Part shown: positions 1 to 64,000 of the stretch, piece by piece
How the letters are laid out: every line of letters begins with the position of its first letter
Numbering within the stretch: the first letter of the stretch is position 1
Assembly: GCF_900110645.1 (NCBI RefSeq)
Contig: NZ_FOFB01000004.1
Coordinates: 1 to 64,000, forward strand
DNA from: Neolewinella agarilytica
GTDB lineage: Bacteria > Bacteroidota > Bacteroidia > Chitinophagales > Saprospiraceae
Reading direction: 5' to 3'
DNA: 64,000 nucleotides
The notes under the pieces: generated by a model
The model's database searches: none
Told to the model about the DNA's origin: nothing
The model's input: the letters and a program-made list of their open reading frames with translations, nothing else
Program-made: the position numbers and the translations under genes

Positions 1-87
1 CTTCGCTTCGGTGTCAAGCACCAGCTAAACAAGCTCCTCCTCTGGCCGTCAAACTAGCTTAACTTCGTGGTACGCAAGGATACAAGC

Positions 88-143
88 TAATCAAATATCG
101 AGAGCACGAAGTACTGCGAAGCAAATCGCCAATCGCCAATCAA
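88..143 (-). repeat. Heptad repeat element with 21-nt core, copy 1
   Basis: Read on the minus strand, 7-bp units of the type TTGATTG and GCGATTG flank a 21-nt core that starts GCTTCGCAGTACTT and ends GTGCTC (102-122). The same core with the same heptads on both sides recurs at 6072-6126 in the opposite orientation. The rest of 1-391 holds no gene: a possible -7 box TACCTTTG lies at 220-227, and a copy of the dispersed TGCACCTGCG element lies at 271-293. Confidence 0.7.
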
Positions 144-391
144 AAACGTAGCAAACGAAGTTTGATGCGTTTGCCCTGGAGCTGCTCCACGGGTCAACCT
201 CCAACCCCTCCTGAGTTGTTACCTTTGCCGGAAGAGCAAAGAAGGGCAGAACATTGCCCCTGAGCTTCCCTTTGCACCTGCGCGCTGTCGGCCCCTCTGC
301 CTGAAAATACGGAGGCCGGTTTAAGTTTATCCCGAAACGGCGTAGTGGGGTGCCAACACCTTTTCAACGTAAATCAGATACAGCCAGCGAT

Positions 392-1369
392 ATGAGTTTT
401 TTCAAGAAGTTTTTCAATAAAGAGAAAAAAGAAGACCTCGATAAGGGGATGGAAAAAACGAAAACCGGTTTTTTCAATAAATTGAACCGGGCAGTTGCCG
501 GCAAAGACAAGGTAGACGAGGAGGTGCTCGATGAACTGGAGAGCGTACTGATATCCAGTGATGTTGGTCTTGACACCACCATTAAAATCATTGATAGAAT
601 TGAGGCCCGGGTCGCTGAGCAGAAGTACGTCAATACGAGTGAGTTGCACGAAATCCTGCGTGACGAAATCGTGCAGCTATTGGCTGAACAGAATGATCAG
701 GACTTTGAAGACTACCAGCTGCCGCCGGTTGAAGGAGATGGCCCCGCCGTTATCCTCGTCGTGGGCGTCAACGGAGTGGGTAAGACGACCACTATCGGTA
801 AAATCGCCAACCAGTACAAGAGACAAGGCCACAAAGTAGTACTTGGTGCAGCCGATACATTCCGTGCTGCAGCCGTTGATCAGCTTAAAATCTGGAGCGA
901 ACGGGTAGGTTGTGAGTTTTACTCGAAAGGGATGTATACCGATCCCGCCGCAGTAGCCTACGAAACGACGAAATTTGCCATTGACAACGACTGTGACGTA
1001 GCGATAATTGACACCGCAGGCCGTTTGCACACGAAATTTAACCTGATGAAGGAACTTTCTAAAATAAAAAGATCCATCACGAAGGCTTTGCCCTCCGCTC
1101 CTCATCAGGTCCTGCTGGTGCTGGACGCCACGACTGGGCAGAATGCTATTGAGCAAGCCAAGGCTTTTACCGAAGCAACTGACGTAAGTGCACTGGCACT
1201 CACTAAGTTAGATGGAACGGCGAAGGGTGGTGTGGCCATTGGAATTACCGATTCTTTCCAGGTTCCAATCCGATATATCGGCGTTGGAGAAGGCATTGAA
1301 CACCTGCAAATCTTTAATAAAAGAGCCTTTGTGGATAGCCTGTTTGGGGACGAAATGAAAATTTCTTAG
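392..1369 (+). CDS. ftsY: Signal recognition particle receptor FtsY
   Basis: SRP-receptor GTPase that docks ribosome-SRP complexes at the inner membrane for co-translational insertion, working with Ffh and SecYEG. The 326-residue product has a short charged N-terminal segment, a helical N domain (about 20-110) and an SRP-type GTPase G domain. Visible motifs are the P-loop GVNGVGKTTTIGK, DTFRAAAVDQL, DTAGRLH, TKLDGTAKGG and a C-terminal GVGEGIEHL. The ATG at 392 (MSFFKKFF) is preferred over an in-frame ATG at 350 because it gives the amphipathic, lysine-rich N-terminus usual for FtsY. The long acidic A domain of E. coli FtsY is absent, as in most Bacteroidota. It appears to be a single-gene unit. 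Confidence 0.95.
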   Translation: MSFFKKFFNKEKKEDLDKGMEKTKTGFFNKLNRAVAGKDKVDEEVLDELESVLISSDVGLDTTIKIIDRIEARVAEQKYVNTSELHEILRDEIVQLLAEQNDQDFEDYQLPPVEGDGPAVILVVGVNGVGKTTTIGKIANQYKRQGHKVVLGAADTFRAAAVDQLKIWSERVGCEFYSKGMYTDPAAVAYETTKFAIDNDCDVAIIDTAGRLHTKFNLMKELSKIKRSITKALPSAPHQVLLVLDATTGQNAIEQAKAFTEATDVSALALTKLDGTAKGGVAIGITDSFQVPIRYIGVGEGIEHLQIFNKRAFVDSLFGDEMKIS

Positions 1370-1618
1370 AAAAAATTTCGATTTCTCGTGCACATTTTGT
1401 AGTTAAAAGAGTTTAAGCCACCGAATCACGCAAACGAAAGGTGCCGAACACCTCCTTCAGGGAAAGTAAGGCATCAATTCGTAGCAGCGATTTCAGCTTC
1501 CAATGTCGACCGTAGTTGCGGTTGTTCTCGGGGAAGTTTGCCGTTTTATTCTCTCTAATTCAGCCAGCCGATTCAGTGAACGGAATGGGCTTGCTGTGAC
1601 CATTTTAATTACACTTTT

Positions 1619-4600
1619 ATGTACAAAGTAACACAGTTACTGGGGCTAGCGGTATGCCTGCTCGCCTTCGGAACAACCTCACTCTCAGCACAAAGTACAA
1701 CCTACGAAGTAAATTTTGCCAGTATTAGATTTGTCAATCTTAACCTGGGCGATGACTGCAGCCGGGAAGTCATTTATAACAATATACTGAGCGGAGAACC
1801 TGATATTGACGGCGACGGAATGGTACCGCCTGAATCTGCTTTTACGATCTCTATTGACGATGATGACCCTTCAAATGGTAATATCCTGGATGGCTGTGGT
1901 TCTTTTCGCTACGAAATAATTCCCGCTGACGGCAGCGGTGTTCTTGGCTTCACTTTTGGCAGCGGTACGATCAACGCTTTTGACGTTACTCCCCCCACTC
2001 AATTTATGAATGCCGAAGCCTACGGCCCGTTTTACACTACTGAATTGGACGAGCTGACCATTAATACGCTCACGGCCAATATCTCCCGCTCTTTTATGGT
2101 AGACGGGCAGACAACGATGCCCATCATGGGAACCCTCTCTTCTGACCTCATGCTACGCCTGATCGCTGGCGGAGAAATCCCCCGCTTTTCGGATGGTTGT
2201 TCAGACGTTGACGTTACCGTATCTGATGTGATCAACCGCGACGGTGATTGCGGAGACATCGTAATTACCCGCTCCTTCACGGCTACGGACGCGAGCGCTG
2301 ATTGTGTTGGAGACGGCCGCCTGAACGGGCAAACGGTTGTGTCCTACGATATTTTACTGGAGCGCCCCTCCGGAGAAGATGTACTGGCTCCTGCTTCCGT
2401 AGCCAACTTCGAATGTAATGACCCAACTATCATTGCGGGTGTCTTTCCTAAGCCTTCCGTTGAAGATTTTCCTTTCCTGAATGGCCCTGACGGTCCCATT
2501 TACCTCAACGAATCTTTTGGCAACCTGGGCTCTACCTATTCCGACAGCGAAGCCATCGTTACCTGTAACAGTACCTATAAGTTCATCCGCACTTTCACCA
2601 TCATTGACTGGTGTGATACTGAAAACGTGCGCACTTTCACTCAGGTCGTGAAGGTAGGAGATACCGCTCCGCCAACCGTTATGATTCCCGCACAGGACCT
2701 GGATTTCGACGGAGTTGCAGATGACGGGCCATTGGTCTTTACAACCAACGCTCCTAACTGTGGCGCTTTCGTCCCAACCAACATGGGTGGACTGCAAATC
2801 ACGGATGGCTGTAGTTCCATTTCCACAGTACAGGCCTTTGTACTGCTTGATCGGCAGGAAGACGATCTCCTCGGCCCCATCGATGTTAATGCTCCTAACC
2901 CCGTTAATCGTTTGACGCCTTTCCTGCCCGCCGGACCTCACACCCTGCGTTACATTGCCATTGACGACTGTGGCAACGAAGCCATTCAGGATGTCGACAT
3001 CCTGATCGAAGATCGTTCCGGCCCCGTCATCATCGCTGAAGACGCCCTGAATATTTCCCTGAGCAACAGTGGTTTTGCCGAAGTAACGGCCCTGGACGTC
3101 GACCGTGGCTCTTACGACGATTGTTCCGACCTCATTCTGGAGATCGCATTTGCCAACCCTAACTCTTTGCTTCCAATCGGTGACTTTGGCACTTCCATTA
3201 CCCTTACCTGTATCGACGTAGGCGTCGTCCCCGTCATCCTGCGCGGTACGGATGCCAATGGTAACCAGAACCAGCGAATGTCAATACTGAACGTAGTGGA
3301 TAACTCCGCCCCACTCTGTATCGCTCCCGGAGCCATGAATATCACCTGCGACCAGGCAGACGATATGCTGCCCGAAGATCTCAATGCTTTTTATGATGCT
3401 GACCCCGTTGGAACCATCAGTATGCTCGACGAAATGTTCGGTGCACCCACCAGCCTCGATAACTGTGGAAATGAAGTGACCACCCAAACGGTGAACGCCA
3501 ACATTAATGACTGTGGCACGGGCATTATCACCCGTAGCTTCAGTGTGACGGACGCCCGCGGATTTGTATCCGCTCCCGGCTGTCAACAGATTGTAACGGT
3601 CGGTGGTATGCGCGACTATACCCTTGAATTCCCCGGAGATGCGGAAACTACCTGTGGTAATATCCCCACTTTCGACGACCTGATGTACACCCCCTTTGGT
3701 TGTGACAATGTGGTGAGTAACACCCGTCTTGACACTTTCTTCGCCAGCGGCGAAGCCTGCTATAAACTCCGGCGCACCATCGAAGTCATCAACTGGTGTG
3801 AGTACGACGGTATCGGCGCCTATTACAACGTACCCCGCGATGCGGATCAGGACGGTAACTTCGAAGAATCCACCTTCCTGCACATCATCCCGAACGGGAA
3901 CACGAACCCGCTGGATGATTCTGCTATCCTTGATCGGGACGGCAACCGCAATAACAACAACGATATCCGCAACCTGGATGGAGACGACAACTTCAGCGGC
4001 TCAACGCCGGTGGATGGAGACAATGACGGAGACACCGGTTACGCCAACTCCCGTAGCCGTGGTGCATTCCGCTACATCCAGTTTATCAAAGTATACGATG
4101 AAACAGCACCAACAATTACTAACGTCATTGCCGACGTTACGCCCGGTGCTGGCTGTGAAGGTGGAGACTTCGTGATGAGCTACACACTACAGGACGACTG
4201 TTCCCCCGAAGACCTGACGAGCATTGCTGAGATTGATTTTGACTACGTATCGGTCAACGGATTCACCACGAGCCGCATGGTAACGGCAGCGGAAATCAAC
4301 GAAAGCTCTCCCGGTCGCTTTACGATCAACCTGACGGATGTTCGCCCGGGGGAACACGCTATCCGGGTCCGCGGACTGGATGGCTGTGGTAATACCGACG
4401 GCCGCATCGTACCCTTTACGGTCACGACTGGCGGAGATTTGTCTCCGATCTGTGTTGGCCGCCTGACCTTCGAACTTTTCAACGACGGTGACGGCGGTGG
4501 TATCGCCATCGTGGAAGCTGACGACTTTATTGTCGATGTAACCGGTAACTGTGGCAGCGAGGAGATTCGCTACTCTATCTACCGCGAAGAAGAGGAGGCC

Positions 4601-5971
4601 AGTTTGCCAGGTTTCGTACCGCAGCCGGGACGTCAAAGCTTCACGGTTACCTGTGATGACGAAGGTGATGTGATGGTCCGGGTCTACATCTTTGACGCCA
4701 ACGGCAACGCTGCTCCCTGTAATGCTGTGGCATCGATTGAAGCCTTCGGCGAGAACGTTTGTGATGATGGCGGGTTAGGCTCCCTGGCGGGCTTCATTAC
4801 ATCGCCGGACAACGAGCTGCTCAGCGGTATCGAAGTCTACATCAGTGATCCGAACTCGATGGATGATATGATGTATACGGATAACAATGGTAGCTTCCTC
4901 TTCAACGGACTGGAGGTAGGCCACCAGTACATGATCCGTCCCAACATGCCCGATGAGGTAAACCTGACCCGCGTGAAAACCAGCGATATCTTTAAGATTA
5001 CTAACCATATCCTTGGAGTTCAGGAAATAAACAACCCTTTCCGCCTGGTGGCCGCTGACGTAAACGCTGATGGCCGGGTAGACATCGGTGACATGGTTGC
5101 CATCCGCCGCGTAATTCTCGGCATGGATGATACTTTCCAGAACAGCCCGACCTGGAGATTTATTCGCCGGAACTTCAGCCTTGATGGCCTGGAAGAAGGC
5201 TGGAACCCCTCCATCTTCCCTTCTACCTTCACCGTTAGCCAGCTGGGTGGCCACAACCGGGAGGCAGATTTTGTCGCCATCGAAATTGGTGACGTTTTCA
5301 CCGAGCCCACCCCCCGTTCCACGCTTGCACTATCCACGGCTGATCAGCAGCTGACGACCGGCGAAAGTACCGAGATCTTCTTCTCCGCTGAAGAACTGGC
5401 GGGCTTCCAGGGCACCATCGAAGCCACCGAAGGACTGACGATCGAAAGCTGGAATTCAGCCGTGCTGGGCGCAGGAAATATCAATGATGCCTTTATCGGT
5501 CAGGGCCTGCTTGCCCTTAGCTACAACGGTAGCGAGCCCCTGGCTGGCCAGGAAGTACTATCACTTACCGTCCGCGCTAACCGCGATCTCATGATTAGTG
5601 ATTACCTTAGCATCACGGATCGCCTAAGCTACCCGGAAGCTATTCTGGTTGACGGTAGTACGGCTGCTTTGAGTTTACAATTCAGCGAGAATGCCGGGGG
5701 TGGAACTTTACTCCACCAAAACTTCCCCAACCCAGTAGCCGCTCAGACAACTATTGTGTTTGACCTCCCCGAGTCTGGTCCGGTAACCCTTACCGTGCAC
5801 GATATCCAGGGACGACTGCTAACGGAGCGTGCCGTGGCTGGCCTGGCCGGTCGCAATACCATCACGCTGTCTCTTTCCGACGACCTTAAAAACACGACCG
5901 GTATTCTTACCTACACCCTCGAGGTGGGAGAGGAACGCCTGAGCAAACGTATGACGGTAGTGGCTCGATAG
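1619..5971 (+). CDS. Large secreted T9SS-sorted surface protein with dockerin-like segment
   Basis: Predicted exported protein of 1450 residues. Residues 1-25 form a signal peptide (hydrophobic LLGLAVCLLAFG, then SAQ). The long central part is rich in Asp, Gly and paired Cys and carries repeated motifs such as C(S/G)xE and DxCGN, typical of HYR/Ig-like adhesion repeats. Around residues 1060-1110 there is a carboxypeptidase-regulatory-like fold (SLAGFITSPDNELLSGIEV). It is followed by an EF-hand/dockerin-like stretch (DVNADGRVDIGDMVAIRRVI). The last 80 residues are a T9SS type A sorting domain (NFPNPVAAQTTIVFDLP, then IQGRLL). The protein should cross the outer membrane through the Por machinery and be anchored or released; its ligand is unknown. 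It is a lone gene. Confidence 0.85.
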   Translation: MYKVTQLLGLAVCLLAFGTTSLSAQSTTYEVNFASIRFVNLNLGDDCSREVIYNNILSGEPDIDGDGMVPPESAFTISIDDDDPSNGNILDGCGSFRYEIIPADGSGVLGFTFGSGTINAFDVTPPTQFMNAEAYGPFYTTELDELTINTLTANISRSFMVDGQTTMPIMGTLSSDLMLRLIAGGEIPRFSDGCSDVDVTVSDVINRDGDCGDIVITRSFTATDASADCVGDGRLNGQTVVSYDILLERPSGEDVLAPASVANFECNDPTIIAGVFPKPSVEDFPFLNGPDGPIYLNESFGNLGSTYSDSEAIVTCNSTYKFIRTFTIIDWCDTENVRTFTQVVKVGDTAPPTVMIPAQDLDFDGVADDGPLVFTTNAPNCGAFVPTNMGGLQITDGCSSISTVQAFVLLDRQEDDLLGPIDVNAPNPVNRLTPFLPAGPHTLRYIAIDDCGNEAIQDVDILIEDRSGPVIIAEDALNISLSNSGFAEVTALDVDRGSYDDCSDLILEIAFANPNSLLPIGDFGTSITLTCIDVGVVPVILRGTDANGNQNQRMSILNVVDNSAPLCIAPGAMNITCDQADDMLPEDLNAFYDADPVGTISMLDEMFGAPTSLDNCGNEVTTQTVNANINDCGTGIITRSFSVTDARGFVSAPGCQQIVTVGGMRDYTLEFPGDAETTCGNIPTFDDLMYTPFGCDNVVSNTRLDTFFASGEACYKLRRTIEVINWCEYDGIGAYYNVPRDADQDGNFEESTFLHIIPNGNTNPLDDSAILDRDGNRNNNNDIRNLDGDDNFSGSTPVDGDNDGDTGYANSRSRGAFRYIQFIKVYDETAPTITNVIADVTPGAGCEGGDFVMSYTLQDDCSPEDLTSIAEIDFDYVSVNGFTTSRMVTAAEINESSPGRFTINLTDVRPGEHAIRVRGLDGCGNTDGRIVPFTVTTGGDLSPICVGRLTFELFNDGDGGGIAIVEADDFIVDVTGNCGSEEIRYSIYREEEEASLPGFVPQPGRQSFTVTCDDEGDVMVRVYIFDANGNAAPCNAVASIEAFGENVCDDGGLGSLAGFITSPDNELLSGIEVYISDPNSMDDMMYTDNNGSFLFNGLEVGHQYMIRPNMPDEVNLTRVKTSDIFKITNHILGVQEINNPFRLVAADVNADGRVDIGDMVAIRRVILGMDDTFQNSPTWRFIRRNFSLDGLEEGWNPSIFPSTFTVSQLGGHNREADFVAIEIGDVFTEPTPRSTLALSTADQQLTTGESTEIFFSAEELAGFQGTIEATEGLTIESWNSAVLGAGNINDAFIGQGLLALSYNGSEPLAGQEVLSLTVRANRDLMISDYLSITDRLSYPEAILVDGSTAALSLQFSENAGGGTLLHQNFPNPVAAQTTIVFDLPESGPVTLTVHDIQGRLLTERAVAGLAGRNTITLSLSDDLKNTTGILTYTLEVGEERLSKRMTVVAR

Positions 5972-6071
5972 CCACCACCAATGGCATAAACATGCCGCCA
6001 AGAATTAGAGAGTAGCGCGACCCTGCCTTTCCTTCGGGATTGGTGGGGTTATGCTCTTTTAAAGGAGATTC

Positions 6072-6126
6072 TCGATTGCTTCGCAGTACTTTGTGCTCTT
6101 GAATCTTGATTGGCGATTTTTGATTT
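6072..6126 (+). repeat. Heptad repeat element with 21-nt core, copy 2
   Basis: The core GCTTCGCAGTACTTTGTGCTC (21 nt, 6078-6098) differs at one base from the copy at 102-122. It is followed by the units TTGAATC, TTGATTG, GCGATTT and TTGATTT and preceded by TCGATT. It lies inverted relative to copy 1, so the two flank ftsY and the 1450-residue gene. The surrounding 5972-6364 has no gene; it also holds a reverse-orientation dispersed GC-rich element at 6149-6169. Confidence 0.7.
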
Positions 6127-6373
6127 GTGAGAGAGCCTGATGCTTTTTAGCGCGGACGCAGGTGCAAGGTTTTTTCTGCTCGGCGCTCCGCGCCGGTAGG
6201 ATAGCAGAAGGGACGATAATCAGCCGGTGGAAAGCTCGTCAGGTAAAGCGTTGCTGGTCGTCCGACCAATTCTTTCAGCCTGACGAAGTCGGATGAAAGT
6301 TGGTCTGACGACTAAGGTGCATCCTTGTTTCTGGCACACCGCCAAATTTTGACTGTATACTTGTGTGATCGGG

Positions 6374-7282
6374 ATGACGTTTCACCAGTCAACACAATTT
6401 CCAATGCCCACCTCCGTCAAGCAGATAAAATTTGAGAACAAGACCAACCAGAAGTCATACTTTGAGCTTATCCGGATAGAGGAATTGTTGAGTAGAAGCC
6501 TGGATCACGATATCTGCCAGAACCACATCGTCAATTTCTACATCATATTTTTTGTGCTGGAAGGAAAGGGGAAGCATACTATTGACCTGGTGGATTACAA
6601 CTATGCTAAAGGCGATGTATTACTGATTCGAAAGGATCAAATTCATAAGTTTTCCAGAAGTACAAAGGTTAAGGGCTATCTCTTAGCCTTTACGGAAGAG
6701 TTTATTCAAAGCCACTTGAGTAATCTGGAGGCCTTAAAAACACTAAAGATATTTAATGAGTTTTTGGGTAACCCTAAAGTTGAACTACGGGAGGTAAAAT
6801 CCGAATTGTCAAGCTTTACGGAGCTGGTAAGTCAATTAGACCGGGAGACTATGTTTCAGGACGAATATTCTGAAGGGATTGCCCGGAGTTTGCTCCACGT
6901 TATCATTACCAAACTATTCCGGATCAAGGCCCGGGAGGGTAAGCTTTCCCAAAAAACGAAGTACCTGGAAGAATTCATCGCTTTCCAGTCGATGGTAGAA
7001 CAGGACTGTTTCAAAAGCAAGAAGGTGGCTGACTATGCTTCAAGAATGGCCGTTTCGACCAAGACCCTCAACAAGATCGTGCAATCGATCGTCAATAAGT
7101 CGGCGAAGTTATTCATTGACGAAATAACCATTACGCAGATCAAGAGACTACTATTCGTTACCAATCTATCCATAAAGGAGATTGCTTTTGAAGCGGGATT
7201 TGAAGATCCGGCCAATTTTTCAAACTACTTCAAGAAGTTCGTTGGAGAGTCGCCCGAACTGTTTCGGCAGGCACATCAGTAA
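6374..7282 (+). CDS. AraC family transcriptional regulator
   Basis: About 302 residues. The N-terminal half is a cupin-like effector/dimerisation domain (GKGKHTIDLVDYNYAKGDVLLIRKDQIHKF). The C-terminal 100 residues form an AraC/XylS double helix-turn-helix DNA-binding domain, with VADYASRMAVSTKTLNKIVQ as the first HTH and IKEIAFEAGFEDPANFSNYF, then FVGESPELFR, as the second. The start is uncertain: GTG 6365, ATG 6374 and ATG 6404 (MPTSVKQIKF) are all in frame. It sits 94 nt upstream of a co-directional lipoprotein gene that it may control; that link rests on position only. Confidence 0.85.
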   Translation: MTFHQSTQFPMPTSVKQIKFENKTNQKSYFELIRIEELLSRSLDHDICQNHIVNFYIIFFVLEGKGKHTIDLVDYNYAKGDVLLIRKDQIHKFSRSTKVKGYLLAFTEEFIQSHLSNLEALKTLKIFNEFLGNPKVELREVKSELSSFTELVSQLDRETMFQDEYSEGIARSLLHVIITKLFRIKAREGKLSQKTKYLEEFIAFQSMVEQDCFKSKKVADYASRMAVSTKTLNKIVQSIVNKSAKLFIDEITITQIKRLLFVTNLSIKEIAFEAGFEDPANFSNYFKKFVGESPELFRQAHQ

Positions 7283-7375
7283 GATATTCCCATTTTGACA
7301 GGCCTTAGGAGGTTTTTTACAGGATGAAGCCTTTCATCCGGCTATAGTTTTGCTTCATCATCAAAAGATCTGAAT

Positions 7376-8854
7376 ATGAAGTACTTAACCTCGTTTTTTC
7401 TCGTACTGCTTGCCTTGTTTTTTAGCAATTGCACCGCCAGTACGGGCATCAATCAACCATCTGATAACGAAAAAACTATGCCAACAACAACGATAATGGA
7501 AGTGACTACTTTCAAGACCGGCGCGGACGTCAAAATGGATGCCTTTAGTCAGGCAGATAAGACAGTAGAAGATGCTTTCACCAGCAAGCAAGCTGGTTTC
7601 ATTAAACGCCAGAGCGGCGTAAATGAAAAGGGGGAAGTGGTCGTGAACGTGTACTGGGAAAGCCTGGCTGAAGCAGAGGCGTCCATGAATAAGTTTATGA
7701 CTGATCCTTCGGTGGCTTCCTATGCTGCCATGATCGACGGTCCAAGCATGAAAATGACAAGATTCACCGCCGGCGAAGCATTTGATGCTCCGGAAAGTGG
7801 GTTCGTAGAAACGATGACGTTCGACCTGAAACCCGGTACTGACCTCTCCGCTTTCAATACCCTTAACCAACAAGTCAAAACTGATTATACGGGTAAGCAG
7901 GCAGGCTTCTTACAGCGGTTGACGGGGGTAAACGAAGAAGGTAAGCAGGTCGTGGCTGTTTACTGGGCCAGCAAGGCAGACTCAGATGCGGCCATGAGTG
8001 GCTTCATGGCTCACCCAACAGCTAAGGCTTTCATGAGTAATATGGAGGAATCGTCCATATCCATGGGTCGTTACCTCTTTATGAATAAGGAATTATCCAA
8101 AAAAGATAAAGTTGTTGCTTTGCTGAACAGCTTCAATACAGGAGACCAGGCGCCCATTGCTTATATCAATCCTGAAAAATACGTTCAACACAACCTGGAC
8201 GTCGGAGATGGGCTGGCTGGGTTTGGAGCCGTTATGCAGCACGCTCCCCCTCAGGGCTTCAAGGCTGATGTAGTCCGGGCATTTGAAGATGGCGAATATG
8301 TATTTACCCACACGGTCTATGATTTCTTTGGCCCTAAAGTTGGCTTTGACATCTTCCGTTTTGAAGATGGCCTGATCGTTGAGCACTGGGACAATCTGTT
8401 GCCCATTCAGCCCGCTAACCCGAGTGGAAGATCGCAGACGGATGGTCCCACCAGCATCGTGGACTCAGATAAGACCGAAGCCAATAAAAAAGTGATTGAA
8501 GGGTTCATTACGGACGTCATCATCAATCATGAGAACGATAAAATGACAACTTACATCAACCCCGCTAAATACCTGCAACACAATCCTTCCGTCGCTGATG
8601 GTCTGGATGGTTTTGGTGCGGCCATGAAGTATTTCGCTGAAAACGGGATGGTGATGGAATACGACAAGCTACACATGGTGCTGGGGGAAGGAAACTTTGT
8701 CCTTTCCGTTAGTGAGGGAAAGTTCGGCAAAGGAGAACACACTGCTTTTTATGATTTATTTCGCCTGGAAAATGGCCGGATCGTTGAGCATTGGGATGTG
8801 ATTGCGCCTATCCCCGCTAAGTCTGAATGGAAAAATAAAAATGGCAAGTTTTAA
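7376..8854 (+). CDS. Lipoprotein fusing two ABM-like and two SnoaL/NTF2-like domains
   Basis: 492-residue predicted lipoprotein: a hydrophobic N-terminus ends in FFSNC, with Cys19 the likely lipidated residue. Two related modules follow (about 43-125 and 142-222). Each has a SKQAGF(I/L)KRQSGVNEKG-like core and a VYW motif, resembling antibiotic-biosynthesis-monooxygenase/dimeric alpha-beta barrel domains. Two SnoaL/NTF2-like modules then occupy about 245-345 and 365-485, marked by PEKYVQHN and PAKYLQHN, followed by DGLxGFGA and the endings RFEDGLIVEHWD and RLENGRIVEHWD. No enzymatic activity can be assigned. It follows the AraC gene and precedes a hairpin terminator. Confidence 0.75.
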   Translation: MKYLTSFFLVLLALFFSNCTASTGINQPSDNEKTMPTTTIMEVTTFKTGADVKMDAFSQADKTVEDAFTSKQAGFIKRQSGVNEKGEVVVNVYWESLAEAEASMNKFMTDPSVASYAAMIDGPSMKMTRFTAGEAFDAPESGFVETMTFDLKPGTDLSAFNTLNQQVKTDYTGKQAGFLQRLTGVNEEGKQVVAVYWASKADSDAAMSGFMAHPTAKAFMSNMEESSISMGRYLFMNKELSKKDKVVALLNSFNTGDQAPIAYINPEKYVQHNLDVGDGLAGFGAVMQHAPPQGFKADVVRAFEDGEYVFTHTVYDFFGPKVGFDIFRFEDGLIVEHWDNLLPIQPANPSGRSQTDGPTSIVDSDKTEANKKVIEGFITDVIINHENDKMTTYINPAKYLQHNPSVADGLDGFGAAMKYFAENGMVMEYDKLHMVLGEGNFVLSVSEGKFGKGEHTAFYDLFRLENGRIVEHWDVIAPIPAKSEWKNKNGKF

Positions 8855-8920
8855 GCCTGATCCATTAACTGGTCCTGTTTCCTAATTGGAAACATCGATA
8901 ATAAAATTTATTTACCTTAT

Positions 8921-8955
8921 CAGGAAGACCTCAGCCTTGGTCTGGGGGTCTTCCT
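8921..8955 (+). terminator. Hairpin terminator after the four-domain lipoprotein gene
   Basis: CAGGAAGACC pairs with GGTCTTCCTG; the stem is extended by CAG/CTG across single-base bulges, and a short T-rich tail (TTTAATC) follows. It separates the lipoprotein gene from the methyltransferase gene. Confidence 0.6.
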
Positions 8956-8973
8956 GTTTAATCATAAATCAGG

Positions 8974-9615
8974 ATGACTAACTTACCGCAAGTGCAAATT
9001 GCATCAACCTTAGAGCAACTATTAAAAGACGCTAAATACGATCTTTTGAAAATAATGAAAGTGGCAGCGAAGAGTATCGTCAGACCGATGCAGCCATCGG
9101 ACTTTAAGGAGGCTTATCTTTCCATCTCCAGTAAACAGGGAGAAGATTTAAAGCAGCTTATTCAGGAAAAGAATCTGAAAAATATAGTTGAGTTTGGTAC
9201 TTCATTTGGTATTTCCACGCTTTACTTAGCTTCCGGAGCAATTGAAACGGGAGGTCACATCATCACCACCGAGTTAATTGAATCCAAAGCCCGGAAAGCC
9301 ATTGAAAATTTCGAAAAGGCAGGGGTTGCTGACCGTATCGAGGTGAGGGTAGGAGATGCTGTGGAGACCCTGCAGGGCTACTCGGATCCCATTGATTTAC
9401 TACTTTTAGATGGCTGGAAAGATCTGTACCTGGCCGTGTTTCAACTTCTGGAACCAAATTTTCATTCAAATACAATTGTTTACGTTGACAACGCTGATAT
9501 GAAGGAGTCTGAGGTATTTTTAAATACCCTGGCAAATGACCCGCAATATCAGTTTCAACCCCGACATCACGGGAAGGTGATTTTGATTACCAGCCAAGAC
9601 TGGCCGCAACCTTAA
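8974..9615 (+). CDS. Class I SAM-dependent (O-)methyltransferase
   Basis: 213 residues with a Rossmann-type methyltransferase fold of the catechol/caffeoyl-CoA O-methyltransferase family type. The SAM-binding motif I is NIVEFGTSFGISTLYLA (about residues 69-85), followed by GGHIITTELIESKA, an acidic motif RIEVRVGDAVETL, and DLLLLDGWKDLY, which in the family carries the metal/substrate-binding Asp. The substrate cannot be inferred. The next gene, a small cupin, starts 46 nt downstream in the same direction, so the two may be co-transcribed. Confidence 0.8.
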   Translation: MTNLPQVQIASTLEQLLKDAKYDLLKIMKVAAKSIVRPMQPSDFKEAYLSISSKQGEDLKQLIQEKNLKNIVEFGTSFGISTLYLASGAIETGGHIITTELIESKARKAIENFEKAGVADRIEVRVGDAVETLQGYSDPIDLLLLDGWKDLYLAVFQLLEPNFHSNTIVYVDNADMKESEVFLNTLANDPQYQFQPRHHGKVILITSQDWPQP

Positions 9616-9661
9616 TGGAATTAAAAATAGTGATAATCTGACATCTTAAAATTTAGAGAAA

Positions 9662-10096
9662 ATGAAGAACAAAGAAGTTATTCGGGAGGGAGAGGGCGAA
9701 AATTACAATTACTCACAGGACCACTGTTTTATTAAGCTGTCTTCCCACAGGACCAATGGAGAGTTGTCTTTTGTGGAAGACACACTAAAGCCTGGCTTTT
9801 ATTTGGGTCGGCACCATCATAAAATCATGACGGAAGTCTTCTATATTCTCGAAGGAGAAGTGAAGTTGATTTTTGATGATGAGACCATCGTGGCGAAACC
9901 CGGTGATACGGTTACGGTGCCCCCGAATGTCTGGCATGCGGCCAGTTGTGAAAAAGGTGGGAAGATGCTTTCCATTTTCAAGGACGGTCAGTTTGACCTG
10001 TATCTGGAACGCTTGTCCGGAATGACCGACAGCGATTTTGCAGACGAGGCATTAATGCGCGCCGTTTCGGCCAAGTTTGATATTTACGGAGAATAG
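9662..10096 (+). CDS. Small cupin-domain protein
   Basis: 144 residues forming a single cupin barrel. Motif 1 is GRHHHKIMTEVFYILEGEV, with the His cluster and Glu expected to bind a metal ion. Motif 2 is PGDTVTVPPNVWHA, with the final His ligand. Small cupins of this type include sugar isomerases, dioxygenases and small-molecule sensors, and the sequence does not decide between them. It follows the methyltransferase gene closely and is probably in the same transcript. Confidence 0.8.
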   Translation: MKNKEVIREGEGENYNYSQDHCFIKLSSHRTNGELSFVEDTLKPGFYLGRHHHKIMTEVFYILEGEVKLIFDDETIVAKPGDTVTVPPNVWHAASCEKGGKMLSIFKDGQFDLYLERLSGMTDSDFADEALMRAVSAKFDIYGE

Positions 10097-10146
10097 GAAA
10101 AGAAGGAGGCGCCTGGCTTCACCTTGCTTCTTACCGGAGAATCCTC

Positions 10147-10195
10147 TGCACCTGCGGCCGCGCCTGATGAGAACTGAGGCGCGGCCGCAGGTGCA
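10147..10195. repeat. Palindromic pair of the dispersed TGCACCTGCG element
   Basis: An 18-nt arm starting TGCACCTGCGGCC (10147-10164) is repeated as its exact reverse complement at 10178-10195, giving a perfect GC-rich hairpin with a 13-nt loop. A further single copy (TGCACCTGCGTACTGCGCCC) lies at 10247-10266. The gap 10097-10555 otherwise contains only the upstream region of rpsL. Confidence 0.8.
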
Positions 10196-10481
10196 GTGGG
10201 AAGAACCAGGGAGCAATGGAGGAGGGTAGGGGATGGTTCCCTTCCCTGCACCTGCGTACTGCGCCCAATCCACCGTCAGGATGAAGCGGGCATCCGAAAC
10301 TTATGGCTCTGGAAGAGACCTTATATATAGGTCTTCCCGAAACAAGCCGTTGGTAGCGCTAATTGGCTGATTTGTAGCTGAAAATGCCTATTTCCTGGTT
10401 CTCGATTGGTCCTGGTGACATTATCTGAAAGGAAAATCTTCGTAAAGACATTTTGTGCTAGGAATTATCCGGATAAGTGCT

Positions 10482-10489
10482 TACCTTTG
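10482..10489 (+). promoter_or_regulatory. Probable -7 box of the rpsL promoter
   Basis: TACCTTTG fits the Bacteroidota -7 consensus TAnnTTTG and lies 66 nt before the rpsL start codon. The best -33-like TTG is at 10453-10455, 26 nt away, longer than the usual 17-23, so the upstream element is weak. Confidence 0.45.
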
Positions 10490-10555
10490 CGCTCGCTTTT
10501 CAAGGAGGTAGGCCTCTGGTAAACAAAAAAAAGCGCTACTAAAGTTAATAAACGT

Positions 10556-10930
10556 ATGCCTACAATTAACCAACTTGTGCGTAAAGGGCGCAAGCAAATC
10601 AAGGAGACGAGTAACTCACGTGCACTGGACGCCTGTCCACAAAAGCGCGGTGTTTGTACACGTGTATACACCACTACTCCCAAGAAGCCGAACTCGGCGC
10701 TGCGTAAAGTAGCTAAGGTTCGTCTTACGAACGGAATTGAGGTAATCGCTTATATCCCGGGAGAGGGTCACAACCTGCAGGAACACAGTATCGTACTGAT
10801 TCGCGGAGGTCGTGTAAAGGATCTTCCTGGTGTACGTTACACCATCGTTCGTGGTGCACTCGATACGGCCGGCGTTGCTGACCGTCGTCAGGCTCGCTCT
10901 AAGTACGGCGCCAAGCGTCCTAAGAAATAA
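10556..10930 (+). CDS. rpsL: 30S ribosomal protein S12
   Basis: 124 residues, full length. S12 lies at the decoding centre and monitors codon-anticodon pairing. The conserved [18 protein letters not shown] and [16 protein letters not shown] loops are intact, with the unsubstituted lysines that correlate with streptomycin sensitivity. It is the first gene of the str operon, preceded by a TACCTTTG box, and is followed 78 nt later by rpsG. Confidence 0.97.
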
Positions 10931-11008
10931 TTCAATTAGTAAGATGAGTACCCTTTAGTAGGGGCTTATTGGTGTTCGCTCTGCGGCCACCATCTGAAGC
11001 AAAAAGCT

Positions 11009-11485
11009 ATGCGTAAAAGAAAACCAAAAGTCCGGGTCATTGCACCCGACCCCCGTTACGGTGATCCAATGGTGACCCAGTTCGTTAACATGCTGATGTT
11101 CTCCGGTAAGAAGAGCACGTCTTTCCGTATCTTCTATGATGCGATGGATATCATCAAGGAGCGTGTTGCCAGCGAAGAAATTGACGAGTATGAAGTGTGG
11201 AAACGCGCTTTGAACAACGCCATGCCACAAGTTGAGGTACGCTCTAAGCGTATTGGTGGTGCTACTTTCCAGATTCCTACGGAAATCCGCGCTAAGCGTA
11301 AGATGTCCATCGGAATGAAGTGGGTTATCAAATTCGCCCGTCAGCGTTCCGGTAAGGGCATGGCGGAGAAGCTGTCCTCTGAGTTGCTGGCCGCCAGCCG
11401 CAATGAAGGCCTTGCCGTTAAGCGGAAGGAAGACACCCACAAGATGGCGGAATCTAACCGTGCATTTGCCCATTACGGGAGATAG
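11009..11485 (+). CDS. rpsG: 30S ribosomal protein S7
   Basis: 158 residues, normal S7 length, with the N-terminal MRKRKPKVR arm, the FVNMLMFSGKKS helix region and the conserved C-terminal NRAFAHYGR. S7 nucleates assembly of the 30S head on 16S rRNA and contacts the E site. Its TAG stop is also the first unit of an inverted repeat array that fills the gap to fusA. Confidence 0.97.
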   Translation: MRKRKPKVRVIAPDPRYGDPMVTQFVNMLMFSGKKSTSFRIFYDAMDIIKERVASEEIDEYEVWKRALNNAMPQVEVRSKRIGGATFQIPTEIRAKRKMSIGMKWVIKFARQRSGKGMAEKLSSELLAASRNEGLAVKRKEDTHKMAESNRAFAHYGR

Positions 11486-11557
11486 TCCTGATAGTATGGT
11501 AGTAACGGCAGCATAGTTCTGTTGCTACTACCATACGATCATTACTGTCAAACTATC
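11481..11557. repeat. Inverted short-unit array between rpsG and fusA
   Basis: Units related to TGATAGT and ATGGTAGT form one arm and their complement the other. GATAGT (11481-11486) pairs with ACTATC (11552-11557), and GTATGGTAGTA (from 11494) pairs with TACTACCATAC (to 11536). The array begins inside the rpsG stop codon. In mRNA it would fold into a long two-tier hairpin. No T-tract follows, so it need not terminate transcription. Confidence 0.7.
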
Positions 11558-11592
11558 ATTTCTATTATACTTCAATACTAAATCCTCCTGCC

Positions 11593-13725
11593 ATGGCAAC
11601 GGATCTTAAATTCACCAGAAACATCGGTATTGCCGCGCACATTGACGCCGGTAAGACGACGACAACTGAGCGTATCCTTTACTACACCGGTATCAGCCAC
11701 AAGATCGGCGAAGTACACGACGGTGCCGCTACCATGGACTGGATGGAGCAGGAGCAGGAACGTGGTATCACCATTACTTCTGCCGCTACCCACACGAACT
11801 GGAAGTGGAAGAATAAAGACTACGTTTTCAACATCATTGACACCCCCGGTCACGTGGACTTTACCGTAGAGGTAAACCGTTCCCTCCGTGTACTCGATGG
11901 TCTGGTATTCCTTTTCTGTGCCGTATCTGGTGTAGAGCCTCAGTCGGAGACCAACTGGCGTCTGGCTGACAACTATAAGGTACCCCGTATCGGATTTGTA
12001 AACAAGATGGACCGTTCCGGTGCAGACTTCCTCGCTGTTGTAAAAGACGTGGAGGAGAAGCTGGGCTCTAAGTCTATTCCACTGCAGATTCCAATCGGTG
12101 CCGAAGAGACTTTCAAAGGCGTGGTTGACCTTATCACGATGCAGGCCATCGTGTGGAACGAGCACGATCAGGGTATGACCTTTGAGGTTATCGACATGCC
12201 TGCCGACCTGGAAGACACCGTTAACGAATGGCGCGAGAAACTTCTCGAAGCCGTCGCTGAATACGATGAGTCTCTGTTGGAGAAGTACTTCGAAGATCCA
12301 GACTCTATCACCGTTGAGGAAGTACGCAAAGCCGTACGCGACGCCGTAACGGACGCCGCCTTCGTTCCTATGATGTGTGGTTCTGCCTTTAAGAACAAAG
12401 GTGTACAGGCAGTACTTGATGCTGTTTGTGCTTACCTCCCCAGCCCGCTGGACATTCCACCGGTTAAGGGTACCGATCCTGACGATGAGGAAAAGATCCT
12501 CGAACGTGCACCTTCTGTAGACGAGCCGTTTGCAGCCCTTGCCTTCAAGATTGCCACGGACCCATTCGTTGGCCGTCTGGCCTTCATGCGCGTTTACTCT
12601 GGTGTACTGGAAGCAGGTTCTTACGTAAAGAACACTCGCTCCGGCAACAAAGAGCGTATCTCTCGTCTCTACCAGATGCACGCTAACGAACAGCAGGCAA
12701 TTGACAAGGTAGAAGCCGGTGACATTGCTGCAGCCGTTGGTTTCAAGGACATCCGTACGGGTGATACCCTTTGTGATGAAAAGCACCCAATCGTGCTGGA
12801 GTCTATGGTATTCCCTGATCCTGTAATCGCGGTAGCCGTTGAGCCTAAGACGCAAAAAGACCTCGACAAACTGGGTATGGCTCTGGCCAAGCTCTCTGAA
12901 GAGGATCCGACCTTTACGGTTCGCTACGACGAAGACACCAACCAGACCATTATTGCTGGTATGGGTGAGCTTCACCTGGAGATCATCGTTGACCGCCTCA
13001 AGCGTGAGTTTAAGGTTGAAGCCAACGTTGGTGCGCCGATGGTAAGCTACAAGGAAGCATTGTTCACAACCGTTGAGCACCGTGAGCGTCTCAAGAAGCA
13101 GTCCGGTGGTTCTGGTCTCTTCGCAGACATGAGCTTCACCCTCGGCCCAGCCGATGAGGAGTTCCTCGAAAGCGAAGACTTCAAGAACGGTAAGGAAAAC
13201 CTGCAGTTCGAGTGGGCCATCGTTGGTGGTGCTATCGACAAGAACTACCAGAAGCCAGTGAAAGACGGCTTCAAGTCAATGATGAAGAACGGTATTCTTG
13301 CCGGCTACAACATTGACAGCATGAAGGTGAAAGTATTCGACGGTGGTATGCACTCCGTTGACTCGAAGCCACTGGCCTTTGAACTTTGTGCAAAGGAAGG
13401 TTTCAAAGCTGCCGCTAAGCAGTGTAACCCGAAGTTGCTCGAGCCAATCATGGAAGTAGTTATCGTAACTCCTGAAGAGTACACGGGTAACGTGATCGGT
13501 GACCTTAACCGTCGTCGTGGTCTGCCGAAAGGACAGGAAACCATGAACGGTGGCGCTATTCGCATTACCGCTGATGTACCCCTGGCAGAAATGTTCGGCT
13601 ACGTAACTGACCTTCGTACCATCACCTCTGGCCGTGCGAACTCCAGCATGACCTTTGATCGCTTTGCCGAAGCCCCTAAGGGAATCGCTGAAGCAGTAAT
13701 CAAGGAAGCCAAAGGCGAAGCATAA
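11593..13725 (+). CDS. fusA: Elongation factor G
   Basis: 710-residue translocase GTPase that moves tRNA-mRNA through the ribosome and helps recycle ribosomes. Domain I carries the P-loop [15 protein letters not shown], switch [17 protein letters not shown] and [10 protein letters not shown]. Domains II-V follow, including [18 protein letters not shown] and the C-terminal [20 protein letters not shown]. It starts ATGGCAACG at 11593. As usual in Bacteroidota, tuf does not follow and rpsJ is next. A strong hairpin lies just after the stop. Confidence 0.97.
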
Positions 13726-13738
13726 TTGATCAATCGTT

Positions 13739-13774
13739 CTCCCACTCTTCCGGCTGCCCGCCGGAGAGTGGGAG
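13739..13774 (+). terminator. Strong hairpin between fusA and rpsJ
   Basis: CTCCCACTCT plus CCGGC pairs with GCCGG plus AGAGTGGGAG: 15 bp with one bulged T and a TGCCC loop. The following bases (TTCTTAACTC) are only weakly T-rich, so it could be a partial terminator or an mRNA processing/stability hairpin separating the str and S10 parts. Confidence 0.55.
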
Positions 13775-13841
13775 TTCTTAACTCTAAACGACTCCCGGAA
13801 AGCCGGTACAGTCCATTTTTATTTGAAAATTCTAATCTGGC

Positions 13842-14150
13842 ATGAATCAGAAAATTCGCATCAAACTGCGTTCTTACGATCATAACCTCGTAGACAAGTC
13901 TACCGAGAAGATCGTCAAGACCGTCAAGAACAGTGGGGCCATCGTAACCGGCCCGATTCCGCTGCCCACCGAAAAGGATATCTATACTGTCCTGCGCTCG
14001 CCGCACGTCAATAAGAAATCCCGGGAGCAGTTCCAATTGCGCACTCACAAGCGCCTGATCGAGATCTACACCCCCAACCAAAAAACGGTGGACGCGCTTT
14101 CAAAGCTCGAACTCCCCTCTGGTGTAGACATTCAGGTGAAGCTGACCTAA
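13842..14150 (+). CDS. rpsJ: 30S ribosomal protein S10
   Basis: 102 residues with the canonical start [20 protein letters not shown] and the conserved [21 protein letters not shown] loop. S10 binds the 30S head and also acts as NusE in antitermination. It is the first gene of the S10 operon, 116 nt after fusA, with the strong hairpin in between. Confidence 0.97.
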
Positions 14151-14306
14151 TCAGTTTTATCTACCTCCGTCACGCTACCATTTGACACTTCAAATAGGTA
14201 GACTTTTTAATAACTGTTCCCATCTCACGGCCAGGCCGTGAAATCGGAATGTTTTGTTGCCCGCTACCGGAAAATCCCGGAATGGCGACGAATAAATCCA
14301 AGACCA

Positions 14307-14927
14307 ATGAACGGAATTATTGGTAAGAAGATCGGAATGACTTCCATCTTCGACGAAGCAGGCCGCAACGTCGCCTGTACCGTTATCGAGGCCGGTCCCT
14401 GTGTAGTAACTCAGGTGAAGACCGACGATACGGACAATTATAATGCTATCCAGCTTGCCTATGGTGAGCGTCGTGAGAAAACGATGAGCCGCCAATTGAA
14501 CGGCCACTTCAAAGCTGCCGGCACCACGCCGAAGGCCGAAGTCGTTGAGTTTCGCGATATGGTAGCTGACAAAGCTCTCGGTGATACCATCACCGTGGAT
14601 GAAGTCTTCGCTGAAGGTGACATCTGTGTAGCCGTTGGAACTTCCAAGGGTAAGGGCTTTCAGGGTGTAGTTAAGCGTCACAACTTTAAGGGTGTGAACG
14701 ATGCTACTCACGGTCAGCACAACCGCCAGCGTGCACCGGGTTCTATCGGTGCTGCCTCTTACCCCGCCAAAGTATTCAAAGGAATGCGTATGGGTGGTCG
14801 TGATGGCGGCGGACGGGTAAGCATCAAGAACCTGAAGGTTCTCAAGATGTTCCCAGAGCGTAACCTTATTCTGGTCAAAGGAGCCGTTCCCGGCCCCAAA
14901 GGCGGAACCGTAATCCTCCACAAATAA
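14307..14927 (+). CDS. rplC: 50S ribosomal protein L3
   Basis: 206 residues starting [15 protein letters not shown]. The in-frame ATG at 14238 would add 23 residues not found in L3, so 14307 is chosen. The conserved loop near the peptidyl-transferase centre is present ([20 protein letters not shown]). L3 initiates 50S assembly. A two-tier hairpin occupies the gap to rplD. Confidence 0.96.
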
Positions 14928-14932
14928 GCCCG

Positions 14933-14981
14933 TATTCGCCATCACAATACTTCTCCGCCGGAGTATTGACGCCTGCGAATA
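14933..14981. repeat. Two-tier inverted repeat between rplC and rplD
   Basis: Outer arms TATTCGC (14933-14939) and GCGAATA (14975-14981) enclose inner arms AATACT and AGTATT, with CCG/CGG at the tip. It starts six nt after the rplC stop. It resembles the other operon-gap hairpins in architecture but not in sequence. Confidence 0.6.
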
Positions 14982-14996
14982 GCAAAATAAAATAAA

Positions 14997-15623
14997 ATGA
15001 AACTTCAAGTTCATAGCGCACAAGGTTCTGGTACGGGTCGCGAAGTGGAACTGCCCGAAAACATTTTCGGTGTAGAGCCCAACGAGCACGCTGTTTACCT
15101 GGCCGTTAAGGCTTACCTGGCCGCTCAGCGTCAGGGTACGCACAAAGCCAAAGAACGCGGCGAAATTGCCGGTTCTACCAAGAAACTGCATAAGCAAAAA
15201 GGTACTGGTGGTAGCCGTAAGGGTGACATCAAGAACCCTCTCTTCCGTAGTGGTGGCCGGGTCTTCGGTCCTCGCCCCCGCACCTACGGTCTTAAGCTCA
15301 ACAAGAAAGTTCGTCAGCTCGCCCGCGCTTCTGCTTTCTCCGCCAAGGCTACTGCTGGTAGCATCAAGGTGGTGGAAGACCTGAAGTTCGACGCTCCTAA
15401 GACGAAAGACTACGTTTCTTTCCTCAACGCCCTTGGTGCTAACGAAGGTAAAGTACTCCTCATCACTGCTGAGCACGACCAGTTCGTCTACCGCTCCGGC
15501 CGTAACCTGCCGAACAACGCTATTGTATCTGCCGGTGAGGTAAACACCTACGACGTAATGAAGGCCGGTACGGTCATCGTTGCCGAAGGTGCCATCGCAA
15601 AGCTTAAAGAGCAATTTGCTTAA
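14997..15623 (+). CDS. rplD: 50S ribosomal protein L4
   Basis: 208 residues with an L4 fold and the long RNA-binding loop (KKLHKQKGTGGSRKGDIKNP, then GGRVFGPRPRTY) that reaches the peptide exit tunnel. In several bacteria L4 also represses its own operon. Some annotators trim the N-terminus, but MKLQVHSAQGSGTGREVEL is the usual Bacteroidota start. Confidence 0.96.
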   Translation: MKLQVHSAQGSGTGREVELPENIFGVEPNEHAVYLAVKAYLAAQRQGTHKAKERGEIAGSTKKLHKQKGTGGSRKGDIKNPLFRSGGRVFGPRPRTYGLKLNKKVRQLARASAFSAKATAGSIKVVEDLKFDAPKTKDYVSFLNALGANEGKVLLITAEHDQFVYRSGRNLPNNAIVSAGEVNTYDVMKAGTVIVAEGAIAKLKEQFA

Positions 15624-15660
15624 CAGTCAGCCGCCCCCAGGGGCATAAACTCTAATCATC

Positions 15661-15957
15661 ATGGCTAAGACCATTCTCATCAAGCCCGTTGTGTCCGAGA
15701 AAGCTGAACTGCTCTCTGAGGTACGCGCCCAGTACACTTTCGTAGTGGAAAAGACGGCTAACAAAATTGAAATCCGTAATGCCGTCGAGGCACAGTACGG
15801 TGTATCCGTTGACCGCGTTAATACCGCGATCATGCCGGGTAAAACCAAAAATAGATCGACCAAGTCCGGACTTATCCGTGGCCGGGTACCTGCCTTCAAG
15901 AAGGCAATCGTTACTCTGGCGGACGGTGAGACCATCGACCTGTATAACGAACTATAG
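15661..15957 (+). CDS. rplW: 50S ribosomal protein L23
   Basis: 98 residues. L23 sits at the exit of the peptide tunnel and is the docking site for SRP and trigger factor. The conserved KPVVSEKAELL start and YTFVVEKTANKIEIRNAVE core are present. The TAG stop is the first unit of the following inverted array. Confidence 0.96.
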   Translation: MAKTILIKPVVSEKAELLSEVRAQYTFVVEKTANKIEIRNAVEAQYGVSVDRVNTAIMPGKTKNRSTKSGLIRGRVPAFKKAIVTLADGETIDLYNEL

Positions 15958-16032
15958 TCCTGGCAGTCTGGTAGTCCTGTAGACGGTCACGCAAGTGTAG
16001 CGGTCTGCAAAATTACCAGATTGCAAGACTAT
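15955..16032. repeat. Inverted octad-like array between rplW and rplB
   Basis: Units of about 8 bp (AGTCCTGG, CAGTCTGG, TAGTCCTG) form the left arm. TAGTC pairs with GACTA at 16027-16031, and TCTGGTA (15967-15973) pairs with TACCAGA (16014-16020). The array starts exactly at the rplW TAG stop, as the rpsG array does, and both share the phrase ATAGTCCTG. Confidence 0.7.
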
Positions 16033-16126
16033 CATATTAATCAACGATGGGTGGGGAGCCACCGTTTACGGTCGATCGTAAACAAGTGCTTTTGCTCCGA
16101 GATTCATCGTACTAATTTGTGCAATA

Positions 16127-16963
<837 letters not shown>

Positions 16964-16966
16964 CCC

Positions 16967-17239
16967 ATGGCACGTTCGCTAAAGAAAGGCCCCTACGTTT
17001 TCCACCGTCTCTACGACAAAATTGTAAAGGCACAAGAAGGTGGTGGCCGTAAGGGTATGATCAAAACCTGGTCACGCTCTTCCATGATCATTCCTGATAT
17101 GGTAGGTCTGACCATCGCCGTTCACAATGGTAAAACCCACGTCCCCGTCTACGTTACGGAGAACATGGTAGGTCACAAACTCGGTGAGTTTGCTCCTACG
17201 CGTTCCTTCCGCGGCCACGGTGGCAAGAAGGGTAAGTAA
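16967..17239 (+). CDS. rpsS: 30S ribosomal protein S19
   Basis: 90 residues, starting [19 protein letters not shown], with conserved [16 protein letters not shown] and [17 protein letters not shown]19 binds the 30S head with S13. The gene is three nt from rplB, but the next gene, rplV, is 314 nt away across a repeat-filled gap. Confidence 0.97.
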
Positions 17240-17240
17240 G

Positions 17241-17307
17241 GTTACAAGTTGCAGGTTGCAGGTTCCGTTAGGGCTTGCAACCTGCAACCTGAAACCTGCA
17301 ACCTGAA
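17241..17307. repeat. Inverted GCAACCT heptad array after rpsS
   Basis: The left arm is built of the unit GTTGCAG and the right arm of TGCAACC units (TGCAACC, TGCAACC, TGAAACC, TGCAACC), so the two arms pair into a hairpin about 30 bp long. It starts one nt after the rpsS TAA. The same unit builds the arrays at 18706-18888 and 21960-22077 in other gaps of this operon. Confidence 0.8.
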
Positions 17308-17316
17308 AAATCATTT

Positions 17317-17411
17317 GGCGCAGCCGCAGGTGCAGTGCATGAGTTGAAAAGCAAAGAAGGCTTGTCCGCATTGCTATTTAACCGTACCTTTGCACCCGCG
17401 TTCGCGCCCCC
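17317..17411. repeat. Divergent pair of dispersed TGCACC(T/C)GCG elements
   Basis: A reverse copy (GGCGCAGCCGCAGGTGCA, 17317-17334) and a forward copy (17389-17411, TTTGCACCCGCGTTCGCGCC) lie 54 nt apart in the rpsS-rplV gap. The forward copy overlaps the -7 box described separately. Confidence 0.6.
17362..17392 (+). promoter_or_regulatory. Candidate internal promoter upstream of rplV
   Basis: TTG at 17362-17364, a 20-nt spacer and TACCTTTG at 17385-17392 match the Bacteroidota housekeeping promoter (TTG-N17-23-TAnnTTTG) well. It would let rplV and the downstream genes be transcribed independently of the S10 promoter, after the repeat array inserted behind rpsS. Confidence 0.55.
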
Positions 17412-17553
17412 TTTAATTGAGTGAAGGTAGAGTACGTCCTCGCCGGAGTAAAGGGAAAAGGTCAAAGGAGGAAGGGGAGACCCTTATTCCTTTCCCTCTT
17501 CAACCCTTATTCGCGCCCGATTTACTAACCCGTTCCCTCGAAATAATCCAATA

Positions 17554-17949
17554 ATGGTAGCAGTATCAAGTTTAAATAGCATTCCGATGTCGGTCCGCAA
17601 GATGCGGCTCGTCGTCGATCTGATCCGCGGTAAGCAGGTCGGAGAAGCGCTAAGCATCCTGGAATTCAGTAAGCAGGAAGCAGCGATCTGGCTGAAGAAG
17701 AATCTTCTCTCCGCCATCGCCAACTGGGAGTTCAAAACCGGTGGCACCGAAAGTGCTGACGAGTATGATCTCATCGTTTCTGAAGTATTCGCCGATGCAG
17801 GTGCTCAGATCAAGCGTTTCCGCCCCGCTCCTCACGGCCGTGCTCACCGTATCCGTAAGCACAGCTGTCACATCACCATCAAAGTATCTAACACCAAGCA
17901 ACTCCCATCGGAGGCTGGTGTAGAAGCTGAAACCGAAACCGCAGAATAA
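17554..17949 (+). CDS. rplV: 50S ribosomal protein L22
   Basis: 131 residues. L22 lines the peptide exit tunnel. The globular part ([20 protein letters not shown]) and the hairpin tip ([19 protein letters not shown]) are conserved. The C-terminus is extended by an acidic tail ([12 protein letters not shown]). The rpsC start codon lies one nt after the stop. Confidence 0.95.
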
Positions 17950-17950
17950 C

Positions 17951-18700
17951 ATGGGACAGAAGACTAATCCAATTGGTAACCGTCTGGGTTACATTCGCGG
18001 CTGGGACAGTAACTGGTACGCTGACAAAGATTACGCCGCTAACGTCATCGAAGACGAGAAGCTGCGCGCTTACCTCGGTAAGCGTATTGAAAAGGGCGGT
18101 ATCGCCCGCGTGATCATTGAGCGTACCCTCAAGCGGGTTACCCTCACGATTCATACCAGCCGTCCCGGTATCATTATCGGTAAAGGTGGTAAGGAGATCG
18201 ATCAGCTGCGCGAAGAACTTCGCCGTCTGACCAAGAAAGATATCCAAATCAACATCATTGAGATCCGCAAGCCTGAGCTGGACGCCAACATCGTTGCCGA
18301 AAGCGTTGCTAAGCAGATCGAAGCCCGTATCAACTACCGCCGGGCGATCAAGACGAGCATCCAGGCCACCATGCGTGCCAGCGCTGAGGGCATCAAGATC
18401 CGCATCTCTGGTCGTTTGAACGGTTCTGATATGAGCCGTACGGAAGAGTTCAAGGAAGGGCGTACGCCACTCCACACTTTCCGTGCTGATATTGACTACG
18501 CACATAAGGAAGCACACACGGTCTACGGCCGTATTGGTATCAAAGTATGGCTCTGTAAGGGTGAAGTACTTGGTAAACGCGACCTGAACCCGAACGCTGG
18601 TCTGTCGACCAAAGGCAATGACCGCGGTGGACGTGGTGGCCGTGGCGGACGCGGTGGCCGTGGTGGCAATGACCGCCGTGGCGGTGGTGGCCGTCGGTAA
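17951..18700 (+). CDS. rpsC: 30S ribosomal protein S3 with RGG-rich tail
   Basis: 249 residues. It has an N-terminal KH domain ([20 protein letters not shown]) and the S3 C-domain ([38 protein letters not shown]). S3 sits at the mRNA entry tunnel and contributes to ribosomal helicase activity. The last 30 or so residues are an arginine-glycine repeat tail ([19 protein letters not shown]), longer than in E. coli S3. A 466-nt gap filled with repeats follows before rplP. Confidence 0.96.
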
Positions 18701-18705
18701 AACCT

Positions 18706-18888
18706 GATTACAGGTTGCAGGTTACAGGATGCACTCCTTTTGTGCCGATGGTAAGTTGCTCTTTGAATCAGAATACTAGAATACAACTCTTTAGCGTAAG
18801 CTAAACTACTCAGCGGCAAGCCCGTAATTTGCAACCTGCAAACCTGCAACTTTCAACCTGCAATCTGCAACCTGCAACTTGTTCCTTG
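18706..18888. repeat. GCAACCT heptad array after rpsC
   Basis: Left arm: ACAGGTTGCAGGTTACAGG at 18710-18728. Right arm, about 110 nt on, has units TTGCAAC, CTGCAAA, TTTCAAC, CTGCAAT, CTGCAAC and CTGCAAC. It begins six nt after the rpsC stop. The rest of the gap to 19166 has no gene; a TACCTTTG box lies at 19079-19086, 81 nt before rplP. Confidence 0.75.
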
Positions 18889-19078
18889 CCCACGACTCGA
18901 CCGCCTCTGGCGAGAGAATAACCGAACAGAAATCATCAAACCCTGGTTTGCGCTGATTTCTACCCCTGGAAGCAGGGCCGTGCGCAACGAGAACTCGTTG
19001 ACGCGGCCTTGCTTTCTACTTTTGACAACTAAATGGAAAGTTTGCCATGGCAAACTTCCCTATGTCGGAAGAAAATCT

Positions 19079-19086
19079 TACCTTTG
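19079..19086 (+). promoter_or_regulatory. Candidate -7 box upstream of rplP
   Basis: TACCTTTG fits TAnnTTTG and lies in the long rpsC-rplP gap, just where a repeat array interrupts the operon. No clear TTG is found at the right distance upstream, so this is tentative. Confidence 0.3.
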
Positions 19087-19166
19087 CCCCGCTCTAACGA
19101 GGACCTCGGGGAAATTCGGGGCGTAAACGACCGGTTTTTGGGCGTTTATCCACTAAACTTTAAGCA

Positions 19167-19586
19167 ATGTTACAGCCGAAAAGAACTAAATACCGGAAGC
19201 AGCAGAAGGGTCGTAATCGCGGCCTTGCGCAGCGTGGTAATAAGGTTGACTTCGGTTCCTTTGGCCTTAAAAGCCTTGGAACGGGACGTATCACCAACCG
19301 CCAGATCGAAGCAGCACGTATCGCTATGACTCGTCATATGAAACGTGAAGGTAAAGTCTGGATTCGCATTTTCCCTGATAAGCCTATCACCAGCAAGCCG
19401 TTGGAAGTACGTATGGGTAAGGGTAAGGGTGCCCTTGATCACTGGGTCGCTAATGTTCAGCCCGGACGAATTATGTTCGAGCTCGATGGTGTTACCCGGG
19501 AAGTAGCTGAAGAAGCTCTTCGCCTGGCAGCCCAGAAGTTACCCGTACTGACCAAGGTGGTTACCCGCCTGGATTACGTAGGCTAA
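19167..19586 (+). CDS. rplP: 50S ribosomal protein L16
   Basis: 139 residues. L16 is positioned near the A site and organises the 25S-region RNA of the large subunit. It starts [19 protein letters not shown], with conserved [12 protein letters not shown]-like ([20 protein letters not shown]) and MGKGKGA motifs. An earlier in-frame ATG does not exist nearby, so 19167 is secure. Confidence 0.96.
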
Positions 19587-19652
19587 CAAGTATATAAACG
19601 CTTTTAATAGATGAGTCCGCCGGCTTGCTGCGCGGCATAACAATAAAATCTG

Positions 19653-19913
19653 ATGGCGAGTAATAAATCAGTCGAGTTGGGTAACGCCTCTGACGCAGAT
19701 CTGCAGGATCAGCTGAATGAGACGACCGTCAGCCTCGAAAAAATGAAATTCGATCATACCGTAAATGGTATCGAAAACCCGCTGCGACTGCGGGAGGTAC
19801 GTCGAGACATCGCACGTATCAAAACCGAAATTCGTCGCCGTGAGCTGGCTGCTCTCTCTCCGGAGGCTGCCGCAAAGCGGGACCGTATCCTAATCCGTCG
19901 TCGTAAAAAGTAA
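19653..19913 (+). CDS. rpmC: 50S ribosomal protein L29
   Basis: 86 residues, slightly longer than usual (about 65-70). A helical hairpin typical of L29 is visible (DLQDQLNETTVSLEKMKFDH, then NPLRLREVRRDIARIKTEIR). The C-terminus carries an extra basic segment (RRRELAALSPEAAAKRDRIL). L29 lies at the tunnel exit near L23. rpsQ starts six nt after the stop. Confidence 0.93.
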   Translation: MASNKSVELGNASDADLQDQLNETTVSLEKMKFDHTVNGIENPLRLREVRRDIARIKTEIRRRELAALSPEAAAKRDRILIRRRKK

Positions 19914-19919
19914 GCGAAC

Positions 19920-20348
19920 ATGACCAACGAGGAAAATAAAGAGCAGGAAGGCGGCGTCGTCGAGAACGTGACCGCTGCTGCAGAAACCGTAGCTGAGGCT
20001 GCTGGTGAAGTTGTAGGTGCTGCCGTTGAGGCCACCGAAGCTGTTGTTGAAACAGTAACGAACTACTTCGCACCAGAACCGGAAGCTGAGGATACTGGCC
20101 GTAATGATCGCAAGACGCGTATCGGTATTGTTGCCAGCAATAAGATGGACAAGACAATCTCCGTTGAGATTCAGCGTCGTCTTCAGCACCCCATTTACGG
20201 TAAGTACGTAAAAAAATCAAAGAAGCTCATCGCCCATGATGAGAACAACGAATGCCAGATTGGTGATCTAGTTCGCATCATGGAAACTCGTCCACTGAGC
20301 CGCCGCAAGCGCTGGCGTCTGGTAGACGTGATCGAGAAAGCCAAGTAA
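19920..20348 (+). CDS. rpsQ: 30S ribosomal protein S17 with acidic N-terminal extension
   Basis: 142 residues, against about 85 in the family. The C-terminal 82 residues are a complete S17 OB-fold ([49 protein letters not shown]). Residues 1-58 form an extra Glu/Ala/Val-rich segment, probably helical ([20 protein letters not shown]). No ATG lies between 19920 and the core, and the start is six nt after rpmC, so the extension is probably translated. The source of the extra sequence is unknown. Confidence 0.92.
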
Positions 20349-20372
20349 TCTTAATCGTTTAAATAGCTAGAC

Positions 20373-20741
20373 ATGATCCAGCAGGAATCACGGTTGCGCG
20401 TAGCCGACAACAGCGGTGCTAAAGAAGTACTCTGTATTCGCGTACTGGGCGGCTCGAAGCGCCGCTACGCCAGCATTGGCGACCAGATCGTCGTAACGGT
20501 TAAGGAAGCTTCCCCAGGCGGTAACGTCAAAAAAGGCTCTGTATCTCGCGCTGTTGTAGTGCGGACTCGTAAGGAAATCCGTCGTAAGGACGGTTCTTAC
20601 ATCCGTTTTGACGACAACGCCGTAGTTCTCCTCAACGCTAACGAGGAGCCCCGCGGTACGCGCATCTTCGGCCCCGTGGCCCGCGAACTTCGCGACCGCG
20701 ACTACATGAAGATCGTTTCACTGGCCCCGGAAGTACTCTAG
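20373..20741 (+). CDS. rplN: 50S ribosomal protein L14
   Basis: 122 residues. L14 binds 23S rRNA at the subunit interface and is the docking site of the silencing factor RsfS. It starts [20 protein letters not shown] and ends [19 protein letters not shown], both canonical for the family. Confidence 0.97.
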
Positions 20742-20760
20742 GGCACCAATAATAACTCCA

Positions 20761-21120
20761 ATGGCTAACAAAACCTACAAGGATAAGCAGAAGCGCTTCG
20801 CGCCGAAGCTGAAAATCAAGAAGGGAGACATGGTCGTGGTCATCGCCGGTGCCGACAAAGACCGCTCCACGCCCCGTGAAGTCCTTCAGATCCTTCCCTC
20901 TGAAAACCGCGCTATCGTAGATGGCGTGAATATTCGCAAGAAGCACCAGAAACCAACGGAAACCGAAGCCGGTGGCATCGTTGAGAAAGCCGCTTCTATT
21001 CACATTAGCAACCTGATGCTGGTGGATTCTGATAACCAGCCGACCCGCGTTGGTCGTAAGGCCGGTGACAACGGAAAACTCCAGCGTTTCAGTAAGCGTA
21101 ACGGAAATATCATCAACTAA
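20761..21120 (+). CDS. rplX: 50S ribosomal protein L24
   Basis: 119 residues with a KOW motif ([20 protein letters not shown]). L24 is an early assembly initiator of the 50S. The stop codon overlaps the start of rplE by one base (TAATG), indicating coupled translation. Confidence 0.96.
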
Positions 21121-21686
21121 TGAGCTACACGCCAAGACTTAAGAAAAAGTACGACGAGGAAGTTCGCGACCAACTGAACGAACAGTTTGGCTACGCCAGC
21201 ACCATGCAGGTACCTCGTTTGCTGAAGATCTGTATCAACCAGGGAGTGGGTAAAGCTACCCAGGACCGTAAGTTGGTAGAGAACGCTGCTAAAGAAATGA
21301 CCCTCGTGGCTGGCCAGCAGGCTGTCATCACGAAGTCTAAGAAATCTGTCTCTAACTTCCGTCTTCGTGACGATATGGGGATCGGTGCTAAAGTTACCCT
21401 TCGCCGTGAGCGGATGTATGACTTCCTGGACCGTCTGATTTCTGCCGCTCTGCCACGTGTACGTGACTTCCGCGGTATCAACGACAAGAGCTTCGATGGC
21501 CGTGGTAACTACACCATGGGTATCACGGAGCAGATCATCTTTCCGGAGATCAGCCTCGATGATGTGGCTAACATCACCGGCTACGATGTCACTTTCGTAA
21601 CCAGTGCTAAGACTGACGCAGAAGCGTTGGCATTGCTGAAGGCCCTCGGTCTTCCATTCAAGAACCAAAATAACACGAACGCGTAA
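21120..21686 (+). CDS. rplE: 50S ribosomal protein L5
   Basis: 188 residues. L5 belongs to the central protuberance with 5S rRNA. The conserved [20 protein letters not shown] and [19 protein letters not shown] segments are present. It overlaps rplX and rpsN by one base at each end. Confidence 0.97.
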
Positions 21687-21955
21687 TGGCTCGTAAATCA
21701 CTCATTGCCCGCGAACGCAAGCGGGAGCGCATGGTCGCTAAGTATGCTGAAAAGCGTGCACAGCTGAAGGCCGAAGGAAACTGGGACGAGCTGGATAAGC
21801 TTCCCCGTAACTCTAACCCAATCCGTCTCCACAACCGTTGTGGAATTACCGGTCGCCCAAAAGGCTACATGCGTAAGTTCGGTCTTTGCCGGGTAAAGTT
21901 CCGGGAAATGGCCCTTGATGGAAAGATTCCAGGAGTCCGTAAGGCAAGCTGGTAA
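21686..21955 (+). CDS. rpsN: 30S ribosomal protein S14
   Basis: 89 residues, the long zinc-free S14 form: only isolated cysteines ([20 protein letters not shown]) remain and no CxxC pairs. The C-terminus [15 protein letters not shown] is canonical. It overlaps the end of rplE by one base. A heptad array starts within a few bases after the stop. Confidence 0.96.
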
Positions 21956-21959
21956 AGAA

Positions 21960-22077
21960 TTCAGGTTGCAGGTTTCATGTGGCAGGTTTCACTACCTCAA
22001 TGTCTCTCTGCTTCCCAATAACCTGCAATTTGCAACCCGCAACTTGCAAACTGCAACTTGCAACTTGCAACTTGCAA
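21960..22077. repeat. GCAACTT heptad array between rpsN and rpsH
   Basis: The left arm (TCAGGTTGCAGGTTTC, then GGCAGGTTTC) is followed about 50 nt later by a right arm of perfect 7-bp units: CTGCAAT, TTGCAAC, CCGCAAC, TTGCAAA, CTGCAAC and three TTGCAAC. The arms are inverted. It fills most of the 183-nt gap between otherwise tightly packed genes. Confidence 0.8.
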
Positions 22078-22138
22078 CCTTTTATAACAGCTCCGGTAGT
22101 TCCCGAAGGGAAAACCACGGAGCGCAATTAATAGCAAA

Positions 22139-22549
22139 ATGGCCGTAACGGACCCAATCGCTGATTATCTGACCCGTATCCGCAATGCGCAGATCGCAGG
22201 TCACCGTGTCGTAATCATTCCAGCTTCCAAGACTAAGAAGCGGATGACAGAAATTCTGTACGATCAGGGATACATCCTGAAGTACAAGTTTGACGATGAA
22301 GCCGGTAAGGGCAAGCAGGGAGAAATCTCTATCGCTCTTAAGTATGAAAAGGACAGTAAGCGTCCCGTAATTCGTAAGCTCATTCGTGTTTCTAAGCCAG
22401 GGCTACGCCAGTACGTTGGAGCTGATGCACTTCCCCGCGTAATTAATGGCCTGGGTATTGCTATCGTTTCTACCTCTCACGGGTTGATGACGGACAAGCA
22501 GGCACGCAAAGACAATGTTGGAGGCGAAGTACTTTGCTACGTCTACTAA
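22139..22549 (+). CDS. rpsH: 30S ribosomal protein S8
   Basis: 136 residues with the canonical start ([20 protein letters not shown]) and ending ([20 protein letters not shown], then VLCYVY). S8 binds the central domain of 16S rRNA and in E. coli represses the spc operon through its own mRNA. Confidence 0.97.
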
Positions 22550-22635
22550 TCAAATTATAACTAACAAAGAATCACGCCTGCAGAAAAGGTTAGACTATCT
22601 GGTCGTTTTTCGTAAGGCAATTAAATCAACAGGAT

Positions 22636-23193
22636 ATGTCCAGAATTGGCAAGAATCCCATCAGCGTTCCCTCCGGTGTCACTATTGACATCAGCAAGGG
22701 GAATCTGGTTACCGTGAAGGGCCCTAAGGGGGAGCTTTCGCAGCAGGTAAACCCCGATCTGGGTGTTAACCTTGAAGATGGAACCCTTACGGTTACCCGT
22801 CCTTCTAACAGCAAGCGTCACCGGTCTTTCCATGGCCTGTACCGCAGCCTGATCGCGAACATGATTGTAGGCGTAACCGACGGTTACGAGCTGCAGCTTG
22901 AAATCGTAGGTGTAGGTTACCGTGCGGAAAACAAGGGCAACCTGTTGATCCTTACGCTTGGTTTCTCTCACCCTATTTACTTCATGGTTCCCCAGGAAGT
23001 GCAGGTAGAAGCCATCAGTGCGAAAGGTAAAGCACCGATCGTTAAACTGACGAGCAACGATAAGCAGCTCATCGGTCAGATCGCCGCTAAGATTCGCGCT
23101 TTCCGTAAGCCTGAGCCTTACAAAGGAAAAGGTATCAAATTTGTTGGTGAAGAACTTCGTCGTAAAGCTGGTAAGACAGCTGCTAAGGGCTAG
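22636..23193 (+). CDS. rplF: 50S ribosomal protein L6
   Basis: 185 residues with the two repeated L6 domains. It starts MSRIGKNPISVPSGVTIDI, with the C-terminal domain motif KPEPYKGKGIKFVGEELRRK intact. L6 lies near the sarcin-ricin loop. Confidence 0.97.
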   Translation: MSRIGKNPISVPSGVTIDISKGNLVTVKGPKGELSQQVNPDLGVNLEDGTLTVTRPSNSKRHRSFHGLYRSLIANMIVGVTDGYELQLEIVGVGYRAENKGNLLILTLGFSHPIYFMVPQEVQVEAISAKGKAPIVKLTSNDKQLIGQIAAKIRAFRKPEPYKGKGIKFVGEELRRKAGKTAAKG

Positions 23194-23231
23194 GATCTCT
23201 AATTCCCTGACGGGGTAAAAAAAAAGTAGCA

Positions 23232-23585
23232 ATGCAACTCACAAAACTCAAGCGGAGGAAGCGGATTCACAGCCGTGTTCGTAAGAAGATCTCTGGCACG
23301 CCGGAGCAGCCACGACTGAACGTCTTCCGTTCTAATAAATATATCTACGCTCAATTGATCGATGACGTCAACGGCGTAACCCTTGCACAGGCCAGTAGCT
23401 TTGAAGCTGCCGTTGCTAATGAAGGCAATAAAGCGGAACAGGCGGTTGCGGTAGGCAAGCTCATCGCTGAGCGTGCTACTGCCAAGGGCATCGAAAACGT
23501 TCTCTTCGACCGGGGAGGATATTTGTTTCACGGACGTGTTAAGTCCCTCGCTGATGGCGCCCGGGAAGGCGGCCTCAAATTCTAA
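23232..23585 (+). CDS. rplR: 50S ribosomal protein L18
   Basis: 117 residues. L18 carries 5S rRNA into the central protuberance. Basic N-terminus ([20 protein letters not shown]), conserved [18 protein letters not shown] and the C-terminal [20 protein letters not shown] are present. Confidence 0.96.
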
Positions 23586-23596
23586 ATAGCACAATA

Positions 23597-24166
23597 ATGG
23601 CTGATAACAGAAATTCAGGCGGCGGTCGCAACCGACGCGATAACAATCGCCGAGGTGGTAAAAATGACCAAGGCAACAGTTCTGAACCGGAACTACGCGA
23701 AAAGATGGTTGCCCTTAACCGGGTCTCCAAAGTAACTAAAGGTGGACGGACGTTCACTTTCGCTGCCATCGTTGTTGTAGGTGACGGTAAAGGCAAAGTA
23801 GGACATGGCATGGGTAAGGCCCGTGACATTTCTGAAGCTATCCAGAAGGCAACGGACACGGCTCGTAAAAGCATGATTAAAGTTCCACTGCACAAGGGTA
23901 CTATCCCACACGAGCAGCTCGGTAAGTATGGTGCAGGCAAAGTATTGCTCAAGCCCGCTTCTGAGGGTACCGGTGTAATTGCTGGTGGTGCTATGCGTGC
24001 TGTACTGGACATCGCAGGTGTTCACAACGTACTGGCCAAGTCACAGGGTTCTTCTAACCCACACAACGTGATCAAAGCCACCATCGATGCACTGAAAAAA
24101 CTCCGTAGCCCGATGGACATCGCTAAGCAACGGGGTATTTCCATGGAAAAACTGTTTGAAGGGTAA
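23597..24166 (+). CDS. rpsE: 30S ribosomal protein S5 with Arg/Gly/Asn-rich N-terminus
   Basis: 189 residues. S5 helps form the mRNA entry channel and affects fidelity. The dsRBD-like N domain ([20 protein letters not shown]) and the C domain ([33 protein letters not shown]) are conserved. The first 30 residues are an unusual low-complexity basic segment ([20 protein letters not shown]), similar in composition to the RGG tail of S3. Confidence 0.95.
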
Positions 24167-24234
24167 AAGGCACTTCGCTCAGTTTAACTACTGACGTAGC
24201 CGATTTCTTCTAATCAGTGTAACAACAAATCAAC

Positions 24235-24414
24235 ATGGCTAAGATAAAAATTACCCAGATCAAAAGTGTGATCGACCGCCCGAAGAAACAGAAGGCAACG
24301 ATCCTGGCCCTTGGTCTTAAGCGAATGCACCAAACCGTTGAACGGGAAAATACCCCCGTTATCATGGGTATGGTGAAGGCAGTAAGCCACCTTGTAAAAG
24401 TCGAGGAAGCATAA
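24235..24414 (+). CDS. rpmD: 50S ribosomal protein L30
   Basis: 59 residues, translated directly from the sequence: it starts [20 protein letters not shown], then [20 protein letters not shown] and [19 protein letters not shown]. This is the ferredoxin-like L30 fold with the [18 protein letters not shown] signature and normal length. It lies in the expected place between rpsE and rplO. Confidence 0.96.
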
Positions 24415-24581
24415 TCCTGTCCGTTAATTATCAATCCCTTTTGGCATCGCGCCTGACAGGGTGACATTAATATGACAGAAAGGCTTGCCTGGTACGTAAT
24501 TTGCATGGCGCTCCCTGAGCACCTCTTTGCATCCTGCGTCCGCGCCCTGAAAATGCTTCGTCTTTAAAAATAAATTCCATC

Positions 24582-25028
24582 ATGGAACTTAATAATCTCA
24601 AACCAGCCGCCGGCGCTACTAAGTCCGGCAAGCGAATCGCTCGCGGACAAGGCTCCGGCCGTGGTGGTACTTCCACCCGTGGACACAAAGGTGCCAAATC
24701 CCGTAGTGGTTACAAGCGTAAGCGCGGTTTTGAAGGTGGTCAGATGCCCCTTCAGATGCGTCTTCCTAAGCGAGGTTTCAACAGCCCGAACCGGGTTGCC
24801 TACGTTGCTTTCAACCTTGATCGCCTTCAGGCCATCAGTGAGAAGCACGGCCTGACGGAAATCTCTCCGGAAGCACTCTATACTGCCGGCATCATCAAGA
24901 AGAACGACCTGGTAAAGGTCCTCGCTACTGGTGAATTGACCGCTAAGCTCACGCTGACCGCTCACGCTGCCTCTGCTTCTGCTAAGGAAGCTATTGAAAA
25001 AGCTGGTGGTACTCTTACCATCGCCTAA
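24582..25028 (+). CDS. rplO: 50S ribosomal protein L15
   Basis: 148 residues. Basic N-terminal RNA-binding extension (RIARGQGSGRGGTSTRGHKG) and a C-terminal globular domain ending in EKAGGTLTIA. L15 is a late-assembly protein of the 50S. The 167-nt gap before it holds a copy of the dispersed element (TTTGCATCCTGCGTCCGCGC, 24526-24545). secY starts 12 nt after the stop. Confidence 0.96.
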   Translation: MELNNLKPAAGATKSGKRIARGQGSGRGGTSTRGHKGAKSRSGYKRKRGFEGGQMPLQMRLPKRGFNSPNRVAYVAFNLDRLQAISEKHGLTEISPEALYTAGIIKKNDLVKVLATGELTAKLTLTAHAASASAKEAIEKAGGTLTIA

Positions 25029-25040
25029 ACTCACTATCCC

Positions 25041-26414
25041 ATGATGAGGTTTTTTGAAACTTTAAAGAACATCTGGACGATCGACGAACTGCGTAAGCGG
25101 ATTCTGTTCACGCTGCTTCTGATCGCCATTTACCGTTTGGGCTCGTACATCGTACTTCCCGGAGCGGATGTGGTTGCCCTTAAGGCATCCATGGAATCTT
25201 CCGGTAGCGCCAATGACCTCCTGGGACTGATCAACCTCTTTACCGGAGGGGCATTCAACAATGCTTCGATTATGGCCCTGGGTATCATGCCCTACATTAC
25301 GGCCAGTATCATTGTACAGCTGTTGGGCTTTGCCGTTCCTTACTTCCAGAAGCTGCAGAGCAAAGAAGGGGAGTCCGGTCGTAAGCAACTCAGCCAGATC
25401 ACCCGCGCGCTCACGGTCGCTATTACCCTGGTTCAGGGTGCTGGTTACCTGACTTACATCAAGAGTAACGGCGGTATGTCCTCTATGGTCGATCCTTCCG
25501 TTTTCTGGTTGTCTGGTATTGTGATCCTTTCTACGGGTACCATCTTCGCGATGTGGCTTGGTGAGCGGATCACGGACCGTGGTATTGGTAACGGTGTATC
25601 TCTCCTGATTACGGTAGGTATTATTGTCGGACTTCCCGCTGCACTCGGTTTCGAACTGCAGTCTAAGTTTGAAAGCGGTGCCCTGCTGGTATTCGTTATT
25701 GAAATGCTGGCCTTCTTCTTCGTTACCCTGGTAACGGTGATGGTCGTAACTGGTGTACGGAAAATTCCCCTGCAGTTCGCTAAGCGTTCCGTAGGCCGTG
25801 GAGCTTCCGCCGCACCAACAACAACTAACCGCGATTACATTCCACTGAAGGTTAACGCTTCTGGTGTAATGCCGATCATCTTCGCTCAGGCGCTGATGCT
25901 GCTGCCCGTAAGCCTTGCCGGCTTCGGTGGCCAGGAAGCACAGACGAGCTGGTTCGTTCAGCAGTTTAACGACTTTACTTCCCCGCTCTACAACATCGTT
26001 TACTTCGTAATGGTAGTGGTTTTCACTTATGTCTACACGGCATTGGTAGTGAACCCCGGCCAGTACACGGAGTACCTGCGCCGTCAGAATGCGTTTATCC
26101 CCGGTATCCGTGGTGGCGTTGAAACGGAAGAGTACATTGATGCGATCACCAGCCGGATAACCCTTCCGGGTTCTATCATCCTCGGTTTGATTGCCATTCT
26201 GCCCGCTATCGCTGCGCGCTTCGGTATCAACCAGGCTTTTGCCATCTTCTTTGGTGGTACTTCCCTGATCATTATGGTTGGTGTTGTATTGGACACCCTG
26301 CAGCAGATTGAAAGCTACCTGCTCATGCGTAAGTATGATGGTCTGGTAAAAGACGGTAAGATTGAAGGTCGCAGCGGCGGAAGCCGGATGCAAAGCCTTG
26401 GTGCTGACTTCTAA
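25041..26414 (+). CDS. secY: Protein translocase subunit SecY
   Basis: 457 residues and ten predicted membrane helices. SecY is the pore of the SecYEG translocon in the inner membrane. Conserved segments include the plug/TM2 region (GGAFNNASIMALGIMPYITA), GERITDRGIGNGVSLLI and the C-terminal loop YLRRQNAFIPGIRGG. ATG 25044 is an equally possible start. It is the last gene of this operon copy: a terminator follows, and the usual adk/map-infA-rpmJ-rpsM block is absent. Confidence 0.97.
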   Translation: MMRFFETLKNIWTIDELRKRILFTLLLIAIYRLGSYIVLPGADVVALKASMESSGSANDLLGLINLFTGGAFNNASIMALGIMPYITASIIVQLLGFAVPYFQKLQSKEGESGRKQLSQITRALTVAITLVQGAGYLTYIKSNGGMSSMVDPSVFWLSGIVILSTGTIFAMWLGERITDRGIGNGVSLLITVGIIVGLPAALGFELQSKFESGALLVFVIEMLAFFFVTLVTVMVVTGVRKIPLQFAKRSVGRGASAAPTTTNRDYIPLKVNASGVMPIIFAQALMLLPVSLAGFGGQEAQTSWFVQQFNDFTSPLYNIVYFVMVVVFTYVYTALVVNPGQYTEYLRRQNAFIPGIRGGVETEEYIDAITSRITLPGSIILGLIAILPAIAARFGINQAFAIFFGGTSLIIMVGVVLDTLQQIESYLLMRKYDGLVKDGKIEGRSGGSRMQSLGADF

Positions 26415-26450
26415 TCAGTCTCTACTGACGGGTTTTACTTAAACCCAGAT

Positions 26451-26484
26451 AAACGCCCTTTCCGATGTTTCGGGGAGGGCGTTT
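26451..26484 (+). terminator. Terminator of the S10/spc operon
   Basis: AAACGCCCT pairs with AGGGCGTTT around a TTCCGATGTTTCGGGG interior that itself partly pairs (CCGA/TCGG), followed by GTTATT. It lies 37 nt after the secY stop. Confidence 0.7.
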
Positions 26485-26575
26485 GTTATTCTGGGGCTGC
26501 TCGCAGCTAAGAGGTTTTCCCGCAGATGAGGAAGGAGGGAGGGGGAAGAGAAGGGCTCTGTTGCGCAGTTTTTTA

Positions 26576-26875
26576 CCACAGATTACTACATATTTTCACA
26601 GATTTAGGCACGGATTCAGGTCGCTACGTGATGGTGCTGTTACCGGGAAGAGAAGCGGAAATAGCGAAGACCAAACTTATGAATCCTAAAAATTCTACAA
26701 AAATCCTATTAATCCTAATCTATTAGCCTTGGGCCGCTGCGCAGCTATTTAACTACAGATTACCACTGATTGATGCACAGATTACAATCGCTTCGCGACA
26801 CGGCTGTTTTCGGAAGGAACGGAGGAGATGGATAAGTGTGAAGGGGTATTCTAATTCTATTAATTCTAATCACTA
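26576..26875. repeat. Composite of CACAGATT and AATCCTA short-unit repeats
   Basis: The gap 26485-26924 has no gene. It holds degenerate tandem units CACAGATTACTA / CACAGATTTAGG / CACGGATTCAGG (26577-26630), then AATCCTA-AAAATTCTA-AAAATCCT-ATTAATCCT (26682-26722), CCGCTGCGCAGC, more CAGATTACCACTGATT (26753-26788) and ATTCTA units (26850-26872). Similar phrases recur at 30598-30660, 30725-30760 and 35366-35413. Confidence 0.65.
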
Positions 26876-26924
26876 TTTTGGAAGACGTAATTTCCTGACC
26901 TAATCCACTTATAACCCTTTCCTC

Positions 26925-27620
26925 ATGCCCACCCGAAACCGAGGCCCACATCCCAACGACGCACGCCTCTTCGGCGAAAAGTACCACCCGGCGCTCCGCG
27001 CCGCCACGGATGATTTGTGCTGGCTGCTGGGAAGGGGGTACGGAGCGGACTCTGCTCTCCAGCTGGTGGGGAATCGTTACCGCTTGAATAAACGGCAACG
27101 AATGGCGGTTGGTCGGTCGTCAGCGTCAGCGGAAGCGGTGGCCAGGAGGAAGGGACGGCAGGTGTTGCTGTCGGAGCTCGCAGGCCGGAGGGTAGCCATC
27201 GACGGCTTTAACCTGCTCATCCTGCTGGAGAGTGCTTTCGGTGGCGGACTTGTTTTGCAGGGGCGGGATGGGACTTACCGGGATCTGGCGGGTGTCCACG
27301 GAACGTACAAGAACGTGCAGCATACTGTGCCTGCCCTAAAGTTGGTCGGCGAAGCGCTGCGCGAAGCCAGCGAAGTTGTCTGGTATTTCGACGCACCGGT
27401 GTCTAACTCCGGCCGGCTTAAAACGATGCTGCGGGAATTATCAGAAGCGGAGGGCTATGGCTGGGAGATATTGTTGGTCAACAATCCGGACAAAGAACTT
27501 ATCGCCTTACCTGATGAGGTGGTCGTGGTTTCTTCCGACAGCTGGATTCTTGATGATGGGGGAAGCTGGTGTAACCTGGGACGGGAGTTGCTGGGGGAAG
27601 GGAAGGGGCTGGAGCTGTAG
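26925..27620 (+). CDS. DUF434 domain-containing protein
   Basis: 231 residues. The N-terminal 60 residues match the DUF434 type (HPALRAATDDLCWLLGRGYG, then LVGNRYRLNKRQRMAVGRS). The C-terminal part has spaced acidic motifs reminiscent of PIN/NYN-like nuclease folds (RRVAIDGFNLLILLES, WYFDAPVSNSGRL, VSSDSWILDDGGSW). That would suggest a metal-dependent RNase-like role, but this is inference only. It is a lone gene, convergent with pccB. Confidence 0.75.
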   Translation: MPTRNRGPHPNDARLFGEKYHPALRAATDDLCWLLGRGYGADSALQLVGNRYRLNKRQRMAVGRSSASAEAVARRKGRQVLLSELAGRRVAIDGFNLLILLESAFGGGLVLQGRDGTYRDLAGVHGTYKNVQHTVPALKLVGEALREASEVVWYFDAPVSNSGRLKTMLRELSEAEGYGWEILLVNNPDKELIALPDEVVVVSSDSWILDDGGSWCNLGRELLGEGKGLEL

Positions 27621-27740
27621 TTCCCGGTAGTTGTTTTCCGAAGGAGTGGAAGGAGAGGAGGAGTTGGAGGAGAGCATTGCCCCGGCGTTAAGTCTCGACG
27701 TATTGATGAAAAGTAACTTTGTAAGCACAAGAAAACAGGA

Positions 27741-29279
27741 CTACAGAGGAATATTCCCATGCTTCCGCTTCGGTCCCTCCACGACCTTATCCTCTAGGAT
27801 GGCGAAGCCACGGATGAGCTTACGACGCGTCTCCTTCGGCAGGATGACTTCATCGATGAAGCCGCGCTGCGCGGCCCGGTAGGGGTTGGCGAATTTGTCG
27901 GCGTATTCGGCTTCTTTCTCGGCGAGTTTGGCGGCGGGGTCGTCGGCGGATTTAATCTCGCGGCGGAAGATGATCTCACTGGCGCCTTTGGCGCCCATGA
28001 CGGCGATCTCAGCGCCGGGCCAGGCGTAGTTAAGGTCAGCGCCGATGTGCTTGGAGTTCATCACGTCGTAGGCGCCACCGTAGGCCTTGCGAGTGATGAC
28101 GGTGATGCGGGGCACGGTGGCTTCGCTCAATGCGTAGAGTAGCTTAGCGCCGTTGGTGATGATGCCGCTCCATTCCTGATCTGTGCCGGGCAGGAAGCCG
28201 GGAACATCGACGAGGACGAGCAGGGGAACGTTGAAGCAATCACAGGTACGGGTAAAGCGGGCGGCTTTTTTGCTGGATTCTACGTCCAGCACCCCGGCCA
28301 GACTCATCGGCTGATTAGCGACGATACCGATGCTCTTGCCCGCCAGGCTGGCGAAGCCGACGACGATGTTGTCGGCGTAGTTTTCGTGGATCTCGAAGAA
28401 GGTCTCGTCGTCGATGATACCCCGGATGACATCCCGCATGTCGTAGGGCTGGTTCGGACTTTCGGGCACGATGCCTTCGAGTTGCTCCCGGACCTCTTCG
28501 CCCAGCTCATAGGGCAGGGCAGGGGCTTTTTCGCGGTTATTCTGTGGCAGGTAGCTCAGCAGGGTTTTGATTTTGTTGAGGCAGATGACATCGTTAGCTG
28601 CCGTGAGGTGGGTGACGCCAGACTTCGTGGAGTGAGCGCTGGCGCCACCGAGTTCTTCGCTGGAGACTTCCTCGTTGGTCACGGTTTTGACTACGTTCGG
28701 GCCGGTGACAAACATATAGCTGCTGCCTTCGACCATGACGGTAAAATCGGTCATCGCCGGGCTGTAGACCGCGCCACCGGCGCAGGGCCCCATGATGGCC
28801 GAGAGCTGGGGGATGACGCCGCTGGCCTGCACGTTGCGGTAGAAAATGTCGGCGTAGCCGCCGAGCGAACGAACGCCCTCCTGAATGCGGGCCCCGCCGC
28901 TGTCGTTGAGGCCAATGAAGGGAGCACCGGTCTTGACGGCCATGTCCATCACCTTGCAGATCTTTTCGGCGTGGGTCTCCGAGAGGGCTCCGCCGAAGAC
29001 GGTGAAGTCCTGGGCAAAGACGTACACCAGACGGCCACCGATGGTGCCGTAGCCGGTCACTACGCCATCTCCGTAGAAGAGTTGGTCCTGCATGCCGAAG
29101 TCGGTGGTTCGGTGGGTAACCAGCGCGCCAATTTCTTCAAAGCTACCGGGGTCAAGCAGTAGGTGGAGGCGCTCACGGGCCGTTAACTTGCCTTTAGCGT
29201 GTTGTTTATCAATGCGTTCCTGACCGCCGCCGAGGCGGGCGAGGGACAGCTTTTCTGCGAGATCTTTTTGGTTTTGCAT
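27741..29279 (-). CDS. pccB: Propionyl-CoA (acyl-CoA) carboxylase carboxyltransferase subunit
   Basis: 512 residues. It transfers the carboxyl group from carboxybiotin to propionyl-CoA, giving (S)-methylmalonyl-CoA. Both crotonase-like halves are present. The N-half has [31 protein letters not shown]-like [15 protein letters not shown] and [19 protein letters not shown]. The C-half has [38 protein letters not shown] and [20 protein letters not shown]. The biotin carrier, biotin carboxylase and mutase genes lie 4-9 kb away on the same strand and should act in the same pathway. It is separated from them by four unrelated genes. Confidence 0.92.
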
Positions 29280-29386
29280 GGTGGTCTTGGCTAGGAGGGT
29301 GAAGGTAGTAAAATTGTTGATCGGAATGGGGCTTTAAGGGTAGAGGAAAGTGTCCCTTGTCCATTGCTTTTCAGGAGACTTTCCTC

Positions 29387-29434
29387 TGCACCCGCGTTTG
29401 CGCCCGGAAAATAATCAGGCGCAAACGCAGGTGC
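29387..29434. repeat. Palindromic pair of the dispersed TGCACC(T/C)GCG element
   Basis: TGCACCCGCGTTTGCGCC (29387-29404) is followed by a near-perfect reverse complement GGCGCAAACGCAGGTGC (29418-29434) after a 13-nt loop. The architecture is the same as at 10147-10195. It lies between divergent pccB and the lipoprotein gene. Confidence 0.75.
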
Positions 29435-29552
29435 GAGGAAGGGGTAAAAAGCAGTGCGGTAAGCCCCCTTACGACACTTCTTCTCAATTAAACGACCAGA
29501 CACTCAACCTAAGGTGCCCACTTTACGTATCGCCAACAGCAATATCACTACT

Positions 29553-30353
29553 ATGAAAGTTTTAACTACACTTCTTCCGTTTCTTCTCTTAATCCTGACG
29601 GCTTGCGGAGACACACCACCCGCTGCGGAGACCACGCCTGAAGCAGAAGCCCCTCCTGCGGCCAGCGAATACCCCGCCGCAATCAGCAAGGTCTTCGCCG
29701 CCCACGGCGGAATCGACGCCTGGAAAGAGTTCCGGTCTCTGTCTTACACCATGGGGAGCGGAGATAAAAAGGAAAGCCAGATGCTGGATTTGCACAACCG
29801 GCGTGAACTGATTAAGCAAAGCGGAACGACCATCGGCTACGACGGCGAAAAGAGTTGGGTCGTTGCCGAAGGCGAGTATAAAGGGGACCCCATCTTTTAC
29901 CGTAATCTCATGTTCTACTTCTACGCGATGCCCTGGGTACTGGCGGATCCCGGAATCATTTATGAAGACACGGAGGCCCTGGTTTTTGATGGAGAAACCT
30001 TCCCCGGCATCAAGATCAGTTACAACGATGGTATCGGTATCAGCCCCAAAGACAATTACTTCCTGCATTATGAGGAGGCCACCGGTAAAATGCGCTGGCT
30101 GGGCTATACCGTTACAGGCCGTACGGGTAAAGCCTCGGATAAGGTGAAGTGGATTGAGTATCCAACCTGGAGTGATCACGGTGGCGTAGAATTACCTGAT
30201 TCGCTGGTGTGGTATACGCTGGAGGACAATCTGCCGGTCGCTCCGCGTAGTACACGGGTATTTAGTGATGTGCAGATGGGGAAAGAGGCGCCTTCGGATG
30301 AGATGTTTTTGATGCCGGAGGGGGCGACGGTGTATGAAGCTGATATGCGATAA
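29553..30353 (+). CDS. DUF6503-like lipoprotein
   Basis: 266 residues from ATG 29553. The start at 29514 would put 13 residues before the signal peptide. The lipoprotein signal is MKVLTTLLPFLLLILTAC, with lipobox LTAC. The mature part contains AHGGIDAWKEFRSLSYTMGS, a FYFYAMPWVLADPGIIYED segment and GIGISPKDNYFLHY, which resemble an uncharacterised periplasmic Bacteroidota family (DUF6503). No function is known. Its TAA stop is part of a following heptad array. Confidence 0.7.
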   Translation: MKVLTTLLPFLLLILTACGDTPPAAETTPEAEAPPAASEYPAAISKVFAAHGGIDAWKEFRSLSYTMGSGDKKESQMLDLHNRRELIKQSGTTIGYDGEKSWVVAEGEYKGDPIFYRNLMFYFYAMPWVLADPGIIYEDTEALVFDGETFPGIKISYNDGIGISPKDNYFLHYEEATGKMRWLGYTVTGRTGKASDKVKWIEYPTWSDHGGVELPDSLVWYTLEDNLPVAPRSTRVFSDVQMGKEAPSDEMFLMPEGATVYEADMR

Positions 30354-30381
30354 GCGATACTTGATAGGCGATATTTGATTG
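30347..30381 (+). repeat. GCGATAN heptad array at a stop codon
   Basis: Five perfect 7-bp units: GCGATAA, GCGATAC, TTGATAG, GCGATAT, TTGATTG. The first unit contains the last codon and TAA stop of the upstream lipoprotein gene. The unit is closely related to the heptads around the 21-nt core at 88-143 and 6072-6126. Confidence 0.75.
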
Positions 30382-30385
30382 GGCT

Positions 30386-30760
30386 GCCGCTGTTGGAGGG
30401 CTGCTTTGCAGCTGGAGGTTTTCTCACGCAGAGGGACGCAGTGTAGCAGAGGACGCAGAAGGCTGCTTCGCAGCTCTTGGGGTTAACCACAGAGGTGCGC
30501 AGAGGTTGACACAGAGGTGCACGGAGAGGCTGCTTTGCAGCTGGAGGTTTTCTCACGCAGAGGGACGCAGAGGGCGCAGAAGGCTGCTTCGCAGCTTTAG
30601 GTCAACCACAGATCATCACAGATTTACACCGATTTTGTGCACAGATTATCTTCGCTGCGCGACCGATGTGTTGGGCCTGTCCCGGGAATCCTGTTGCAAG
30701 ATTTTAAAGATCCAACTCTCCGGTAGGATTCTAAAATTTTCCCATTCTATAATTCTAATC
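30386..30760. repeat. Composite short-unit repeat block after the lipoprotein gene
   Basis: Two copies of GGCTGCTTTGCAGCTGGAGG plus TTTTCTCACGCAGAGGGACG (from 30401 and 30531), each followed by GACGCAG/GCGCAGA units and AAGGCTGCTTCGCAGCT. Also present are units AACCACAGAGGTGCGCAGAGG, then CACAGATCATCACAGATTTA (30610-30631) and ATTCTAA units (30725-30758). No gene in 30354-30794. An inverse copy of the same phrases lies at 35365-35505. Confidence 0.7.
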
Positions 30761-30794
30761 TCTTTTTGGGAGGAGGGCTCAGTCTCTGAAAAAA

Positions 30795-32285
30795 TTACCG
30801 CATAATCACCACCCGGCTACTACGTGGTGAAATGCCCGGGCTGTTGGCAATGAGGTAGTATATGCCTGGAGGAAGGTGGGGAGGTAAGTCCAGGGTTGCT
30901 TCAGCTGGTTGTCGGTTTGTTTGGAATACTACCCGCCCATTGCCATCCACCAGGCTGAGCTGACTGTTGGCGGCTAAACCGTAAAGCTGGAATTGACGTC
31001 CTCCACGGTTCACAACGCGCAGGCTGGTGGTGCCGCTGATCTCCGCCGTGACGACGGAGCTGAAGGTGGTGCTGCCGTCCTGATCGACGATGCGAAGACG
31101 ATACATATTCGTGCCTTCGAGCGGATCGTCGTCAGTGAACTGGTAATCTGAGGGGTTACCTGCTGCAGGGACGCTGCCAATTTCGCTAAAGGCTGCACTT
31201 TCCACTTGCCGTTCAATGACAAAGCGGTCCGTGCCGTTTTCGGAGGCGGTGGCCCAGCTCAGGACGACCTTGTCCTGATCCGTCATCGCAGTGAAAGAGG
31301 ACAGGCTGACGGGCATGGCGGCGTCCGAGAAGACGCGGCTTTCTCCTGCCGGAGTGTTGAAGGCCTGCAGCTCGGCCCAGATGAAGGCGGAAATGGCGAC
31401 GTAGTTGTTACGGATGTCTTCGTGGACAATGTTGGGCACTACGAAAGTAGCCGGTGGTTCCTCCTGATAAAGCGCAGCGTAAGTAACCATTGCGGCCAGA
31501 AAATAAAGGGTGGCCCGGCCGTGCGGGTCGAGGTCTTCGTAGAGTTCGGTGTACGGTACCTGATTGGCCAGGTTGGTGCCGAAAAGTTTGGCCAGGGTAG
31601 GCCCGACGGGGATCATGCGGATATTGAGATCCGGCCGGGAAGCGAGAAGTTGATCGTGATAGTCGATCCACCAATCGTGAAAACCTGCTTGGGTGTAAGT
31701 GTTATAAATAGCGAAGTCTGCCGCACTAATGGGATAAGTGGGGGCGGTCATCGGCGGCGGAAATGCCAGGTTGGTCTCCGGCCAGTTTTCGTAAATGAAC
31801 AACCGCGTGCCGGGTTCTTGTTGTTCTACCCAGTCGACTATGTCATGGGTTGCGCTGATGGGGCTTACTACTTCTGCTCCTTCACCGTAGAAGTAATCGT
31901 CTGTCGGGCTTAATTCGTTCTGGATGAAGTTGCCGGCGGTGATCATCACCGAAGTCATATCGGCTTCGGCGAAAGTCTCGTTGTCGATGTCCCAAACGCC
32001 GGGAACTATGTCATAGCCCCATTGCGGTTGTACCAGTCCGTTAATGATATTATTGCGGTGGGAGTGTAGAAAACCGTACTGCCCGCCAGCGGCGATGGTG
32101 TGGCCGGCTTCCTGAGCGAAGAGTTGGAGCCAGTGAGGGACGGTCGTTTCGTCACTCGGGGTAGCGATTGCAGGCGGACGATGATCAATCAGGCTGTGGC
32201 CAAATACGAAGAGACGCTCGTTTTGGCTTTGGGCGAAGAGTAGATGACTGACCAAAATAAGGGGTAGCAGTAAGAGGTGTTTCAT
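30795..32285 (-). CDS. Secreted SGNH-hydrolase-like protein with T9SS sorting domain
   Basis: 496 residues from the ATG at 32285, which gives a clean signal peptide (MKHLLLLPLILVSHLLFAQ). The N-terminal 280 residues look like an SGNH/GDSL-type fold: an opening block with RLFVFGHSLIDHRPP, where GHSL could hold the nucleophile Ser, and a later DPHGRATLYFLAAM block. Then an Ig-like segment (LSSFTAMTDQDKVVLSWATA) and a T9SS type A domain (LVDGNGRVVFQTN, then LPPGIYYLI). It is probably exported to the surface; the substrate is unknown and the hydrolase assignment is tentative. Confidence 0.7.
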   Translation of the reverse strand: MKHLLLLPLILVSHLLFAQSQNERLFVFGHSLIDHRPPAIATPSDETTVPHWLQLFAQEAGHTIAAGGQYGFLHSHRNNIINGLVQPQWGYDIVPGVWDIDNETFAEADMTSVMITAGNFIQNELSPTDDYFYGEGAEVVSPISATHDIVDWVEQQEPGTRLFIYENWPETNLAFPPPMTAPTYPISAADFAIYNTYTQAGFHDWWIDYHDQLLASRPDLNIRMIPVGPTLAKLFGTNLANQVPYTELYEDLDPHGRATLYFLAAMVTYAALYQEEPPATFVVPNIVHEDIRNNYVAISAFIWAELQAFNTPAGESRVFSDAAMPVSLSSFTAMTDQDKVVLSWATASENGTDRFVIERQVESAAFSEIGSVPAAGNPSDYQFTDDDPLEGTNMYRLRIVDQDGSTTFSSVVTAEISGTTSLRVVNRGGRQFQLYGLAANSQLSLVDGNGRVVFQTNRQPAEATLDLPPHLPPGIYYLIANSPGISPRSSRVVIMR

Positions 32286-32449
32286 GGCAGCACGATTCAA
32301 TTGAAAGTTGCTGTACAAATATAGGAAATTGCCTCAGTGTCTGTTATTGTGGCCAATTGTCGTGGAACGACTGCACGACTTATTGTGGGGAACAGCAGCT
32401 GCGGTAATGCGTTTGAAGGGACATTAACTAACCTGATAAACGATTAACC

Positions 32450-33109
32450 ATGTCATTGACAGATCAATTATTAACTACAAACCAAGCTAACCGGACAAAG
32501 ATCGATAATGCTCGCTTGTCCATTATGGATAATGCCGTGCAGCAACTCACGGACTCTGGAATTGAGGCGAATACACCTGTAAAGGGAGACACGTTGCCTG
32601 CTTTTTCACTCCCGGGGGTTGACGGAAAAACGGTGAGTCTTCAAGAAGTTCTTAACGGCAGAGATTTTGCCGTTGTGTCTTTTTACCGCGGTGGCTGGTG
32701 TCCGTATTGCAACCTTGAGCTTCGGGCTTTGCAGCAGACCTTGCCCGAATTGAAAGAACTTAATGCTGCCCTGGTTGCGATCACTCCGGAAACACCTGAC
32801 AACAGCCTTACGACTTCAGAGAAAAACGAGCTGGCATTCCCGGTACTTAGCGACCTTGGAAACGTCTATGCCAGAGAGTTGGGCCTGGTTTTCTCCTTAC
32901 CGGCAGATTTGCGGGAGGTATACGACGGCTTCGGTATTGATCTGAAGAAGAATAACGGAGATGACCTTTATGAGCTCCCTTTACCGGCGACTTTCGTCAT
33001 TGACGCGGACGCAAATATTCTGCTCGCGTTTGCGCCGGCGGATTATACGAAGCGGCTTGACCCCGCGGACATCCTTCAGGTGTTACGGGAGCATTCTGTT
33101 CCTGCATAG
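32450..33109 (+). CDS. Peroxiredoxin-like (AhpC/TSA) family protein
   Basis: 219 residues, thioredoxin fold. A leading helical segment (about 1-45) is followed by DTLPAFSLPGVDGKTVSL and the redox motif FYRGGWCPYCNLELRALQQ, with a CPYC dithiol at the peroxidatic position. This is the peroxiredoxin-like family PRXL2/AhpC-TSA found in many Bacteroidota, rather than classical AhpC. It likely reduces peroxides or disulfides in the cytoplasm. It is a lone gene with its own terminator. Confidence 0.85.
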   Translation: MSLTDQLLTTNQANRTKIDNARLSIMDNAVQQLTDSGIEANTPVKGDTLPAFSLPGVDGKTVSLQEVLNGRDFAVVSFYRGGWCPYCNLELRALQQTLPELKELNAALVAITPETPDNSLTTSEKNELAFPVLSDLGNVYARELGLVFSLPADLREVYDGFGIDLKKNNGDDLYELPLPATFVIDADANILLAFAPADYTKRLDPADILQVLREHSVPA

Positions 33110-33139
33110 GTTGCAGATCAATCTCCGTTGAGAAAACTG

Positions 33140-33176
33140 ATCGCCATAAACTCATTCCGGGTTTATGGCGATTTTT
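33140..33176 (+). terminator. Terminator after the peroxiredoxin-like gene
   Basis: ATCGCCATAAAC (33140-33151) pairs perfectly with GTTTATGGCGAT (33161-33172) and is followed by TTTTATTT. The mutase gene on the other strand ends close by, and the stem may serve both directions. Confidence 0.8.
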
Positions 33177-33201
33177 ATTTGCCATTCCGTTGGAGTAAGT
33201 T

Positions 33202-35352
33202 CTATTCCGGTGGTAGCATAATCTCTAAAATGGCTACTGCTGCTTTAGCGATCACGGTTCCCGGGCCGAAGATGGCGGCTACGCCAGCCTCATAGAGGAA
33301 AGGATAGTCCTGTTCGGGAATGACACCTCCGGTGACGACCATGATGTCTTCTGCGCCGAATTCTTTCAGGGCAGCGATAGCTTTTGGGACGAGTGTTTTG
33401 TGCCCCGCAGCAAGGGAGGAGATACCCAGAATGTGAACGTCATTTTCCACGGCGGAGCGGGCAGCTTCTTCCGGGGTCTGGAAAAGCGGGCCAACGTCTA
33501 CGTCGAAGCCAATGTCAGCAAAGCTGGAGGCAATAACCTTCGCGCCACGGTCGTGCCCATCCTGGCCGAGTTTGGCGACCATGATGCGGGGCTGGCGGCC
33601 GTATACTTCGGCGAAGCGGGCGGTGAGGTCACGGGCCGTCTGGAAGTCGTCGTTGCGTTTCATTTCGTTGGCGTAGGTTCCACTGATGAGTCGGTTGGTG
33701 GCCCGGTAGCGGCCGAAGGCACTCTCCAAAGCTTCAGAAATTTCCCCGAGGGTGGCCCGGGCGCGGGCAGCGTGGACGGCGGCCTGAAGGAGGTTTTTGC
33801 CGGGGGAGAGGTTTTTCGCACACTGCCGTAAAGCTTCCAATGCACCTGCGGCCGCGCCCTCATCCCGCTCCGCCTTCACTTGTTGAATGCGCGCAATCTG
33901 GGACTCCCGGACGGCTTTGTTATCAACTTCCAGCACTTCAATTTTCTCCTCTTCTTCCAGATTGGGAAACAGGTTGACGCCGATGATTTTGTCCGTGCCG
34001 CCATCAATACGGGCCTGTTTTCTGGCCGCAGCTTCCTCAATCTTCAGCTTCGGGAAACCCTGCTCAATGGCTTTGGCCATGCCTCCCATTTCTTCGATTT
34101 CCTCAATCAGGGTCCAGGCACGGTCGGCCAGGTCAGCAGTGAGTTTTTCGACGTAATAGCTGCCCGCCCAGGGGTCGACTACCCGGGTAATGCCGGTGTC
34201 TTGCTGTAAATATTTCTGGGTATCGCGTGCAATCTTCGCCGAAAAATCGGTGGGTAGGGCGATAGCCTCGTCCAGAGAATTGGTGTGCAGCGACTGCGTT
34301 CCACCAAAAACAGCCGCGATTGCTTCCACCGTTGTGCGGGCGATATTGTTGAAGGGGTCCTGAGCGGTGAGCGACCAGCCGGAGGTCTGGCAATGCGTCC
34401 GCAAAGCCATTGATTTGGGGTTCTGGGGCTCGAATTTTTTTACAATCCGGGCCCACAGCAGGCGCGCCGCCCGCAGTTTGGCGATCTCCATGAAGTGGTT
34501 CATCCCGATGCCCCAAAAGAAGCTCAGGCGGGGGGCAAAGTCATCAATTTTAAGCCCGGCTGCGATTCCGGTTCGGATGTATTCCAGGCCATCGGCCAGG
34601 GTGTAGGCCAGCTCGATGTCCGCACTCGCCCCAGCCTCATGCATGTGGTAACCGCTGATGCTGATGCTGTTGAATTTGGGCATGTGTTGAGAAGTATACT
34701 CGAAAATATCCCCAATAATACGCATCGACGCAGCTGGCGGATAGATGTAGGTATTCCGCACCATGAATTCTTTCAGGATGTCGTTTTGGATGGTGCCGGA
34801 GAGCAGCTTTTGGTCAACGCCCTGCTCCTCTGCCGCCACGATGAAGAAGGCCATGATGGGCAGCACCGCGCCGTTCATGGTCATGGAGACGGACATCTTA
34901 TCCAGCGGAATCTGATCGAAGAGCATCTTCATATCCTCCACGGTGTCAATGGCTACGCCGGCCATGCCGACATCCCCCGGTACCCGGGGATGATCAGAGT
35001 CGTAGCCCCGGTGGGTAGCCAGGTCGAAAGCGACGGAAAGTCCCTTTTGCCCCTGGGCCAGGTTCCTCCGGTAAAAAGCATTGGATTCCTCCGCCGTGCT
35101 AAAGCCGGCGTATTGGCGGATCGTCCAGGGCCGTACGGCATACATACTCGAATAGGGACCGCGCAGATAGGGCGGGATGCCCGCTACGTAGCCGAGGTGA
35201 TCAACGTCGGCCAGGTCGTCTGCCGTGTAAACGGGACGGATGGGGATGCCTTCGGGGGTGTCGATTCTCGATTCTTGATTCTCGATTTTCGATTCTCGAT
35301 TTGCCTCGCTCACGCGCCGAAAAGGAATTTTGCCGAAATCAATCTCTTTCAT
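33202..35352 (-). CDS. scpA: Methylmalonyl-CoA mutase, large (catalytic) subunit
   Basis: 716 residues from ATG 35352. Adenosylcobalamin-dependent conversion of (R)-methylmalonyl-CoA to succinyl-CoA. The TIM barrel contains [40 protein letters not shown] and [19 protein letters not shown]. The C-terminal B12-binding domain has [20 protein letters not shown] (DxHxxG) and [11 protein letters not shown]. Residues about 17-31 are encoded by six in-frame 7-bp repeats. A copy of the dispersed GC element encodes GAAAGAL near residue 500, in the linker between the barrel and the B12 domain. It is the last gene of the carrier, short-mutase, carboxylase operon. Confidence 0.94.
35261..35302 (-). repeat. 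In-frame 6 x 7 bp array inside the mutase gene
   Basis: On the plus strand the units are TCGATTC, TCGATTC, TTGATTC, TCGATTT, TCGATTC, TCGATTT: exactly six heptads, 42 nt, 14 codons. It encodes [14 protein letters not shown] near the mutase N-terminus. The unit belongs to the same family as the heptads at 88-143, 6072-6126 and 30347-30381, which are intergenic. Confidence 0.85.
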
Positions 35353-35364
35353 GCTAATCAATTA

Positions 35365-35505
35365 AAAAATCTGTGCCCTAATCTGTGTGAATCCGTGATA
35401 ATCTGTGGTTAAATTAAAGCTGCGCAGCAGCCTCTCCGTGCACCTCTGTGTCAACCTCTGCGCACCTCGGTGGTTAACCCCCAAGAGCTGCGCAGCAGCC
35501 TCCCT
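35365..35505. repeat. Composite CACAGATT / CTCTGTG short-unit repeats
   Basis: Between the biotin carboxylase and mutase genes: AATCTGTGCCCTAATCTGTG, GAATCCGTGATAATCTGTGG, then AGCTGCGCAGCAGCC, CTCCGTGCACCTCTGTGTC, AACCTCTGCGCACCTCGGTGG and a second AGCTGCGCAGCAGCC. This is the reverse complement of phrases in 30480-30630. It interrupts the operon with a 154-nt gap. Confidence 0.7.
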
Positions 35506-35506
35506 T

Positions 35507-36961
35507 TTAAACCGGCACACTCAAGGTCTTCAACGCCTCGGTAAACAGTCGCGCGCCCACCGCTGCCGCAATGGCTTCTTCCCGATGCTGATCCGCCAGA
35601 ATAGCTTCCGGAGAATAGTGCTCCTTCACAAAGCCCGTATCAAAATGGCCGCTAATGAAGGCTTCATGATTAACCACAAAGCGACCAAAAGACAAGGTCG
35701 TTTCAATGCCCTTAATGTGGTAATCATCAATGGCCTGCCGCATGCGTTGCAGCGCCTCATCCCGGGTAGCACCGTAGGTGATGAGTTTGGCGATCATGGG
35801 ATCATAATAGATGGGGACGTCCATCCCTTCTTCGAAGCCATCATCAACGCGGATGCCGTCGCCCGTGGGAATTTTGTAAGTCTCCAGATTACCAATACTC
35901 GGCAGGAAATTATTGAGCGGATCCTCGGCGTATACCCGCAGCTCAATGGCGTGGCCCTTGATCGTCAGGTCTTCCTGCCGGATGCTCAGGACTTCGTTTC
36001 TGGCCACACGAATCTGTTGTTCCACCAGGTCGACGCCTGTAATCAGTTCCGAGACAGGGTGCTCCACCTGCAGGCGGGTGTTCATTTCGAGGAAATAGAA
36101 ATTCCCTTGTCCGTCGAGTAGAAATTCAACGGTGCCAGCGCCAGAGTAATCGCAGGCTTTAGCGACTTTCACGGCAGCTTCTCCCATGCGGTCCCGCAAA
36201 TCCTGCGGGAAGGTGCCCCCACTTAGGGGGACGGCAGGGGCTTCCTCAACGACCTTCTGGTGTCTTCGCTGCACACTACATTCCCGCTCGAAGAGGTGAA
36301 TGACGTTGCCGTGGTTGTCCGCCAGTACCTGAATTTCGATGTGGCGCGGCTGGGTGACGTACTTCTCAATGAAGACGGACCCATCGCCGAAGGCGGAGGT
36401 TGCTTCGCTGATGGCGCGTTCCATGCCTTCGCGCAGACCTTCGCGGTTTTCGACGATCCGCATGCCCTTACCGCCGCCGCCGGCGGCGGCTTTGATCAAA
36501 ATCGGATAGCCGACTTCATCGCCGATCTTAGCGGCTAGCTCTACGTCGGTGATCGCTTCTTCGATACCCGGTACCATCGGAATGTCGTAGTCCGCTACCG
36601 CTTCTTTAGCCGCCAGTTTGTTCCCCATCACCTCGATGGCGTGCGGCTTTGGGCCGATGAAGGTGATGCCGACAGCTTCTACTTTTTGGGCAAATTCAGC
36701 GTTCTCGCTCAGGAAGCCGTAGCCGGGGTGGATGCCATCGGCGCCCGTGTCTTTGGCGGCCTGGATGACTTTGTCCATCACGAGGTAAGACTGGTTGGAA
36801 GGGGCGGGGCCGAGCAGTACGGCCTCGTCCGCAAAGCGTACGTGGGGTGCGCCCCGGTCTACTTCCGAAAATACGGCTACCGTCTTAATGCCCATCCGCT
36901 TAGCGGTACGCATTACTCTCAGGGCGATTTCGCCGCGGTTGGCGATGAGGATCTTTTTCAT
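35507..36961 (-). CDS. accC: Biotin carboxylase subunit of acyl-CoA carboxylase
   Basis: 484 residues. ATP-dependent carboxylation of biotin on the carrier protein. Motifs: the N-terminal KKILIANRGEIALRVMRTAK, GYGFLSENAEFAQ, the ATP-grasp glycine loop AAAGGGGKGMRIV, EKYVTQPRHIEIQVLADNHG, the catalytic block EMNTRLQVEHPVSELITGVD and GHAIELRVYAEDP. The start overlaps the stop of the upstream short mutase gene by four bases (ATGA), which implies translational coupling. With the nearby carrier and the distant pccB it would form propionyl-CoA carboxylase; a role as acetyl-CoA carboxylase subunit cannot be excluded. Confidence 0.92.
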   Translation of the reverse strand: MKKILIANRGEIALRVMRTAKRMGIKTVAVFSEVDRGAPHVRFADEAVLLGPAPSNQSYLVMDKVIQAAKDTGADGIHPGYGFLSENAEFAQKVEAVGITFIGPKPHAIEVMGNKLAAKEAVADYDIPMVPGIEEAITDVELAAKIGDEVGYPILIKAAAGGGGKGMRIVENREGLREGMERAISEATSAFGDGSVFIEKYVTQPRHIEIQVLADNHGNVIHLFERECSVQRRHQKVVEEAPAVPLSGGTFPQDLRDRMGEAAVKVAKACDYSGAGTVEFLLDGQGNFYFLEMNTRLQVEHPVSELITGVDLVEQQIRVARNEVLSIRQEDLTIKGHAIELRVYAEDPLNNFLPSIGNLETYKIPTGDGIRVDDGFEEGMDVPIYYDPMIAKLITYGATRDEALQRMRQAIDDYHIKGIETTLSFGRFVVNHEAFISGHFDTGFVKEHYSPEAILADQHREEAIAAAVGARLFTEALKTLSVPV

Positions 36962-37815
36962 TTGGATACTAATTGCTGAAACTCGGCCCAGATCTTGCGG
37001 GCGAAAGTGTCGGTCAGGGCTTCGATGTAGTAGCTGCCGGCGGCGGGGTCGGCAACGCGGTGGAGGTAGGCTTCTTCGCGAAGAACGTTCTGGACGTTGC
37101 GGGCGACGCGGCGTTCAAAGCTACTGTCATCTTCTCCGATGCTGGGTTCAATGATCAGGATGTCGGCTCCGCCGATAATGGCGGCCATGGCCTGGCTGGT
37201 GTTCTTTATCTTTTGGTAGTCTGCGTTTTCGTCGGTGGCTTTGATCATCACGCCGATTTCGCAATCCGTTGGCAGACCGTGCTCGTGGTTAATCTGCTGC
37301 AGGCAGAGCCGGACGGCGCGGAGGAAGGCGATGGAGTTGAAATAGTCGTCAGTGATGGTGAGCCAGATGCGGGGATTGGGCCGAGGGGTTTCCGCCTGCA
37401 CCTTCAGGTATTCCCGGACGTCCTCTCTGGAGTAGGCTCTATTTCCTTCTGCGTTCAAATCGAAGAAGGCATAGTCGATGATGTCAACCAGAATTCCCGT
37501 AAGAAGATCTTCTTGCTCTTTTGGTTCAATACTCCCAGGGTAATCAAACCGAAGGAAATTTGCTCCGCCCATCAGGGCTTCCAGTGCAAGGGAGTTGCTC
37601 TCTTTGATGGAAGAAAAGGGAATTCGGACGCCGATTTTCCAGTCGCGGGAAGAAGCAACTTCATTCCCGTTCGACGGGCGATCTTCATGGTGCCAAAAGG
37701 GCGTAAACGTTTCCCCTTCCACATCCCAGTTGAGGCTATCCAATGGTTTGCCCTTCAGGTCTTTTTCGACCTTGGCGAGCCATTCCGTTTTGGTGATGTT
37801 GGAAAATTCTTGCAT
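36958..37815 (-). CDS. Methylmalonyl-CoA mutase small subunit, strongly shortened
   Basis: 285 residues, compared with about 450-640 for typical MutA small subunits. The N-terminal part is recognisably MutA-like (KTEWLAKVEKDLKGKPLDSL, NWDVEGETFTPFWHHEDRP). It is followed by barrel strands (GANFLRFDYPGSIEPKEQED) and the mutase ending RVADPAAGSYYIEALTD. There is no B12-binding domain, and a large part of the barrel is missing. The reading frame is intact and embedded in the operon by a four-base overlap, so it is probably functional as a structural partner of the large subunit. It could alternatively be a degrading paralogue. Confidence 0.82.
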   Translation of the reverse strand: MQEFSNITKTEWLAKVEKDLKGKPLDSLNWDVEGETFTPFWHHEDRPSNGNEVASSRDWKIGVRIPFSSIKESNSLALEALMGGANFLRFDYPGSIEPKEQEDLLTGILVDIIDYAFFDLNAEGNRAYSREDVREYLKVQAETPRPNPRIWLTITDDYFNSIAFLRAVRLCLQQINHEHGLPTDCEIGVMIKATDENADYQKIKNTSQAMAAIIGGADILIIEPSIGEDDSSFERRVARNVQNVLREEAYLHRVADPAAGSYYIEALTDTFARKIWAEFQQLVSK

Positions 37816-37879
37816 GATGTTTTGATAGCGCGCCTGGAAGGCGCTTTGGCCGGTCGTTTACGGAGCAAGCGTGCGGCGG

Positions 37880-38359
37880 TTACTCAATCTCGATGAGGAG
37901 TTGCCGTTTTTCGACAGCTTCACCCTTCGTTACTTTGATGGATTTGACCGTCCCGTCTCCTTCGGATTTGAGGACATTTTCCATCTTCATCGCTTCGAGG
38001 ATGAGTAGGGGTTTGCCGGCTTCGACGGTATCGCCTTCGGCGATCATGACGTCAAGTACAAGGCCGGGCATGGGGGCGATGGCGTCCTTGCTTTTGGTAT
38101 TCTCGACGGTGGAGAAGCCAAGTTTTTGAACGAGGAGATCGACTTCGTCGCTGAGGGCAAGATCGTGCTCGCGGCCGTTGATCGTCAGGGCGACGGTTTT
38201 TGCGGCCAGATCGATGTCCCGAAGGGTGATGGCAAAGTTCTTGCCTTCGTGAAGCAGGTTCCACTGCCGGTGGCCGGTGGGCACGAGATCCAGTGCAGCG
38301 AGTTGATCGCTGGTCAGAGGGTAGTCGCGGCCGTTGGTGGTAATTTGGTAGTTGATCAT
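37880..38359 (-). CDS. Biotin carboxyl carrier subunit of acyl-CoA carboxylase
   Basis: 159 residues from ATG 38359 (MINYQITTNGRDYPL); an upstream ATG at 38383 is less likely. The C-terminal 70 residues are a biotinyl domain with PMPGLVLDVMIAEGDTVEAG and the biotinylation motif EAMKMENVL. The N-terminal half is a small beta-rich domain like the BT domain of propionyl-CoA carboxylase, which docks the carrier to the enzyme core. It is first in the operon, 64 nt before the short mutase subunit. Confidence 0.92.
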   Translation of the reverse strand: MINYQITTNGRDYPLTSDQLAALDLVPTGHRQWNLLHEGKNFAITLRDIDLAAKTVALTINGREHDLALSDEVDLLVQKLGFSTVENTKSKDAIAPMPGLVLDVMIAEGDTVEAGKPLLILEAMKMENVLKSEGDGTVKSIKVTKGEAVEKRQLLIEIE

Positions 38360-38516
38360 GGTGGTGGTGGGCGAGGTTGGCAAAGTAAGGAAAATTTGGG
38401 GAGATGTTGGGCGATAAACGCAGGTGCGGAGAAGGTTAAGGGAGCAGTGTGCTGCTTGCGCGGGCTTTAGTCCGCAGAAGCAGGCTTATTTTTGCGGCCT
38501 AAACAAGCAATGACTT

Positions 38517-39755
38517 TTGAGCAAACGTAAAACATCGACGACCCTCGTCATCGGCGGCGGCGCCGCCGGTTTCTTCTCCGCTATCCGCCGGGCGGCGGTG
38601 CACCCGGAGGAGGACATCACCATTCTGGAGCGGGGGAAGAGCGTGCTGGAGAAAGTCCGGATCAGCGGCGGCGGCCGCTGCAACGTCACGCATGGCTGCT
38701 GGGAGCCACGCGAGCTGTCAAAGTTTTACCCCCGGGGGGAACGGGAATTGCTCGGGCCCTTTAACCAATTTGCCTGCGGAGACACCATGGGCTGGTTCGG
38801 TGACCGGGGTGTGGAGCTGAAGATTGAAGAGGACGGACGGGTATTCCCGGTTACGGATTCTTCCCAGACGATCATTGACTGTCTTTGGAACACAGCGAAG
38901 AGGAGTGGCGTGAAGGTGATGACGAAGTGTCGGGTGTCGGAAATCCTGGCTCCTTCAACGTCCCTTGCACCTGCGGCATCGCCCCAATGGACCGTCAAAG
39001 CTGGTGAGCATACCTTCCGCGCCGATCGCCTCATTGTTACTTCCGGCAGCAACCCCGCTGTCTGGAAAATACTGGAAGGGCTGGGCCATACCGTAGTGCC
39101 TCCCGTTCCGTCGCTGTTTGCATTTGATACCAAAGACACCCGCCTTCGGGGCCTTTCCGGAGTGAGTCTTCCCTGGGCGCAGTTGGCCATTAATGATGAT
39201 AAACTGAAGGCGGAAGGTCCGCTGCTCATTACCCACCGGGGCCTCAGCGGACCGGCGGTTCTGCGCCTTTCCGCCTGGGGTGCCCGCCGGCTGGCACCGC
39301 GTAAGTACAACTTTACGCTAACCGTGAACTGGCTCGCTATGCGCCCCGTCGACGTGGAAAAACAGCTCGACGAGCTTAAGATGTCTGACGCAAAGCGCCA
39401 GATCACTACCCGGGCCAGCTTCGATTTGCCCATCCGACTCTGGAAATCACTGGTCTCCGCCGCCGGCATCCCTGACGATCAGCAATGGTCTCAACTCAGC
39501 AAAAAACAACGGGCTGCCCTTACGGAGCAGCTCACCAGCGCACGCTTCCACATTACGGGCAAGTCTACCAATAAAGATGAGTTTACTACCGCTGGTGGTG
39601 TTGACTTGCGCGAGGTTGACTTCAAATCTTTCCGGAGTAAAATACACCCGACGCTTTTCCTGGCCGGCGAAGTACTGGACATTGACGCCATCACCGGTGG
39701 CTTCAATTTTCAGGCTGCCTGGACGGGGGGCTGGCTGATTGGGGAAGGGGAGTGA
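38517..39755 (+). CDS. HI0933/YhiN-type NAD(P)/FAD-dependent oxidoreductase
   Basis: 412 residues. FAD-binding Rossmann motif VIGGGAAGFFSAIRRA at the N-terminus, the family hallmark KVRISGGGRCNVTHG, and the C-terminal FLAGEVLDIDAITGGFNFQA. The substrate of this family is unknown. The start is a TTG at 38517; an ATG seven bases earlier is out of frame and hits a stop after six codons. Residues near 153 (SLAPAASPQ) are encoded by a copy of the dispersed TGCACCTGCG element. Divergent from the acyl-CoA carboxylase operon. Confidence 0.88.
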   Translation: MSKRKTSTTLVIGGGAAGFFSAIRRAAVHPEEDITILERGKSVLEKVRISGGGRCNVTHGCWEPRELSKFYPRGERELLGPFNQFACGDTMGWFGDRGVELKIEEDGRVFPVTDSSQTIIDCLWNTAKRSGVKVMTKCRVSEILAPSTSLAPAASPQWTVKAGEHTFRADRLIVTSGSNPAVWKILEGLGHTVVPPVPSLFAFDTKDTRLRGLSGVSLPWAQLAINDDKLKAEGPLLITHRGLSGPAVLRLSAWGARRLAPRKYNFTLTVNWLAMRPVDVEKQLDELKMSDAKRQITTRASFDLPIRLWKSLVSAAGIPDDQQWSQLSKKQRAALTEQLTSARFHITGKSTNKDEFTTAGGVDLREVDFKSFRSKIHPTLFLAGEVLDIDAITGGFNFQAAWTGGWLIGEGE

Positions 39756-39760
39756 GTAAG

Positions 39761-39790
39761 TTTGATAGTAATGGTAGTATGATAGTAGGT
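39761..39790. repeat. TGATAGTA short-unit array between convergent genes
   Basis: Units TTTGATAGT, AATGGTAGT, ATGATAGT, AGG (period 8-9) fill the space between the flavoprotein stop (39755) and the stop of the convergent serine hydrolase gene (39790). Same unit type as at 11481-11557. Confidence 0.6.
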
Positions 39791-40932
39791 TATTTCCCCC
39801 GAATCACCTTGCCCATTTCTGTTACCAGTGCCTCGGGCCGGAAATTAGTGATGCCTCCGTTGGTCAATACACAGATGATGAGCGGATCCTGCGCGTCCCG
39901 ATACAGGCGTACGTGCGTGCGGGAGCCCCGGGCAGAACCACTGTGTTCTGCAACCGGAACACCATCCATTTCTCCCAGCCGCCAGGAGATGCCGTAGGGT
40001 GATTCTGAATCGGGCGCGAGTCGTTTCCAAAGGCGATTCTCCCGGGTGTCCGCATCGACAATGCGACCGACGTTGATCAGGTGCGTAAAGCGGGCAATGT
40101 CAATGGCGTTGGCTTCAATACCTCCGCCGAATACCTTCCAGCTGTTCTCTTCGTAGTTGATCTCGTTTCCGGCATTACCGTAGATGGAGACGCGATGGGG
40201 GTTCGGGCGTAGTTCTTTTTCCCGATACATGACCCTCACGCTGGGGAGTTGGTAGGCGTCCGCAATTTCTTCTTCTACCAGCCGGGCAACAGGTCGTCGG
40301 GTTACCTTTTCCAAAACGGCCCCGAGGTAGGTGAAGGCGTGGGTGGAGTAGTTGTAGTTATGCCCAATGGTGCATCCTGAAAGCGTAGGGTCATTGTTGA
40401 GTTGCTTTGCGGCAGCGGCAGCCGTAGCGAAATGACCATCGGGTGTGGAGCTGCCGCCGTAGTGAGGTACGCAGCCCAGGTGAGCGGTTAATTGGGCAAC
40501 CGTATGGGTATGGCCATTGGCGGGTAGATCGATGTAATCCCGGGTAGGCTTAGAAAGGTCGAGATTAACGATAGTCTCGTCTCTGAGCTGGCCTTCGGCT
40601 TCGAGCTTTGCCGCCAGGGTGCCACCGAAGAGTTTACTGATGGAGGCTAGCAGATATACAGATTCTCCGGTAGCGGGTTTTGCGGTCGCTACGTCCGCCA
40701 TACCAAACCCACCACTATACACAAGCTTGCCTTTTCGCATGATGGCTACGGAGAGCGCGGGGATGCCGTTATTGGTGCGGTACTCTGCGGCAAGGGCCTC
40801 AATTTGTTCCTTTTGGGGGAACAAGGCGGTAGCGACCGGTACCTGATCAGCAGGCGCCTGGCTGAGCGCTGCCGGCCGGTTGCAGCCCGGCACAAAAATC
40901 AGAAGGAAAGCAAGTAGTAGGAGGTGGCGCAT
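39790..40932 (-). CDS. Beta-lactamase/DD-peptidase-family serine hydrolase lipoprotein
   Basis: 380 residues. Lipoprotein signal MRHLLLLAFLLIFVPGC (lipobox VPGC). Class C beta-lactamase-like fold: the catalytic SxxK is seen in YLLASISKLFGGTLAAKLEA, the YxN-like motif in NYNYSTHAFTYLGAVLE, and a C-terminal HSGSARGSRTHV in the position of the KTG/HxG motif. These proteins are usually esterases, peptidases or penicillin-binding-like enzymes rather than resistance factors. Located on the periplasmic side of a membrane. Confidence 0.85.
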   Translation of the reverse strand: MRHLLLLAFLLIFVPGCNRPAALSQAPADQVPVATALFPQKEQIEALAAEYRTNNGIPALSVAIMRKGKLVYSGGFGMADVATAKPATGESVYLLASISKLFGGTLAAKLEAEGQLRDETIVNLDLSKPTRDYIDLPANGHTHTVAQLTAHLGCVPHYGGSSTPDGHFATAAAAAKQLNNDPTLSGCTIGHNYNYSTHAFTYLGAVLEKVTRRPVARLVEEEIADAYQLPSVRVMYREKELRPNPHRVSIYGNAGNEINYEENSWKVFGGGIEANAIDIARFTHLINVGRIVDADTRENRLWKRLAPDSESPYGISWRLGEMDGVPVAEHSGSARGSRTHVRLYRDAQDPLIICVLTNGGITNFRPEALVTEMGKVIRGK

Positions 40933-40941
40933 GGTAGTGTA

Positions 40942-41002
40942 TTGTACCGCCGACTTCAGTCGGCGGATCTAATGCATCCGCCGGCTGAAGTCGGCGGTAC
41001 AA
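40942..41002. repeat. Long near-perfect inverted repeat (ACCGCCGACTTCAG)
   Basis: TTGTACCGCCGACTTCAG (40942-40959) and its exact reverse complement CTGAAGTCGGCGGTACAA (40985-41002) enclose CGGCGGAT and ATCCGCCG. Together they form a long hairpin with a short CTAATGC loop between two minus-strand genes. It has the look of a REP-like or MITE-like element. It is not followed by a T-tract. Confidence 0.75.
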
Positions 41003-41008
41003 ACGGGA

Positions 41009-41830
41009 CTAAATACCCAAAAGGCTACGGGCATTATCCGAAAGATAGTCTCTGGCGACGTCATAGGGCAACACAATTTCTATTTCTCCGTCTGCGTAGG
41101 ACCCAATTTCATAAGGTGGATAGTTGAACACGAGACCTTCGGCGGTGAAGCCTACATTTTCCGTGGGGTAGATGTCTTCGGATTTGAATTCAGACCATTG
41201 ACTGAGCACCTCGGTCAGTTGATCTTTAGCGTCGGGGCGGAAAAGATCGGTGAAGTGAATTTCTTTGCCCTCTTTCAGGTCGAAGCTCTGCAGAACGGTA
41301 TAGTAGTTGCCATGGGCGCCGCCCGTAAAATAGTAGTGATTGGTGGCCAGGGTGAGAATTCGGTCGTTTTGGTGGGTAACGGCGGTAGTGAAGCGGTGGT
41401 CTTGCTCGTAGGCGGAGGGCATGTCTTTTACCAAATCTGGCTCTACTTCCTGCTGGCCATAAGCTTTGATGCGCGACTTTACAAAGGCCTGGATCGTCCG
41501 CCGTAGGTCCGTCACCCGCATAGGAGCGTCCTCACCCACGATGGCACGGCCCAGGGCAGTATTGATGATGGCATTGAGTTGGTCATTTTCAAAATTGGCT
41601 TCAAAACTGGAAACTTCATAAAAGGCCATGGGAGACTCTTCCTGGCCGGGCATCAAAGCAAGCGAATCAGCCATGAAAATGGCCGTGAGAAATTCATGCT
41701 GGGGAGGGGCTTGTTCATTCTCAGCGCGCATCTTTTCTTCCGGAAGGAGCGTAGGAATGGCCTTACTGTCTGTACTTTCGGATGATTGGCAGGCGAAGCA
41801 GCAGACAACAAGAAGCGTCAAATATTTCAT
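41009..41830 (-). CDS. RsiV-like lipoprotein (DUF3298/DUF4163 type)
   Basis: 273 residues from ATG 41830; an upstream ATG at 41857 would precede the signal peptide. Signal MKYLTLLVVCCFAC with Cys14 as the likely lipidated residue. The mature part contains YEVSSFEANFENDQLNAIIN, HQNDRILTLATNHYYFTGGA and the family motif GAHGNYYTVLQSFDLKEGKE, then FTDLFRPDAKDQL. This is the periplasmic fold shared with the anti-sigma factor RsiV and lysozyme-binding proteins. No transmembrane anti-sigma part is present. Function unknown. Confidence 0.78.
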   Translation of the reverse strand: MKYLTLLVVCCFACQSSESTDSKAIPTLLPEEKMRAENEQAPPQHEFLTAIFMADSLALMPGQEESPMAFYEVSSFEANFENDQLNAIINTALGRAIVGEDAPMRVTDLRRTIQAFVKSRIKAYGQQEVEPDLVKDMPSAYEQDHRFTTAVTHQNDRILTLATNHYYFTGGAHGNYYTVLQSFDLKEGKEIHFTDLFRPDAKDQLTEVLSQWSEFKSEDIYPTENVGFTAEGLVFNYPPYEIGSYADGEIEIVLPYDVARDYLSDNARSLLGI

Positions 41831-41882
41831 GGGCGGGCTTTTGCCGAAGATCGACAAAATTTTGCACCTGCGCTTTGTCGCC

Positions 41883-43415
41883 CTAAACTTCCCCTCTGCC
41901 CGTCGACACCCGACTCACCAGGAGAATACTCCCCAGCCCACACAACATGGCTAGCGTGCGAAACGGGAAATCCACTGGGTAGGGGAGAAAAGCGGGTAGG
42001 CCTAGCGTAGCTTCTCCGCCACCAAACCGAAGGAAAGCGGCTACCAGAAATCCGGTAATGGCACCATATTTATTCGCTTTAGGATCGAATAGTGCACAAA
42101 CCAGCGCAGGGAAAAGGAGGCAGTACACGAAATCGGAACACAGCACCCAAAGATCATAGACGCTTTCTACCTGCAGGGCGATGAGGGTAGCCGCCACACC
42201 CGTAATCCAGATGCAACGTTGGATGAGTTTTGCCAGCTTACTGTCGGGCAAACCCGGGTCTACCAGTGGTCGATAGACGTTCCAGATGCCCATGCTGGAG
42301 GCGGAGAGCACGCTGCTGTCCACGCTTGACATTACGGCCGCCGCTACGGCGCCCAACCCGATGAGGGAAACCCAGGGATTAGTCAGATAGCGTACCACCC
42401 AGGGTAGGGTAGCGCTGGCGTCTGGCGGAGCACCCGCTTCGATCATCGTCCAGTCTGCCGTTGCCGAAACCATGCCGATAATCACTGGTGCGATGGCGGC
42501 CATGAGGCAAATTCCTCCGGCAATGATACTGAGCCAGATGGCTGTCTTTTCGTCTCTTGCCGCCAGCACGCGCTGAAAGTACACCTGCCAGGGGATGCCG
42601 CCAAAAATCAACAGGAGGGCATAGTCCCACCACAGCCAATAGTCATTACCCAATGCTTCGCGGCTGGGGAGAAAACTGGCGGCAGCGCCGAATTTTTCGC
42701 CATAAGCGGTGTAGGTAGCAGACCAACCTCCGCCGTAGTCCAGCGCAAAAGGTACGATGATGGCCAGCCCGATGAGTAGGATAATCATCTGTAATACATC
42801 GGTCAGCGCAACGGCCCAAAGCCCGCCGAGAGCCGTGTAGGCTACGGCGATGGCGGCTGAGAGGATGATGGCTGTTTGCAGGTCAATGCCGAGTACCGTA
42901 GCGAAGGTGGCACCAAGAGCGGTGAGGATGGTGGCGGTCCAGAATAGCTCTCCGGTCAATGCGGGAAGAAAAAGTACAGCGGTTACTTTTTTACCGTACT
43001 TTTCTTCCAGCGGGTCGAGCATCGTGCGGTAACGCCGCCGGCGCATTGTCCGGGCAAAAAACAAACCGCCAATGACGAGCGATAGCGCATAACCCCAGGG
43101 AGCTTGTACCCAAACGAGTCCACTCTCCGCAGCGGCCTGAGCCGTTCCATTGATGAAGCCGCCTCCCACCCAGGTAGCGCTCATCGTGAAAATGGCGACC
43201 CAGATGGGAAGGTTTCTACCGGCCAACATCAGCCCGTCAGCGTCGTTTTCTTCTCCTTTTTTCTTTCTGGCGGCCCGGGCGCCAACGTAATATATCGCTG
43301 CATAAAAGACAGATACGGAGGCAAAAGCCGGCCAGTCGACGTCCTGTTCCGTAAAGAAAAAGAGGTAGCTGGCCGCCAGACCGAGCATCGTCAATAAAAG
43401 GAGGAGTGGACGCAT
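41883..43415 (-). CDS. Sodium:solute symporter family protein
   Basis: 510 residues with about 13 hydrophobic membrane helices. SSSF-type symporter: an N-terminal YVGARAARKKKGEENDADGL loop precedes LMLAGRNLPIWVAIFTMSAT and WVGGGFINGTAQAA, typical of the family. Further on are YTALGGLWAVALTDVLQMII and AAAVMSSVDSSVLSASSMGI, with the serine-rich sodium site. The solute is unknown. The stop is adjacent to a copy of the dispersed element (41861-41883). Confidence 0.88.
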   Translation of the reverse strand: MRPLLLLLTMLGLAASYLFFFTEQDVDWPAFASVSVFYAAIYYVGARAARKKKGEENDADGLMLAGRNLPIWVAIFTMSATWVGGGFINGTAQAAAESGLVWVQAPWGYALSLVIGGLFFARTMRRRRYRTMLDPLEEKYGKKVTAVLFLPALTGELFWTATILTALGATFATVLGIDLQTAIILSAAIAVAYTALGGLWAVALTDVLQMIILLIGLAIIVPFALDYGGGWSATYTAYGEKFGAAASFLPSREALGNDYWLWWDYALLLIFGGIPWQVYFQRVLAARDEKTAIWLSIIAGGICLMAAIAPVIIGMVSATADWTMIEAGAPPDASATLPWVVRYLTNPWVSLIGLGAVAAAVMSSVDSSVLSASSMGIWNVYRPLVDPGLPDSKLAKLIQRCIWITGVAATLIALQVESVYDLWVLCSDFVYCLLFPALVCALFDPKANKYGAITGFLVAAFLRFGGGEATLGLPAFLPYPVDFPFRTLAMLCGLGSILLVSRVSTGRGEV

Positions 43416-43522
43416 GAGGTAGAGGGTTGAACGGCCGCTAGCACTTTTACGTGCTATTTTTAGGCCGAAAGCACAACCTACAACTACTGATCGGAATTAT
43501 CCGAACTGACTAACACACCCAC

Positions 43523-44218
43523 ATGAAAATTTTTGCCTGGCTTGTCCATATTTTTACCGCTTCCGGCCTGCTGGCGGGGTTCATGGGGTTACTCTCCGCT
43601 ATTGAGGGAGACTACCGAACGGCCATGTTCTGGATGTTAGCCACGCTGATTATCGACGGAATTGATGGCACTTTTGCCCGGATGGCCAAGGTGACGGAGG
43701 TACTTCCGCAGGTGAGTGGTAAGACGATTGACTACGTCATTGACTTTTTTACCTATGCCATCTTACCAGCTTATCTTTTTTACGTAGCCATTGATATGGA
43801 TTACTGGCCTAGGCTTTTCTGCTGTTTCGCGATGCTGCTTTCAGCGGCTATTTATTACGGCCTGGAAGGAATGGTGAGTGAAGATGGAAAGCATTTCATC
43901 GGCTTTCCTGTCATGTGGAATATGGTGATGTATGTACTGATTTTCGTAACACCAGATTTGCCGGACTGGGCGCTCATAAGCACTATTGTACTGCTAGCTA
44001 TCCTGCACTTTATTCCGGTACACTTCGCTTATCCCAGCCGGGGCGGACGCTGGTGGGGCGCGACGCTGACGGCAACGGTTCTGTTCATTGTGTCAGCAGC
44101 GATGAATGTCTGGTACTTCCCGGAGCCAAAACCTCTCTGGCGCTGTATTTGCCTGGGCACAACCGTTTATTATGGAATACTCGCGGTAGTAGATACACAG
44201 GAAGCCTGGCAACAATAG
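43523..44218 (+). CDS. pcs: CDP-alcohol phosphatidyltransferase, phosphatidylcholine-synthase-like
   Basis: 231 residues, integral membrane. The CDP-alcohol phosphotransferase motif is complete: IDGIDGTFARMAKV followed by SGKTIDYVIDFFTY (DGxxAR, then G, D and D at family spacing; here DGTFAR). The N-terminus WLVHIFTASGLLAGFMGLLS and overall length match bacterial phosphatidylcholine synthase (Pcs), which condenses choline with CDP-diacylglycerol. Pcs is more specific than the usual PssA or PgsA assignments, whose N-termini differ. Assignment from motif memory; substrate not proven. Confidence 0.78.
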   Translation: MKIFAWLVHIFTASGLLAGFMGLLSAIEGDYRTAMFWMLATLIIDGIDGTFARMAKVTEVLPQVSGKTIDYVIDFFTYAILPAYLFYVAIDMDYWPRLFCCFAMLLSAAIYYGLEGMVSEDGKHFIGFPVMWNMVMYVLIFVTPDLPDWALISTIVLLAILHFIPVHFAYPSRGGRWWGATLTATVLFIVSAAMNVWYFPEPKPLWRCICLGTTVYYGILAVVDTQEAWQQ

Positions 44219-44270
44219 GGCGCGGCCGCAGGTGCGGTGAGACGGGCTTTTGAAAGCATTGTTCTGTTGG

Positions 44271-44307
44271 AAACAAAAAAGGGAGAGCACCAAATTGATG
44301 CTCTCCC
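44271..44307 (-). terminator. Terminator for the PKD-protein gene, between convergent genes
   Basis: GGGAGAGCA (44281-44289) pairs with TGCTCTCCC (44299-44307). On the minus strand the stem is followed by TTTTTTGTTT. A reverse copy of the dispersed element (GGGCGCGGCCGCAGGTGCGG, 44218-44237) sits directly after the pcs stop. Confidence 0.8.
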
Positions 44308-44341
44308 CAGAATGCGAAGAAATAAATGAATCAGCTTATCT

Positions 44342-47300
44342 TCATCGTTTGATGAAGCGATGCGTCCAGGTTGTTCCGGCATTCTCTCCGCGGATCAGGT
44401 ACGCCCCCGGCTTCAGGTCACTAACATTGAGCCTTAAGGCTTCGAGACTTCCCGTTTGCAGGGCCTTCGTCTGGAAGGTTTGCAGCGGTCTGCCATCAAT
44501 GGTGAAAATTTGAAGGTTAGTGACCGTCGCTCCCTCTAACTGTCCGCTAATCTCAAGGAAAAGCTCGTCATCAGTAGGGTTAGGGTACGAGAATACTTCA
44601 AAAGTGGGGCGTGAAGAGACAGCTTCTCGTAAGTCGAGGCTACGATACCGGAAACTTTGGCATACCTCACCATTATCCGCTGTGCGGGTAACAATCATCT
44701 GGATTCGGTAGTCGAAGTTACCCGGGAAAGTATAAAGCTGGTTTTCTTGCGTGCCAACAACCTGCCATCCGGTAGACGGGTTAACCCGGCGTACTCTCCA
44801 TCGGAATACGTCACACTCCCTAAAGTCAGCTTTGGGTAACAACTCGTAGTCGAAAGCGGAAGGCCCAACGAGGTTTACACTGAAGCCTTGGGCTACTAGG
44901 GCTTCAAAATCGTCATCATCGCAACTACAAGGCTGACTGATCTCACAGTCCGGCATCGTAATACAAACCTCGAAATGACAGCAGTTGAGGTGGTCATCTT
45001 CATCATTTAGCTCGTGTAGTGTGACGGTAAAGCATATCTCTTCACCAGGTGAAGCAGGAGCTCCAATGTTGATGTTGATGGACTCACTGTCTCCGGTATT
45101 GAGTACGGAACCAAATACAATGGTCGTATTGTAGGCTGCCAGTGCGGGATCGTCAAAGGAGATATAGGCCTGAGACATGGGGTGGTCGGAGGTATTGGTG
45201 ATCAGACCACTCCAGACGTATTGATCTCCTTCACAGACTATGGTGTCTTCCGTAAGGTAGCCACAGGGAGGATCACATTCGGCCATTACGGTGTCGCGGC
45301 AGATCACCTCTCCGTCCTTCATCCACTTTATTTCAATAGTATGGTCTCTTACCGTATTGTCGTCAATACAGATTCGGGGTAGCTGGAAGAAACCGTCAGG
45401 AAGTAATCCGCCGCCAGCGGGAACGAAGGTAGCCGTAGTCCCCCCTGTATTTACGGAGCCAACAATCGGGTCGCCAAGATTGCCGAATACAGAGAGCGTA
45501 CCATCTCCATCAATGATGCAGAGGTCAATGGCGTCAAAATCAGCGAAAGTAGCGTTGTCAACCAGGAAGATGTCAAAGCAGCAACCTTCATCGTCGGCCG
45601 TAGCAATGTCAACTGCAAGATCTTCACAGGGGTCACAGAATGGAATGTCCAGGCAGCGGGGCTCCTGATCAGAACAGCAAAGCGCTGAGGGGTCAATAGC
45701 GGGGTCTCCGGAATGACCAACCAGCTTGTAACAGAATTCTTCTCCCGGAACCAGTTCAGAAAGATTGATACTCAGGCTACGACATTCCCCCGGAATCATG
45801 GCCGGGGACAGCGGAATTCCAATGGGCAGGTCTACACCCGCTTCGGCGGAAGCATCCTGTAGCTGGATGTAACCAATGTTAAAGGTCAGGTCACTGGGTA
45901 CACAGACGGTGAAGTCAAGAATCAAACCTCCGTCCGGGCTACAGTACAGCGTATCCGTGGTTACATAAATGCAGTCGGGCTCAGCCGGGCATTCTGTTAT
46001 AATCTCCTCTTCACAAATAACCTGCAGGTCAGCATCCAGATACTGAATGAGGATCGTCTGAGGATTGTTAGTGGCGTTCGAAGGACAGAAAGCTAATGCA
46101 CTTTGAACGTTCATATCCGTAGGCAATGGAGTCGATAGCCCTCCGTCGGATGCCAGCTGAATCGTTGATGCATCAGGCATACCCACGTAACCAAAGAATG
46201 GATTCTCTGAGCCAGGGATAGCCGTTAGATTCGCATCTGTACTGGTAATCTCAATGGCGTATACACCGTTAGGTAGCCCGGTATAAGAGAGCTCATAGCA
46301 ACAGTCTCTCGTAGGGTTGTCCTGGGTGTATTCCTTGACGATTGTGACGAGGTCATCACAATCCGTGGAATCACAGTCAATAACTTCTAGGTAAAGGCTG
46401 TCGCTTACGCTGAAACAACCGGTTACATTGTCCGTGACCACTACACTGTAGGAAGCCGACATATTGACGATCAAATCCATATCGGTTCCCACCAGGCTGC
46501 CGTTCTTATACCAGGCATAGGTATAGTCTCCGGCAGGCCCGTGCAGGGTGTCCGGAGCACAGGTTTCGTAACAACCCGTGGGCACTATGCAAATGTCCGG
46601 AAGCGGGTAAATGGTTACGGCATCACTTCCCGTACAACCCGTGATGGTGTTCGTAGCCAAAACAGTGTATACACCCGCCTGGTAAGTGAAGATGGAAAGC
46701 CCGGTTTCCCCCGTGTTCCAGGTGTAGACTACATCCGTTTGAGGGTTAGTTACCTGAATCAGGCTGCCGTCTCCCTCACAAAGTCCACCAGTAACGGTAA
46801 GTACGGGCGTTGGGCTTATTACTTGCTCCACCTGTATTGTCGTTTCCGAAGTACAGAGATAAGCGTTAGTTACCTTCAGGATAATGTCGTGTACAGGGGC
46901 GGATGGATGATAATCAACCTGGAAAGTCATCCCTGATCCAGTCATTCCGGTGCTGGCATCTAACCAGGAGTAGGTGTGGCCACCGCCCGCGAGTGCTTTC
47001 AGCGTAGTACTGCCATTGTCACAGATGAAGGGGTTTCCGCTCCAGGAAATGTCCGGAAGAGGAACTACCTGTACTTCTACGGCATCAATTACTCGTTCAC
47101 AGCCGTCACTGGTAGTGATGGTTACATCGTAGGTGCCAGCGGTGCTTACTGTGATAACGTTCGTTGTTGCACCAGTAGACCACTCGTAGGTAGCTCCTGC
47201 CTGGGGCAAGACGGACAAATCCGTATCATCTCCATCACAGATGATCAAACCATTAGAGGCCGCAATGACATCGTCGTTGGGGGAGGGGTTGACGGTGATC

Positions 47301-50300
47301 GTCTTAGTGATGGTTTGTGTACATCCGGCGCTGTTTTCAGTCGTTAAAGTAACCGTGTAATTAGCGGGCGCGGACGCGGGGAGCCAGGTATGTTGCGGGC
47401 CATTGCCGCTGAAGGTCGCGCCGTCGCCGAAGTCCCAGAACCAGCTGATGACGTTTGTGCCCGTACCCGTAAAGGTGGCCGGCTCTCCGTAACACACCAT
47501 GGTTGGGTTGAAGGTGAAATCACTATCCGGCAGGTTGCTTACGGTAACCGTTTGCACGCTAACCGACTGGCAAGTACCGTCGGATACCGTCAGCGTTACG
47601 GTATAACTGCCGTTTGCAGCATAGGTATGCATCGGGTTTGGTCCTGAGCCAGCTGGGCTGCCGTCGCCAAAGTCCCAGGTATAGGTAACCGGGCCGGACG
47701 TGAGAGAGAAGTCTACCTGTCCCTCATCCGCGAAGTTTACTTTACCACAGTCTTCGGTGTAATCGAAGTCGGCCAGCAGTGGGTTGCAGATTTTAATCCG
47801 AAGCTCCCGGCCACACTTAATGGTGTCAATTGTAGTAACCTGTTGTGGGTTACCATTGGCATCAATAACAGTAGTTGTTTCCGTTTTGTAGCTGTAAACG
47901 AATATCTCACTGTCTACGTCATAACAGCCGACACCCGGTAAGCGGATCGTAAGTGAATCCCGGTCAGGGTCGTTATCACCGCCACTGCCTAGTATTTGAG
48001 TCTGGTAGGGTAAGTCCCATCCATGACAAACAACACTGTCGCCGGAGTAAACAGCTACCAGGTCATAAATGTCACAATCAGGCATGCGTTGTGTTGCGGT
48101 ATACTCATGAATCTGAGAAATCGGATCACTCACATAGGGGTCTCCACAGCAGCGCTCGTGAATAATGAAAATAGGATCGGAGGTCTCCGTACAGCCTGCA
48201 GGGTCGGTGGCGACCGCTACGTAGGTGTATCCTGAAATGGTAGCATTAAAGGTGTGGCTGAAGGTCGTATTTCCCGTAGCTGCAGGCCCCTGAGATATGC
48301 CGTTGCAGAACCACTCGATCGTATTGGCGGGGTCAGTGCTTGCGGTCAGTACGGATGGTGGAGGCACGGGGGTGTCATCAACACAGTGTTGACGACGGTC
48401 AAAAGTGTTGATGCTGATGGGAGGCCCATCTACTTCGTTGACCCGGTAAGAAGCAACACCGGGGCAGCCATTCAGGTCAACGGTGTTCACCACATAGATG
48501 CCTTCCGTTGTTACGGTTATCGATGGGGTTGCCGCTCCGGTATTCCAGCTTTGGCTGCTGAATAAAGCGCCGTTAATGGACAGTGTCACGGAACCACCCG
48601 GACAAAGCGTGCCTGTTTGTGTAATCACCGGAACGGTGGGGGCCGTCAGGGTAATATTCTGGGTCAGGGTTCTGGTTTGCCCGCAGAGGGTCATCACCAG
48701 CGTAATGGTGGCTGAGCCAGGGTCGTTATTCCATTGAATAGTAGGGGTGGCAGTATCTCCGTCACTAACAACACTTCCCAACGTGGCCGGGCTAATACTC
48801 CACTCATAAGTCGTAGCCGGGTCTTGTGCTTCTGTGATTCCGTAGACAGCCAGGCTGTTCGTACAGGAAGGAATATTGTTGATCTGCGGGTTGGCAGTAA
48901 ACTCCTTACTACTCAGGGTTACACTGGCTACTTCTGACTGACAGAAAGGAGCTACGTTCATCTGTCCGTAGGCCGTTACGGTTCCGCCAGTGGTAGAGGT
49001 GAACGCTGCCGTAATGGTAGGGCCACCGTTGCCGATCAGAACGTTGCCCGGTGAGACCGTCCAGAAATAGCTGTACCCCGGTGTCGGGCTGGCTATCGTA
49101 AAGACAACAGGTTCGTTTACACAGTAATCAGATGGCCCACTGATAGCAGGCGTTACCGCCTCGGATACAATGACAACGATGCTTTGTTTACTAACACAGT
49201 AATCTGCCGGACCAGGAGTGTCCGCCTCCGCTGTAATGACGTAAGCCCCGGGGCCAGGTAATAAAGACCAGTCAACGATATAGCTGGAACTGCCCGTCTG
49301 GTCAAAAGCCGGGAATCCGTCAATGTACCAGTTGAAAGTGGCACCGGCAAAGTCTCCGAAGGCCGAATAAGTAACCATGTTGTTGACGCAGATTTGCGTC
49401 GGTCCGGTTATATCAAAATCTCCTAAAACAGTAACGGTCAATTCTGCTCTGCCGTAGCAGTCGTCCCCCTCATGATTCGGAAGACCCGCCAGGAAGCTGC
49501 TACCATATTCCCCTACGAGGGTGTAGGTGCCGGGTACCGTAGGCCAGGTGACATTCACGATATGCCCGGTTGCCGGGCCGTTAAAGAAGCCACCATCCGG
49601 TAGTGCCCATTCATACTCCGTGGTCATCCATTTGGGAAGCTCGTAGCTGGCTGATGCGCCCTTACATACTTCCGTGGGGCCGCTAATGGTGCCAACCGAG
49701 GAAATGATCGGGACGGTCACTTCTGTAGGATAAGGACAGTAGGGAATATCACAACCCGTAACGGCCAGGGACAGAGTGCCGGCAGGACCAGCCCCCCACT
49801 GTACCATGATGGTGTCCGTTCCTTGCCCACTGGTAATGGTGCCGTTAGGAGAAATGCCCCAAACGAGTGAGCCACAATTGGTCGCATCGGTCCAGTACTT
49901 ACTGACGTCGCCTTCACAAAGGGTGGAAATCCAGAAGATTCCCGGGCCGGGAAGTGGGTCAATGGTTATGTCGTAGGAAACAGAGTCCGTACAGCAGCAA
50001 GCCTGGCTACCGTCCGGGTTAGTGCCTTCAGAGGTCGCATAAAGGGTCACGGTATAGGTGCCTGGGTTGTCGTAGCTATGGGTAGGGTTAGTAACGTTCT
50101 GTACGGTGTTGCCGTCTCCGAAGTCCCAGTCAAAAGTAGCGGGAGCACCGGTGGAGGTATTGTTAAAACTCACGTCCTGCCCGAGGCAGGCGTCCGTAAC
50201 GGCCGTAAAATCTGCAATGGGGGAGGGCGTAAGCTCTACGCACCAGGTGCGCGTCTGAATAATGTTCCCCGCACCGTCAAGGATGTCAACGGAAAGAGAT

Positions 50301-50905
50301 GCGGGGGAAATGTCTTCCCACGCAACCTGCAATTGCCCCGGCAGGCCGGGGTTGTAGTTGACCGTGCCGGCGGCCGCCGGGCTAACGGACCATACGTAGG
50401 TCAGACCCATAGACTGATCAAACAGATAGGTCGCCGTACTGAACTCACAGGCACTGATACAGGTCGGTGGGTTCTGACCAGGCTCGCCGGTGGAGTTGTC
50501 TCCGGAGAATTCCTCAAGGTCAATCAGGCCACAGTCTGGCTTTGGACATTTTATGGTAAGGTCCACTAATTGAAAGCCCAGTAGTTCACCCCGGCCTCCG
50601 TCTTCGTTTCGAAAGTAGACCCCCACCTCAAAAGGCTCCTGCGGCCCACAACATCGCTCTTCACTACCGTCGGGATTAAGGATGAAGACGCCTTGTTCCG
50701 TCACTCGGTAACAAGGCGTTTCTATCCGGTCAGTAATGTAGCTGATCCCTGCGGGAACATCGTCTTTTACGAGGTCTATAACCAGGTCTGAACCTAAGTC
50801 GGCACAAATGGTATCAACGGGGAAATCAAATTGCTGTGCCTGCAGGCCCCAAAGGCCGCCGCAAAGCAGAAAAACCACGAGTAATAAACGGTAAGTGTGT
50901 TTCAT
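44342..50905 (-). CDS. Giant PKD-domain cell-surface protein with T9SS sorting domain
   Basis: 2187 residues. The signal peptide ends GGLWGLQAQ. At least three clear PKD domains are visible by the WDFGDG motif (near residues 260, 1090 and 1180) with HSYDNPGTYTVTL-type endings. Many PKD/Ig-like repeats without the full motif (ISGPSDYCVNEPVVF type) lie between them. The C-terminal third is Cys- and Asp-rich (PEDC, CCFDI, CDPC). The protein ends in a T9SS type A domain (FSYPNPTDDELFLEISG, IFTIDGRPLQTF, LKPGAYLIRGE). It resembles SprB-like gliding or adhesion proteins in build. It is the largest gene in the window and stands alone. Confidence 0.85.
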   Translation of the reverse strand: MKHTYRLLLVVFLLCGGLWGLQAQQFDFPVDTICADLGSDLVIDLVKDDVPAGISYITDRIETPCYRVTEQGVFILNPDGSEERCCGPQEPFEVGVYFRNEDGGRGELLGFQLVDLTIKCPKPDCGLIDLEEFSGDNSTGEPGQNPPTCISACEFSTATYLFDQSMGLTYVWSVSPAAAGTVNYNPGLPGQLQVAWEDISPASLSVDILDGAGNIIQTRTWCVELTPSPIADFTAVTDACLGQDVSFNNTSTGAPATFDWDFGDGNTVQNVTNPTHSYDNPGTYTVTLYATSEGTNPDGSQACCCTDSVSYDITIDPLPGPGIFWISTLCEGDVSKYWTDATNCGSLVWGISPNGTITSGQGTDTIMVQWGAGPAGTLSLAVTGCDIPYCPYPTEVTVPIISSVGTISGPTEVCKGASASYELPKWMTTEYEWALPDGGFFNGPATGHIVNVTWPTVPGTYTLVGEYGSSFLAGLPNHEGDDCYGRAELTVTVLGDFDITGPTQICVNNMVTYSAFGDFAGATFNWYIDGFPAFDQTGSSSYIVDWSLLPGPGAYVITAEADTPGPADYCVSKQSIVVIVSEAVTPAISGPSDYCVNEPVVFTIASPTPGYSYFWTVSPGNVLIGNGGPTITAAFTSTTGGTVTAYGQMNVAPFCQSEVASVTLSSKEFTANPQINNIPSCTNSLAVYGITEAQDPATTYEWSISPATLGSVVSDGDTATPTIQWNNDPGSATITLVMTLCGQTRTLTQNITLTAPTVPVITQTGTLCPGGSVTLSINGALFSSQSWNTGAATPSITVTTEGIYVVNTVDLNGCPGVASYRVNEVDGPPISINTFDRRQHCVDDTPVPPPSVLTASTDPANTIEWFCNGISQGPAATGNTTFSHTFNATISGYTYVAVATDPAGCTETSDPIFIIHERCCGDPYVSDPISQIHEYTATQRMPDCDIYDLVAVYSGDSVVCHGWDLPYQTQILGSGGDNDPDRDSLTIRLPGVGCYDVDSEIFVYSYKTETTTVIDANGNPQQVTTIDTIKCGRELRIKICNPLLADFDYTEDCGKVNFADEGQVDFSLTSGPVTYTWDFGDGSPAGSGPNPMHTYAANGSYTVTLTVSDGTCQSVSVQTVTVSNLPDSDFTFNPTMVCYGEPATFTGTGTNVISWFWDFGDGATFSGNGPQHTWLPASAPANYTVTLTTENSAGCTQTITKTITVNPSPNDDVIAASNGLIICDGDDTDLSVLPQAGATYEWSTGATTNVITVSTAGTYDVTITTSDGCERVIDAVEVQVVPLPDISWSGNPFICDNGSTTLKALAGGGHTYSWLDASTGMTGSGMTFQVDYHPSAPVHDIILKVTNAYLCTSETTIQVEQVISPTPVLTVTGGLCEGDGSLIQVTNPQTDVVYTWNTGETGLSIFTYQAGVYTVLATNTITGCTGSDAVTIYPLPDICIVPTGCYETCAPDTLHGPAGDYTYAWYKNGSLVGTDMDLIVNMSASYSVVVTDNVTGCFSVSDSLYLEVIDCDSTDCDDLVTIVKEYTQDNPTRDCCYELSYTGLPNGVYAIEITSTDANLTAIPGSENPFFGYVGMPDASTIQLASDGGLSTPLPTDMNVQSALAFCPSNATNNPQTILIQYLDADLQVICEEEIITECPAEPDCIYVTTDTLYCSPDGGLILDFTVCVPSDLTFNIGYIQLQDASAEAGVDLPIGIPLSPAMIPGECRSLSINLSELVPGEEFCYKLVGHSGDPAIDPSALCCSDQEPRCLDIPFCDPCEDLAVDIATADDEGCCFDIFLVDNATFADFDAIDLCIIDGDGTLSVFGNLGDPIVGSVNTGGTTATFVPAGGGLLPDGFFQLPRICIDDNTVRDHTIEIKWMKDGEVICRDTVMAECDPPCGYLTEDTIVCEGDQYVWSGLITNTSDHPMSQAYISFDDPALAAYNTTIVFGSVLNTGDSESININIGAPASPGEEICFTVTLHELNDEDDHLNCCHFEVCITMPDCEISQPCSCDDDDFEALVAQGFSVNLVGPSAFDYELLPKADFRECDVFRWRVRRVNPSTGWQVVGTQENQLYTFPGNFDYRIQMIVTRTADNGEVCQSFRYRSLDLREAVSSRPTFEVFSYPNPTDDELFLEISGQLEGATVTNLQIFTIDGRPLQTFQTKALQTGSLEALRLNVSDLKPGAYLIRGENAGTTWTHRFIKR

Positions 50906-51051
50906 GATCGGGATGATTTAGTGGTGAAGTTCTACGGGAAGATCGTGTCTGAACGTGAATCTTACCCTTCAGGCAAAAAAAATGCTGTTTCTTACCGGTA
51001 AAAGCCACTGGCAAAGCGGCAACGACTTGTTCTTGGCCATCCTGATATACT

Positions 51052-51156
51052 GGGCGCGGGACCGCAGGTGCAAAGGGATGTTTAAAAAAAAGCACAGTTG
51101 GCTGACATTCGGTCATTGCTCCTCAAAAACGTCTCTTTGCACCTGCGGCAGCGCCC
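51052..51156. repeat. Divergent pair of dispersed TGCACCTGCG elements
   Basis: A reverse copy (GGGCGCGGGACCGCAGGTGC, then AAAGG, 51052-51076) and a forward copy (CTTTGCACCTGCGGCAGCGC, from 51135) lie about 60 nt apart in the gap 50906-51227 between divergent genes. Nothing else is recognised in that gap. Confidence 0.6.
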
Positions 51157-51227
51157 GGTTCTTACTGTGCAGTGGCCAGCTGAATTCCGCTCTTTAACTA
51201 TCCTCGCGAAATTCTTACCTTCCCGAT

Positions 51228-52316
51228 ATGATCGATCGACTTTACATTGCCGCTACTTCCCAGCACGTTGGAAAAACGACCTCTACTTTAGGCTTAATGG
51301 CCGCGATTCGGGCCCGGGGGCATAAGGTTAGTTACTGTAAACCGGTAGGGCAGGAGTTCGTGGAACTGGGAGATTTGCGGGTAGATAAGGATGCCCTGCT
51401 CTTCGCCAGAGGTATGGATTTTGAACTGAAAGCTGACCTTCACAGCCCCATAATTATCGGCAGGGGAGTTACTTCAAAATATCTGGATGACCCGACTAAA
51501 TTTGACCTGGCCGGTCCCATAACTAAAGCCAGTCGCCGGCTTCAGGCCGAGAACGATATCGTAATTTATGAAGGTACCGGCCACCCAGGTGTTGGTTCCG
51601 TTTGCGACATGAGCAATGCGCAGGTGGCACAGTTGCTGGATTCTCCCGTTATTATGATCGTTGAAGGAGGTATCGGTAGTACCATCGATAAATTGAACAT
51701 GAACCTGGCTTTGTTTCGCGAAAAGCGGGTGCCTGTTCGGGGGGTTATCGTTAATAAAACCCGGCCTGACAAGCTAGAGAAGGTGCGCAAATACCTGGAT
51801 ATCTACCTCAAAAAATTAGGGATTCCTCTTCTGGGCGTAGTCCCTTATGAGAAGACGTTGTCTAACCCGATTATGGCAACCGTCCGTCGGGCTTTGGAAG
51901 GGAAAACCTTGTTACACCGTAGTCAACTCAATAATCGGGTGGAAAATATTGCCAGTGGCAGCTTGCTGGCACAGGCAGAAATTGATCACCTCAAAAATCT
52001 GCTCATTCTGGTAAGTCGTCGCCGGTTGGAAGAAGCGCTGGCTGCTCTGCAGGTCATTCTGGAAGAGCGTAAGCTTCCGGGATCCACGATCTCAGGCATT
52101 ATCGTGACCGGTGAAGACCATAAGGTGGCTGACCTGCCTCACCTCGATTTTCTGATCGAACACAAGATTCCGGTCATTTCCTGTGCGCTGGATACTTATG
52201 GTGCCGCAGTGAGGATTAATCAGATGGAGGTGAAAATCAACCTCAAAACACCCTGGAAAATCAGGCGTGCCGTAGAGCTGATCGAAGAACACGTAGATAT
52301 GGACCTGTTGCTTTAA
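51228..52316 (+). CDS. BioD-like/Pta-N-terminal-like P-loop ATPase
   Basis: 362 residues. Dethiobiotin-synthetase-like fold as found at the N-terminus of phosphotransacetylases (COG0857 type). P-loop AATSQHVGKTTSTLGLM, a switch-like YEGTGHPGVGSVCDMSNAQV and IMIVEGGIGSTIDKLNMNLA, then GVIVNKTRPDKLEKVRKYL. The C-terminal 120 residues continue into a DRTGG-like region (HRSQLNNRVENIASGSLLAQ). No acetyltransferase domain follows, so it is a stand-alone version. A regulatory or cofactor-related role is likely but unspecified. Confidence 0.75.
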   Translation: MIDRLYIAATSQHVGKTTSTLGLMAAIRARGHKVSYCKPVGQEFVELGDLRVDKDALLFARGMDFELKADLHSPIIIGRGVTSKYLDDPTKFDLAGPITKASRRLQAENDIVIYEGTGHPGVGSVCDMSNAQVAQLLDSPVIMIVEGGIGSTIDKLNMNLALFREKRVPVRGVIVNKTRPDKLEKVRKYLDIYLKKLGIPLLGVVPYEKTLSNPIMATVRRALEGKTLLHRSQLNNRVENIASGSLLAQAEIDHLKNLLILVSRRRLEEALAALQVILEERKLPGSTISGIIVTGEDHKVADLPHLDFLIEHKIPVISCALDTYGAAVRINQMEVKINLKTPWKIRRAVELIEEHVDMDLLL

Positions 52317-52398
52317 GCTCGGGCCGTCCCTTTGCCCTGTGGTCATTTAATTTTTGAAGAGGTCTCTTACCGTCAACAGATAATTGGGGCATATAAAA

Positions 52399-52454
52399 AG
52401 CGGTCAGCTGTCAGCAGTGAAGGCTATTTGCCTGACTACCGACCGCTGACCGCT
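52399..52454. repeat. Inverted AGCGGTC heptad array
   Basis: Left arm AGCGGTC, AGCTGTC, AGCAGTG; right arm GACTACC, GACCGCT, GACCGCT. The arms pair around an 18-nt loop between the convergent BioD-like and LysM genes. Confidence 0.65.
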
Positions 52455-52526
52455 CGTGCAAAACTTAGTCATCCCTGATGTAAGGTCAGAGACGATTCTC
52501 AGTTGCCATTTAAGAGAGGAGAGGGC

Positions 52527-52928
52527 TTAGGAATCTGCGCTGCGACCTTCGGGGAAAGGGATAACGAGCTCCTGGCCTGGGAAAATTTTGTTGGGGTCTT
52601 CCAGGGTGTCGGAGTTAGCGGCGAAGATGGCTTTGTAAGCCATCACGTCACCCAGGTAATCCTTGGCGATGAGCGAGAGGCTCTCTCCCTTGTCTACCGT
52701 ATGGCGGGCGTAGATGGAGGTGTTACGAACTTTGATGTCTGCTTCAATGTCGAAAGGGTTTTCTCCGCCGATGCGCTTGATTTCATCCCACATCTGGTCT
52801 TTCTCGTGCAGGTATTCTACGGTTCCTCCAACGCGAAGCCGGCCGTCAGATTCTTCTACGTAACCGTCCTGGGCGTTGAATTTTTCACCGAGGGTGAGTA
52901 CGCTGCGATATTTGTCCTGTAAGCTCAT
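52527..52928 (-). CDS. BON-like plus LysM protein (Kbp/YgaU-like)
   Basis: 133 residues from ATG 52928 (MSLQDKYRSVLTLGEKFNAQ); a start at 53015 would add an unlikely Cys/His-rich leader. The N-terminal part is a small BON-like domain (GRLRVGGTVEYLHEKDQMWD). The C-terminal 50 residues are a LysM domain (HTVDKGESLSLIAKDYLGDV, PNKIFPGQELVIP). No signal peptide is seen, as in E. coli Kbp, a cytoplasmic potassium-binding protein. The orthology is plausible rather than certain. Confidence 0.8.
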   Translation of the reverse strand: MSLQDKYRSVLTLGEKFNAQDGYVEESDGRLRVGGTVEYLHEKDQMWDEIKRIGGENPFDIEADIKVRNTSIYARHTVDKGESLSLIAKDYLGDVMAYKAIFAANSDTLEDPNKIFPGQELVIPFPEGRSADS

Positions 52929-53049
52929 TGATGAGTTTTTTGATTGAGTAGTAAAAGGGTGTAGGTTACACCCATGAGGTCTAACAAGCCGTAAGGTAAA
53001 TATGTTGGACGGCAAAACGGGAGTTTTGACATATTAAATAGAACGTCAA

Positions 53050-54672
53050 CTACCGTAAGTCGATCGTTTCTTCTACTTCCCAGTTGGGCCTTAATGCTTC
53101 AATATCGAAGCGTTGGATGACCTCGGGCTGTCGGCCGAGCAAGAAGTCCCCCGGATCATACCGCCCGTTTCGGTTGGTATCGGAAATGATTTCCACCCGG
53201 TAAGTTGCGGGTTTCAGCGCTGGGTAGACGACGTCGAAAACAGCGGTGCCCGTGATACTGCGCTGGGTCCCGGCAACGGCGTCTTCCTTATCAAGGAGCT
53301 GTAGGAGGTAAGCAGCGCTGGAGTCCAGGCCCGTTACTTTGAGCGTCAGGCGTCCATACTTTTCCAGGGAGTTTCTGGTATACATATGGCGGAGGGTGTC
53401 AGCGTTCGGTACCTGGCCTGTATTCCGTATCGCTCCGGGCAAAAAGGTGATCGCAAAGCGTTCATTGGCCAGCCCGGAATGGTTAATGATCAGCTTGCCG
53501 GGGTAAACAGAATCCAGCGAATAGCTTATTGGTAAGCGATCAGGAAAGGTGTCTTTTAGCAGGGAAATCCGGCTGGTGTCTACCGTCAGGATGGGTTGGT
53601 TAAAGGTAAAGGTAAGCCCCTCGGCGGGGTTCATGTTTCCGGTAGGGCCTCTCTCCAGTTCGGGGGCTGGCGGCGGTGGGCTGGCGTTGGCGGTAAAGAT
53701 AATGGTGTCTTCCATAATGGTGTTGCGGCCAGCGAGAATAGTATCTGTCTGCGGGTTGGTATAGAAAAGTTTGATGCTGTCATTATGGTCGCGGCGTAGG
53801 TAATCTCCGGCATACTCCAAGTCAATGCCGTCGGCTGCCTGGTTCATCGTCAGCTTGATCAGGCCGTAGGCGGAAGTGTCCGTATTGTTGATCCGGACGG
53901 GCTTCTGTAAAGTCGATAGCCGGATGGTGCCCACCTGGGTTGTTCCGTCAGCGACCGTGATGATGGTGTCAATGAAGCCAACGGCTTGTGGCTGTGAGTA
54001 GCCCTCCAGGTCATAGTAATAATTGGTGGCCGAAGGGTTCCGTAGCAGGGCTACGGCCCGATACCGCCCCGGGCGAATGTTGAAGACCGTGAACTTCCCT
54101 TCTTCGTCCGTCTGCGCAAAGTAGGTAGGGTTCTCCGTGGTTGTGGCGGTATCCGCCAGATTACTGAAAAGAGTGAAGGTGGCGCTCTCGATGGGCTCTC
54201 CGCTATAGTCTTCCACCAGGGTGCCGCTCACCATAGCAGAGTCAAGAATGGGGCCGGTAGCGAAGACGAAACGCAGGTTTTCCGTCGGGTTGCCTTCATT
54301 GAGGTCCTTGATGGCAGCGCCAACGTTAACAACGTAGGTGACGCTGTCGCGTAGCGTCAGCCCGGTAAGCGGGATGATGAGACTGCGGCGGCGAAGCTTT
54401 GGCACATTGTCTTCGCCCAGCTCCAGAGGTGGAGAAATAAGGATTTGCTGCTTGGGGTCCAGTTCGACCCATTCATCGAAGGTGAGGACGATTTCCTCCG
54501 GGCGGAAGTTGGTCTGGAAGTTCGCCGTTGTTTCCTCCGGGACGAGCACCGGCCCCAGCGTATCCCGCGGCCCACCCGTAGGGGAGGTGGGCGTGGCACA
54601 GTGCTGCAGGCTCAGCCACTGAGCCATAAAGAGCAGGAAAAAAAGCAGCAGGGAAGAAAGAGAAAGTTTCAT
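53050..54672 (-). CDS. Lipoprotein with SbsA/Big_5 Ig-like domain
   Basis: 540 residues. The hydrophobic leader ends in SLQHC, followed by the family signature ATPTSPTGGPRDTLGP, so Cys25 is the probable lipidation site. A Big_5/SbsA Ig-like domain comes first (about 50-140: FRPEEIVLTFDEWVELDP). A carboxypeptidase-regulatory-like part follows (EGKFTVFNIRPGRYRAVALL), then further Ig-like domains (LTFTFNQPILTVDTSRISLL). The C-terminal region contains SDTNRNGRYDPGDFLLG. This is a widespread, uncharacterised Bacteroidota outer-membrane lipoprotein. Confidence 0.82.
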   Translation of the reverse strand: MKLSLSSLLLFFLLFMAQWLSLQHCATPTSPTGGPRDTLGPVLVPEETTANFQTNFRPEEIVLTFDEWVELDPKQQILISPPLELGEDNVPKLRRRSLIIPLTGLTLRDSVTYVVNVGAAIKDLNEGNPTENLRFVFATGPILDSAMVSGTLVEDYSGEPIESATFTLFSNLADTATTTENPTYFAQTDEEGKFTVFNIRPGRYRAVALLRNPSATNYYYDLEGYSQPQAVGFIDTIITVADGTTQVGTIRLSTLQKPVRINNTDTSAYGLIKLTMNQAADGIDLEYAGDYLRRDHNDSIKLFYTNPQTDTILAGRNTIMEDTIIFTANASPPPPAPELERGPTGNMNPAEGLTFTFNQPILTVDTSRISLLKDTFPDRLPISYSLDSVYPGKLIINHSGLANERFAITFLPGAIRNTGQVPNADTLRHMYTRNSLEKYGRLTLKVTGLDSSAAYLLQLLDKEDAVAGTQRSITGTAVFDVVYPALKPATYRVEIISDTNRNGRYDPGDFLLGRQPEVIQRFDIEALRPNWEVEETIDLR

Positions 54673-54828
54673 TCGATGATTTTAGCAGCGGAGGGCAGAA
54701 TAGTGATACGACAAGCGGAGCTGCCGTGGTACTCTGCGGAAGGGCAAAGGTTATGAATTTATGCGGAATGAACCCTCATGAGCGCCAGCGTCACAGTAGC
54801 CCAAACTGGAATTAATTTTGCTAAGCCA

Positions 54829-54857
54829 TTATTCAATCGTAATATTGCAATGAATAA
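54829..54857. promoter_or_regulatory. Candidate ArsR operator 1
   Basis: A 29-bp imperfect palindrome (outer TTATTCA...TGAATAA, centre AATATT) directly upstream of arsR. It shares AATCGT-NN-TATTGCAAT with a second site behind arsR (55219-55235), 15 of 17 positions. A pair of matching sites on both sides of an ArsR gene is good circumstantial evidence for autoregulation. Confidence 0.65.
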
Positions 54858-54869
54858 GTAAGCCTCCAT

Positions 54870-55202
54870 ATGGGTCTGACAAAAACTGAGCTCTTCTCGG
54901 ACGAACAGAACGAGATTTCTCTCTTCGCCAAAGCCTTTGGCCATCCCGCCAGAGTGGCTATTCTTCAGTACCTCTTCAAGGCAGAGCAATGTATCTGCGG
55001 AGAATTGGTGGACGAAATCGGCCTTGCTCAACCAACGATATCACAGCATCTGAAAGAGTTGAAGAAACTGGGGCTGATCAAAGGAAACGTTGAGGGAACC
55101 AGCGTCTGCTATTGTATTGACAGCGATAAGTGGGCGGAAATGAAGGAAACAATGCTACAGTTCCTTGATCAGGATGCCCGGCATAAGGGCGCTTGTTGCT
55201 GA
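54870..55202 (+). CDS. arsR: ArsR family metalloregulator
   Basis: 110-residue winged-helix repressor. The HTH is visible in GELVDEIGLAQPTISQHLKE and the dimer/wing part in LGLIKGNVEGTSVCYCI. Cysteines that could bind arsenite occur as CIC (AEQCICGELV, the classical ELCVCDL position), CYC and the C-terminal CC. It is expected to repress the operon and be released by As(III) or Sb(III). It is followed by a phosphoesterase and an Acr3-type arsenite exporter, which support the arsenic assignment. Confidence 0.9.
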   Translation: MGLTKTELFSDEQNEISLFAKAFGHPARVAILQYLFKAEQCICGELVDEIGLAQPTISQHLKELKKLGLIKGNVEGTSVCYCIDSDKWAEMKETMLQFLDQDARHKGACC

Positions 55203-55213
55203 TTTTTTTACCG

Positions 55214-55237
55214 TTATTAATCGTTTTATTGCAATAA
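55214..55237. promoter_or_regulatory. Candidate ArsR operator 2
   Basis: TTATTAATCG...TTGCAATAA, 12 nt after arsR and 85 nt before the phosphoesterase. It contains the same AATCGT-NN-TATTGCAAT core as operator 1, suggesting a second regulated promoter for the two downstream genes. Confidence 0.6.
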
Positions 55238-55321
55238 ACCAATATAGTGGGGCCAGGTGCTCTGGCTGATTTTCGCCTAACCGGGCTTTGGCTTTCTGAA
55301 TTAGCCCCATAATTATAAAAA

Positions 55322-56095
55322 ATGAAGATTATACTGTTCAGCGACGTTCATGCCAACCTGCCGGCACTTGAGGCATTTTTTACCGATGTAGATAACAGAT
55401 CATACGACGCTATCTACTGTCTGGGAGACCTGGTGGGCTATAACATCTGGCCCAATGAGGTAATTGAAGAGATTCGTCGGCGCAAGATTCCCACCATCGC
55501 GGGTAACTATGATTTTGGCATCGGCCAAAGTAGCAATGACTGCGGATGTGCCTACAAAACGGATGAAGAGCGGGCCAACGGGGCAGTCTCTATTGCTCTG
55601 ACCAATGAACTGATTAAGGAAGATAACCGGGCGTACCTGAGAACGCTCCCGGCCCACTTGCGACTTGAGTTTAAACTCAACGGAGAGCAACTGAACCTGC
55701 TGTTGGTTCACGGCAGTCCGCGAAAAATAAATGAATACCTATTTGAAGATCGGGCGGAGAAAAGCATGCTGCGAATCATGAAGCAGGCAGAAGCTGATAT
55801 TCTTTGCTTCGGGCATACGCACAAACCTTATCACCGGATACTGAACGAGGGAGACGATTCTAACCCGCAGTACCGACACGCCATCAACCTGGGCTCCGTC
55901 GGAAAGCCAAAAGACAAGGATACGCGTGGAACCTACGTGATACTGGACATTAATCAGGATGCCTCTGTGTCACACAAGGACAGCATCTCGGTCGAATTTG
56001 TGAAGTTCACCTATGATATTGAAAGGGCCGCTAAAGCAGTGGAAAGCAGTACGCTGCCCAATGCCTATGCGGAGAACCTTCGGAGAGGCTACTGA
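55322..56095 (+). CDS. Metallophosphoesterase in the arsenic module
   Basis: 257 residues, calcineurin-like phosphoesterase (YfcE/MJ0936-like). Metal-binding motifs in order: MKIILFSDVHANLPALEAFF (DxH), YCLGDLVGYNIWP (GDxxG), TIAGNYDFGIG (GNxD, here GNYD), LLLVHGSPRKINEYLF (H) and ILCFGHTHKPYHR (GHTH). It is flanked by arsR and acr3, 55 nt before the latter, and preceded by an ArsR-like operator. A role linked to arsenic, for example in dealing with arsenylated metabolites or phosphate signalling, is inferred from context only. Confidence 0.85.
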   Translation: MKIILFSDVHANLPALEAFFTDVDNRSYDAIYCLGDLVGYNIWPNEVIEEIRRRKIPTIAGNYDFGIGQSSNDCGCAYKTDEERANGAVSIALTNELIKEDNRAYLRTLPAHLRLEFKLNGEQLNLLLVHGSPRKINEYLFEDRAEKSMLRIMKQAEADILCFGHTHKPYHRILNEGDDSNPQYRHAINLGSVGKPKDKDTRGTYVILDINQDASVSHKDSISVEFVKFTYDIERAAKAVESSTLPNAYAENLRRGY

Positions 56096-56150
56096 AAACC
56101 ATAGCAAAAAGGCCCTGTGGCCCACTTACTAAATAGAATCGTTCGGTAAT

Positions 56151-57197
56151 ATGAGTAATAAAAAACTAAGCTTTCTCGATAGCTACCTGACGCTGTGGAT
56201 CTTTGTCGCCATGGCCATTGGGGTAGGGCTGGGATATTTTTTTCCGGGTATTCCTACTTTCATTAATTCCTTCAGCAGCGGTAGTACCAATGTGCCGATT
56301 GCAATTGGCCTGATTCTGATGATGTATCCTCCACTGGCTAAAGTGAACTATGCCCTGCTACCCAAAGTCTTCAGAAACACCAGGGTTTTGTCCGTTTCCC
56401 TATTGCTCAACTGGGTGGTTGGGCCGGTACTGATGTTTTTGCTGGCCATCACTTTCTTACGAGACTATCCTGAATATATGGTGGGGCTGATCCTTATCGG
56501 TCTGGCCCGTTGCATTGCCATGGTGCTGGTTTGGAATGACCTGGCTGACGGCAGCAGCGAGTACGGCGCCGGACTGGTTGCCCTGAACAGCATTTTTCAG
56601 GTGTTCGCTTACAGCTTTTACGCCTGGATTTTTATCACGGTACTGCCTCCTTACTTTGGTTTTGAGGGGGCGATTGTGGACATTTCCATTGCCACCATCG
56701 CCGAAAGTGTAGCCATCTATCTTGGCATTCCCTTCCTGGCGGGTATTCTGAGCCGGATCCTGCTGGTTAAGCTCAAAGGAGAGCAGTGGTATACTGAGCA
56801 GTTCATTCCCGCTATTTCTCCGATGACGCTGATCGCCCTCTTGTTCACCATCGTAGTTATGTTTTCGCTGAAGGGGGAGTTGATCGTAAAAATCCCGCTG
56901 GATGTGCTCATCATTGCCGTGCCACTACTGATCTACTTCACCCTGATGTTCATTATTGGCTTCTTTGTTACCCGGGCTGCCGGGGCAACTTATGACAAGA
57001 CGGCTGCGGTAGCCTTCACCGCCGCGGGCAATAATTTTGAGCTGGCCATTGCGGTAGCCATCGCGGTCTTCGGGCTGAATTCCGGGCAGGCATTTGCCGG
57101 CGTTATCGGCCCCCTGGTGGAAGTGCCGGCACTGATCTTGTTAGTACGGGTTTCCTTCTGGCTGCGGGAGCGATATTACGGTAAGGCAAGCGCTTAG
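56151..57197 (+). CDS. acr3: ACR3 family arsenite efflux transporter
   Basis: 348 residues and ten hydrophobic membrane helices. Acr3-type As(III)/H+ antiporter of the inner membrane. The conserved helix-4 segment [20 protein letters not shown], with the essential Cys, and [19 protein letters not shown] in helix 9, with the conserved Glu, are present. It is the last gene of the arsR module. No arsC reductase gene is seen here, so arsenate reduction must come from elsewhere. Confidence 0.92.
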
Positions 57198-57369
57198 AAC
57201 CGGAAAAGGATTTTGTGCCAAAGGGCTTGCCTTGCACCTGCGTACGCGGCTAAACCTGCAGAAGTCTCCGCGCCCAACACTTCCCTTTGAGCTGGTGACC
57301 GTCTTTTCTGTAGGGAAAACTTTTTCATCGCTTTAAACCGTTGTCCTCCTTGCGTACCTTCGCGGCTTA

Positions 57370-57463
57370 TGAGTCAAATAGTCAGAGAGTCAAGCAGTCA
57401 GGCAGTAGCTACCGCGTTTGACTTTCTGACTGCTTGACTTTCTGACTGCTTGACTAATAGACT
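57370..57463. repeat. Inverted AGTCAAGC octad array upstream of metG
   Basis: Left arm units AGTCAAAT, AGTCAGAG, AGTCAAGC, AGTCAGGC; right arm units TGACTTTC, TGACTGCT, TGACTTTC, TGACTGCT, TGACTAAT, AGACT. The right arm ends exactly one base before the metG start codon. The period is 8 bp, the arms are inverted and the loop is about 15 nt. In mRNA this hairpin would cover the translation start of metG. A forward copy of the dispersed element lies at 57232-57254. Confidence 0.8.
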
Positions 57464-59581
57464 ATGAAATCTCTCCTCACCTCCGCTCTCCCTTACGCCA
57501 ATGGTCCGCTCCACCTGGGGCACCTGGCTGGCGCGTACTTACCCGCTGATATATACGCCCGTTACCTGCGGCTGATGGGCCGGGAAGTGCTGTGGGTTTG
57601 CGGGTCGGATGAGCACGGTGCGGCGATTACCCTTCGTGCCAAGAAAGAGGGCATCGACCCCCGGGATATTATCGATAAATACCATGCCCTGAATAAAGGC
57701 AGCTTCGAGGCCCTGGGGATCAGCTTCGATTATTACCACCGGACGAGCGCGCCACTGCATCACGAAACGAGTCAGGAGTTTTTCACGAAACTACTGAAGC
57801 GGGGCGATCAGTTTGAGATCAAAACCACCGAGCAGTACTACGATCCGGAGGCGAATCAGTTTCTGGCCGATCGCTACATCAAGGGAACCTGCCCGAATTG
57901 CGGTTCCGAAAATGCTTTTGGCGATCAGTGCGAAAACTGTGGCAAAGACCTTTCCCCCACGGAACTCATCAACCCGGTGTCCACCATCAGTGGCGCTAAG
58001 CCTGAACTGCGGGAGACCAAGCACTGGTTCTTCCGGCTGGATGAGCACGAAACCTGGCTGAAGGAATGGATACAGACAGGAAAGGTCGATGGCGTGCAAC
58101 TGCACGACCCTAAAGACTGGAAAAAACACGTGGTGGGGCAATGTATGAGCTGGCTGGATGGAGGCCTGATGCCCCGGTCCATTACCCGCGATCTTGACTG
58201 GGGTATCCAGGTGCCTGACGCGCCAGGTAAGGTGTTATACGTTTGGTTCGATGCCCCGATCGGCTACATCTCCAGCACTAAGCAGTGGGCCATAGAAAAC
58301 GGTGGTAACTGGGAAGACTGGTGGAAAGGCGACGACAGTGAACTGGTACACTTTATTGGTAAAGACAACATCGTTTTTCACTGCATCGTCTTCCCGGCCA
58401 TGCTGAAGGCCCACGGCGAGTATAATCTGCCGGTTAATGTACCGGCCAACCAGTTCCTTAATTTTGAAGGAGACAAATTCTCCAAGTCGAGAGGGTGGGG
58501 CATTGAACTGCAGGAATACGTGGAAGAGTTTAAAGACTTCCCGAACAGCGAAGACGCCATCCGCTGGGCGCTGATCCGAAACCTGCCCGAACAGCAGGAT
58601 GCAGACTTTACCTGGGACGGGTTTACTGAATACCACGATAAAGACCTGGCGGATAAGCTGGGCAACTTCATTAACCGCGTGACGGTGCTGACGCACAAGT
58701 ATTTCGGTGGCCGGGTGCCGGAGGGGGCGCATACGCAGGTGCAAAGTGAGGTGACGGAAGCCGTGTACAAGATCGGACAGGACATCGAAGCCTTCCGCTT
58801 TAAGGATGCGGCTACCTCTTTCGTGGAGCTGGCTTCTTTCGGTAATACTTACCTGCAGGATGCCGCGCCCTGGAGCCTCTTCAAGGCTAACCCCGATGAC
58901 CCCGCCATCGCCGAAACGATGTACCACTGCGCCCAGATCGCTGCCGCACTGGCGCTGACCTGTACGCCCTTTATTCCCTTCTCGGCTGACCGCCTGCGGG
59001 CGGTCCTTAACCAGATCCCGGCAACGAACGGAGACTGGCAGCTGGCGATGGATACCCTGGCCGCAGGCCGCCCACTCTTGCCCTCAGGGCACGAACTGGG
59101 CGAAGCCGGCGTCCTCTTCCCCAAGATCATCGACCGTAAAGACGACAGTCGCAACGCTATCATCCAGAAGCAACGGGATAAGATGGCTGCAGTGCTGGCC
59201 GCTAAAACCGAAACCGATGCAGCTCCTGAGCAGGAAGCCCGAGAAGCATTCAAGCCGGAAATGACCTTCGACGATTTCCTGAAGATGGACCTTCGCACCG
59301 CTACTATCCTTACCGCTGAAAAGGTAAAGAAGTCCAGCAAGCTGCTCCACCTGACCATTGATCTGGGCAGCGAGCAACGCTCGGTCGTCTCTGGTATCGC
59401 GAAGCACTTTACACCGGAGGAAGTGGTGGGCCGGCAGGTCGTATGCGTCACTAACCTCGCGCCCCGCAAAATGGCGGGAGTCTTAAGTGAAGCCATGATC
59501 CTGATGGCAGAAGACGGAGAGGGCAAATTGGTATTCGTGAGCCCGCCGACAGGGTTTGGGAACGGATGGACGGTTCGATAG
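57464..59581 (+). CDS. metG: Methionyl-tRNA synthetase
   Basis: 705 residues, charging tRNA-Met. Class I motifs: HIGH-like YANGPLHLGHLAGAYLPAD and KMSKS-like EGDKFSKSRGWGI. A zinc knuckle is inserted in the catalytic domain (CPNCGSENAFGDQCENCGKD). The C-terminal 110 residues are an EMAPII/Trbp111-like tRNA-binding domain (MTFDDFLKMDLRTATILTAE) used for dimerisation and tRNA binding. Near residue 424, AHTQVQ is encoded by a copy of the dispersed GC element. The ATG directly abuts an inverted repeat array. Confidence 0.96.
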   Translation: MKSLLTSALPYANGPLHLGHLAGAYLPADIYARYLRLMGREVLWVCGSDEHGAAITLRAKKEGIDPRDIIDKYHALNKGSFEALGISFDYYHRTSAPLHHETSQEFFTKLLKRGDQFEIKTTEQYYDPEANQFLADRYIKGTCPNCGSENAFGDQCENCGKDLSPTELINPVSTISGAKPELRETKHWFFRLDEHETWLKEWIQTGKVDGVQLHDPKDWKKHVVGQCMSWLDGGLMPRSITRDLDWGIQVPDAPGKVLYVWFDAPIGYISSTKQWAIENGGNWEDWWKGDDSELVHFIGKDNIVFHCIVFPAMLKAHGEYNLPVNVPANQFLNFEGDKFSKSRGWGIELQEYVEEFKDFPNSEDAIRWALIRNLPEQQDADFTWDGFTEYHDKDLADKLGNFINRVTVLTHKYFGGRVPEGAHTQVQSEVTEAVYKIGQDIEAFRFKDAATSFVELASFGNTYLQDAAPWSLFKANPDDPAIAETMYHCAQIAAALALTCTPFIPFSADRLRAVLNQIPATNGDWQLAMDTLAAGRPLLPSGHELGEAGVLFPKIIDRKDDSRNAIIQKQRDKMAAVLAAKTETDAAPEQEAREAFKPEMTFDDFLKMDLRTATILTAEKVKKSSKLLHLTIDLGSEQRSVVSGIAKHFTPEEVVGRQVVCVTNLAPRKMAGVLSEAMILMAEDGEGKLVFVSPPTGFGNGWTVR

Positions 59582-59727
59582 GGTCGACCGGCTGACCACC
59601 CAAAGCAAGCATATTTGGTGCAGGACGTGGAAGCCTTCCGGGGTGACTGTTCCGGATAGGTAGGTGATTCCTTTTCAAAAGTCGGGGATTGGCTAAACAA
59701 TCAGAAGAGACTTTCCGCTAGAGGAGT

Positions 59728-60393
59728 ATGCCCTATCAACTTCGTCCGGTTCGGGAAGTAAGCCTGCTGCTGGCTGGCCTTAGTCTGATCGCTATTGCTG
59801 TATATGTGGATGGCAAAGACACCCGGCCGATTCGGGTGGGGAATCTCCGCAACCCCCATGCGGGGTCCCGCAACCCACTCGATGCGCTGGCCTTTAGGAC
59901 GCCCGACCCGGCCGCAGCGGCACTGGCGGATATTGGCCTCTACGGTGGCCCAACCTTGCCCCTTCTACTTTCCCTGCACCCGCGTACGCGCCGCCAGTAC
60001 CCCACAATTCTGCTGATCTGGCTGGAAACGATACTGCTCAATTTTGCGATTACGAGCCTGCTCAAAAACACCGTTAGTAGACCCCGCCCTTACGTGCTTA
60101 ACCCTGATTTTGACGCCCGGCACGAGCTAAGCCGCAATGACCGGGCTGCGTTTCTGTCCGGCCATACTTCCCATGCGGCGGCGGGATCCCTGCTCTTCGC
60201 AGAACTGGTGACGAGCTATGCGGAAAAAGAACTGGTGTCAATTACTACTTACTCACTGAGTGGATTTCTGTCTGGCTTGACGGCCTACCTGCGCGTAAAG
60301 GCAGCCAAGCATTGGCCGACAGATGCACTGGCCGGATTAATATTGGGCGCAGTGGTAGGTTGGTTGGTGCCCCGCCTGCACCGAACCCCCTGA
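59728..60393 (+). CDS. PAP2 family phosphatase
   Basis: 221 residues with several membrane helices. PAP2/lipid phosphatase motifs: KNTVSRPRPYVLNP (KxxxxxxRP), LSGHTSHAAAGSLLFAELV (SGH) and RVKAAKHWPTDALAGLILG (R-x5-H-x3-D). It probably dephosphorylates phosphatidate, undecaprenyl pyrophosphate or a related lipid at the membrane. Residues near 85 (HPRTRRQYP) are encoded by a copy of the dispersed element, in a loop between helices. It is followed by the tRNA region. Confidence 0.85.
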   Translation: MPYQLRPVREVSLLLAGLSLIAIAVYVDGKDTRPIRVGNLRNPHAGSRNPLDALAFRTPDPAAAALADIGLYGGPTLPLLLSLHPRTRRQYPTILLIWLETILLNFAITSLLKNTVSRPRPYVLNPDFDARHELSRNDRAAFLSGHTSHAAAGSLLFAELVTSYAEKELVSITTYSLSGFLSGLTAYLRVKAAKHWPTDALAGLILGAVVGWLVPRLHRTP

Positions 60394-60472
60394 TTTTTTT
60401 AGATCAGCCGCAACTAATCATTGCTGACAGACCATTTATCTCCCGCAGCCAATGGGCTGCAGATCTTCACGA

Positions 60473-60548
60473 TAGTGAGAGTACGGGTTACTTCTCCTGG
60501 TTGATTGTCCCTCATGGGGGCATAGGTTCGATTCCTGAAGCGCTTCGG
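60473..60548 (+). other. Degenerate tRNA-like segment upstream of the tRNA cluster
   Basis: TAGTGAGAGTACGGGTTACT (60473-60492) resembles the D-arm region of the element at 60661-60681. A stem TGTCC/GGGCA encloses CTCATGG, which would put CAT in the anticodon position, and AGGTTCGATTCCT gives a T-arm (60524-60536). The spacing is abnormal: no variable loop and no acceptor stem can be built. GCGC-TTCG-GCGC (60539-60550) forms a UUCG tetraloop hairpin. It looks like a decayed tRNA or tRNA-like RNA. Confidence 0.3.
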
Positions 60549-60578
60549 CGCATCCCGTCTCGTTTTCTTCGTGATTTT

Positions 60579-60652
60579 GCTCCTGTCGTCTAAACGGTTC
60601 AGGATCTCCGGCTTTCTACCGGAGGATACGGGTTCGAATCCCGTCGGGAGTA
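60579..60652 (+). tRNA. tRNA-Glu-like (anticodon TTC, atypical loop)
   Basis: A complete cloverleaf can be drawn. Acceptor GCTCCTG/CGGGAGT has two G-U pairs. The D-arm starts GTCTAAACGGTTCAGGA, typical of tRNA-Glu. The anticodon arm is TCCGG-CTTTCTA-CCGGA and the T-arm ACGGG-TTCGAAT-CCCGT. By position the anticodon is TTC (Glu). The base after the anticodon is T instead of the nearly universal purine, so function or identity is not fully certain. CT follows the discriminator A; CCA is not encoded. Confidence 0.65.
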
Positions 60653-60653
60653 C

Positions 60654-60726
60654 TTTGTGGTAGTGAGTGTTGGCGTTACTTCGAAATTTAATCCGGAAGT
60701 AGAAGGTTCGATTCCTTCCTGTGGCC
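60654..60726 (+). other. tRNA 3' half (candidate 3' part of a permuted tRNA-Trp)
   Basis: A good tRNA 3' half is present at 60692-60726: TCCGG (anticodon stem), AAGTA variable loop, GAAGG-TTCGATT-CCTTC T-arm and CTGTGGC acceptor strand. The 5' part (TTTGTGG-TA-GTGA...TTAC) has tRNA-like spacing, giving 73 nt overall. Its acceptor and anticodon stems do not pair, so it is not a normal tRNA. TCCGG is fully complementary to the CCGGA of the 5' half downstream. Confidence 0.4.
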
Positions 60727-60730
60727 TTGC

Positions 60731-60768
60731 GCTGTGGTAGCTCAATGGTGAGAGCGCCGGACTCCAAA
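60731..60768 (+). other. tRNA-Trp 5' half (anticodon CCA)
   Basis: GCTGTGG-TA-GCTC-AATGGTGA-GAGC-G-CCGGA-CTCCAAA: acceptor 5' strand, perfect D-arm, 5' strand of the anticodon stem and a loop with anticodon CCA. No matching 3' half follows. The only nearby 3' half lies immediately upstream at 60692-60726, in permuted order. Confidence 0.55.
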
Positions 60769-60801
60769 AGCACGCCGCTCGTTTTTCTCCACAATACTAT
60801 G

Positions 60802-60833
60802 GCCCTCATCCGATGTTATCGGGTGGGGGCTTT
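60802..60833 (+). terminator. Terminator behind the tRNA cluster
   Basis: GCCCTCATCCGAT (60802-60814) pairs with ATCGGGTGGGGGC (60818-60830), with two G-U pairs and a GTT loop, followed by TTTGT. It shows that the broken tRNA segments lie inside a terminated transcription unit. A reverse copy of the dispersed element follows at 60843-60863. Confidence 0.7.
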
Positions 60834-60997
60834 GTACTGTTTGGCGCGCCCGCAGGTGCAGGGTTTATCTCAGGGCAATGAATGGCCATGCCCAACCAAG
60901 TGGATGCGAGAGGGAGAAAATCGCTTGTTTCCAGATCCTTTTTTGTCCTAATCCCCACGGAGACCTGCCGGAGCAAGTCAAAATGCAATAAACAGAA

Positions 60998-61039
60998 GAC
61001 AAAATGTCACTTGTTTTGGAAAAAGCAAGACAAAATGTC
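60998..61039. promoter_or_regulatory. Twin GACAAAATGTC sites upstream of hsp20
   Basis: The 11-bp interrupted palindrome GACAAAATGTC occurs at 60998-61008 and 61029-61039, 31 bp apart start to start, close to three helical turns. Both copies are preceded by AA. The sites lie 80-120 nt before hsp20. No CIRCE or SD-like element is seen. A heat-shock operator is the natural guess. Confidence 0.5.
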
Positions 61040-61118
61040 GTGCATTATTGTGTGGAACACCCTTTGCCTATTCCCCACCGTGCAGCATTGCACCCCAAAC
61101 CATAAAAACCAATAAACG

Positions 61119-61535
61119 ATGAAACTCATCAATTATAACCGCCCTTTCCCAACCAACTTCGCTCGTTTCTTTGATGATCACCGGACGATGGCTACTGACG
61201 CGTACCGCCCTGCAGTGAATATCACGGAGACTGATGAAGTCTTCGAACTGGAACTGTTAGCTCCAGGTCGTGAGAAAGATAATTTTAATATTGCCTTCAA
61301 CGAAGGTGTACTAGAAATCACTTACACCACGCCAACTACTGACGAGGATAGTAAGCCACGTTTCCGCCTGAAGGAATTCCGCCTGGCGGATTTCACCCGC
61401 CGCTTTAAGCTCGACGCCAAAATGATTAAAGATGAGGCCATTGACGCCTCTTATATCAATGGTGTTTTGCGTCTGACCCTGCCTAAGCGGGAAGAGGCTT
61501 TACCCAAGCCACCCCGTCAGATTGCGGTTGGCTAA
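61119..61535 (+). CDS. Hsp20/alpha-crystallin family small heat-shock protein
   Basis: 138 residues. ATP-independent holdase chaperone. The alpha-crystallin domain (about 27-125) contains AYRPAVNITETDEVFELELL, ADFTRRFKLDAKMIKDEAID and the conserved YINGVLRLTLPKREE. The N-terminal arm is short (KLINYNRPFPTNFARFFDDH). It is a lone gene with a twin palindrome upstream and a strong terminator downstream, consistent with stress-controlled expression. Confidence 0.93.
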   Translation: MKLINYNRPFPTNFARFFDDHRTMATDAYRPAVNITETDEVFELELLAPGREKDNFNIAFNEGVLEITYTTPTTDEDSKPRFRLKEFRLADFTRRFKLDAKMIKDEAIDASYINGVLRLTLPKREEALPKPPRQIAVG

Positions 61536-61574
61536 GAGCCATGACTTATATTGAATTGAATAGACAAATTTTCC

Positions 61575-61603
61575 GGCCCGAAGCACCCCTTCGGGCCTTT
61601 TTT
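61575..61603 (+). terminator. Rho-independent terminator of hsp20
   Basis: GGCCCGAA (61575-61582) pairs with TTCGGGCC (61590-61597), followed by six T. Confidence 0.9.
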
Positions 61604-61634
61604 AGGTCAAATCTCATCCGCCAGCGTACACCGG

Positions 61635-63071
61635 TTACTGATCTTCAATAACGAGCACGATGGTGTCAACTTCCAGCTCGACTTTCAGGAACTCCATCAG
61701 GCGTTCGCGGGTGGATCTTAGCTGGGAGGTGGTGGGGCGTCGTCCGGGCCAGCTTCGTTTGAGCGCGATGAGTGGAATGGCGGACACAGATGAAGAGTCC
61801 AGCGTTGGAAGCCGAGCCATATGGACAGCGTCTACCTCGGTGAAAGAGAGCCGGAGCTTTTTGGTCAGGTTTTTAGCAATAGCCGTGTCGGAGCGGGAGG
61901 CTATCATCTGATTGGTGAGTTGCTGTTGCTGCAAAACGAGCTGGCCAAGCCGTTGCTCAAGGTTGTTGATGCGGCCATCATGATTACTCATCGTTGATAG
62001 CTTGCCCTGAATGCCGGCCATTTCGGAAGCCGTGAAGCTGGTGTCCGTAACAATGCGGGCACCGGTCAATTCGTATGGCTTCTCCTGCAGAATGCGGGTG
62101 TAATACTGGATGCTGTCCCGGTCAAGCAGCCGGTCTTTAACCGGGTAAATCAATAGTGGCTGCTCATCGTTTTCCCGGTTCAGAAGGTAGGTCGAGCTGC
62201 TGCTGGGGAAATACTTTTCCGTAAACTGGCGGGCGGCTTTTTCCTGGCTCTGGTCCTCCAGTACGTCGGTCAGCACGTAGATGCCGGGTAAGATCATCAG
62301 TATACTGATGGCACCGATGATGAGTTGACTCTTTCGGGATTCCTGTTTGTTCACATATTTCCGATAGGGGAAGCGTAGCAGGCGGATGATCACGTAAGCC
62401 GTTACGGCGATGAAGAAGGAGTTAAGGAAGAAGAGGTAGAATGCTCTCCAGAAGACGGAAAAGCCCAGGTCTGGATCACTGAAGGCCAGGGTGATGCCGT
62501 AGCCAGCGACACATAGTGGTGGCATCAAGGCTGTGGCGATGGCTACGCCAGGTATGGCGTTTGTCTTATCCGCCCGGGTAACGGAGATGATCCCCGCCAG
62601 ACCACCGAATACGGCGACCAGCGCGTCAAGGATGGTGGGTTCAGTACGGGCCTGCATTTCGTCCGTGAAAATATCGATGGGCGTAACGGCAAAGTAGAGC
62701 ACGCTGGTCACCAGAGCAATGATGATGGCGATACCGAAGTTTTTGAGTGCTTGCCAGAGCAGGTCCCGGTCGTTAGTTCCTACCCCCAGCCCGACGCCCA
62801 AAATGGGGTTCATGAGCGGAGAGATCAACATGGCCCCGATAATGACGGCTCCGGAGTTGAGGTTGAGCCCAAGGCTGGCAATCATGATGGAACAGACCAA
62901 CATCCAGGCGTTGGAACCCCTCATTAACTTACCGCTGATGATGGACTGCACGGCACCTTCCCGGTCGCTGCCTTCCCGCAGGTTCATGAAGTCTTTAAAC
63001 CATTCCCGGATACTGTCTCCCGGGGTGACCTCAGTGCTCTCTGGTTTTGGAGTAGTTTCTTCTGCTAACAT
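61635..63071 (-). CDS. DUF389 domain-containing membrane protein
   Basis: 478 residues. The DUF389 membrane domain is recognisable by SNAWMLVCSIMIASLGLNLN, GAVIIGAMLISPLMNPILG and IPGVAIATALMPPLCVAGYG, in six or so helices (about 55-265). The C-terminal 200 residues are soluble, with a coiled-coil-like stretch (NNLEQRLGQLVLQQQQLTNQ). Family members are of unknown function; transport has been suggested. It is a lone gene on the minus strand. Confidence 0.88.
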   Translation of the reverse strand: MLAEETTPKPESTEVTPGDSIREWFKDFMNLREGSDREGAVQSIISGKLMRGSNAWMLVCSIMIASLGLNLNSGAVIIGAMLISPLMNPILGVGLGVGTNDRDLLWQALKNFGIAIIIALVTSVLYFAVTPIDIFTDEMQARTEPTILDALVAVFGGLAGIISVTRADKTNAIPGVAIATALMPPLCVAGYGITLAFSDPDLGFSVFWRAFYLFFLNSFFIAVTAYVIIRLLRFPYRKYVNKQESRKSQLIIGAISILMILPGIYVLTDVLEDQSQEKAARQFTEKYFPSSSSTYLLNRENDEQPLLIYPVKDRLLDRDSIQYYTRILQEKPYELTGARIVTDTSFTASEMAGIQGKLSTMSNHDGRINNLEQRLGQLVLQQQQLTNQMIASRSDTAIAKNLTKKLRLSFTEVDAVHMARLPTLDSSSVSAIPLIALKRSWPGRRPTTSQLRSTRERLMEFLKVELEVDTIVLVIEDQ

Positions 63072-63102
63072 AAGTGGGCAAGATAGGTAAGGATTCTATT
63101 TT

Positions 63103-63146
63103 CCCCTTAACCTTTACTCCTTAATCCTTTTCTCCCTTACCCCTTA
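63103..63146. repeat. CCCCTTA heptad array at the end of the LolD-like gene
   Basis: Units CCCCTTA, ACCTTTA, CTCCTTA, ATCCTTT, TCTCCCTTA, CCCCTTA on the plus strand. The array overlaps the last codons and the TAA stop (63137-63139) of the minus-strand ATPase gene, as at 30347-30381. Confidence 0.65.
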
Positions 63147-63790
63147 AGCACCCCGTCCACCATTTCCAGGCGGCGGTCACTCATACGGGCGAGCTCTTCG
63201 TTGTGGGTGACGATGATGAAAGACTGGCCAAAATCGTCCCGCAGTTTAAACAACAGGCTGTGCAACTCTTCGGAGCTGGCTGAGTCAAGGTTGCCGCTCG
63301 GCTCATCCGCAAAAACGATGGCCGGGTCATTGATCAGGGCCCGGGCAACAGCGATACGTTGTTGCTCTCCGCCACTCATCTGGTTGGGCTTATGCTCCGC
63401 CCGGTCTTCAAGGCCGAGGTAACGGAGCAGGCCAAGGGCCTTTTTTTCCGTAGCCTCAACGGGGGCTTTATTGATGTAGGCCGGAATACAAACATTCTCC
63501 AGAGCCGTAAACTCAGGAAGCAAATGGTGAAACTGGAAAACGAAGCCTACTTCTTTATTACGAAAAGCGGCCAGCTGCCGCTCTCCCAGACCAAATACAT
63601 CCTGCCCGCCGATGGCGAGGGTCCCTCCGTCGGGCCGGTCGAGGGTGCCGAGAATGTGCAAGAGTGTACTTTTTCCCGCTCCTGATTTGCCAACGATGCT
63701 TACCACCTCTCCCTTTCCAATCTGCAGGTCTACACCTTTAAGAACCTGAAGGGTGCCGTAGCTTTTAGTAATGTTGTTTGCCTGGAGCAT
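63137..63790 (-). CDS. lolD: LolD-type ABC transporter ATP-binding protein
   Basis: 217 residues from ATG 63790 ([20 protein letters not shown]); an upstream ATG at 63829 is less likely. Walker [20 protein letters not shown]-loop [19 protein letters not shown], signature [16 protein letters not shown], Walker [15 protein letters not shown] and H-loop [20 protein letters not shown]. The DEPSGNLD motif and length fit the LolD/MacB family that exports lipoproteins or acts in envelope maintenance. No permease gene is adjacent. Confidence 0.88.
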
Positions 63791-63876
63791 GAAAATTAAG
63801 TTAGGGTAGGGAAGTATTGAAGCCGCCAAGATAGCTGACGGCTAACTAATGCTCTCCCGGGGCAGCTTATTGCCGG

Positions 63877-64000
63877 TTAATTAAAAATCACCGTCCGGTT
63901 GCCAAAGGGTAATACCCGGTGCTGGAGCTGGAGATAGATGGCGCGGCTAAGGACCCGCTTCTCAACGTCTTTACCAATACGTTTTAGATCATTGATGCCG
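63877..64000 (-). CDS. purU: Formyltetrahydrofolate deformylase, C-terminal end
   Basis: Partial: the gene runs off the right edge. The visible 40 C-terminal residues read INDLKRIGKDVEKRVLSRAI, then YLQLQHRVLPFGNRTVIFN and stop, matching the DVExxVLxRAxxxxLxxRVxxxGNxTVxF ending of PurU. The enzyme releases formate from 10-formyl-THF for purine synthesis or folate balance. Confidence 0.8.
   Translation of the reverse strand, partial: GINDLKRIGKDVEKRVLSRAIYLQLQHRVLPFGNRTVIFN

Follow-up and report, generated by a model that had tools for sequence, protein, structure and literature searches.

Inverted repeats located behind genes tend to be interpreted as RNA signals. The window analyzed here, 64,000 nucleotides of the marine bacterium Neolewinella agarilytica (GCF_900110645.1, contig NZ_FOFB01000004.1, positions 1 to 64,000, forward strand), contains a ribosomal protein cluster in which five gaps hold arrays of short units in two inverted arms:

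11483..11541, plus strand: rpsG stop codon TAG (11483-11485) and a two-arm array of TAGTNNNG octamers, with arms at 11489-11511 and 11519-11541 (from the sequence and shuffles)
15955..16027, plus strand: rplW stop codon TAG (15955-15957) and a two-arm array of AGTCCTGG-like octamers, with arms at 15960-15984 and 16003-16027 (from the sequence and shuffles)
17240..17308, plus strand: rpsS-rplV gap, AGGTTGC arm at 17240-17264 and GCAACCT arm at 17276-17308, directly after TAA
18708..18881, plus strand: rpsC-rplP gap, AGGTTGC arm at 18708-18731 and GCAACCT arm at 18841-18881, with a loop of about 110 nt
21963..22080, plus strand: rpsN-rpsH gap, AGGTTGC arm at 21963-21991 and GCAACCT arm at 22024-22080

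Each gap was compared with dinucleotide shuffles using the best period-7/8 score (tandem) and the best inverted-repeat (IR) score. The two inverted arms that the first-pass annotation had reported in all five gaps exceed shuffle expectation, in rpsG mainly as an IR. Shuffles matched the tandem and IR scores, respectively, in 91/1000 and 0/1000 cases for rpsG-fusA, 6/1000 and 11/1000 for rplW-rplB, 0/300 and 0/300 for rpsS-rplV, 0/300 and 2/300 for rpsC-rplP, and 0/1000 and 0/1000 for rpsN-rpsH. In all seven comparison gaps of the same cluster, the tandem score was matched in at least 21% of shuffles; two of these gaps carry an IR of their own (fusA-rpsJ, 7/1000 shuffles; rplC-rplD, 25/1000).

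The unit had been said to differ by locus, with three units among the five gaps. Two families are present rather than three, as the rpsG and rplW octamers, ATGGTAGT and AGTCCTGG, appear from their sequence to be variants of one dispersed octamer family, TAGTNNKG, the gaps having been assigned by eye. TAGTNNKG occurs at 230 places in the genome (6 for a reversed control), and the second family, GCAACCT, occurs at 227 (0 for the control). A search of 296 genomes of the phylum found a 20-mer of GCAACCT in only 3, one of them the window's own genome, and a wide spread of this family across the phylum was therefore rejected. Among the GCAACCT loci (the sample plus 11 of 30 genomic loci), 18 distinct two-arm elements have only leftover units in common in their loops, so that the earlier objection to copy-paste of a whole element holds for this family; all 18 pairs run G to C and none C to G. 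Some 8-mer arrays flank a common core, GCTRCCGC...GCGGYAGC (46 sites versus 6 for a reversed control). The presence of families is patchy across the genus, and words vary within single arrays. By inspection, the main units (GCAACCT, TAGTNNKG, GACTNNNT, CATTNNNN, and CCAANNNA) usually lack GGG; it is present in some arrays, such as AAGGGGTT in G008.

Similar arrays had been listed at five further places in the window, of which one is clear, one is moderate, and three are weak or one-armed (none is assigned to a strand):

30337..30379: one-armed array of GATANNC-like heptamers that spans the stop of ORF 29514-30353, in two TRF rows only
39761..39787: weak one-armed array of GGTAGTAT-like octamers in a 34-nt convergent gap, where 39771-39787 scores best as a tandem stretch
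52399..52454: two-arm array of GTCAGC-like words, arms at 52399-52424 and 52430-52454
57368..57459: two-arm array of AGTCNNNN octamers, arms at 57368-57406 and 57421-57459; the array stops 4 nt short of the ORF 57464 start
63099..63139: weak one-armed CCTTAAT-like array (from shuffles)

The array near 57370 was matched in 0/300 shuffles on both scores, and that at 52399 in 5/1000 (tandem) and 2/1000 (IR). No inverted arm was found at 39761 (36/1000 and 621/1000) or at 63103 (37/1000 and 464/1000). The gap at 30354 is not significant (83/300 and 246/300), and the TRF row 30349-30379 begins before the stop codon.

Enrichment over shuffled sequence, which the first-pass annotation had made a test of its reading, is evident in the genus: 97 of 1433 gaps from nine congeneric genomes contain arrays of periods 7 to 9, compared with about 2 in shuffles. 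A sample of 475 gaps from genome G000, scanned for periods 5 to 12, contained 58 with an array versus 2.4 in shuffles and versus 9 of 475 length-matched coding stretches, where period 6 was commonest. Periods 7 and 8 account for 64 of the 77 arrays in that sample (39 and 25) and for 106 of 118 arrays in a survey of 80 ribosomal-cluster loci (78 and 28), making the heptamer the commonest tandem unit length in both sets; octamers can dominate in congeners (19 versus 11 in G004). Genomes of this one genus differ widely in array density, between 0 and 105 array gaps per Mb, and in G011 no arrays were found in 107 gaps.

The arrays are placed with respect to gene ends. The proposed bias toward stop codons, also named as a test, was confirmed in the 80-locus set, where tandem-armed IRs lie a median of 3 nt from a stop and 36 nt from a start; 53 of 61 are nearer the stop and 5 nearer the start, and 47 are within 10 nt of the stop. 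By orientation, arrays in the nine genomes occupy 65/927 co-directional, 19/195 convergent, and 13/311 divergent gaps, corresponding to 18.1, 18.7, and 7.4 array bases per kb. The deficit in divergent gaps is modest (13/311 versus 84/1122 for the rest; P = 0.041). The rpsS arm begins directly after its TAA. The TAG of rpsG and of rplW, described earlier as being itself the first unit, does run into that unit, but TAG is also present without an array. Among 13 related loci compared, rpsG ends in TAG in 7 (L031 to L035, L037, and L038) and rplW in 3 (L031, L034, and L043). The rplW gaps of L031 and L034 contain no significant array, and TAG there thus occurs without one.

That the layout recurs while the sequence changes was borne out in many relatives, ribosomal loci included. 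The rpsG-fusA gap holds five different arms in five species, represented by the window, L032, L033, L034, and L040 (0/1000 or 0/200 shuffles), weak A/T-rich repeats in L036 and L037, a weak repeat in L031, and no array in L035, L038, or L039. The rpsS-rplV gap of L034 is likely an empty site.

The two arms also have a consistent order. The G-rich arm comes first in 40 of 42 array-bearing IRs of the nine genomes, and in G000 the order is seen in tandem-armed IRs (30/34 G-first) and absent from strong nontandem IRs (29/68). Array-free co-directional gaps are likewise C-rich before starts (387 of 503 right edges with C > G), and start-codon composition can explain the order in co-directional and divergent gaps. 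As the sole cause it was accepted only in part, because the skew is missing from convergent gaps that lack arrays: in convergent gaps the G-rich arm is first in 20 of 22 arrays (12 of 14 once the GCAACCT family is left out), versus 81 of 156 edges of array-free gaps (Fisher P = 0.0004, and 0.02 without that family; ties dropped). In 53 of 63 cases the arms pair better in register than after a one-unit shift, and in 66 of 81 they pair better than arms with permuted units do on average, only 1 of the 81 being individually beyond 5%; both tests favor the observed pairing because the arms were picked by best alignment.

Stop adjacency and recurring layout, together with the lower number of arrays in divergent gaps, are what would be expected if the arms were 3'-end stems protecting or processing ribosomal mRNA, with selection acting on pairing rather than on sequence. 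The five gaps are predicted to fold strongly (z = -3.8 to -6.4), but three of the seven comparison gaps come close to this (z = -3.6 to -4.2), and the region 10000-27000 has no Rfam match at the gathering threshold. Selection for RNA pairing is argued against by the lack of a G-U excess over A-C among mismatches between arms (array elements with IR of at least 15), which were 48 GU and 53 AC on the sense strand in co-directional gaps of the nine genomes and 54 GU and 90 AC in the 80-locus set (P = 0.003), the latter being the opposite of the RNA-selection prediction. The positive control for this test was itself weak, with 156 GU and 123 AC (P = 0.055) in nonarray IRs of co-directional gaps of the nine genomes and 22 and 29 in those of the 80-locus set. 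With array presence also differing between species at the same gap, and absent from all gaps sampled in G011, the 3'-hairpin role suggested by the first-pass annotation is not supported by the mismatches, and selected RNA hairpins are an unlikely explanation. Ordinary transcription terminators that happen to hold repeats would share the location past stops and between convergent genes; a scan of 11400-22200 for loops of 3 to 8 gave 16 terminator-like sites, none of which lies on an array arm, and the arm order peculiar to tandem-armed IRs also speaks against terminators, making this explanation very improbable.

Dispersed families with hundreds of matches, the core shared by some 8-mer arrays, and patchy presence in the genus could instead reflect a mobile element, the transposase or other enzyme of which targets the space after stops and leaves arrays that then decay. 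We consider this rather improbable given the GCAACCT elements without a common loop, the variation of words within an array, and the Y1 transposase genes, of which the four readable ones are bordered by other palindromes. A RAYT transposase as the writer is not supported: the flanks of four of the five Y1 genes (L151, L152, L153, and L155) hold other palindromes and lack copies of the array elements, and the match at L154 has no gene call over it. Y1 genes number 1 to 7 per genome in the genus, with a Spearman correlation with array density of 0.45 in nine genomes (P = 0.23). The corresponding value for the presence of PF00078 (reverse transcriptase) was 0.83 (P = 0.006, uncorrected), and TAGTNNKG counts in the first 13 genus genomes separated fully into seven with reverse transcriptase (32 to 230) and six without (1 to 26). 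Because this pattern was spotted after the fact, it was tested on eight further genus genomes, where it failed (3, 5, 8, 70, and 142 with the gene; 3, 6, and 226 without; P = 1.0); over all 21 genomes, which are related, P = 0.06, and a reverse transcriptase as writer is given little weight. Loss of the palindrome nuclease was rejected as the cause, SbcD being present in all 13 genus genomes examined (in the 55% complete G009 below the cutoff only), as were quadruplexes as a general cause, the main units being mostly without GGG. A process of active, sequence-indifferent DNA writing at gene ends, in which a G/T-rich 3' end would fold back on itself and be elongated, would put the G-rich arm ahead of the other on either strand, and the order would then reflect the polarity of the process and not the word. 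Convergent gaps favor it because no start codon imposes a skew there, yet it remains a long shot.

We read these as long simple-sequence arrays of the intergenic heptamer and octamer type, and the origin that we put at slightly better than even is slippage at the DNA level in steps of 7 to 8 nt combined with template switching and tolerated after stop codons. Strand slippage would multiply a short word; slippage loops of 7 to 8 nt are too long for ordinary mismatch repair. Template switching would then write the reverse complement nearby, giving the second arm, and would also rematch the two arms. Arrays would persist where they are least harmful, just past stop codons and in convergent gaps, and be less frequent within coding sequence and in divergent gaps; this distribution is observed, and its selective basis is our proposal. 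Free of selection, the word would drift and give way to others, whereas layout and place would recur, and a transcript hairpin would be a by-product. Local slippage is insufficient for GCAACCT and TAGTNNKG, which occur at many loci with unrelated loops; these words may have been seeded by template switching between distant arrays. Template switching has been described as able both to create hairpins and to repair them (Monttinen and Loytynoja, PMC8794818) and as acting in quasipalindromes of Escherichia coli (PMC7202029). One-unit slippage does not predict that identical words are rare in neighbors and common in next-but-one positions, as seen in G000 octamer arrays (four anchors; 5/94 adjacent versus 16/46 next-but-one pairs); an alternative count gave 7/75 versus 11/53 (P = 0.08) for G000 and showed no difference in relatives or in the 80-locus set.

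The window arrays resemble several known repeats. The STRR sequences of cyanobacteria have the same heptamer preference and intergenic place, and cyanobacterial intergenic regions were reportedly found by Jackman and Mulligan in 1995 to be variable yet structured. REP/REPIN sequences are also dispersed extragenic inverted repeats, and RAYT-like Y1 genes occur in this genome; however, those Y1 genes that could be read have palindromes of their own, and the GCAACCT elements, unlike some 8-mer arrays with their core, have no fixed inner sequence. Long simple sequence repeats share the heptamer preference and intergenic place; Mrazek (2007) is cited as finding heptamers the most abundant class in most genomes (PMC4679880 and PMC4692102) and as proposing polymerase slippage (PMC4679880). 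The statement that no described system fits is not supported, since Rehm et al. (2015; PMC4692102) and MacGregor (2015; PMC4679880) describe comparable arrays. The former report intergenic heptamers, GGGAATC and GGGGA(C/T)T in Xanthomonas and Nostoc, forming 70 convergent inverted pairs in one genome and 75 in another, that lie near or overlap stop codons and are underrepresented between divergent genes. The window arrays match the Xanthomonas case in their convergent inverted heptamer pairs adjoining stop codons, and here too such pairs are G-first, close to stops, and scarce between divergent genes. That study dealt with one G-rich unit type in each species, linked to G-quadruplexes, and 83% of repeats have a common gene context between two Xanthomonas species, in contrast to the many units, octamers included, and the turnover at orthologous gaps found here; by inspection, the main units usually lack the runs of at least three G of a quadruplex-forming unit. 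That the same position and orientation patterns hold for mostly GGG-free words requires a cause other than quadruplexes. MacGregor describes TAACTGA arrays of Beggiatoaceae, Cyanobacteria, and five Bacteroidetes, likewise heptamers in gaps and present inside ribosomal-protein operons too; one Bacteroidetes genome has a reverse-oriented set immediately past a stop. They differ in unit and in being direct repeats that mainly lie upstream of starts and share one orientation, the main genome having a single inverted case; similar heptamers are described as rarely repeated there. None of the literature matches listed on repeats in Lewinella, Haliscomenobacter, and Saprospir- concerns these arrays.

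New features are the number of units that lack GGG, their turnover at a single site, the G-rich-arm-first order, and the missing G-U excess. A large natural set that keeps its shape while its sequence turns over, with no G-U tolerance, helps to separate a mutational origin of hairpins from RNA selection, a question raised for RNA stems generally (PMC8794818). The ribosomal operons of Saprospiria and Chitinophagaceae, with their aligned gaps, are suited to direct testing; in some other Bacteroidota, most ribosomal gaps contain an array (11 of 13 in L073), with differing units.

The arrays in the gene gaps of the window, short tandem units often laid out as two inverted arms, are a rich variant of the intergenic heptamer and octamer simple-sequence arrays already known, although the first-pass annotation had named no described system that fits all of their features. 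The two inverted arms that it had reported in all five ribosomal gaps exceeded dinucleotide-shuffle expectation; the rpsG-fusA gap was significant in these shuffles as an inverted repeat and not as a tandem array. Two families, rather than the three units of the first-pass annotation, are enough to describe the five gaps: three carry the heptamer GCAACCT and two, judged by eye, the octamer TAGTNNKG. Each family is scattered over the genome, with 227 matches for GCAACCT (0 for the reversed pattern) and 230 for TAGTNNKG (6 for the reversed pattern). Five further arrays proposed in the window fared unevenly:

57370: strong array in the shuffle test
52399: moderate array in the shuffle test
39761: weak, one-armed array in the shuffle test
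63103: weak, one-armed array in the shuffle test
30347: array called by TRF alone

Within a 6.22-Mb genome of a Neolewinella-like member of the Saprospirales, the window corresponds to contig C34. It was analysed together with a further 800 kb of that genome, samples of 220 kb per genome for eight congeners, and the ribosomal clusters of 80 additional Bacteroidota, which were the best 80 of at least 450 (best-80-of-450 set). By E-value, the top match to the window's RpsC was that of N. persica DSM 23188 (93% over 249 residues); that of N. aurantiaca matched at 96% over 221 residues. Genes outside the ribosomal cluster came from a simple hexamer-model caller, with firm stop codons and approximate starts; starts in the best-80-of-450 set, taken from tblastn, are also approximate. 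The nine-genome scan covered 1,433 gaps of 30 to 1,500 nt, other lengths being dropped and 76 gaps, those above 700 nt, entering without the inverted-repeat test; the best-80-of-450 scan covered 840 gaps of 25 to 1,500 nt.

In the comparison with shuffled sequence that the first-pass annotation had named as a possible refutation, arrays were far commoner in the sample of the window's own genome (58/475 gaps versus 2.4 in shuffles). Period 7 accounted for 39 of its 77 arrays and period 8 for 25; of the length-matched coding stretches, 9/475 contained arrays, most commonly of period 6. Across the nine genomes, array gaps ranged from 0 (congener G011) to 105 (congener G004) per Mb, with 0 to 1.3 per genome in shuffles, and arrays of period 7 to 9 occupied 65/927 co-directional, 19/195 convergent, and 13/311 divergent gaps.

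The bias toward stop codons claimed earlier was borne out. Tandem-armed inverted repeats of the best-80-of-450 set began a median of 3 nt past the stop and ended a median of 36 nt before the start; 47/61 began within 10 nt of a stop, versus 9/61 that ended within 10 nt of a start. The corresponding counts in the window's genome were 13/29 and 6/29. A stop codon that itself forms the first unit looks incidental, because orthologues without that array also have TAG.

Within the best-80-of-450 set, arrays were present in 12/143 gaps of loci L031 to L040 (0.2 in shuffles), 4/215 of L041 to L056 (1.4), and 75/482 of L057 to L110 (3.4), and three array-rich loci, L073 (11/13 gaps), L077 (8/15), and L064 (5/13), differed in their units. 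The rpsG-fusA gap contained five distinct arms in the window, L032, L033, L034, and L040 (0/1,000 or 0/200 shuffles), which upholds the claim that layout is kept and sequence changes. The same gap was weak in L031 (30/200 shuffles), was short and had no array in L035, L038, and L039, and carried a short A/T-rich inverted repeat in L036 (4/200 shuffles, with an A/T-rich tandem match) and L037 (29/200). Between rpsS and rplV, GCAACCT was found in the window, L031, and L033 and TACGGTAG in L036, L038, and L039; in L034 there was no array between the stop and the common downstream sequence. Across orthologous gaps, then, the word is replaced, and its place and layout are retained or arise again.

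GCAACCT arrays at most 250 bp apart formed 19 pairs (18 distinct) running from G-arm to C-arm and none from C to G; same-strand neighbours numbered 7 and 6, and 33 arrays were unpaired. Among 16 loops of at least 15 nt (two being the same element), the common sequence, by our reading of the matches, was leftover units only. This argues against whole-element copy-paste, which the first-pass annotation had also doubted, and does not explain how the word spread. Candidate writers were assessed by family counts, which were not promising for Y1 transposases or SbcD loss. Only reverse transcriptase presence (G000:C36:128433-129011 in the window's genome) looked promising when set against TAGTNNKG counts there and in 20 more genomes of the genus: across the first 13 it split high counts from low, but in eight fresh congeners it failed to do so. 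By eye, RAYT-like Y1 genes at L151, L152, L153, and L155 are each bordered by palindromes of their own (GGCGCTTCGCGCC, GGACCTGGAGGTCC-like, GGAGCTCCGCTCC, and GCTGCTTCCAGCAGC).

Conservation of pairing for the sake of the RNA would predict more G-U than A-C mismatches on the sense strand. With both given equal score in arm alignment, array elements of co-directional gaps had 48 G-U versus 53 A-C in the nine genomes and 54 versus 90 in the best-80-of-450 set (P = 0.003, in the opposite direction). All inverted repeats, array or not, with gaps above 600 nt cut, gave 95 versus 80 in the window's genome and 76 versus 119 in the best-80-of-450 set. The positive control is weak, because non-array repeats lean to G-U in the nine genomes (156 versus 123, P = 0.055) and not in the best-80-of-450 set (22 versus 29). 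The cleaner repeat was the 3' arm in 36 cases and the 5' arm in 18 in the best-80-of-450 set, and in 12 and 9, respectively, in the window's genome; with A-C mismatches also above G-U in the best-80-of-450 set, it is as if the 5' arm aged more.

Across the nine genomes, 40/42 inverted repeats that contain arrays had a first arm with more G than C. With ties dropped, tandem-armed repeats were G-first in 30/34 cases in the window's genome, versus 29/68 for non-tandem repeats (Fisher P = 7e-6), and in 50/60 in the best-80-of-450 set, where non-tandem repeats were G-first in 11/12, which counts against array specificity there. Since the sequence before starts is C-rich in general here, the order in co-directional and divergent gaps cannot settle the matter; convergent gaps tell more. 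There, 20/22 arrays obeyed the order by gap half versus 81/156 array-free 40-nt edges (P = 0.0004), and 12/14 did so with GCAACCT removed (P = 0.02 against the same edges). An identical convergent order is reported for GGGAATC by Rehm et al. (PMC4692102). In the proposal of Monttinen and Loytynoja (PMC8794818), intrastrand template switching repairs stems and yields a G-C and U-A asymmetry; that asymmetry is the order seen here, but it arises there via G-U intermediates, and no G-U excess is present here. Distribution, turnover, arm order, and the absent G-U excess are measured; the most economical reading is that the arrays would originate at the DNA level, through steps that we infer to be strand slippage and template switching, and would survive past stop codons.

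Variable words in octamer arrays of the window's genome were identical between neighbours in 5/94 cases and next-but-one in 16/46, an ABAB pattern (anchors TAGT, GACT, CATT, and CCAA, four pooled of 10 tried). By another count, the figures there were only 7/75 versus 11/53 (P = 0.08), and the two did not differ in relatives or in the best-80-of-450 set.

A second dispersed element, roughly GGCGCNNNCGCAGGTGCA, at times in inverted pairs, occurs in the window and the sample of its genome. Its 9-mer GCAGGTGCA was counted 166 times over 864 kb, with 99 copies in intergenic sequence (expected, about 3.3 per strand; scrambled control, 3), and on the opposite strand can come after a TACCTTTG box, which we take to be promoter-like. 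In the rpsS-rplV gaps of L031, L032, and L034, the best inverted repeat is related to this element, and the sequence is also found in L033; the neighbouring array varies between loci. In composite elements, 8-mer arms surround a common core, GCTRCCGC...GCGGYAGC, which matched 46 sites versus 6 for the reversed control; some of the elements have inner 9-mers resembling GCCTCCAAC.

Window 273, 6158, 10147-10247, 17326, 41863, 51064-51138, 57233, and 60852: second element
Window 30400-30640 and 35379-35450: repeats of CACGCAGAGG / CACAGATT type that surround GGCTGCTTYGCAGC hairpins
G000:C27:385628-385738, C27:388072-388227, and C26:296250-296667 (window's own genome): composite elements
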